Shown: piece after piece, positions 1 through 21,761 of the stretch
Numbering within the stretch: position 1 is the stretch's first letter
How the letters are laid out: each line of letters opens with the position of its first letter
From: a virus
Virus record (IMG/VR): IMGVR_UViG_3300032294_001736
Coordinates: 1 to 21,761 of that record
Reading direction: 5' to 3' (one strand)
Length of the DNA stretch: 21,761 nucleotides
Notes under the pieces: generated by a model
Told to the model about the DNA's origin: nothing
Databases searched by the model: none
Seen by the model: only the letters and a program-made list of their open reading frames with translations
Translations under genes and position numbers: made by a program

Positions 1-1
1 G

Positions 2-295
2 GAAGACGTCGAAACGCTGACGGCCAGCCTTGAGATTGTAAACGCGATGAGGCCGGTTACTTTTAGGTACAGAGAGAGTTTCAGTAAGCAGCAAGCCGTG
101 CAGCCCGGCTTTATCGCACAAGAGCTTCAGGAAGTTATATCTGGAACATCATATTCCGGCGGCGTTGTGCATGATGGCGGAGAGTTTCTCGCCGTCAGTT
201 ATCAGTCGCTTATTCCAATACTTGTGAAGGCCTTGCAGGAAATTAGCGCAAAAATTACGGCGCTTGAGGATCGAGTTGCAACTCTCGAAGCGTAA
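2..295 (+). CDS. Tail fibre/spike C-terminus with S74-type intramolecular chaperone (5' partial)
   Basis: The frame is open from the window edge, so this is the last 97 residues of a longer protein. Visible hallmarks of the peptidase S74 / endosialidase chaperone family are LEIVNAMRPVTFRYRE, PGFIAQELQEV, LAVSYQSLIPILVKALQEI and a closing heptad-like helix (ISAKITALEDRVATLEA). In this family the domain trimerises the receptor-binding fibre or spike and then cleaves itself off. The catalytic serine normally lies upstream of this segment and is outside the window. The internal ATG at 47 is in the middle of the conserved domain and is not a start. The segment is visibly less GC-rich than the genes that follow, as is common for exchangeable host-range modules. 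Confidence 0.85.
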   Translation, partial: EDVETLTASLEIVNAMRPVTFRYRESFSKQQAVQPGFIAQELQEVISGTSYSGGVVHDGGEFLAVSYQSLIPILVKALQEISAKITALEDRVATLEA

Positions 296-325
296 TCCCG
301 CGCCTTAAACTGACTGGAGCACGCC

Positions 326-2116
326 ATGCCAGCGGCCAGAAAAATTCCCCTTCCCATTGCGCCGGGGCAAATCCTCAGTCAGACCGACTATGAGGCTGAG
401 GGCCGCTACACGGTATGCGATCATGTGCGCTTCAAGGACGGGCAGCCCGAAAAGATAGGCGGCTGGGTTCAGTGGAATCTGGCGGGGCAGGGCGTCACGC
501 CAATGTGCCGGTCAATACTCGTCTGGATGGATTTTAACTACAACATCTGGCACGCCTTCGGAACGTCAAGCCGGTTGTGGGTTTATGACCAGAACGCGGC
601 GCGCACCAACATCACGCCGTTTGTGGCAACCGGCACGCTCTCCAATCCATTTTCCACAACCAACGGCTCCACCTCCGTCACGGTGGCGCACACTGGCCAT
701 GGATTGGCTGTTGGCCAGTTTGTGATTTTTTGGGGAGCGACAGCGGTCGGCGGCATCACAATAGCGGGGGAATACACAGTCACAACCCTGATCGACGCCA
801 ACAGCTACACCATCACTCACGCAAGCGCCGCAACCTCGACGGCGGGACCGGGCGGCGGCGCATCGGTGTCGTATTACTACGAACTGGCGCCGGGCAATGT
901 CAATGTGACGGCGGGCGGCGGCTGGGGCATTGGTACGTGGGGCTCTGGAACCTGGGGCACAATCCGCGGCTCTAATACCTATCTGCAATATCAGCGGTAC
1001 TGGTCCCTTGACCGTTATGGGCAGGACATCCTTGCCATGCCAACGGGCGGCGGGCTCTACCGTTGGCAGCGCAACACGGCAAACAGAGCGGCGGCAGTGG
1101 CCAATGCGCCAACGCAAGGCCAGTTCATGTTCGTGACCTCCGAGCGCATTGTGGTTGTGCTCGGCGCTGACAATGACCTGATGCTGATGAAGTGGTGCGA
1201 CGACGACGACCCAACAGTGTGGACGCCAGCCGACACCAATACAGCCAACTTGCGCCGCCTGCAGGAAGGAACCCGGCTTGTCGCTGGCGCAAGGCTTGCG
1301 CAGGGCGTCAATCTCGTGTGGTCAGACACGTCGGTCTATCTGATGCAGTTCACCGCCAACAACAGCGTGTACTCGACGCGTGCAATCGCCAGCAATTGCG
1401 GGCTGATCGGACCGGGGGCATTCACGGTGGTTGATGGCGCGGCGTTCTGGATGAGCAACAGCACGTTCTATGTGTATAGCGGCCAACTGTCTGTGATCCC
1501 GCGCGCACCTGAGATTGAGGCCATATTCGCGGAGATGAACAATACGCAGCGGCCGAAAGTCACCTGCCACTTCAACCCGACTTTCCGTGAAATCTGGTGG
1601 CTCTATCCTTCTGCCGGCAGCGCCGAGCCTGATCGGTATGTCATGGTCAACATCGACTCGTTCGATTGGGTGACGGGCACCATGGACCGCACGGTGTTCG
1701 GCGCGCGAATCCTGGCTGGCAATTACGAGCCGTTGGCGGTTGACCAGGCAGGCACTATCTACCAGCACGAAGTTGGCGTTGACGCTGACGGGCTGGCTCT
1801 TGGCTGGGAAATCGAGACTGGCTTCTTCGACATCGAAAACGGCAACGCGGGCGTCAACATCGACGGGTACATTCCGGATTTTGCGCGGCAGACCGGCTCC
1901 ATCACCATCACGGTTTCATCCAAGGATATGCCAGAGGACACGGCCACGCTGGATACCGTGACCAAGACGATTGCCGTTGGCGATACGATTACCGATCTTC
2001 GCCATTTCGGCCGTCAGTGCAAGATCAGGTTCGAACAACAGGTTGTCGGCGGTGATTTCCGGCTTGGCGGGCATCGCCTTGAGGTGGCCGGAACCGCCAC
2101 CAACAGGCACGACTAG
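326..2116 (+). CDS. Phage structural protein, probable tail/nozzle or DNA-stabilisation type
   Basis: 596 aa, starting at an ATG preceded by CTGGAG. The N-terminus has a pattern that recurs in podovirus-like structural proteins: PLPIAPGQ, then GRYTVCDHVRFKDGQPEKIGGW (read here as separate motifs GRYTVCDHVRF and DGQPEKIGGW), then repeated aromatic beta-rich segments. Residues about 107-175 look like a small inserted beta domain (TVAHTGHGLAVGQFVIFWG, later GEYTVTTL). No signal peptide or TM segment is seen. The rest is beta-strand-rich, as expected for a tail tube, nozzle or head-completion component. Its position just after a tail-fibre gene and before ejection-type proteins supports a virion role. 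P22 gp10-like stabilisation or tubular tail protein are alternatives; the exact part cannot be decided from sequence alone. Confidence 0.7.
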   Translation: MPAARKIPLPIAPGQILSQTDYEAEGRYTVCDHVRFKDGQPEKIGGWVQWNLAGQGVTPMCRSILVWMDFNYNIWHAFGTSSRLWVYDQNAARTNITPFVATGTLSNPFSTTNGSTSVTVAHTGHGLAVGQFVIFWGATAVGGITIAGEYTVTTLIDANSYTITHASAATSTAGPGGGASVSYYYELAPGNVNVTAGGGWGIGTWGSGTWGTIRGSNTYLQYQRYWSLDRYGQDILAMPTGGGLYRWQRNTANRAAAVANAPTQGQFMFVTSERIVVVLGADNDLMLMKWCDDDDPTVWTPADTNTANLRRLQEGTRLVAGARLAQGVNLVWSDTSVYLMQFTANNSVYSTRAIASNCGLIGPGAFTVVDGAAFWMSNSTFYVYSGQLSVIPRAPEIEAIFAEMNNTQRPKVTCHFNPTFREIWWLYPSAGSAEPDRYVMVNIDSFDWVTGTMDRTVFGARILAGNYEPLAVDQAGTIYQHEVGVDADGLALGWEIETGFFDIENGNAGVNIDGYIPDFARQTGSITITVSSKDMPEDTATLDTVTKTIAVGDTITDLRHFGRQCKIRFEQQVVGGDFRLGGHRLEVAGTATNRHD

Positions 2117-2118
2117 CC

Positions 2119-2370
2119 ATGCGCCCTGTTGTTCTCGGAAGCCCGATTTCGCGCGATCCTGAAAAGTTCCGCGATTGGGTGAACCAGTGCTTTGCCGAGA
2201 TTGAGCGGGCATCGCAAGAAGACCTGTCTCAAGTCGCGGCAGACTTCACCATCACCGCGTACACTGAAACCAGAACACTGAACGGAACCACGGCAACGCT
2301 GGCCGACGTGCGGAATTTTGTCTGCACGCTGGTCCGCGACATCAAGAACGCCGGAAGCAAAAGGAGCTGA
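2119..2370 (+). CDS. Small conserved phage protein, unknown function
   Basis: 83 aa, beginning three bases after the stop of the preceding structural gene, with no strong Shine-Dalgarno of its own; translation is probably coupled. The C-terminal half contains ITAYTETRTLNGTTATLAD, then a short helix (VRNFVCTLVRDIKNAG). From memory this pattern recurs in small proteins encoded next to podovirus tail genes. There is no TM segment or signal peptide. A virion or assembly role is inferred only from position. Confidence 0.65.
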   Translation: MRPVVLGSPISRDPEKFRDWVNQCFAEIERASQEDLSQVAADFTITAYTETRTLNGTTATLADVRNFVCTLVRDIKNAGSKRS

Positions 2371-2376
2371 CCAGTC

Positions 2377-3237
2377 ATGAATAACATTCAGGCATATTTG
2401 TCATCACTGAACTCTGGTGGAGCGCAATCGCGCCCCAAGCCAGGCGCGCAGCGGCCACAGCCGGTCCCGCCAAAAAATTCAATGATTCCTCCGCGCGAGC
2501 GGCCGATTGACCGTCCCGCTCAGAGGCCGCCAGAAGCGGCCGGTGGCGGCATGTCGGTTCACGGCTGGCCCGCTGATAAGCCTCAGCCACGCCCCCAACC
2601 CGGCGGGCAGAAGCCTGGTGCGTCTGCCAACCCCCGTCCTGGCGTCACTGCCCACGGCACAATTCCGGATAAGAATAACCCATGGATTCCTCCGCGCGAA
2701 CGGCCAATTGACCGTCCTGCGCCGAGACCGCCAGTTGCAGCGCAGCCAACTCCGGCTCCTACCGCGCCGCCAACAGAATGGTGGAAGCGCAACCCGTCTG
2801 ACATCACTGAGCTTCTGCGCCAGCTTTCGGTGAATGCGGGCCAGATGGGAATGCCGGGCGGAAATGTTGGCGCGGTGCAGAAGCCAGCGTTTGGGACCAT
2901 GGGCCAAGCGGTCATCCCGCAGGACATGCGAACCTACGGGCAGGCCCCCAACATGGGCGAGGCCACATTCTTCCAGCAGTCAATGAACGGCGGAATGGCT
3001 CCAATCGCGGCAATGAGCCCGCTGGGCGTGCCGGCTGGCTGGAATCCGCTTGGAAATCAAACAGGGGCCAAACCAATTGGAAATCAAACAGGGGCCAAAC
3101 CAAAGCCGTCCAACAACCCAAGCAAGATTTCGAAAGAAGACGCTATTCGTAGGGAAATACGCCTTCTTGCGGGCGCGCTCCCATCGGTATCCATGGGGAT
3201 GTTCGACCCAAGAAAGCTTATCGGGAATATTCGGTAA
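2377..3237 (+). CDS. Proline-rich, repeat-containing phage protein (probable virion component)
   Basis: 286 aa. The ATG is preceded by AAGGAG at 2361-2366. Residues 1-130 are dominated by Pro, Arg, Gln and Ala and look disordered. They hold two copies of IPPRERPIDRPA(Q/P)RPP (about residues 36-52 and 103-119). Residues 135-215 are a better-ordered Gly/Met/Asn-rich stretch. Near the C-terminus an exact tandem duplication gives GNQTGAKP twice, followed by a basic tail with a possible helix (SKEDAIRREIRLLAGALP). I do not recognise a family. The setting between tail and ejection-type genes suggests a scaffold, linker or packaged protein. Confidence 0.7.
   Translation: MNNIQAYLSSLNSGGAQSRPKPGAQRPQPVPPKNSMIPPRERPIDRPAQRPPEAAGGGMSVHGWPADKPQPRPQPGGQKPGASANPRPGVTAHGTIPDKNNPWIPPRERPIDRPAPRPPVAAQPTPAPTAPPTEWWKRNPSDITELLRQLSVNAGQMGMPGGNVGAVQKPAFGTMGQAVIPQDMRTYGQAPNMGEATFFQQSMNGGMAPIAAMSPLGVPAGWNPLGNQTGAKPIGNQTGAKPKPSNNPSKISKEDAIRREIRLLAGALPSVSMGMFDPRKLIGNIR
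2484..2735 (+). repeat. Two in-frame copies of an IPPRERPIDRP-coding repeat
   Basis: About 51 bases starting at 2484 recur at 2685, exactly 201 bases (67 codons) downstream. The copies encode IPPRERPIDRPAQRPP and IPPRERPIDRPAPRPP. The first 15 bases are identical; later differences include both silent and amino-acid changes. Confidence 0.85.
3050..3103 (+). repeat. Perfect 27-bp tandem duplication (2 copies)
   Basis: The 27-bp unit at 3050-3076 is repeated without a mismatch at 3077-3103. It is in frame and adds nine residues (GNQTGAKPI type) to the proline-rich protein. Perfect identity suggests a recent slippage event. Confidence 0.95.
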
Positions 3238-3283
3238 CGCAAAGGCTTTTAGGCCAAGCCGTTCTTTTTAAGGATAAACACCG

Positions 3284-4090
3284 ATGCCAAAGACAACCAC
3301 CACCACGCAGCTTCCGGACTGGGTAAACAACGCATCGCAGAATAACTACAACATGGCGCAGAACATTGCGTCACGGCCCTACACGCCATACCCCTATCAG
3401 CGCCTTGCCGGGTTTACCGGCGACCAGACCGGCGCAATGTCCATGCTTAGGAATTTCGCGCCAAACGCGGCGGCCAATGCAGGGTCATTCAAGGCGCCGC
3501 GCATGATCGACAGCATTGGGGATGGTGGCGACGTCAAATCCTATATGTCGCCCTACATCGACAATGTGCTGAACCGCACCCAGGATCGCATCCGCCAGTC
3601 TACCAATGCCGCCAAGCAGTGGCAGTCGAACATGAGCGCGCATCAGGATGGCGCATTCGGTGACGCCCGGCATGGCATTGCCGACGCCATGATCGAAGAT
3701 CGCGGCGTGCAGCAGATGGGTGACGCGGCGGCGGAAGCCTATGCGCAGGCCTACAATGATGCGCAGGGCATGAGGCAATATGACATCGGGAACCTGTTCA
3801 ATGCCCAGGAAATGAACGCCGCCAAGCAGCGCGACCTTCTCGGATACATTGATGCGCTGTATCGCTCCGGCTCCAACCAGCAGAACCTTGACCAGCAGTC
3901 AATGACGCTCGGCTATGAGGATTTCTTGAGGCAGTTCAACTATCCGGCGGACCAGTTGAACTTGCTGATTTCTGGCCTGACCAACAGCCCTTATGCGCAA
4001 ACCGTAACCCAAAAGACGCCCAATCAGAACAATTCGCCATGGAACCAGGTTGCCGGGATTCTCGGCAGCGTGGCGTCAGCATTTCTGTAG
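3284..4090 (+). CDS. Probable internal virion / DNA-ejection-type protein
   Basis: 268 aa. The start ATG has AAGGAT 8 bases upstream (3270-3275). The N-terminus (QLPDWVNNASQNNYNMAQNI, then RPYTPYPYQRLAGFTGDQTGA) and the segment YMSPYIDNVLNRTQDRIRQS match, from memory, a protein type common in podoviruses near the ejection genes. The middle is strongly helical and rich in Ala, Gln and Asn (AAEAYAQAYNDAQGMRQ). The C-terminus, IAGIL/VASAFL-like, is short and hydrophobic. No catalytic motif is seen. The gene sits in a run of same-strand virion genes leading into the giant cargo gene, which fits a role in the internal core or DNA delivery. Confidence 0.65.
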   Translation: MPKTTTTTQLPDWVNNASQNNYNMAQNIASRPYTPYPYQRLAGFTGDQTGAMSMLRNFAPNAAANAGSFKAPRMIDSIGDGGDVKSYMSPYIDNVLNRTQDRIRQSTNAAKQWQSNMSAHQDGAFGDARHGIADAMIEDRGVQQMGDAAAEAYAQAYNDAQGMRQYDIGNLFNAQEMNAAKQRDLLGYIDALYRSGSNQQNLDQQSMTLGYEDFLRQFNYPADQLNLLISGLTNSPYAQTVTQKTPNQNNSPWNQVAGILGSVASAFL

Positions 4091-4105
4091 CGGGAGAGAC
4101 CAGCC

Positions 4106-5731
4106 ATGCCAGAGACGTCAGGCACCAAAATGGGCAGCGATACCAAGTCGCCGTCCAGCGGTTCAAAGAGCACAACGAGCGGCGGCGGCAGCAGCGCGGG
4201 ACGCGGCCCCGGCGGCAGCATGGCTGCATCCAAGGCCAGCGCATCGCGCGGACCGTCCGAGGGATCGCGGCAGGGTGGCGGCGGATCGAACGGAAACACC
4301 AACACATCGCGCGGTCCCGGCGGCACCATGGCGGCGGCAAAGGCGAGCAACAACCCTTCTGGAGCAAGCCGCAACACGCAGGCCGCAGGACCCAATCGCG
4401 GACTTGCTGGAACCTCCAACTCGCAAACCGGAGCAGCGAAGGCTGCGACGTCGCAGACCTCACGCGGCATTCTGAAAGACCAGTCTCGCGTTCCGCAGTC
4501 GAACGCGCCATCCCGCAGCTTCGCCGAGCAGAACCGGATCAACTCCCTCAAGGACCAGTACACGCGCTACGGCGAGGCCTACCGAACGATTGCGCCGCCG
4601 CCCGCCGCGCCCGGATCGCCGGGCGCACCACGGGTGCTTAACCCGCAGCGTGAAGTAGCAATGTTCAAGGCCCCGGGAACCGGGACGAATTGGCCGGGGC
4701 AGAGCGCCGTTCGCGGGCAGCTTGCCGGAAACAATCAGGTCGTTGGCGAGACCGGCGCCATGTTCAAAGCTCCTGGCACCGGCACCAACTGGCCAGGGCA
4801 GGCCAACCTGCCGCAAGCGACAGCCTCATGGACCAAAGTTCAACCACCGGAACCGGGCATCGCCGACCGGATCATCAGCGCCTTCACCGGCGGCGGCATT
4901 GCCCCTCCCCAAGACCTTGCGCGCAACCTCACGGACTCAATGCAGCGTTACCGCCAGACAGCGAACCAGGCCGTGGCGGGCGATCCGCGCTTTGCCGACA
5001 GGCAGGAATGGGCGCGGTACATGAACAATCTGCCAGTCGTGAACGGCGAGCTTTCTGGCGCGCGTGTTGACCCCCGCCTGTCTCTGTCTCAATACGCTTC
5101 CGGGCCTCAGGTGATGAAAGACCAGGCGCGGCTTCCGCAGGGCACAGTTGTTCCGGCAAGCGCCGCCGCACCAGCCATGCCGCGCCCGCCGTCAAGCGAG
5201 GCGCCTGCCAGATACAGGCCCCCGGCAGCGCAAGCCCCAACCGAGATAACCATTCCGGGCGGCGGCCTTCCAGTTGCCGGGCAGCAGGCCGCAAGGCAGC
5301 CCACCGTGCCATCATGGGCTCAAAGCCTCTATGCGGGCGAAAACATGCCGTACCCCGCCGGTCCCGAAGGGCAGGGCGAGACAAGCTACGCTGGCCAGGC
5401 ACCGCAGCCCGGCGCCGTGGCTCCGTCGCAGGTTGCTGGCCAGCCTCAATCAATCGGCGAGGCATGGAACCGCGCGCAGTACGAGAAGGACCGCGCCACA
5501 GATGGGTTTCAGCGGGCCATCGAATCTATCCTGAGCGGCAATATCAGCGGCAACACCATGCAGGGTCCGAGAGACGCGGAACGCGGCGGCAAGGATTCCG
5601 GATGGAACCAGCTTATTCTTGAGGAAATCACCCGCATCCTGGGATCGCCCGCGCCCGCAACGGCGTCCAGGCCAGCCGGTGCCGCTCCCAACCAGCCGCA
5701 ACTCGACCTCGTTCTCAACACCTTCCTTTGA
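4106..5731 (+). CDS. Low-complexity Gly/Ala/Ser/Pro-rich phage protein with duplicated short motifs
   Basis: 541 aa. The ATG at 4106 has GGGAGA at 4092-4097. The protein looks largely disordered. Three short motifs occur twice: RGPGG(S/T)MAA(S/A)KAS near residues 33 and 69, MFKAPGTGTNWPGQ near 186 and 219, and (L/M)KDQ(S/A)R(V/L)PQ near 124 and 337. A more ordered segment (about residues 250-310, ISAFTGGG to EWARYMNNLP) and a C-terminal helical segment (WNQLILEEITRILG) flank Pro-rich stretches. I do not recognise a family. It lies between two probable internal virion proteins and ends just before the next gene. A flexible virion or scaffold-like protein is plausible. Confidence 0.65.
   Translation: MPETSGTKMGSDTKSPSSGSKSTTSGGGSSAGRGPGGSMAASKASASRGPSEGSRQGGGGSNGNTNTSRGPGGTMAAAKASNNPSGASRNTQAAGPNRGLAGTSNSQTGAAKAATSQTSRGILKDQSRVPQSNAPSRSFAEQNRINSLKDQYTRYGEAYRTIAPPPAAPGSPGAPRVLNPQREVAMFKAPGTGTNWPGQSAVRGQLAGNNQVVGETGAMFKAPGTGTNWPGQANLPQATASWTKVQPPEPGIADRIISAFTGGGIAPPQDLARNLTDSMQRYRQTANQAVAGDPRFADRQEWARYMNNLPVVNGELSGARVDPRLSLSQYASGPQVMKDQARLPQGTVVPASAAAPAMPRPPSSEAPARYRPPAAQAPTEITIPGGGLPVAGQQAARQPTVPSWAQSLYAGENMPYPAGPEGQGETSYAGQAPQPGAVAPSQVAGQPQSIGEAWNRAQYEKDRATDGFQRAIESILSGNISGNTMQGPRDAERGGKDSGWNQLILEEITRILGSPAPATASRPAGAAPNQPQLDLVLNTFL
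4661..4801 (+). repeat. Duplicated 14-residue peptide MFKAPGTGTNWPGQ
   Basis: Copies at 4661-4702 and 4760-4801, 99 bases apart and in frame. The DNA differs at eight positions, all at third codon bases and all synonymous, so the peptide is identical although the DNA has drifted. Confidence 0.9.
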
Positions 5732-5734
5732 GGA
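5730..5734 (+). promoter_or_regulatory. Ribosome binding site that sets the start of the next gene at 5743
   Basis: GAGGA lies 8 bases before the ATG at 5743. The same reading frame also has a TTG at 5728, overlapping the upstream stop, but that codon has no suitable site in front of it. The ATG is therefore preferred. Confidence 0.65.
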
Positions 5735-5742
5735 CTTCTGAA

Positions 5743-6540
5743 ATGTCCACCATCGACGATCTTATCAACACGCTCACGGCGCAAACCCAGGCCGCCATGG
5801 GCACCGACACATCGCCATGGCAGCAGGAACTGCTTGAGACCATCAACCCGGAAAAACAGCGCCGCCGCAACATCGCCAAGGCGATACAGCAGGCATCGCT
5901 TGCCATGGCACAAACGCGCGGCAGCGTCCTTGATGGCCTCTCGGCCGCTGCGGCAACTGGCGCCGGCTCCTACATCACCGGGCAGCAGGAGTCAGAGGAT
6001 TACGCCGCCAAGGTGAAGCAGGCCATAGCCCTTGATCAGACCAAACAGCAGGACAGGCGCATGGCCATGTTGCTGGACGCCATTGGGGTGAACCAGAAAC
6101 AGGAAGACAACGCGCTGGCCAAGGCTGAAAGTAAGGCCAAAACCGCATGGTACGAGCGCCGGGGCGTGGATACCGCTGACGGGTCGCTGTCTCCCGCGCA
6201 AGCCGCCACCAACAAGCGCTTTGCCTTTACTCAGCTGGGCAATTACGAAAGCGAACTCCGCCGAAACCTTGTCCCGGAAGATCAGATTCCAGGCCTTGTT
6301 CAACAAAAGAAGGCTGAGCTTGAGCAGGCGTTTGGCGTAAGCCTCGACGGCGCACAGTCCGCCGCTCCGCAAGTCGGCGCTGCCGATCCAAACGTCACGC
6401 AGTTTGACCTGATGACCAATGGCGGCGGCCAGTCGCCGGGCATCACAAGTGACGCTGGGACCGCCGATGGCATCACCGCGGTAAACCCGCAGACCGGCGA
6501 ACGCGTTGTTTACAGGAACGGTCAATGGCTTCCCCTCTGA
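5743..6540 (+). CDS. Helical phage protein ending in a GERVVYRNGQW motif
   Basis: 265 aa from the ATG at 5743. Mostly alpha-helical and Gln/Ala-rich: residues about 25-115 form long amphipathic helices (NIAKAIQQASLAMAQTRG, QQDRRMAMLLDAIG). The last 17 residues carry NPQTGERVVYRNGQWLPL, a short C-terminal motif seen in many phage virion-associated proteins. It overlaps the giant polyvalent gene by 16 bases, so the two are probably translated together. No TM segment or catalytic signature. A packaged internal protein or a partner of the giant protein is the best guess from context; no specific family is assigned. Confidence 0.65.
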   Translation: MSTIDDLINTLTAQTQAAMGTDTSPWQQELLETINPEKQRRRNIAKAIQQASLAMAQTRGSVLDGLSAAAATGAGSYITGQQESEDYAAKVKQAIALDQTKQQDRRMAMLLDAIGVNQKQEDNALAKAESKAKTAWYERRGVDTADGSLSPAQAATNKRFAFTQLGNYESELRRNLVPEDQIPGLVQQKKAELEQAFGVSLDGAQSAAPQVGAADPNVTQFDLMTNGGGQSPGITSDAGTADGITAVNPQTGERVVYRNGQWLPL

Positions 6541-9500
6541 GTTCCCTGCCGCCTGGCTTCGTTCTGGAGACGCCCCCGGACAGCGCCAGACCCGCGCGTC
6601 CAAAGGCTCCCGCCCCGCCGCCCGGATTTGTGCTTGAGCAGCAACCGCCGACATTTGAGACAGTGCCATCCGTGCCGTTGCGGCGGCAGCAAGAAACGGC
6701 CCCGCCGCCTGGCTTTGTTCTGAAACAGGAAAAAGAACCGGCGGCACTTGGCGTTGGCGACTACGCCAGCGAGTTTGGCGGCGCTACCGTTCGCGGCGCT
6801 GCCGGTACAACGGCGGGAATGTTGCGCGGAGCCAATGTTCTCACTACCGACTCGCCAGACGAAATCAGGCGCGCCGAGGATGGCATAAGCCGCCTCAAGA
6901 CCATGACTGCCGAGCAAGCCACGGAATTTATGCGTTCGCTTCCCGCTAGGTTGTCCCCAGCTGTTGCGTTCAACTATCAGGTCGCTATACGAAAATTGTG
7001 GGACGGCAAAACTGATGAGGCCAAAAGCTATCTTGACCAGGCGCGCCGCTACACAGACACAAGGCCCATTGAGCAGCAAGGCCTTTCCAAGGCTGCAGCA
7101 AACATTGAAGGCGCGGCCAACGAGGCTTTTCCTCAAGACCCGCGATTCCGCGGTTCTGTTACAAGCGATCTCGGACAGGGGTTTGGATCAACGGCGGCAT
7201 TCCTGCCCATCGGCCTGTTGACCGGCGGAACTGGCGTTGCCGTGGCTGGCGCGGCCGCTGGCGCCGATCAGGGCTACCAAGAAGCAATCCGCGACTTGGC
7301 TGCCCAGCGGCGCGAAGATCGTGGCGAGGCCTACAATTCAGGTCTTGGCGCCGAGGCGCAGGTCAAGGCGCTGCAGGCGGGCCGGTTGAGCGCGCTTCCC
7401 GGCGTGTCCGAAGTGGTGCCGGTCGAGACCTTCATTCAGCAGGCTCCGCGCTTCATCCCCGGCCTGCGCCCCATTGCCAACTCTCCGGCGTTCAAGCGAT
7501 TTGCCAAAGCGTTCGGCCGCATTGGCACTCAGGTTTTAGCGGAAGGCGGTCAGGAGGCGTTCCAGACATGGGCCGGGAACGTCATCAACCAGATTACCGT
7601 TGACCCATCGCAGGCCCTTGACGAAAACGTCCTATACAATTTTGCCATAGGCGGTGCGGTTGGGGGCGGTATGCAGGCCGCCATGGAAGGCTATGGCGCA
7701 ACGCGTGGCACCGGCGAACCACCTCCACCCTCCGCCCCTCCGCCTCCGCGCAACCGGACGGAACCCCGCCTATTCCCCGACGATCCGCCCGGCCCGCAAG
7801 CCGGTCCCGCCACCCCGCCGCCGCAACAGGCCGCGCCCCAGGCAGATCAGCCCGCCCCGGCACCGTCCGCGCCGTCAGCGCCACCCGCACCGCCCCCCGG
7901 CTTTGTTCTGGAGGACGCGCCGCCGTCTGGCATTGACCCGGGCGATGAGGGCTATCTGCTAGGCGCAGGCTACACGCCGGAGCAGATCGCCGACATGAAT
8001 GTGCCAGAACGCGCAGCGGCGGTCCAGGAAGCCCGCCAGCAGGGCGCGACCCCCGTTACCCCATCCGCCGCGCCGCCGCCGCCAGGGACCGCGCCAAGGG
8101 CGCCTAGGGGCACCCGGCAGGCAAAGGCGACCATTGAGACCGCCCAAGACCTTGAGCCGGTCAGGCCGGTGGTCAATCCGGAGCCGTCCGAGGCCCAGGC
8201 CAGAGCGGGCAACTACCAGAAAGCCCACGTCCGCATTCACGGCCTTGACGTGTCCATTGAGAACCCGCGCGGCTCAATCCGGCGCGGCCGGGATGAGGAT
8301 GGCCGGGATTGGGCATCGCCAGAGCTTCCCGCCGACTACGGCTACATCAAGCGAACCACGGGCAAGGACGGCGATCATGTGGACGTCTATATCGGCCCCA
8401 GCCCGGAATCAGACCGGGTTTTCGTCATTGACCAGCTCAACCTGAAAACCGGGAAATTCGACGAGCACAAGAGCGTCCTTGGCGCGTCATCGTTGGGGCA
8501 GGCGGTTGATCTGTATGTGAACTCCTTCGACAATCCCACGCTCAAGCGCATTGGCGACGTGACCGAAATGTCGGTTGACGAGTTTCGCCAGTGGGTGAAG
8601 GAAGGCCGGAACACCAAGCGCCCCGCCGCCAAGGCCGGGATCGGCACGGTGACGCCCAATCCGCCGGAAGCCCCTAGTGAAATCGCTGGCGCCCCGGACG
8701 CCATGCAAGCGGCGGGCCAGATGCCGGTTGCCGCACCGCAGCAAGAACCCGGATCATTACCTAATTCCGTTTCGAACCCAGCAGATTCAACGTTTCAGGC
8801 CCCTTTTGACCAGTTTTCGTCTGAAACTGAATTCCCGGTTATTCAGGCTGAATTACCGGATCAGCCGCAAATTCCCGCACCGCAGCAAGACGCGCCGCGG
8901 TATAACCCGACCACAATCAGCGGCGAGGTGGACGGCGCGCTCAAGCGCTACCTTGGCGGCAACGGCCCGCTGACGCCGGAAGCCTTCGCCAAATTTGCCA
9001 AGATCGACGTGTCCGAGGCTGGCAAGGCCCTCCAATATGCAGGGCTTCGCGGCGGCATCATCATTGACAAGAATGGCAACTGGCGCAGGCCCAGGACGTT
9101 CAAGGGCCCGGCCAACGTGCTGGACTTCATCGCCTCGATCGGCGGCATCAGGGACGTGACCGGCGAGCTTCGCGGCATGGACCTGCCCAAGATGACGCAA
9201 TTCGGGCCGGTGGTGCGCAAGAAGGGCCTTCACCCCGACAGGGTGCGCGAGCAGCTGATCGAAGCCGGCTACCTGTTTGAGCCGGGCCGGGGAACCGATC
9301 GCCAGCAGCAGACCACCGTTGCCGACGTTTACGACCTGATTTCCCAGCACATGAGCGGCCTTCAGGTGGTTGCCGCCGAGGATCAGGCCGAGGCCGAGGC
9401 CATCCGCGTTCAGAAACTGAACGAAAACATGCCGGATGATTGGCAGCCGCAGAACCAGGTGCGGGCACGCTTTGGCGCAGAAGTCTGGTCTGACATCGAG

Positions 9501-12500
9501 GAATTCTTTGCCCGGTCTGGAACCACCGAGGAATCGTGGGGACCGGACGAATTGCGCAACGCGGCGCGGCTGATCGCCGGGGGCATGGAGCCAGATGACG
9601 CCTTTGAGAGGGCCGCCATACAGTATCACGCCACGCTTGAGGATACGGAGGGCTTGGACCCGGCGCTTGAGGCGGCCTTCCAGAACGGAAACCCCAATGT
9701 TATGGTGGCGTTTGAGGACGTGCCATTTCCTGATTTGGAGACAGCAACCAATGCAGATCAGCAGCAAGGACCACAAGAAACGGGCGATGGCGCTGGCCCG
9801 GCTGGCACGGATCGCCTCGACGGAGCAGGGCAAGCAGTTGATGCTGACACAGCAGAAGAAGTTCGAAGCCCTGGCGCGCGTGGCGGCCAAGAGGGAGGCC
9901 GAGGGCAAGATGCCGGGCCGGTAAGCCCCGCCGCCGAACCCGGCGCCGATGGCAGGCCGCAGCTTGTGATCCCCGGCGCCGAGCAGGATGTCCGGGGCGC
10001 CATGCAGAATGCGGCGAAAGCGCCCCTCAAGTCCAACTCCCCGCAGAAGGGCATGGACATCGGCATGTTCGGCTCCGAGCGCGACCAGACGGACATCTTT
10101 GACAAGAGGCCGGAGGAGGTTGATCCGGCCGCCTCATCGCCAAAACCAGAAACCTATGGCGATTCCAACAAGTTCGTGACCAAGGACCGCGCCGCCGAAT
10201 TGCGCGAAAAGCTGAAGGCCAAGCTGAAGAACCAGGTTTCCTCTGGCATTGATCCGGAAATGCTGGCTCTAGGCGCGGAGTTGGCCGCGTACCACATTGA
10301 AGCTGGCGCGCGGCGGTTTTCCGATTTTGCCCGCGTTATTGCCGCTGACTTGGGCGCCACGATCAAACAGGTTCGCCCCTATCTCAGATCGTGGTACAAT
10401 GGCGCGCGGGACATGATGGAGGACGCCGGCCTTGATGTGGCCGGGATGGACTCGCCAGATGAGGTGAGGGCCGCCCTTGCGGCTCTTGATGGGCAGAATG
10501 ACAATGGATCGGCAATCCAGAATAACGGCAAGCCGCAACTTGCGTTGCAGCAGGACGAAAAATTCCACCCGCTTGTCACGGCTTTCGTCAACTACTTTTC
10601 GCAGCCAGACGCCGCATTCGACACGATCACAGAAGCGCGAAAATTTGCGGCCGAGCGTGGTTTTGTAGCAAATCCCGGCACTGCCGAGGCAAAGGACCTT
10701 GACGAAAAGGTCGAACTCGCCATTGTGCTGACCGCCCGCACGATCATTGGCGCGTCCAAGGCCCGGCCCGCCAAAACTGCGTACCGTCGCCTAGTCGATC
10801 TTTATAACCGCCAGCCCAATCTCGGCGTTCGCACGTCTGAAAGCATGGCGGATCAGGCATATTCAACTCCTGCGCCGCTTGCCTTCATTGCATCCCGTCT
10901 TGCCGGCGTGCCCGGGGCCAAGGACGTCTTGGAGCCAACCGCAGGCAACGGCATGCTGCTTATTGAAGCCAGTCCATCCAGGGCTACCGTCAACGAAATT
11001 AACGACCGCCGCGCTGAAGCGCTCAAGGCGCAAGGTTTTCGCGTCACACAGAAAGACGCCGCAACGGGCAGTCTTCGCAAGTCGGATTATCCAGTCGATT
11101 CCGTCATCGCCAATCCGCCGTTTGGCGCGGTCAAGGAATCGGACGGGTCATCCAAGACATTTGACGTTGATGGCTGGACCACAACGCAGATTGACCATGC
11201 GATTGCGCTGAACACGCTTAAGACCATGAAAGACGATGGCCGCGCCGTTCTGATTGTTGGCTCAGTCAAAGAGGGGTCCGAAAAAAGCCGGTCGGATGGC
11301 TACAACACAAAGCAAAAACGAGAGTTTTACTGGAGGCTCTATCAGGGATATAACGTCACCGATCACTTCACGGTTGCGGGCGATCTCTACAAGCGCCAGG
11401 GCGCTGCATGGCCGGTCGATGTCATTGTAATTGATGGCCGGTCAAAATCGGCGCGACCGCTTCCAGCCGTGGAACTGCCCAAGGTCTATGACACTTGGGA
11501 ATCGCTTGAGGAGAAGTTGAATGAAGCTCCCGCTCAATCTGAAACCGCAACCGGACCGGCGGTCGCCGGAAACGAGGTATCTCGACCTTCTGGCGTCGGT
11601 AATGTCTCAGAAGCTGGGACAGAATTGGAAGCCGGAAGCCGCCCAAATCAGCGCCCTGATGGTGCGGGAAGGCCTGCTTCCCCACAGTCCGCCGTTGGTG
11701 GACAAGGAACAGTTTTTGATGGAGGCGTTCAGCGAGAACCCGATGGTGTGGGAAAACAGCAATCTCCCGAACCTGATCGCGGCCAAATGGCGCCCGGAAA
11801 ACGCCCTGACGGCGACGGAGGTCGCAAAGCACCTGTTTCTGGCCGAGAGCGCGTAGCACAGGACGCCGAGTCCGCGCAGCAGCCCTATCGGCCCATGTCG
11901 GGCCAGACATCGCTTGACACCAAGATTCCAACTAACATGGCCGCCGCCGTCGAAGAGTCGCTGCAGGACTTGGCCGACCGCCACGGCGACCTTGATGCGT
12001 GGCTCGAAAATGAACTGGGCTACAAAAAGGGGCAAATCGGCAAGTATCTGGCCGCCGAACAAGTCGATGCCGTAGCGCTGGCCCTTGACAACGTGAAGAA
12101 GGAAGCCGCCTTCATCATTGGCGACCAGACAGGCATTGGCAAGGGTCGTGTTGTTGCCGCAGCATTGCGTTACGCCATGCGCCAAGGGCTTGTGCCGATC
12201 TTTGTCACGGAGAAGCCAAATCTCTACGGCGACATCATCAGAGACCTGAACGACATTGGCGTTCAGGAAATGCTTGGCCGCGACCTGCGCCCGTTTCTCA
12301 CCAATTCCGGCGAATCCATTCCCCTCGATGACGAGGCCGTGGCTTGGTACGACGAGGCGCAGCGCGCCAAGGTCGAAGGACAGCCGTCGCCGCCAAAGCG
12401 CGGCAAGTTCTTGCGCGCCAGCGGCGGCGACCTTCACAAGCGCCAGATGGCCGCGCTGCAGCAGGAAGGAACCGGCAAGGATTTTGACATCATTTTCACC

Positions 12501-15500
12501 ACCTACGACCAGATGAACACGGTCAAGGGGCAAACCACCGACCGCCGCCGGCTGGTGGACGGACTTGCGGGCCGCGCCTTCATCGTTCTGGACGAAAGCC
12601 ACAATGCAGGCGGAACGGAGCCCAACGAACGCGGCCCCAAAAATGCGCCGGAAAGCCGATCCGATTTTCTCAAGAACGTGACGACCAAGGCAAAGGCCGT
12701 CATGTTCTCGTCGGCCACTTACGCCAAGCGTCCAGGCGTCATGGCGCTTTATGCCCGCACCGACATGGGCAAGGCGGTTGACAAGCCAAGCATGCTCGGC
12801 GATCTCATCGCCAAGGGCGGCGTGCCCATGCAGCAAGTCGTAGCCTCTATGCTCGCCAAGGCTGGCCAGTACATCCGCCGCGAACGCTCTTTTGACGGCG
12901 TGTCCTACGACGTCGAGCCAGTTACGGTTGATCTTAAAGCCTATGAGGCGGTCTCGACATCTCTTGCAGCAATTGCCCGTTTCGACATTGAACTCAAAAA
13001 AAGCGATGTTTGGAGCGATGTAAAGGAGGGATTGAAAGGCCAGGCCGAGGCGGCGGCGATGGATCCCGGAACCGGCGAAGCGTCGGTCAACTCGACCAAT
13101 TTCACGTCCCTCATGCACAACATCGTCAACCAGATGCTGCTGGCAATTAAGGTCAATGCCGTGGCAGACCGGGCAATTCAGGCGCTACGCGAAAACGAAA
13201 AGCCGGTCATCACGGTTGCCAACACAATGGGCGCGTTCCTCAAGAGCTACGCCGAGGACAACGACATCAAGGCTGGCAACGGGGTAACGCTGTCGTTCCG
13301 AGATGTCCTGCTCCGTTACCTTGAGCGCACACTCCGCCTCACCGTAAAGCGGCCAGACGGCACCAAGTATCACGTCCAAATCCCGCTGTCCGCCCTGCCG
13401 CCAAGAATGCAGAAAGCCTACGAGGACGCGCGGAACCAGGTTGATCAGATTGACACGGCAAATCTGCCAATTTCGCCCATAGACTGGCTGCGTCATCGAC
13501 TTGCCAGGGCGGGATACCGCGTTGGAGAAATCACCGGCCGCAAGGAAATCCTTGACTACGCCGGTCCAGATAATGCGTCGTTCGCGTTGCGCAGCGATTC
13601 AGAGGTAAGCCCCGCTGGCCGTCGCGTGACAATCGACAAGTACAACCGCGGCGACCTTGATGCCATGATCTTAAACCGTGCGGGATCAACCGGACTCTCG
13701 CTGCATGCGTCTTCCAAGTTTAAGGACCGGCGCCGCCGCCGGATGATCATTGCGCAGGCCGAACTGAACATCGACGTTCACATGCAAATGCTGGGCCGCG
13801 TCCACCGCACCGGGCAGGTTGTACCGCCTGCCTTTGTGCAAGCCTATGCCGATGTTCCCGCCGAAGCCCGGCCCGCCGCTGTGCTGGCAAAAAAAATGGC
13901 ATCACTAAACGCCAACACAACAGCGTCTCGCAAGTCGGCATTTTCGGCGGATGACGGCGTTGATTTCCTGAACGAATACGGCGATCAGGTCGCCCGCGAG
14001 TTCTTGGCTGAAAATCCGGACTTCAACCAGCTGCTTGACGTCAGTCTCGACCCGGAAAAGGAAACCGCCCGCGAACTTACCGGAAGATTGCTTCTTCTCC
14101 CGGTTGCCGATCAGCGCCGCGTCATCGACGAGATTACCGCCCGCTACAAGACGCTGATTGCAAACCTGGACGCCATGGGCGAAAACGCCCTTGAGGCAAA
14201 AACCGTTGACCTGTCCGCCAAGACGGTTGGCCGCCAAGTGTTGCGCCCGTCTGAGGGCGAAAGCCCGTTTACGCAATCGGTCATCCTTGAGGAAGTTGAG
14301 GTCAGGTCAGATGGCAAAGCTCTGCCAATGCCAGAGATTGTCAACAAGGCCGCCGAGGCCTTAGGCGCAGGCAAGGTTTCTACCGACAACCCCGAGTCGG
14401 CGCTGAACGAAATCGCGCGCACCGCCGACAAGGTGCGCCAGACCTTTGCCAAGAAGTGGCTTGACGACTTTGACCGCATGGTCGCCGACGAACTCAAGAA
14501 CACCAAGAGCGACGACGTTCGCTCCGAACGCCGCGAGAAGCACACGGCAAACCGTCAGCGCTTTAACGACTTGCTTGATGTCGTAATGCCAGGGCGTCGC
14601 GTTACGGTGAGGCGCGCAACGGAAGACGGCGAGCCGATTATCGGCATTGTGATGAACGTCGCCCGGCGTGGCCAGACCGGCGCGACAGGAAATCCGCTTG
14701 CCCTCGGCGCATGGACGGCAGAGATTGCCATTGCCGACAACGCGCAGCGTATGCAAATCCCGTTTTCTTCAATGATTATATCGGGAGAGGCTTACGAGGC
14801 CAGTCGGGCGCGGATCATTGTCGGCGCCCCTGATTGGGCCATGGGGATCAAGCAAACCGTCGAAGCATTCGACAGGGCGCGACAGACCGGCAAAGAAAGG
14901 CGCCACATCGTCACCGGCAACATCTTAGCCGGATTTGACCAGACCAGCGGGCGCGGGCAAATCATCAACTACACCGACAACGAAGGAAATGTGAAGCCCG
15001 GCATTCTTATGGCCCGCAATTTTGACCCCGCCGCGTTCCTCAAGGAGCGCGCCGTCCGGTTCAAATCTGCCGATCAAGTGATTGCCTTCCTCAAGCAACT
15101 GCCGGCCGCAGAAATCATGTCGCACGACAACGTGATAACGGTGCGCGCCAGCGGCACGTCCTACGAGATTGAAATGCCAGCCTCAAGGCAAACTGGCGGC
15201 ATTTACTTTTTGAACCCCGAGGTTCGCCGGAGCGCGCGCGACCAGTTTACAAAAATCGGTTCTCGCATGCGCTATCGCACCGCGTCAGAGCGCGAAGCCC
15301 AAACCGTCCTAGACGCAATGATGCGCGTGGGCGCCGTGTTTCAAACGACCGAGAATCAAACGGCTGCTGAGGCAATTATTAATGGCGGCCCGCCCCAGGC
15401 CCCGCTTTCCTCCCGCCCGCCGCAGGGCACGATGCAATCCGCGCCATCCTCTCCCGTCCTGAACAGCTTCCGTTTCGCAATTTCAGACCGGCAGAGCCGC

Positions 15501-18398
15501 GAGCTGACCGCCGAAATCAACCAGATCGCGCAGCGCATTCTTGGCCGCAGACTGGCGGCGGTGAACGTGACGCGTAGCCTTCCCGGCGACGAGGACGCCT
15601 ATTTCGACCCCAATACCGGCGTGATCTACATTGCCCTGCAATCGGTGCTGGACCCTAGGTTCAACATCCGCCACGAGGCGGTTCACGCATTGCGGCAGGC
15701 GGGCGTCATGAGCCAGCAGGAATGGGCCGTCCTGTCCCGCATGGCCAAGACCCGGTGGATTGAGGAATACGGCATCCGCGAGCGCTATGGCGACCTGTAC
15801 CGGGAGCGATTTGACATTGCGCCGGACCAGCTCGAAGAACTGATGGTCGAGGAAGCCATTGCCGACGCCATGGCGCAGCACGCCATGAAGCCGCCCGCCG
15901 ATGACGTGGTGTCGCGCATTTTCCAGCGCGTGCGCCAATTCCTCCGGGCCGTGGCCAACATGCTGGCCGGGCGCGGGTTCACAACGCCAGAGCAAATCCT
16001 GTCCAGCATTGAAACCGGCGGCATGGCACAGCGCCGTCAGGGCACGGGGCAGGGCCGTGGCTTCCTGGTGCCGCAGAGGCAGGAGAGCAGGCAATCGCCG
16101 CTTTCGTCCGTTCCGCCTGACGACGGTGGAGCGGGTGGGCGTTTCTATCAGGCGCAGGCCGCAACGACCGCTGAAGATCGCGCCATGGCAGAGTTTGCCG
16201 GCAACATCAACCTGAGCAAGATTGACGCCGCAGAGGACATAAAAGACGTCCTTCGAGATGCGGCCGAAAAGGCCGACGGCTTCATTGCGGCCCGCCGTGG
16301 CGTGGTTTCCCACGAGCAGACAAAACAGCTTGCCGAGCAGCTCGGCATGTCGCTTGAGCAACTCCTCAAGAGAAAGTCTGGCCAGGCATTCAATGACCAT
16401 GAGGCATACGCCGCGCGGGCGATGCTGGAGAAATCCGCCGAGATCGTAAAGAAGGCTGCCGCCAGAGCAAAAAACACTACGTCGGACGTTGACCGGGCTT
16501 ATTTCGCTCGCGTGTTGACGCGGCACGCCGCCATTCAGGAACAGGTGTCCGGCATCGCCGCCGAGGCGGGCCGGGCCTTGAACCAGTTCAAGATGATGGT
16601 GGGCGCCGATTACCTTCGGGGCGTTGCCGAAATGCTGTCGGAGAAAACGTCTCGCGGGAACATGGGGCCGGAAGCCATCAGGGACATGGCGGAAATGATC
16701 GATTCGCTCGACACCCCAGGCCAGGTTGGGCGAATGGCGCGCGACATGTTCAAGCCGCGCTTCCTTGACATGATCCGCGAGTACTACATCAACTCGCTGC
16801 TTTCGGGCCCTGCGACACAAACCGTCAACTTCATGTCCAATATGCTGGTGGCGCTGAACCAGATACCCGAGACATTTGTGGCCGAACAGATTGGCAAGCT
16901 GCATGGCGGAGACAAGGTTTCCCGCGGCGAAACCATGGCCCGCGCGATTGGCCTTCTTGAGGGATCGCGCGAAGGCTTGCAGCTGGCATGGATGGCGCTC
17001 AAGACGGGTGAGCCGCAAAGCCCGGAAACGCAGTTTGACCAGCCCATGCAAAAGGCCATTCCCGGAATAGCGGGAGAGGTGATCCGGCTTCCGTCGCGGC
17101 TCATGATGAGTTCGGACGAGTTTTTCAAAGCGGTCAATTACCGCGCCGAGCTTACCGCAATTGCCGTTCGCATGGCGCAGGCGGAGGGCTTGGACGGCGA
17201 CGCGCTAGCCGATCGCATATTGGATTTGCGGAACAACCCGACTCCGGCGATGGTCCAACGGGCGGCGGCGGCTGGAAAATATCAGACGTTCCAGAACAAG
17301 CTGGGCACCAAAGGCCAGACCTTGATGCGGTTCCGAGAGTCCTGGCAATTGTGGTGGCTCCTGCCGTTTCTGCGCACCCCCATCAACATTCTCAAATACG
17401 CCGCAGAAAGAAGCCCCATCGGGCCGCTCCTCATGAGCGAGGTTCGCCAGAACTTGCGTGGCGAAAATGGCGGCGCCGCGCGTGATACGCAGATTGCCAG
17501 AATTGCGCTGGGAACCGTCATGCTTGCCGGAATGGGCGCCATTGTAATGTCCGGCATGGCGACTGGCGGCGGCTCCGATGATGAGCGTGAAAAAGGCGTG
17601 ATGCGCGCGGATGGCTGGCAGCCCTATAGCCTGAACATCGGCGGGAAATACTACAGCTACCTGCGGTTTGATCCATTCTCCCTGCACCTTGGCATTGTCT
17701 CCGACATGGTTGAATTGAGGAACAAGATCAGCAAGGGTGAGTATGAAAATCTCGGGTGGATGCTGATGGCTTCGATCATCAACAACGTGACCGACAAGAC
17801 ATGGCTGAAATCCGCCACTGAATTTTCGCGGATGACCATGGACCCGAAAGCGTACATGGAAAACTACCTGTCGCATCTGGCGTCTGGATTTGTGCCGAAC
17901 TTCCTTGCGCAGATAGCCAGGGCGAAAGACCCGTCATTCCGCGATGCCAGAGGGGTTTTGGACAAGATCAAAGAAAGGATTCCGGGCCTCAGGGAAACCC
18001 TGCCGCAACGCTACGACATTTTTGGCGAGCCCATCACCGGCGAAGGCAATGTTGGCCCGGACCTGTTTTCTCCTGTGTATGTCTCTACGCAGAAGAACAA
18101 CCCGATCGCGCGGGCCATGGTGGATGCCAAATATTTCCCCGGAAAGCCGCGCCGCCACATCAACGGCCACGACCTCACAACAGAGCAGTACGCGGAGTAC
18201 ACGCAGATTTCCGGCAAAGAAGCTGTGCGCAGGCTTGAGCGCATGGTAAAATCTCCGTCGTGGTCGCAGCGCAGCCAGGACTCCAAGGAACGGGTATTGA
18301 AGCGCGGCTATGATCAGGCGCGCGAGATTGCCAGAAAAACGCTGATGCGAAAACATCCAGAGTTGCGAGCCAAGGCGGAGCAGACGGCGGGCCAATGA
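6525..18398 (+). CDS. Giant polyvalent phage protein: PPase-like / DNA methyltransferase / SNO-type helicase / HExxH peptidase
   Basis: 3957 aa in one uninterrupted frame. The start ATG has AGGAA 6 bases upstream and overlaps the previous gene. Order of parts: three PPGFVL motifs in the first 67 residues and a fourth at 457-463; a Gly/Ala-rich hydrophobic segment (about 220-245); Pro-rich linker; PPase-like domain (562-694); conserved helical/winged-type segments (about 793-960); SGIDPE...AYHIEAGARRFSDFA segment (about 1211-1299); methyltransferase; helicase; metallopeptidase; long C-terminal region with hydrophobic stretches near 3605-3630 and 3661-3682. This architecture matches the polyvalent proteins described for phages and conjugative elements; P1 DarB is the best-studied relative, packaged and injected to counter restriction. 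That role here is inferred. In two linkers (9751-9924 and 11521-11856) codon bias leaves this frame. Whether the chain stays whole or is cleaved is unknown. Confidence 0.9.
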   Translation: MASPLSSLPPGFVLETPPDSARPARPKAPAPPPGFVLEQQPPTFETVPSVPLRRQQETAPPPGFVLKQEKEPAALGVGDYASEFGGATVRGAAGTTAGMLRGANVLTTDSPDEIRRAEDGISRLKTMTAEQATEFMRSLPARLSPAVAFNYQVAIRKLWDGKTDEAKSYLDQARRYTDTRPIEQQGLSKAAANIEGAANEAFPQDPRFRGSVTSDLGQGFGSTAAFLPIGLLTGGTGVAVAGAAAGADQGYQEAIRDLAAQRREDRGEAYNSGLGAEAQVKALQAGRLSALPGVSEVVPVETFIQQAPRFIPGLRPIANSPAFKRFAKAFGRIGTQVLAEGGQEAFQTWAGNVINQITVDPSQALDENVLYNFAIGGAVGGGMQAAMEGYGATRGTGEPPPPSAPPPPRNRTEPRLFPDDPPGPQAGPATPPPQQAAPQADQPAPAPSAPSAPPAPPPGFVLEDAPPSGIDPGDEGYLLGAGYTPEQIADMNVPERAAAVQEARQQGATPVTPSAAPPPPGTAPRAPRGTRQAKATIETAQDLEPVRPVVNPEPSEAQARAGNYQKAHVRIHGLDVSIENPRGSIRRGRDEDGRDWASPELPADYGYIKRTTGKDGDHVDVYIGPSPESDRVFVIDQLNLKTGKFDEHKSVLGASSLGQAVDLYVNSFDNPTLKRIGDVTEMSVDEFRQWVKEGRNTKRPAAKAGIGTVTPNPPEAPSEIAGAPDAMQAAGQMPVAAPQQEPGSLPNSVSNPADSTFQAPFDQFSSETEFPVIQAELPDQPQIPAPQQDAPRYNPTTISGEVDGALKRYLGGNGPLTPEAFAKFAKIDVSEAGKALQYAGLRGGIIIDKNGNWRRPRTFKGPANVLDFIASIGGIRDVTGELRGMDLPKMTQFGPVVRKKGLHPDRVREQLIEAGYLFEPGRGTDRQQQTTVADVYDLISQHMSGLQVVAAEDQAEAEAIRVQKLNENMPDDWQPQNQVRARFGAEVWSDIEEFFARSGTTEESWGPDELRNAARLIAGGMEPDDAFERAAIQYHATLEDTEGLDPALEAAFQNGNPNVMVAFEDVPFPDLETATNADQQQGPQETGDGAGPAGTDRLDGAGQAVDADTAEEVRSPGARGGQEGGRGQDAGPVSPAAEPGADGRPQLVIPGAEQDVRGAMQNAAKAPLKSNSPQKGMDIGMFGSERDQTDIFDKRPEEVDPAASSPKPETYGDSNKFVTKDRAAELREKLKAKLKNQVSSGIDPEMLALGAELAAYHIEAGARRFSDFARVIAADLGATIKQVRPYLRSWYNGARDMMEDAGLDVAGMDSPDEVRAALAALDGQNDNGSAIQNNGKPQLALQQDEKFHPLVTAFVNYFSQPDAAFDTITEARKFAAERGFVANPGTAEAKDLDEKVELAIVLTARTIIGASKARPAKTAYRRLVDLYNRQPNLGVRTSESMADQAYSTPAPLAFIASRLAGVPGAKDVLEPTAGNGMLLIEASPSRATVNEINDRRAEALKAQGFRVTQKDAATGSLRKSDYPVDSVIANPPFGAVKESDGSSKTFDVDGWTTTQIDHAIALNTLKTMKDDGRAVLIVGSVKEGSEKSRSDGYNTKQKREFYWRLYQGYNVTDHFTVAGDLYKRQGAAWPVDVIVIDGRSKSARPLPAVELPKVYDTWESLEEKLNEAPAQSETATGPAVAGNEVSRPSGVGNVSEAGTELEAGSRPNQRPDGAGRPASPQSAVGGQGTVFDGGVQREPDGVGKQQSPEPDRGQMAPGKRPDGDGGRKAPVSGRERVAQDAESAQQPYRPMSGQTSLDTKIPTNMAAAVEESLQDLADRHGDLDAWLENELGYKKGQIGKYLAAEQVDAVALALDNVKKEAAFIIGDQTGIGKGRVVAAALRYAMRQGLVPIFVTEKPNLYGDIIRDLNDIGVQEMLGRDLRPFLTNSGESIPLDDEAVAWYDEAQRAKVEGQPSPPKRGKFLRASGGDLHKRQMAALQQEGTGKDFDIIFTTYDQMNTVKGQTTDRRRLVDGLAGRAFIVLDESHNAGGTEPNERGPKNAPESRSDFLKNVTTKAKAVMFSSATYAKRPGVMALYARTDMGKAVDKPSMLGDLIAKGGVPMQQVVASMLAKAGQYIRRERSFDGVSYDVEPVTVDLKAYEAVSTSLAAIARFDIELKKSDVWSDVKEGLKGQAEAAAMDPGTGEASVNSTNFTSLMHNIVNQMLLAIKVNAVADRAIQALRENEKPVITVANTMGAFLKSYAEDNDIKAGNGVTLSFRDVLLRYLERTLRLTVKRPDGTKYHVQIPLSALPPRMQKAYEDARNQVDQIDTANLPISPIDWLRHRLARAGYRVGEITGRKEILDYAGPDNASFALRSDSEVSPAGRRVTIDKYNRGDLDAMILNRAGSTGLSLHASSKFKDRRRRRMIIAQAELNIDVHMQMLGRVHRTGQVVPPAFVQAYADVPAEARPAAVLAKKMASLNANTTASRKSAFSADDGVDFLNEYGDQVAREFLAENPDFNQLLDVSLDPEKETARELTGRLLLLPVADQRRVIDEITARYKTLIANLDAMGENALEAKTVDLSAKTVGRQVLRPSEGESPFTQSVILEEVEVRSDGKALPMPEIVNKAAEALGAGKVSTDNPESALNEIARTADKVRQTFAKKWLDDFDRMVADELKNTKSDDVRSERREKHTANRQRFNDLLDVVMPGRRVTVRRATEDGEPIIGIVMNVARRGQTGATGNPLALGAWTAEIAIADNAQRMQIPFSSMIISGEAYEASRARIIVGAPDWAMGIKQTVEAFDRARQTGKERRHIVTGNILAGFDQTSGRGQIINYTDNEGNVKPGILMARNFDPAAFLKERAVRFKSADQVIAFLKQLPAAEIMSHDNVITVRASGTSYEIEMPASRQTGGIYFLNPEVRRSARDQFTKIGSRMRYRTASEREAQTVLDAMMRVGAVFQTTENQTAAEAIINGGPPQAPLSSRPPQGTMQSAPSSPVLNSFRFAISDRQSRELTAEINQIAQRILGRRLAAVNVTRSLPGDEDAYFDPNTGVIYIALQSVLDPRFNIRHEAVHALRQAGVMSQQEWAVLSRMAKTRWIEEYGIRERYGDLYRERFDIAPDQLEELMVEEAIADAMAQHAMKPPADDVVSRIFQRVRQFLRAVANMLAGRGFTTPEQILSSIETGGMAQRRQGTGQGRGFLVPQRQESRQSPLSSVPPDDGGAGGRFYQAQAATTAEDRAMAEFAGNINLSKIDAAEDIKDVLRDAAEKADGFIAARRGVVSHEQTKQLAEQLGMSLEQLLKRKSGQAFNDHEAYAARAMLEKSAEIVKKAAARAKNTTSDVDRAYFARVLTRHAAIQEQVSGIAAEAGRALNQFKMMVGADYLRGVAEMLSEKTSRGNMGPEAIRDMAEMIDSLDTPGQVGRMARDMFKPRFLDMIREYYINSLLSGPATQTVNFMSNMLVALNQIPETFVAEQIGKLHGGDKVSRGETMARAIGLLEGSREGLQLAWMALKTGEPQSPETQFDQPMQKAIPGIAGEVIRLPSRLMMSSDEFFKAVNYRAELTAIAVRMAQAEGLDGDALADRILDLRNNPTPAMVQRAAAAGKYQTFQNKLGTKGQTLMRFRESWQLWWLLPFLRTPINILKYAAERSPIGPLLMSEVRQNLRGENGGAARDTQIARIALGTVMLAGMGAIVMSGMATGGGSDDEREKGVMRADGWQPYSLNIGGKYYSYLRFDPFSLHLGIVSDMVELRNKISKGEYENLGWMLMASIINNVTDKTWLKSATEFSRMTMDPKAYMENYLSHLASGFVPNFLAQIARAKDPSFRDARGVLDKIKERIPGLRETLPQRYDIFGEPITGEGNVGPDLFSPVYVSTQKNNPIARAMVDAKYFPGKPRRHINGHDLTTEQYAEYTQISGKEAVRRLERMVKSPSWSQRSQDSKERVLKRGYDQAREIARKTLMRKHPELRAKAEQTAGQ
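8208..8606 (+). other. Domain: inorganic-pyrophosphatase-like (residues about 562-694 of the giant protein)
   Basis: The segment starts NYQKAHVRIHGLDVSIENPR and contains DYGYIKRTTGKDGDHVDVYI, then FVIDQLN, FDEHKSVLG and EMSVDEFRQWV. DGDHVDV (D615, D617, D620) resembles the D-x-D-x-x-D metal-binding signature of soluble pyrophosphatases. The domain is known in phage polyvalent proteins; its substrate there is not established. Confidence 0.75.
9751..9924 (+). CDS. Nested out-of-frame small basic protein (57 aa) inside the giant gene
   Basis: The ATG at 9751 opens a +1 frame relative to the giant gene and ends at TAA 9922-9924. A possible Shine-Dalgarno TTGGAG lies at 9735-9740. The product is basic and helical (KKRAMALARLARIASTEQG, KKFEALARVAAKREAEGK). 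By hand count, 53 of 57 third codon positions are G or C in this frame, against 25 of 58 in the giant frame over the same bases. There the giant protein is a Gly/Asp/Gln/Ala linker. The codon bias indicates that this frame is, or was until recently, the one under coding selection. I do not recognise a family. It could be an expressed nested gene or the relic of a separate gene later overrun by the giant frame. Confidence 0.6.
   Translation: MQISSKDHKKRAMALARLARIASTEQGKQLMLTQQKKFEALARVAAKREAEGKMPGR
10560..11519 (+). other. Domain: N6-adenine DNA methyltransferase (residues about 1346-1665)
   Basis: SAM-binding motif I reads EPTAGNGMLL (E1470 onward) and the catalytic motif IV reads NPPF (1530-1533), the canonical N6-adenine methylase signature. 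The preceding segment (KLKNQVSSGIDPE, AYHIEAGARRFSDFA) is the conserved companion often found in front of such methylases in polyvalent proteins. Both key motifs are intact, so activity is plausible. Confidence 0.88.
11508..11516 (+). promoter_or_regulatory. Shine-Dalgarno of the nested gene at 11521
   Basis: GAGGAGAAG lies inside the giant coding sequence with its AGGAG core about 7 bases before the ATG at 11521. It is among the strongest ribosome sites in the window and is well placed only for the nested frame. An in-frame TGA (11518-11520) sits directly before the ATG. Confidence 0.65.
11521..11856 (+). CDS. Nested out-of-frame protein (111 aa) inside the giant gene, unknown function
   Basis: The ATG at 11521 has a strong Shine-Dalgarno 7 bases upstream and opens the +1 frame relative to the giant gene, ending at TAG 11854-11856. 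The product has normal protein composition with regular hydrophobic spacing (YLDLLASVMSQKLGQNWKP, ISALMVREGLLP, LPNLIAAKWRPENALTATEV). In the giant frame the same bases give a Gly/Pro/Arg/Glu linker between methyltransferase and helicase. By hand count, 88 of 111 third positions are G/C in this frame and only 44 of 112 in the giant frame; the rest of the giant gene is clearly GC3-rich. I therefore call it a real or very recently real gene. No TM segment or known motif is seen. Its placement suggests a link to the DNA-modification module, by inference only. Confidence 0.7.
   Translation: MKLPLNLKPQPDRRSPETRYLDLLASVMSQKLGQNWKPEAAQISALMVREGLLPHSPPLVDKEQFLMEAFSENPMVWENSNLPNLIAAKWRPENALTATEVAKHLFLAESA
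11880..14220 (+). other. Domain: strawberry-notch-type SF2 helicase (residues about 1786-2566)
   Basis: Walker A is GDQTGIGKGR (K1873), Walker B DESH (2023-2026), motif III SSAT (2062-2065), a motif V-like GSTGLSLHAS (from 2387) and motif VI GRVHRTGQ (2424-2431). The lead-in YRPMSGQTSL and LAAEQVDAVALAL are typical of the SNO family. All motifs are intact. It follows the methylase, the same order as in DarB-like antirestriction proteins. Confidence 0.88.
15462..15990 (+). other. Domain: zincin metallopeptidase, MPTase-PolyVal type (residues about 2980-3156)
   Basis: FDPNTGVIYIAL precedes RHEAVHALRQAG, an HExxH zinc site (H3050, E3051, H3054). Downstream EEAIADAMAQH supplies a likely third ligand (E3109 or E3110). 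Metallopeptidases of this kind are known parts of polyvalent proteins and have been proposed to process the polypeptide or attack host proteins. Confidence 0.8.
16180..18395 (+). other. Domain: C-terminal region of the type ending giant phage proteins (residues about 3219-3957)
   Basis: Starts with AEFAGNINLSKIDAAEDIKD, continues through a helical core (REYYINSLLSGPATQTVNFM) and two hydrophobic stretches (WQLWWLLPFLRTPINIL; IALGTVMLAGMGAIVMSGM). It then contains YLRFDPFSLHLGI and a basic tail. It resembles the large polyvalent-associated C-terminal domain sometimes labelled LPD38; that label is from memory. The hydrophobic stretches could contact the membrane during ejection. Confidence 0.6.
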
Positions 18399-18401
18399 CC
18401 C

Positions 18402-19046
18402 TTAACGCCACCACAGATAGTTGGCGCCAACATCAAGCCGTTCGGCGTCTTTTTGGGTCAGCCAGTAGATGCTTGTTGCCGGGGCTTGGAATTTCTTGAT
18501 GGCCTCGGTGGAATAGCCCATGCGCCAGTAGTAATTCTCCACCAGTGTGTTCCAGTAATCGACATCTGCGGAATCGTAGATTTCCTTGCCGTCCCTGATA
18601 ATCATCGTCCGGTGAAAGCCTATCTTCCACCCCTTGGCGATCCAGCGCTGCACGCCGCCCGCCCACACAATGGCGCAACCAGAGGCGCACATCCATTTGT
18701 CGGGGACATAGGTGCAGATTTCCTGACGGCGGATCATGTCGCCGATCATTATGGACCAGTAGGTCTGGCCGCCGGGACTGCGAAGGAACAGCCACCCGCC
18801 CTTGCGGTTGCCGATCAGTTTTGTTAGCTTCGTGTAGGTTTTCTCGGTGATGTCACCGTAAATCTCGTAGATCGGGTAATCGCCGCCTTGCAGCAGGGCA
18901 ACGCCGTCTCCCTTGCGCTCCTTGCGGAGCTTGAACCCAGGCTCGGCACGATCCGTACACATTGCCGGGCGGGCGCCATCAAGGGCAAACGCCGGGGCAG
19001 GAACCAAGGCCAACAGGACGGCCAGTACAAGCAGCTTCATCCGCAT
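18402..19046 (-). CDS. Secreted Clp-like (COG3904-type) periplasmic protein, probable moron
   Basis: 214 aa from an ATG at 19046 (the ATGs at 19040 and 19067 are alternatives; none has a clear Shine-Dalgarno). A clean signal peptide (MKLLVLAVLLALVPAPAFA) is followed by a region with the pattern of Clp/crotonase-fold periplasmic proteins: FLRSPGG, then CASGCAIVWAGG and IGFH. By analogy S122 would be the nucleophile and H145 the general base; the third residue is not obvious. It is the only minus-strand gene, stops three bases from the end of the convergent giant gene, and interrupts the run from virion to lysis genes. These are features of an autonomous accessory gene that could act in a lysogen. 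Its substrate is unknown. Confidence 0.75.
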   Translation of the reverse strand: MRMKLLVLAVLLALVPAPAFALDGARPAMCTDRAEPGFKLRKERKGDGVALLQGGDYPIYEIYGDITEKTYTKLTKLIGNRKGGWLFLRSPGGQTYWSIMIGDMIRRQEICTYVPDKWMCASGCAIVWAGGVQRWIAKGWKIGFHRTMIIRDGKEIYDSADVDYWNTLVENYYWRMGYSTEAIKKFQAPATSIYWLTQKDAERLDVGANYLWWR

Positions 19047-19116
19047 GGAACGGAACCGGTACGCCATCCGCGTGGAAAAATCCAGTACCAATTGCAACAA
19101 ACAAGGAACTGTCGAA

Positions 19117-19476
19117 ATGCCCAAGAAGATCAAGCCTTGCCCTGCGTCCGTTATCACCGCTGGCGCGCTGCTCGTGAAATGCCGCATCGACGCCGCGGCG
19201 CTGGTTGACAATCTGCTCCGGGCGCGGGCGGCTGTGAAAACGGCGGCCCCGGACGTGATGGCCGGCGGCGCGCTCGAAATGGAAATGGGCGAGGCGCTGG
19301 ACAGGCTCATGGATGCCGCCCGGGTCGAAGGCCTGATTTCCGGCGCGCATAATTCGCTGCGCCACGTCGTGACCGGGAACGGGTTTTCGCAGCCCACGAA
19401 TGAGCAGATCACGGCTGCGTGGCCAGTCGATCCTCCGTCGCCCCGGCGCGGAGGCGGCGGCGGACGGGGCCGCTGA
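19117..19476 (+). CDS. Small phage protein of unknown function
   Basis: 119 aa. The start ATG at 19117 has AAGGAA 8 bases upstream (19103-19108); the frame is open further upstream but that part reads across the divergent gene's start and is not needed. The centre is helical (AAALVDNLLRARAAVKTAAP, MEMGEALDRLMDAARVEGLI) and the C-terminus ends in a Pro/Arg/Gly tail. There is no signal peptide or TM segment. It is the first gene of the plus-strand lysis cluster, and the next gene's GTG follows its stop with no gap. I do not recognise a family. Confidence 0.6.
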   Translation: MPKKIKPCPASVITAGALLVKCRIDAAALVDNLLRARAAVKTAAPDVMAGGALEMEMGEALDRLMDAARVEGLISGAHNSLRHVVTGNGFSQPTNEQITAAWPVDPPSPRRGGGGGRGR

Positions 19477-19986
19477 GTGCCACAATTCCTTCCAGACACG
19501 TTCTGGCCGATTGCCTATGCCGTGGCGCTGGCCCTAGTCGGCACCACGGCACTGTACCGCACGCCCCGCTTGTGGCCCATTGTGAGCGTCATGGCGGCCA
19601 GCTGGGTGCTGACACGGATTGTTTCCTCGCATGACTTGCCCGGTCTCTGGCAGGCCGCTGCTGACATAGCCTGCGGCGCGGCGCTCATCGCCGTGCGGCG
19701 GCCCACTATGGTAGTTCTGCCAGTCGCCGCGTTGTACCTGGTCATGGTATTCGCATATGCGGCGCACGACGCCGGAGTGCTTTCGCGCGACGCAATGTGG
19801 GCATGGGCCGATGTCAGTGGATACCTCCAGCTTATCATCATTCTGGCCGCTGCTGTTTCAGGCGGTAAGCGGGCTTGGGTGGGGCTGGGCGGTCATCGTG
19901 GCATTGGACATCGCTACCACCCTTTTGCTGCTCCGGTGCGGGTTTCGCGTGAGGCGATTTCCCGCGATCATTCTGGCGGCGGTTGA
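19477..19986 (+). CDS. Multi-pass small membrane protein, holin candidate or lysis accessory
   Basis: Up to 169 aa, starting at a GTG immediately after the previous stop. About four hydrophobic helices are visible (WPIAYAVALALVGTTAL, LWPIVSVMAASWVL, MVVLPVAALYLVMVFAYAA, YLQLIIILAAAV). After about residue 130 the sequence turns into a His/Gly/Arg-rich tail. There only 18 of 35 third positions are G/C, while an overlapping frame (19811-20026) shows 27 of 35. The true C-terminus may therefore be mostly overprinted or altered by a frameshift. The family is not recognised. A lysis role is inferred from the endolysin and other membrane genes just downstream. Confidence 0.6.
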   Translation: MPQFLPDTFWPIAYAVALALVGTTALYRTPRLWPIVSVMAASWVLTRIVSSHDLPGLWQAAADIACGAALIAVRRPTMVVLPVAALYLVMVFAYAAHDAGVLSRDAMWAWADVSGYLQLIIILAAAVSGGKRAWVGLGGHRGIGHRYHPFAAPVRVSREAISRDHSGGG

Positions 19987-20026
19987 GACAATACTGGCGG
20001 CGGCGCGGCGGATAGCCGGGCGCTGA
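19811..20026 (+). CDS. Overlapping small membrane protein (71 aa) in another frame
   Basis: The ATG at 19811 lies within the preceding gene and is read in a different frame, overlapping it by 176 bases; the stop is at 20024-20026. Two hydrophobic stretches (WAVIVALDIATTLLLL; FPAIILAAVETILAAA) are separated by Arg-rich turns (RCGFRVRRF) and the protein ends in RRIAGR, as in a small two-TM protein. Codon bias favours this frame from about 19880 onward. The start is uncertain and has no good Shine-Dalgarno. Two readings are possible: an embedded lysis gene in the manner of Rz1 or an antiholin, or the true C-terminus of the upstream protein after a frameshift in the G-rich tract near 19875-19890. 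Confidence 0.5.
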   Translation: MSVDTSSLSSFWPLLFQAVSGLGWGWAVIVALDIATTLLLLRCGFRVRRFPAIILAAVETILAAARRIAGR

Positions 20027-20065
20027 CGCCAGGCTCCACCTTTCTGACAATCTGACGAGGTTTCC

Positions 20066-20314
20066 ATGGTTGATGACAGTCAGCACCATGTTCGCATTGC
20101 CGTGCTCGAAACGAGGATGGCTCATTTTGAGACCAACATGAAAACCGGTTTCGACGAGGTAAAGGGGCTCATCCTCGATGCTCGCAGTGCCTATCAGAGC
20201 GACAAGGCGGCGGCCGGAACTCAAAAATGGCAGATGACACTTGCCTTCTACGTTGCGGGCCTGGGTTTCATCGCCAATGCCTTGGTCACAATCCTGAAGG
20301 ACATCATCCAATGA
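20066..20314 (+). CDS. Coiled-coil plus C-terminal TM protein, XhlA-like holin accessory
   Basis: 82 aa, with GAGG at 20057-20060 before the ATG. The N-terminal half is an amphipathic helix (RIAVLETRMAHFETNMKTGF); the C-terminal half is one TM segment (MTLAFYVAGLGFIANALVTIL). This layout matches the haemolysin-XhlA type of small lysis proteins, which work with a holin and endolysin at the cytoplasmic membrane. Its stop overlaps the next start as ATGA. Confidence 0.65.
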   Translation: MVDDSQHHVRIAVLETRMAHFETNMKTGFDEVKGLILDARSAYQSDKAAAGTQKWQMTLAFYVAGLGFIANALVTILKDIIQ

Positions 20315-20427
20315 AAACCCTCTCCGGATACTTCATGATCCTGGTCGCCGTCGTCGCGGTCTGGCTTGAGGTTTTGCCCGACAGCGCAGCCCGCATCATC
20401 ACATCATGGATAGAGGCCCACAGATGA
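20311..20427 (+). CDS. 38-residue single-TM peptide in the lysis cassette
   Basis: The ATG at 20311 overlaps the stop of the preceding gene (ATGA at 20311-20314), and its own TGA (20425-20427) overlaps the endolysin ATG, again as ATGA. The peptide reads MKTLSGYFMILVAVVAVWLE and continues VLPDSAARIITSWIEAHR: one TM helix and a short amphipathic tail. The double overlap is the best evidence that it is translated. It could be a small holin, antiholin or regulator of the endolysin. Confidence 0.6.
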   Translation: MKTLSGYFMILVAVVAVWLEVLPDSAARIITSWIEAHR

Positions 20428-21101
20428 AAACCAATCGCGCAGGCATTGAACTTATCAAGGAATTTGAGGGGCTTCGCCTTACGGCCTACAAGTGCCCGGC
20501 GGGGGTATGGACCATCGGCTATGGCCACACCACGTCCGCAGGTCCGCCCGCCGTCAAGAGTGGCATGAAGATCACCGGCGAGCAGGCGTCTGAAATCCTT
20601 GTCACCGATCTTGTCACCTATGAGGCGGCGGTGATGAAAGCGCTGACCAGGTCGCCAACCGAGAACCAGTTCAGCGCCATGGTTTCGCTCTGCTACAACA
20701 TCGGGGCTGGCGCGTTCACGTCATCGACGGTGGTGAAAAGGTTCAATTCCGGTGACGCCGAGGGCGCGGCGGCCGCATTCCGCATGTGGAAGAAGGGCGG
20801 CGGCAAGGTGCTTCCCGGTCTGGTGCGCAGGCGCGAAGCCGAGATCGCGCTGTTCAATGCCGCCTCGAACCATATTGCCGACGCCGGCAAAAAGGCCGCG
20901 GTAACGGTCGAGACCACGCCCGCCCCGGCAGTGAAGGATTCCCCGGCACCAGCCCCAGCGCCTGCGGCAGCTCCAGCGCCGGATACCGAAACCGCCGCCC
21001 CGGTTGCGCCGTCCAAGGCGCTGGCGGGCGGTCTCATCGCCGCTTTGGCGGCACTTATCGCGGCTTTGGCCGCATGGATCATGAAAGGAGGCCAGCCATG
21101 A
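20424..21101 (+). CDS. Endolysin: GH24 lysozyme (muramidase) with C-terminal membrane anchor
   Basis: 225 aa from the ATG at 20424 (GAGG at 20413-20416); an upstream in-frame ATG at 20406 is less well placed. The protein cleaves the peptidoglycan glycan strand. The motif EGLRLTAYKCPAGVWTIGYG gives the catalytic spacing E-x8-C-x5-T (E15, C24, T30): cysteine stands where T4 lysozyme has aspartate, a known GH24 variant. NQFSAMVSLCYNIGAGAF and GLVRRREAEIALF are further family motifs. After about residue 150 a Pro/Ala-rich linker leads to a hydrophobic helix (about 199-220) ending in KGGQP. That C-terminal TM segment is unusual for an endolysin and implies tethering to the inner membrane. The start and stop both overlap neighbours as ATGA. 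Confidence 0.92.
   Translation: MKTNRAGIELIKEFEGLRLTAYKCPAGVWTIGYGHTTSAGPPAVKSGMKITGEQASEILVTDLVTYEAAVMKALTRSPTENQFSAMVSLCYNIGAGAFTSSTVVKRFNSGDAEGAAAAFRMWKKGGGKVLPGLVRRREAEIALFNAASNHIADAGKKAAVTVETTPAPAVKDSPAPAPAPAAAPAPDTETAAPVAPSKALAGGLIAALAALIAALAAWIMKGGQP
21083..21090 (+). promoter_or_regulatory. Strong Shine-Dalgarno for the holin at 21098
   Basis: AAAGGAGG lies within the last codons of the endolysin, 7 bases before the holin ATG. It is close to a perfect match to the anti-Shine-Dalgarno sequence, suggesting high or independently set expression of the holin. Confidence 0.7.
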
Positions 21102-21316
21102 CGCTGGTAACGAACTGGAAATCCGCATGGCGCTGGTTCAGCGTTCAGGCCATGGGCGCCATTGTGGCGCTGCCGCTGGTGTGGGCGGCACTCCCGGGTG
21201 ACGCCAAGTCTTTCCTGCCGGACGGCGCCGAGCCGTGGGTGCTGGCCGCCCTGGCGGTGGCGGGCATCATGGGGCGGCTCATCGACCAGGGCGCGGCCGG
21301 GAAGGCGAAGCCGTGA
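21098..21316 (+). CDS. Putative holin (72 aa, two TM segments)
   Basis: The ATG overlaps the endolysin stop (ATGA at 21098-21101) and has a strong Shine-Dalgarno. The sequence starts TNWKSAWRWFSVQAMGAIVA, continues with LPLVWAALPG and ends VLAALAVAGIMGRLIDQG plus a basic tail. The WRWFSVQAM...GRLIDQ pattern is typical of small phage holins that sit beside GH24 endolysins. It has two hydrophobic helices separated by a short Asp/Pro-rich loop. It would permeabilise the inner membrane or trigger lysis; with several other candidates in the cassette, its exact role is not certain. Confidence 0.75.
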   Translation: MTLVTNWKSAWRWFSVQAMGAIVALPLVWAALPGDAKSFLPDGAEPWVLAALAVAGIMGRLIDQGAAGKAKP

Positions 21317-21735
21317 TCGCGGCGATCGTCAAGATACTGACCGGCGGCTTTCTCGACCGCATCACCGATCTTGGTAAGGCCTACTTCCAGAAGCAGATCA
21401 GCGAAGCCGAGTTCAGGTCGCGCGTTGAGGTCGAGGCCCAAGCCACTGCCGCCAAAATCGAAGCCTCGTGGGCACAGGCGGCAAGCGACACTGCCAAGGC
21501 TACTCAGGCCACCCTTGCCACATCGCCCGTCCTGCAGCGCGCCTGGGCCGCCGTGCTATTCTTGCAGGTGAGCATCCTCGCATGGTATCAGATCGGCGCG
21601 CCGGCTTTTGCCGTCATCACCGGCGAGACATGGCCGCATCCGGGCGTTGTGCTGGAATGGGCATATCTGCTAATTGGCGTCCAGCTGGGGGCTGGACCAT
21701 TGGTTTTCAGGAGAGCCGCGGCGATGAATGGCTGA
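21313..21735 (+). CDS. Putative three-TM-type holin (gene-transfer-agent holin family)
   Basis: 140 aa from a GTG at 21313, overlapping the preceding stop as GTGA, with GGGAAGG at 21299-21305. The N-terminal half is an amphipathic Ala/Glu-rich helix (LGKAYFQKQISEAEFRSRVE, KIEASWAQAASDTAKAT). The C-terminal half has hydrophobic stretches (AWAAVLFLQVSILAWYQIGA, LEWAYLLIGVQLGAG). This layout resembles the 3TM holin family used for release of alphaproteobacterial gene transfer agents. It probably acts with the endolysin. The family match is from memory of the pattern. Confidence 0.65.
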   Translation: MIAAIVKILTGGFLDRITDLGKAYFQKQISEAEFRSRVEVEAQATAAKIEASWAQAASDTAKATQATLATSPVLQRAWAAVLFLQVSILAWYQIGAPAFAVITGETWPHPGVVLEWAYLLIGVQLGAGPLVFRRAAAMNG

Positions 21736-21761
21736 GGAATTGGAAGCGGCGGCGGTAGGTA
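21728..21761 (+). CDS. Start of a further gene (3' partial, cut by window end)
   Basis: An ATG at 21728, overlapping the preceding stop (21733-21735), opens MAEELEAAAVG before the window ends. AGGAGAG at 21708-21714 is the nearest ribosome site, at slightly long spacing. Overlapping starts are the rule in this cassette, which supports a real gene, but only 11 codons are visible and no function can be given. Confidence 0.35.
   Translation, partial: MAEELEAAAVG

Follow-up and report, generated by a model that had tools for sequence, protein, structure and literature searches.

Polyvalent proteins are giant multi-domain phage proteins, whose named domains include InPase, a dyad of an adenine methylase and a SWI2/SNF2-clade ATPase, and zincin, and in which a Strawberry-notch-type ATPase is present in a few instances (Iyer et al. 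2017, PMC5512222). DarB of phage P1 is packaged (PMC9024508) and is part of an anti-restriction system that protects DNA (PMC5512222). DarB-like proteins also occur in podoviruses, i.e. in JC1 and other Bcep22-like phages (gp69) and in Parlo, where they are giants of 3,764-4,515 aa whose genes precede the lysis module. Of these, JC1 gp69, which comprises 4515 aa and carries LPD38 near its C-terminus, was found in virions with 51 peptides by mass spectrometry (PMC9144972). The virion RNA polymerase of phage N4 (gp50), which is ejected into the cell, consists of a membrane-type N-terminus, the enzyme, an HExxH subdomain and a large helical C-terminal domain (PMC12633501).

The protein described here is encoded in a 21,761-base IMG/VR virus record, a linear fragment that is referred to as the window (Table 1). 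DNA similar to the window was not found in the phage collection, and neither tRNA genes nor Rfam families were matched in it. The giant ORF is real, intact and conserved, and a Shine-Dalgarno-like AGGAAC (6514-6519) is located just 5' of its ATG. The first-pass annotation had listed PPase-like, methylase, helicase and peptidase domains with intact catalytic motifs; indeed, all named motifs could be located (DGDHVDV at residue 615, EPTAGNG at 1470, NPPF at 1530, GIGKGR at 1870, DESH at 2023, SSAT at 2062, GRVHRTGQ at 2424 and HEAVH at 3050), and the corresponding domains were identified as an InPase, a methylase, a Strawberry-notch ATPase and an HExxH zincin. As in other polyvalent proteins, several unrelated enzymatic or effector domains are thus united within one large polypeptide, and the gene lies beside virion and late genes, with a stabilisation protein, an ejection protein and an endolysin adjoining.

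Table 1 Positions of the giant gene, its domains and its assigned neighbours in the window.
Feature	Position	Strand	Basis
Stabilisation / virion structural protein, upstream neighbour	326..2116	+	phrog_3287, E 1.1e-52
DNA ejection protein, upstream neighbour	3284..4090	+	phrog_4287, E 2.9e-12; 59% identity to L218 counterpart
Giant polyvalent protein gene	6525..18398	+	ATG start, 3957 aa, without internal stop
Hydrophobic Gly/Ala-rich N-terminal region, residues 76-397	6750..7715	+	phrog_2206, E 8e-8
InPase domain, residues 556-692	8190..8600	+	PF18823, E 3.6e-46; acidic DGDxxD motif as DGDHVDV
LPDx helical module (~110 aa), residues 1211-1321	10155..10487	+	67% identity to Parlo DarB-like protein
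N6-adenine methylase region, gamma-type, residues ~1355-1700	10587..11624	+	TP, EPTAGNG, NPPF
Strawberry-notch-type SF2 ATPase, residues 1846-2494	12060..14006	+	PF13872 and PF13871
Conserved post-ATPase region, residues ~2512-2858	14058..15098	+	profile found in most relatives
HExxH zincin domain, residues 3023-3165	15591..16019	+	HExxH and downstream Glu; model
Linker and C-terminus exchange point, residues ~3189-3205	16089..16139	+	similarity to L218 stops here
C-terminal carrier domain, internal-virion-protein-D type, residues ~3232-3955	16218..18389	+	sequence homology and fold
Endolysin, downstream neighbour	20406..21101	+	phrog_7, E 3.1e-64

The left end of the window is the terminal part of a tail-fibre-like gene, which is followed by the stabilisation-type protein, the DNA ejection protein, low-complexity proteins, the giant gene, a reverse-strand ORF and the endolysin. 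The low-complexity proteins within this ejection cassette (2377-3237 and 4106-5731) are rich in Pro, Gly and Ser and have no PHROG match, but are partly kept in the nearest relative, L218 (61% identity over 96 aa and 28% over 186 aa). The reverse-strand ORF that separates the giant gene from the lysis genes (18402-19499, minus strand) contains an internal signal-peptide-like MKLLVLAVLLALVPAPAFA followed by SPGG and ASGC motifs; it has no PHROG match, and its last 191 residues have no Pfam match. The two motifs are reminiscent of periplasmic ClpP-fold proteins. Bcep22-like phages have reverse-strand hypothetical genes in the equivalent place (PMC9144972). Around the endolysin (19477-21758), small membrane-type ORFs are present that are possibly holins; the 82-aa and 169-aa ORFs near the endolysin matched no family.

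Among the domains that precede the C-terminus, the N-terminal region matches the corresponding part of phage virion RNA polymerases; since residues 76-397 are rich in Ala and Gly, this match has to be read with caution. The region harbors a hydrophobic stretch at residues 220-247 and matched no phage by tblastn. Among solved structures, the one most closely related to the InPase domain is the C-terminal part of a phage portal protein (PDB 9b41, E 3.5e-26), in line with the fusion of InPase-type domains to portals described previously (PMC5512222). For LPDx, the sole PDB match was a designed helical protein without a qualifying stretch, which we judged to be due to chance. The methylase is weak in Pfam (N6_Mtase, 0.029 with the whole protein and 3.9e-4 with the segment) and is clear from homologues, since TP, EPT.GNG and NPPF are invariant in an alignment with Bacteroides phage BS-TP4 and Acinetobacter phage MD-2021a. 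The same alignment contains the ATPase motifs (TG.GKGR, DESH, SAT and an R..R.GQ-type element), and the ATPase itself consists of the Strawberry-notch pair AAA_34 (residues 1846-2136, E 5.4e-21) and Helicase_C_4 (residues 2332-2494, E 5.3e-22) in Pfam. DNA unwinding had been considered as one of its activities, which is not what would be expected, because ATPases of the SWI2/SNF2 clade are described to move along duplex DNA without separating its strands (PMC5512222). Pfam did not call the zincin domain; its HExxH residues and third Glu ligand (H202, E203, H206 and E262 in alignment A4) are invariant in nine relatives. The best PDB rows of the zincin model (pLDDT 77) reached Z 6-8 over 91-158 residues with an rmsd of 3.2-7.4, and the top rows were nearly all HExxH-type proteins such as IrrE and PPEP; the best Foldseek E-value was 0.04. 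Both the pyrophosphatase and the peptidase activity of the giant protein are therefore to be read as predicted.

The C-terminal ~720 residues share homology with internal virion protein D of T7-like phages (Autographiviridae) of Roseobacter, Pelagibacter, Synechococcus and other hosts (tblastn E 1e-39), and this homology spans most of the C-terminal domain. In ProddE, the respective gene is located between internal virion protein C and the tail fibre. The AlphaFold model of the C-terminus (pLDDT 78) matched internal virion proteins and ART- or large polyvalent proteins in BFVD (E about 1e-31), and nothing in the PDB at E<=0.001. PDB structural matches with Z up to 6.6 were unrelated helical proteins and were rejected. 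When the single sequence of T7 gp16 was compared with the C-terminal family by hhalign, nothing was found; the relatives share the gene position. As neither T7 gp16 nor a solved structure was matched, the putative ejection role is based on the annotation of the relatives and on gene position.

To this family belong proteins of different size and composition. In marine T7-like phages, internal virion protein D mostly comprises 1,100-1,500 aa, as compared to 3957 aa here. Used as a single-protein query against viral contigs, the C-terminus gave no match, while a DNA pattern for the DEFFKQ..YR motif collected 120 viral stretches, nearly all of them encoding the family; none of the members collected in this way carries an InPase, a methylase, an ATPase or the zincin type of the giant protein. 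In ctQWt234, a 1121-aa member without cargo is the last gene before the endolysin, the place that is occupied by the giant gene in the window, and in a 2040-aa member (L111:8612-14731, minus strand), the carrier domain is preceded by an ART-PolyVal domain. Further long members of ~2,000-2,300 aa (L119, L131 and L157) have N-terminal parts that are mostly without assignment; L119 carries DUF7831 (E 8e-36). In Caulobacter phage S2B, the full-length gene is directly preceded by ORFs (L013:706-2153, plus strand) that partly match the same domain and could possibly represent partial duplications of it.

The C-terminal virion-protein domain, which like the match of residues 76-397 was absent from the first-pass annotation, is the strongest evidence at the sequence level for a putative packaging of the giant protein. 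Because this tail segment is shared with known internal virion proteins, the protein is probably packaged and delivered together with the phage DNA. The notion of counter-restriction by a packaged protein is supported by the packaging documented for P1 DarB and JC1 gp69. Packaging is documented for such relatives only, and for the window protein itself packaging, processing and enzymatic activities are predicted.

The protein was also compared with described systems. Bacteroides phage BS-TP4 gp3 (5391 aa) shares the order InPase, LPDx, methylase and Strawberry-notch ATPase with 30% identity over residues 1188-3058, and differs by its LPD38-type C-terminus. P1 DarB, which had been named as a known relative, turned out to be a partial one: its methylase is homologous (hhalign P 3e-7, HMM E 4e-8) and likewise precedes the ATPase, but the latter is SNF2-related (PF00176) and not of the AAA_34/Helicase_C_4 type (the window ATPase profile matched DarB with E 0.02), and neither the InPase nor the carrier was matched in DarB. 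In the DarB methylase (L009:10469-17236, minus strand), NVPF replaces the canonical NPPF. The JC1/Bcep22-like and Parlo proteins have an N-terminal lytic transglycosylase, unlike the window protein; in Parlo, the ATPase lies ahead of the methylase and LPD39 is present, whereas JC1 carries LPD38 and LPD3. The layout of N4 gp50 is similar, with RNA polymerase as the cargo. Comparison of the N4 C-terminal domain with the window C-terminus or with LPD38 was not significant, and the best match of the C-terminal family in this polymerase fell into the N4 N-terminal region (P 0.011).

Scans with the methylase-ATPase alignment retrieved 80 loci each from viral contigs and from bacterial genomes. Most of the viral loci are single ORFs of 3,300-7,200 aa with the same domain order. 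As tens of independent large ORFs repeat this order, some of them with an InPase ahead, the arrangement is far beyond chance. LPDx precedes the methylase in 39 cases, lies between methylase and ATPase in 4 and follows the ATPase in 2, and from these three positions we conclude that it is a mobile module. One giant ORF (L022:4064-15148, plus strand) stops 146 aa past the post-ATPase region, unlike its sisters, and is possibly truncated or frameshifted.

The nearest relative, L218, is encoded on contig JALHQC010000054.1 of a bacterial MAG. Its upstream genes are syntenic, their matched parts being 47-61% identical except for one with 28%, and an endolysin follows downstream. The giant protein of L218 shares 65% identity over residues 1350-3189 and 50% over residues 472-1094; InPase and zincin are present, and LPDx was not detected. 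The similarity ends at about residue 3205, in the linker just past the zincin, and the C-terminus of L218 is of the LPD38 type, which is common to 55 giants at the equivalent place (64 of 100 large ORFs by a looser count). The C-terminal carrier is thus exchangeable. In the window protein, the PF18857 (LPD38) profile did not match the C-terminus; the internal-virion-protein-D type was found in only three methylase-ATPase giants, i.e. the window protein, L025 and L219. The window, a linear fragment, might be a chimera joined at the exchange point, though L025 and L219 display a fusion of the same type. In a FastTree phylogeny of the methylase-ATPase core, the window protein and L218 are sisters (support 100) and the C-terminus type requires three changes; with only three labelled rows, this tree goes no further than showing that core and C-terminus type are not strictly co-inherited. 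An I..G.[IVM][GA].R element after the zincin is kept in position among the relatives. As a general processing site it was rejected, since 27 occurrences were observed over whole proteins with 19 expected, i.e. without clear enrichment.

When LPD38 was compared with the internal-virion-protein-D-type family by windowed hhalign, the best matches fell at collinear places with P 2e-4 to 5e-4, as compared to 0.04-0.05 for reversed controls, while the full-length comparison was not significant (P 0.05). These values give a hint that the two C-termini might be distantly akin. That both are interchangeable carriers of common descent, i.e. one ejection module with swapped cargos that is here fused to a translocase-methylase, is a tentative extension that we regard as rather doubtful. 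The kind of protein is known, its combination with an ejection-type tail is rare, and it is this carrier type that distinguishes the window protein within the polyvalent class. The main text of PMC5512222 contains no occurrence of internal virion proteins, and in the literature covered, mostly outside subscription journals, we found no report joining a polyvalent protein with an ejection protein, or an internal virion protein with a methylase.

Taken together, we consider it likely, with a probability of roughly 0.7, that the giant protein is a polyvalent protein packaged in the virions of a short-tailed (podovirus-like) phage, in which an exchangeable ejection carrier is combined with an enzyme cargo that protects the incoming DNA. 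Judging from homology and gene position, the helical C-terminal carrier would place the protein in the particle and take it across the cell envelope with the DNA, probably assisted by the hydrophobic N-terminal region. The methylase and the Strawberry-notch-type dsDNA translocase could then methylate the incoming genome and/or displace bound restriction enzymes, similar to what has been proposed for the DarB-type dyad, and the InPase might clear PPi or a related nucleotide. The zincin, located exactly between cargo and carrier, probably cuts the following linker, which would release the cargo.

The fusion of a dsDNA-translocase-type ATPase to a virion- or ejection-type domain would also be compatible with an entry motor, in which the carrier sits at the inner membrane, the ATPase pulls the phage DNA in and methylation is secondary; for T7, a transcription-independent ratcheting of the genome into the cell by gp16-C has been proposed (PMC8954989). 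We consider this unlikely, since the methylase always accompanies the ATPase in the large relatives, with its motifs intact, and the LPD38-bearing majority is without the internal-virion-protein-D-type domain. Alternatively, the methylase-ATPase could be a late intracellular enzyme outside the virion that modifies or remodels progeny DNA before packaging. In favour of this view, cyanobacterial genomes commonly encode methylase-ATPase proteins of ~2,000 aa that have no carrier domain and would not require packaging. The homology of the C-terminus to internal virion proteins, the location of the gene inside an ejection cassette and the presence of JC1 gp69 in virions (PMC9144972) speak against this reading, which appears quite improbable. 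An ejected protein that mainly hits the host chromosome, host proteins or alarmone-like nucleotides instead of protecting phage DNA is least probable, given that the DNA methylase-ATPase pair is the best-conserved core and that InPase and zincin, which were discussed as possible effectors (PMC5512222), are missing from many relatives.

The window protein bears on how giant polyvalent proteins enter the particle and the cell. The natural swap of the C-terminus between syntenic, 65%-identical proteins marks the boundary between carrier and cargo and opens the role of LPD38 to direct testing. If our reading of a packaged, DNA-protecting protein is true, counter-restriction enzymes would be tied to the DNA-ejection proteins of short-tailed phages; if the two carrier types are indeed akin, the genome could be modified during entry by a carrier-fused translocase-methylase.

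Follow-up and report, generated by a model that had tools for sequence, protein, structure and literature searches.

A probable protein-coding gene in the +1 frame of a giant viral gene, nested in the linker between its methylase and helicase domains

The window, by which is meant the whole 21.8-kb IMG/VR virus record that was analysed, carries a giant gene for a methylase-helicase protein, and an open reading frame (ORF) of 111 aa that lies in the +1 frame of one of its linkers is read here as a genuine nested protein-coding gene, translated by internal initiation (probability about 0.85; translation is inferred, with no translation data). The evidence for this gene is its codon periodicity, its ribosome site and its conservation, and not the open frame. 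Same-strand nested genes described from bacteria and phages are in many cases young, of narrow distribution or contested; the present one has comparative support across phyla, together with a relative whose predicted fold reaches a pLDDT of 96.6, and it provides a clean case of asymmetric selection, in which the nested frame is conserved and the host frame is near-neutral yet uninterrupted. The features concerned are the following:

6525..18398, + strand: giant polyvalent gene, 3957 aa, a single ORF that contains the nested gene
10860..11513, + strand: region of the giant protein with the N6-adenine methylase domain, the left flank of the linker
11508..11513, + strand: GAGGAG resembling a Shine-Dalgarno sequence, 7 nt ahead of the nested ATG; an equivalent site is kept in relatives
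11518..11520, + strand: TGA in frame with the nested ATG and adjoining it, with the result that the nested frame is open only from its start codon onwards
11521..11856, + strand: nested gene encoding 111 aa, shifted by +1 against the giant gene; product predicted to be an all-helical globular protein
11910..13820, + strand: Strawberry-notch-type helicase/ATPase region of the giant protein, the right flank of the linker (AAA_34 and Helicase_C_4)

In the 3957-aa giant protein, an N6-adenine methylase and a Strawberry-notch-type helicase accompany a pyrophosphatase-like domain; the protein matches a DarB-like antirestriction PHROG (E 5.6e-79) as well as AAA_34, Helicase_C_4 and InPase, and its methyltransferase (MTase) is supported by phrog_6263 (1.8e-7) and by an N6_Mtase match below threshold. 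With an N6 MTase joined to an SF2 helicase within one multidomain phage protein, it qualifies as a DarB-like polyvalent methylase-helicase. The fusion of an N6-adenine MTase to a SWI2/SNF2-class ATPase has been described as a polyvalent-protein dyad of phages and conjugative elements (Iyer et al., 2017; PMC5512222), and the host gene of the window encodes the same kind of protein. A word search of that paper returned no mention of an overlapping or nested gene, and relative to it the nested family is new; a protein family not recorded before is added to an enzyme of antirestriction type that is widespread. No Rfam match was found within the window.

The nested ORF runs from an ATG at 11521-11523 to a TAG at 11854-11856, offset by +1 from the giant ORF at 6525-18398, and occupies the linker that separates the N6-methylase domain from the Strawberry-notch-type helicase domain. 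An earlier note on this DNA had described the +1-frame ORF at 11521-11856 with GAGGAG about 7 nt before its ATG, and had counted third-position G/C at 88/111 in the nested frame and 44/112 in the giant frame; the layout was confirmed, and the counts agree with giant-frame G/C at the three codon positions (GC1/2/3) of 0.79/0.62/0.39 over the overlap, compared with 0.65/0.47/0.70 gene-wide. The overlap has the lowest GC3 among the 111-codon stretches of the entire giant gene, and synonymous resampling places its giant-frame GC3 at z = -7.6, against -2.0 to +1.8 for seven other +1 ORFs of the same gene.

The openness of the frame could be no more than a by-product of a low-complexity hydrophilic linker, with nothing encoded, and the composition of the linker is of the kind that this would need, as +1 stops seldom arise from Gly/Pro/Asp/Gln/Arg codons, whose first position is also rich in G/C. 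When codons were resampled under an unchanged amino-acid sequence of the linker, 53% of resamplings in the window left the +1 frame open (P = 0.53, unremarkable), as did 24% on average over 141 loci; the frame is often open by chance because the hydrophilic linker has few NTA/NTG codons, the source of +1 stops. Open-frame length was dropped as evidence for the nested gene after this resampling. What a linker by-product leaves unexplained is the GC3 deficit, which over the 141 loci has a median z of -6.4, together with the flipped periodicity, the nested dN/dS, the conserved Shine-Dalgarno (SD) sequence and the confident AlphaFold folds described below. It is highly improbable, and as a full explanation it is already refuted by the periodicity, dN/dS and SD results.

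A sequence search of phages, plasmids and viral contigs with the window nested protein alone as query gave nothing significant, and relatives surfaced only once homologues of the flanking domains had been gathered. Loci were found through such homologues (160 in genomes of IMG/VR and GTDB, and others in named phages and plasmids), and the scored set comprised 163 distinct loci with both flanks. A member of the nested family was detected by profile in the +1 frame, at the same place, in 149/163 loci, a figure that is partly circular since the family profiles were built from part of the scored loci; the carriers are phages, plasmids, cyanobacteria, Bacteroidetes and Proteobacteria. The sole profile match outside the +1 frame across the 163 loci lies in L132, a frameshifted locus; a natural split of the gene was rejected there, the better reading being that the MAG carries a frameshift of a single base. 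Some of the 14 loci without a profile-detected member have weak matches within the same ORF, and the nested member is clearly absent from L004, L165, L167, L168, L006 and L007; the helicase-only locus L145 has no nested relative and is uninformative. The case that the earlier note would have taken as a refutation, homologues that keep the linker and break the nested frame, was not met, with 149/163 loci in the +1 frame and a few clear absences. In the plasmid versions without the nested gene, L006 (7408-7752) and L007 (7545-7883), a 112-114-aa gene lies directly downstream of the helicase gene; these small genes gave no match to the nested-family profiles.

The nearest relative of the window, L090, is 73% identical in the best flank segment, and 56-58% of the nested protein is shared. 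Profile comparison with hhalign links the window clade to a large phage-cyanobacterial clade (E 3.8e-6) and that clade to a Desulfovibrio-type set (4.2e-7), and gave no link between the Bacteroidetes set and the other sets (E 0.08); the Bacteroidetes version of the nested gene may, judging from this, be independent. Across loci, nested and helicase similarity correlate with a rho of 0.83, without tree reconciliation.

This correlation bears on a further possibility, which is that the nested ORF is a mobile out-of-frame homing element. Such an element is known from ShiLan, where an out-of-frame HNH ORF in a phage methylase gene encodes a mobile homing nuclease with a disjunct distribution (PMC11855218), and the topology is the same in that an ORF in another frame, overlooked by standard annotation, lies inside a phage DNA methylase gene that keeps its own frame open. 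For the window this would mean a hidden HNH endonuclease inserted in the methylase gene, a reading to which we attach scarcely any weight: no nuclease family was found in Pfam, PHROGs or NCBIfam for 11 representatives, the rho of 0.83 (again without tree reconciliation) and the presence in 149/163 loci are expected of vertical inheritance and not of invasion, and the nested gene sits in a variable inter-domain linker and not among conserved residues. The nested family further differs from the ShiLan ORF in being a non-nuclease, helical family in a fixed +1 frame that diverges in step with its host gene, and in occupying its inter-domain position across phages, plasmids and several phyla. The ShiLan ORF is the closest precedent of the nested gene; the protein and its inheritance differ. 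Another gene within a phage defence-against-restriction module gene is iddB of P1 ('internal to ddrB', NC_005856; PMC10695390), which lies antisense in ddrB, whereas the window gene is on the same strand, in the +1 frame of a methylase-helicase gene; iddB was ruled out as a relative on these two grounds, the antisense orientation and the different gene. The helicase and methylase motifs by which the linker was placed were not seen in P1 darB.

The pattern of substitution is that of a gene in the nested frame. Over 31 independent close pairs, differences at giant positions 1/2/3 amount to 0.17/0.11/0.45 in the flanks and to 0.36/0.25/0.20 in the overlap, where the periodicity is flipped. Changes were counted simply, according to their effect in both frames and without a full codon model; for 35 pairs selected on the identity of their helicases this gave a nested dN/dS of 0.63 (0.58-0.69), with controls of 1.01 for the same frame in the flanks and 1.52 for the +2 frame of the overlap; the giant-frame dN/dS was 1.21 in the overlap versus 0.16 in the flanks. 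A biased choice of pairs, picked on nested identity, gave a nested dN/dS of 0.43, and the window-L090 pair gave 0.71 over 79 codons only, which is weak alone; the window clade is thin, and the selection estimates derive mainly from relatives. In 16/17 pairs, identity is higher between the nested products than between the products that the giant frame gives from the same stretch. If the nested protein is kept constant, the expectation is 6.4 stops per gene and an open giant frame in 4.5/141 loci; the giant frame is in fact open in 141/141, a count that was favoured by the selection of loci with both anchors in one frame. In relatives the nested frame has been shown by computation to be under purifying selection, and the giant frame to be a near-neutral, always open linker rich in Gly, Pro and Asp. 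The earlier proposals of selection on the nested frame and of a giant frame that serves as a linker are supported, the first by the nested dN/dS against its two controls and the flipped periodicity, and the second by the giant-frame dN/dS of the overlap against that of the flanks; a nested dN/dS near 1, which was to count against the gene, did not materialize.

The start of the nested gene was compared across the same loci. A 5-nt SD precedes 95/141 chosen nested starts, as against 33/1851 background +1-frame ATGs (1.8%); the choice among nested starts favoured those with an SD, and when the first ATG was taken regardless the count was 82/160. In AT-rich loci, GAG (0.70) and AAG (0.69) are preferred in the six codons upstream of the start, compared with a flank usage of 0.44 and 0.45, as would be needed for an SD. 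At the level of sequence, the putative ribosome-binding site and start have been shown to be conserved in relatives. In most carriers the nested ORF starts right after the methylase domain, as would suit programmed frameshifting that yields a methylase-nested fusion and not a separate protein; such a fusion is nevertheless quite improbable in view of an SD and ATG at a near-constant place and of a nested-frame stop within 10 codons upstream of the start in 101/141 loci, which stands directly before the start in 38/141, as it does in the window. If the nested gene is translated from its own start, ribosomes would initiate internally at the nested Shine-Dalgarno/ATG on the giant mRNA, and the small protein would then be made together with the giant enzyme, both steps being inferred. 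An internal restart of the helicase where the nested ORF stops (ATGA in Gloeobacter) was considered and is not general, being found in 4/141.

AlphaFold models the window nested protein as six helices with a pLDDT of 86.5, and a cyanobacterial relative, in L098, with a pLDDT of 96.6 and a pTM of 0.90 (41 rows). Foldseek found no match at E <= 0.001 in the PDB for either model, an absence that is not proof, and no significant match in BFVD for the window model; profile searches of solved structures gave nothing below E 0.03, and VIA-align of the cyanobacterial model was uninformative (best Z 3.6). For the 11 representatives, Pfam, PHROGs and NCBIfam hold no family to which the nested protein could be assigned.

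The main functional rival accepts the nested gene as real and takes its product to be an independent small DNA-mimic anti-restriction protein, like Ocr or ArdA. The family is acidic, with a median pI of 4.45, a net charge of -7.4 per 100 aa and 94% of members below pI 5.5, and the host gene stands in a DarB-like antirestriction setting (PMC5512222), both of which would suit a mimic; the window protein, however, is nearly neutral (pI 6.1, net -1), the acidity may partly follow from bases shared with the giant frame, no significant Foldseek match to a known structure was obtained, and the nested family was not found without the methylase-helicase. A DNA mimic is accordingly regarded as unlikely, if less so than the other alternatives. 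The function that we put forward, tentatively and short of even odds, is that of a dedicated partner of the methylase-helicase, either an accessory subunit or a regulator of its folding or activity. This role is inferred, and the function untested; it rests on the fact that profile searches never confirmed the nested family apart from the methylase-helicase gene.

These profile searches covered 366 genomes in total, 65 cyanobacterial ones of the order to which the L098 genome belongs and 301 of the family of Phocaeicola massiliensis. All 34 of the 34 newly fetched loci with a confident match carry the nested gene between methylase and helicase in the +1 frame; a weak match in L201 was not confirmed as a family member. 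No free-standing relative was confirmed in the 366 genomes once the fetched loci had been checked, and a stand-alone copy between separate methylase and helicase genes, for which the earlier note had suggested a search, was not borne out, all checked confident profile matches being nested. Because a free-standing relative was not found, the nested gene probably originated by overprinting of the linker. It is further possible, although short of even odds, that this is an ancient overprint-only family, which arose in the +1 linker frame, spread with the methylase-helicase gene through phages, plasmids and several phyla and never escaped from it, being an obligate partner, with a second, independent nested gene in the window clade.

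Nested genes are already a known kind. Overprinted orphan genes of bacteria and viruses, in which a novel protein comes from an alternative frame of an older gene, are described in the literature (for example PMC8227390, PMC4683798), and like the nested family they have no free-standing relatives found. The bacterial cases that the abstracts of these papers name are few and recent, whereas the nested family turns up repeatedly in one position, across phyla and types of element. An equally widespread, frame-fixed family never confirmed as free-standing was not found in a literature search of open-licence papers.

The earlier expectation that standard annotation would drop the nested ORF holds for the most part. 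At the site, the annotations of Picosynechococcus PCC 7002 pAQ6 and Bacteroides phage BS-TP4 show the big gene alone; the expectation fails for some plasmid records, in which the nested ORF is called and the big gene is cut short. In Gloeobacter pGMOR1 (L009 2492-2941) the nested ORF is annotated as the RefSeq hypothetical protein WP_230844304.1 and the helicase start at an ATG overlapping the nested stop, with the giant frame open from 1477 to 7002. WP_023980692.1 of Pseudomonas plasmids is likewise an annotated RefSeq hypothetical protein, with a weak match, and is a likely relative. Unlike our reading of the window, the records of both proteins have the big gene begin after the small ORF, which leaves the overlap unrecorded. 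The nested gene may explain why annotation pipelines place the start of some of these big genes wrongly, and it suggests that low-complexity linkers in giant phage genes can hide genes. On Pseudomonas plasmids, an annotated 167-aa hypothetical protein (L008 2834-3337) is +1 to an open frame that continues into the helicase and has the same GC signature (0.91/0.67/0.38); its upstream domain was not recognised as a methylase.

Two other linker stretches of the giant gene in the window are low in GC3. One, at 8745-8925 (GC3 0.48, z -3.2), has no long +1 ORF assigned. The other contains a second nested ORF:

9751..9924, + strand: second nested ORF, of 57 aa and likewise in the +1 frame; it lies in a linker of the giant gene further upstream, and GGAG precedes its ATG

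The GC3 z of this ORF is -4.9, and its product had no match in Pfam or PHROG above the curated cut-off or with a convincing E-value. A relative of it is encoded in L090 (4010-4168; 39% over 46 aa, tblastn E 1.8e-4), and lysine-rich ORFs similar to it occur in L010, L012 and L002.

Follow-up and report, generated by a model that had tools for sequence, protein, structure and literature searches.

Evidence for a conserved +1-frame gene nested in a linker of a giant DarB-like polyvalent phage gene

The window, that is the whole stretch of DNA that was analysed, is a 21.8-kb virus record (IMGVR_UViG_3300032294_001736, 21,761 nucleotides). A giant gene on the + strand at 6525-18398 encodes a DarB-like polyvalent protein of 3957 aa. 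The protein matched the DarB-like family phrog_10089 (E=5.6e-79) and, since it combines DarB similarity with several conflict-related domains on a single phage polypeptide, qualifies as a DarB-like polyvalent protein. It includes an inorganic pyrophosphatase domain at aa 556-692 (E=3.6e-46), a methyltransferase-like region at about aa 1441-1583, a strawberry-notch-type helicase at aa 1846-2494 (helicase domains, E about 1e-21) and an internal-virion-protein-like C-terminus at aa 3521-3950.

An ORF of 57 codons plus stop, with the product MQISSKDHKKRAMALARLARIASTEQGKQLMLTQQKKFEALARVAAKREAEGKMPGR, was located at 9751-9924 (+ strand) in the +1 frame of the giant gene, with an ATG at 9751 and the stop codon at 9922-9924. 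Its start and stop both lie inside 6525-18398 on the same strand, as is required of a fully overlapping nested gene. The stretch of giant frame that it overlaps is a Gly/Gln/Asp/Glu/Ala-rich linker (aa 1076-1133; 9750-9923, + strand) in which the G+C content of the wobble position is down to 43%; compared with the whole giant gene, this segment ranked among the lowest 2.2% by GC3 and the top 0.6% by GC1. A Shine-Dalgarno-like TTGGAG was present at 9735-9740 (+ strand; core GGAG at 9737-9740), 10 nt upstream of the ATG, as had been noted in a preliminary description of this DNA. The GGAG-to-ATG distance was the same in the homologue from contig L108 described below, and the expectation of an internal ribosome site with a start codon (GGAG-N10-ATG) was met in both, although a spacing of 10 nt exceeds the ideal and to that extent counts against a nested gene. 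Upstream of the ATG, the nested frame stays free of stops for 59 codons, back to 9574, and contains an additional ATG at 9595; the start was set at 9751 because the starts of the relatives align there.

The giant gene contains another nested +1 gene, of 111 aa, after the methyltransferase region (11521-11856, + strand). A homologue of it was found at the same place in a related locus, L015 (E=2.7e-17), with an identity of 39% in the nested frame and 24% in the giant frame. The product of 11521-11856 starts after GAGGAGAAGTTGA and is globular-looking.

The preliminary description had based its case for 9751-9924 partly on the contrast in GC3 between the two frames. The counts were confirmed (53 of 57 in the nested frame, 25 in the giant frame), but the nested value was not informative. 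When the codons were redrawn for the identical giant residues according to the giant's own usage (5000 draws), nested GC3 was 52.2±0.8 of 57, as observed, and 82% of the redraws were free of stops in the nested frame (P=0.82). Nested GC3 carries no information because the third position of the +1 frame is the first codon position of the giant, and it is high because Gly, Ala, Asp, Glu, Gln and Val codons begin with G or C. Both features follow from the giant residues and are no evidence for a gene. The real anomaly is the depressed wobble of the giant itself, with 25 G/C over the linker against 41.1±3.3 expected (0/5000 redraws). The codon log-odds of the nested over the giant frame were +13.2 against -16.3±5.5 in the null (0/5000), and the product contained 45 helix-forming residues against 35±3 in the +1-frame null (P=0.001).

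Direct searches of IMG/VR and of phage records with the 57-aa sequence returned no match, and profile searches with nested sequences also gave none, apart from a two-sequence profile in IMG/VR. With tblastn of the phage records and genome scans no homologue was found; low-complexity filtering may mask such a sequence. The giant segment used alone as a query likewise gave no match, nor did plasmids searched with the giant region. Direct nested searches having failed, relatives were collected via the giant protein, using its helicase segment and alignments. In Pfam, PHROGs, NCBIfam and PADLOC the product reached no family cut-off, the last two being empty. The best Pfam match, to a proteasome subunit, scored 18.7 bits where the cut-off is 23; it fell in a helical repeat region and was judged spurious.

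A homologue was identified on a separate viral contig (IMGVR_UViG_3300037307_000101, L108), which was reached by two independent routes, the giant domain and the nested sequence. The profile of two nested sequences returned this contig from IMG/VR with E=1e-14 among candidate stretches. The homologue lies at 10635-10805, in the same frame and at the same place, with no indels over the 57 codons. The giant frame of L108 reads NPNVMVTFDVPPFPDVETEANAVQQQG at this site, close to that of the window, and the +1 frame reads MQFSSKDHQKRAMAFGRLARMATLPETKDRLQKSQQKFEALARQAQKQEAKSSQTKA. Over the overlap, 30/57 residues were identical in the nested frame compared to 20/57 in the giant frame.

Upstream of the overlap, identities between the window and L108 at giant codon positions 1, 2 and 3 were 40, 44 and 25 of 60, which is the pattern of a gene under purifying selection. 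Inside the overlap the corresponding values were 35, 32 and 42 of 57, the best-kept position being the giant wobble, which is nested position 2. In this pair, 22 changes were synonymous in the nested frame, where 14.1±2.6 were expected (P=0.0026); changes synonymous in the giant frame showed no excess (12 against 16.2±2.7). Under a conservative null, in which the L108 giant protein was kept and every identical giant residue was given the window's codon, the nested BLOSUM similarity of 137 compared with 87±10 and was not reached in any of 20000 trials. Judged from sequence comparison, the nested frame is the better-conserved frame in the linker segment, so that the Gly/Gln/Asp linker of the giant is for the most part a shadow cast by the nested gene. 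L108 satisfied the criterion of selection on the inner-frame protein, the evidence from L015 and a further locus, L016, being weaker; against the nested-gene reading, L108 is the only clear homologue found. The second nested +1 gene claimed at this position is upheld by L108, whose homologue shares its frame and location and shows nested-frame selection. The protein search suggested at that time was successful only in the form of the two-sequence profile, and the outcome that was to refute the claim, no homologue together with stop codons in relatives, did not occur.

Remoter counterparts were present in L015 and L016 as +1 ORFs at the equivalent junction, after a shared upstream domain and before a PQxVIPGxE motif. 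This upstream domain is the giant-frame region of aa about 866-1060 (9120-9704, + strand; GGIRD..GEL..MD to DAFERAA), and the nested gene follows it in all four loci, namely the window, L108, L015 and L016. The giant domains downstream of the nested gene differ from those of the window in L108 and L015, which places the nested gene at a domain-exchange junction. The alignments of L015 and L016 to the 57-aa protein were ungapped and began at start codons (VKISRQTHLKAAKRL, MKYTPEQHLRTARQR, MQISSKDHKKRAMAL); the aligned GTG or ATG codons were accompanied by purine-rich motifs, and in-frame stops were found a few codons upstream. The similarity was remote (12/47 identical), with BLOSUM P values of 0.09 and 0.02 under the conservative null and 0.0001 under a free null, and each of the two, taken alone, would lend the nested gene only weak support. 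RNA folding around the four starts revealed no common feature.

Nested ORFs were also scanned as a class in the 116 ORFs from the related loci that reach 1500 codons or more, mostly DarB-like giants. Some of these loci are near-duplicates, so the class counts are not independent events. At LLR≥15, 125 nested ORFs were found in the +1 frame, in 85 of the 116 long genes, compared to 0.33 in synonymous shuffles; for the +2 frame the same scan gave 7 compared to 2.3. The density in the giants was 9.4 per 100 kb in +1 and 0.2 in +2, and control genes of 250-1499 aa from the same loci had 1.1 nested ORFs per 100 kb in either frame. At LLR≥12, the nested ORFs fell into 49 groups, many of them singletons and the largest with 39, 30 and 12 members. 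They sit in hydrophilic linkers, and several families are conserved. Nested identity exceeded giant-linker identity in 11/11 groups with comparable pairs, and the giant wobble was the best-kept position in most of these. Shine-Dalgarno matches of at least 5 bases accompanied 47% of candidate nested starts compared to 12% of control sites, the best of several start codons having been taken in both sets.

The AlphaFold2 model of the 57-aa product consisted of two helices (residues 5-21 and 25-52; mean pLDDT 88), in agreement with the helical product first described. High scores come easily to short helical models, and the two-helix hairpin is to be taken as a prediction. Foldseek with this model gave only matches of E>2, typical of helical hairpins, and no significant solved structure; no family or fold match assigned a function to the product. 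The preliminary description had further inferred nucleic-acid binding from the basic character of the protein, which would be a functional alternative within the nested-gene reading and not exclusive of it. The product is indeed basic (net charge +9), and all four counterparts carry net charges of +8 to +14, but reading the linker in +1 already gives +12±2.5, so there is no excess. With basicity rejected as a sign by this frame-shadow null, and with no significant match to a DNA-binding family or fold, the inference lost its support. Nucleic-acid binding stays possible, if improbable, and the charge is no argument for it.

That 9751-9924 is a real gene is considered very probable. Held almost as firmly is the explanation as a whole, namely that it is a protein-coding nested +1 gene, translated by internal initiation, with a two-helix hairpin as its product. 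Ribosomes would initiate internally on the mRNA of the giant at GGAG-N10-ATG, translation being inferred in the absence of expression data, and a basic two-helix hairpin protein of 57 residues would be made together with the giant. This protein may be a co-produced accessory of the giant, such as an assembly, folding or regulatory partner, and would then most likely be linked to the upstream domain at aa about 866-1060. Since the only basis for an accessory role is conservation beside that domain in four phages, the role is put forward tentatively and may well prove wrong.

Alternatively, there may be no second gene, the open, high-GC3 +1 frame arising as a by-product where a G+C-rich gene encodes a linker rich in Gly, Ala, Asp and Gln. 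The giant residues alone predict nested GC3, the absence of stops and the basic charge, all of which could be explained in this way. The giant wobble GC and the codon log-odds could not, both being outside the 5000 simulations; nor could the L108 conservation pattern, which is that of the nested frame, or the near absence of such ORFs from the synonymous shuffles of 116 long genes. A by-product is accordingly regarded as very unlikely. Little better can be said for entry into the nested frame by ribosomal frameshifting, which would yield a shortened giant with an alternative C-terminus and no free small protein. The 59 open codons 5' of the ATG in the window would permit a shift, and a different nested family in phage PBC5 shares its frame with the upstream half of that giant; however, the stops a few codons before the starts of L015 and L016 leave almost no room for one, the similarity begins exactly at the start codon, and nested starts of the class are enriched in ribosome-site motifs. 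Frameshift access is unlikely, and as a replacement for the small protein it can be given very little weight. Two compensating indels or assembly errors that shifted a normal giant stretch out of frame would fit a nested frame with the codon signature of coding sequence, but are scarcely credible given that in the separate assemblies L108, L015 and L016 the two frames stand in the same relation and the giant frame is uninterrupted, that the nested frame terminates in its own stop, and that no relative was found with the helix in the giant frame.

Overprinted genes are familiar from phiX174, in which E lies within D and B within A. The nested gene at 9751-9924 resembles these in its full overlap, shifted frame and shared strand. 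It differs from that small compact genome in that the outer frame is a spacer between the domains of the giant and the inner frame is better conserved. In tailed phages, Rz1 (o-spanin) genes are embedded inside Rz (PMC6139136), and gp75/gp76 of JC1 is an example of this type (PMC9144972). As with Rz1 in Rz, a small gene with an internal start is fully contained in a longer phage gene that is read in a different frame. Unlike the 57-aa product, which matches no such family, Rz1 is a lipoprotein lysis partner in a short gene, whereas 9751-9924 occupies a linker within a polyvalent gene of 12 kb that holds at least one more nested gene. An Rz1-type o-spanin was rejected, as the product is without cysteine (no lipobox) and is encoded within a DarB-like gene. 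Across virus genomes in general, the median +1 overlap spans 14 nt (PMC8903798), unlike the overlaps found here, which are 150-400 nt and repeated within one gene.

The host gene belongs with the multi-domain DarB-like and polyvalent phage proteins, as described by Iyer et al. 2017 (PMC5512222), a paper in which a text search found no mention of nested genes in linkers. Nested genes in giant genes are likewise absent from the passages found in the JC1 paper (PMC9144972), and the open-licence literature gave no description of such genes in DarB-like or polyvalent genes, which is not proof of absence. Embedded phage genes are already known; nested genes in DarB-like giant linkers were not found described. 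The nested proteins are missing from annotation, also in those phage records that were checked, because gene callers suppress ORFs inside longer genes. If translated, they would enlarge the protein repertoire of phages with a giant DarB-like protein by dozens of small families, of which several are conserved, and would explain the Gly/Gln/Arg/Asp low-complexity look of the linkers. According to the JC1 paper (PMC9144972), the giant DarB-like protein is virion-associated, and no DdrA, DdrB, Hdf or Ulx homologues are reported for the JC1 group. The missing partners of DarB-type antirestriction could be sought among the nested proteins, a link that is inference. It is a real possibility, though slightly less likely than not, that the linkers of polyvalent giants are as a rule frame shadows of small +1 genes, which would form an unannotated, co-translated set of helical accessories for the virion-delivered giant and were possibly small genes that predate the fusion of the domain genes.

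The largest nested family, family A (MNLNNW..A..HWK...P..Y..L...G.L..AL..AAE.T..E...L...G....EAWEM.RE.YLFPPEE), is in the +1 frame after the aa 1190-1341 domain. It was found at 9461-9784 in L002, at 10022-10336 in L009 and in L003, L005, L007, L010 and others. Its hosts are giants of Klebsiella, Erwinia, Agrobacterium and Ochrobactrum phages, where it is unannotated; in the phage records that matched it, only the giant gene is annotated. In phage PBC5 (L013, 9394-9702), family A is read in the frame in which orf33 ends, and the giant linker continues in another frame, leading towards orf23. The PBC5 giant is split by a shift of one base, which may be genuine or a sequencing error, and phrog_938 seems to contain the orf33/family A fusion. 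A second recurring +1 family, family B (TLQ.W..H......P..D..R...L.QARQIIREK), is nested in the 3' part of giant genes, at 15977-16111 in L007, 15970-16128 in L013, 11118-11237 in L112 and in L101 and L102. Nested ORFs were also seen in an earlier linker (L004 7427-7600, L006 7895-8011, L009 7841-7978 and L015 6945-7154); all of these have ..LH as their last residues, as though their stop codons lay within a conserved giant motif.
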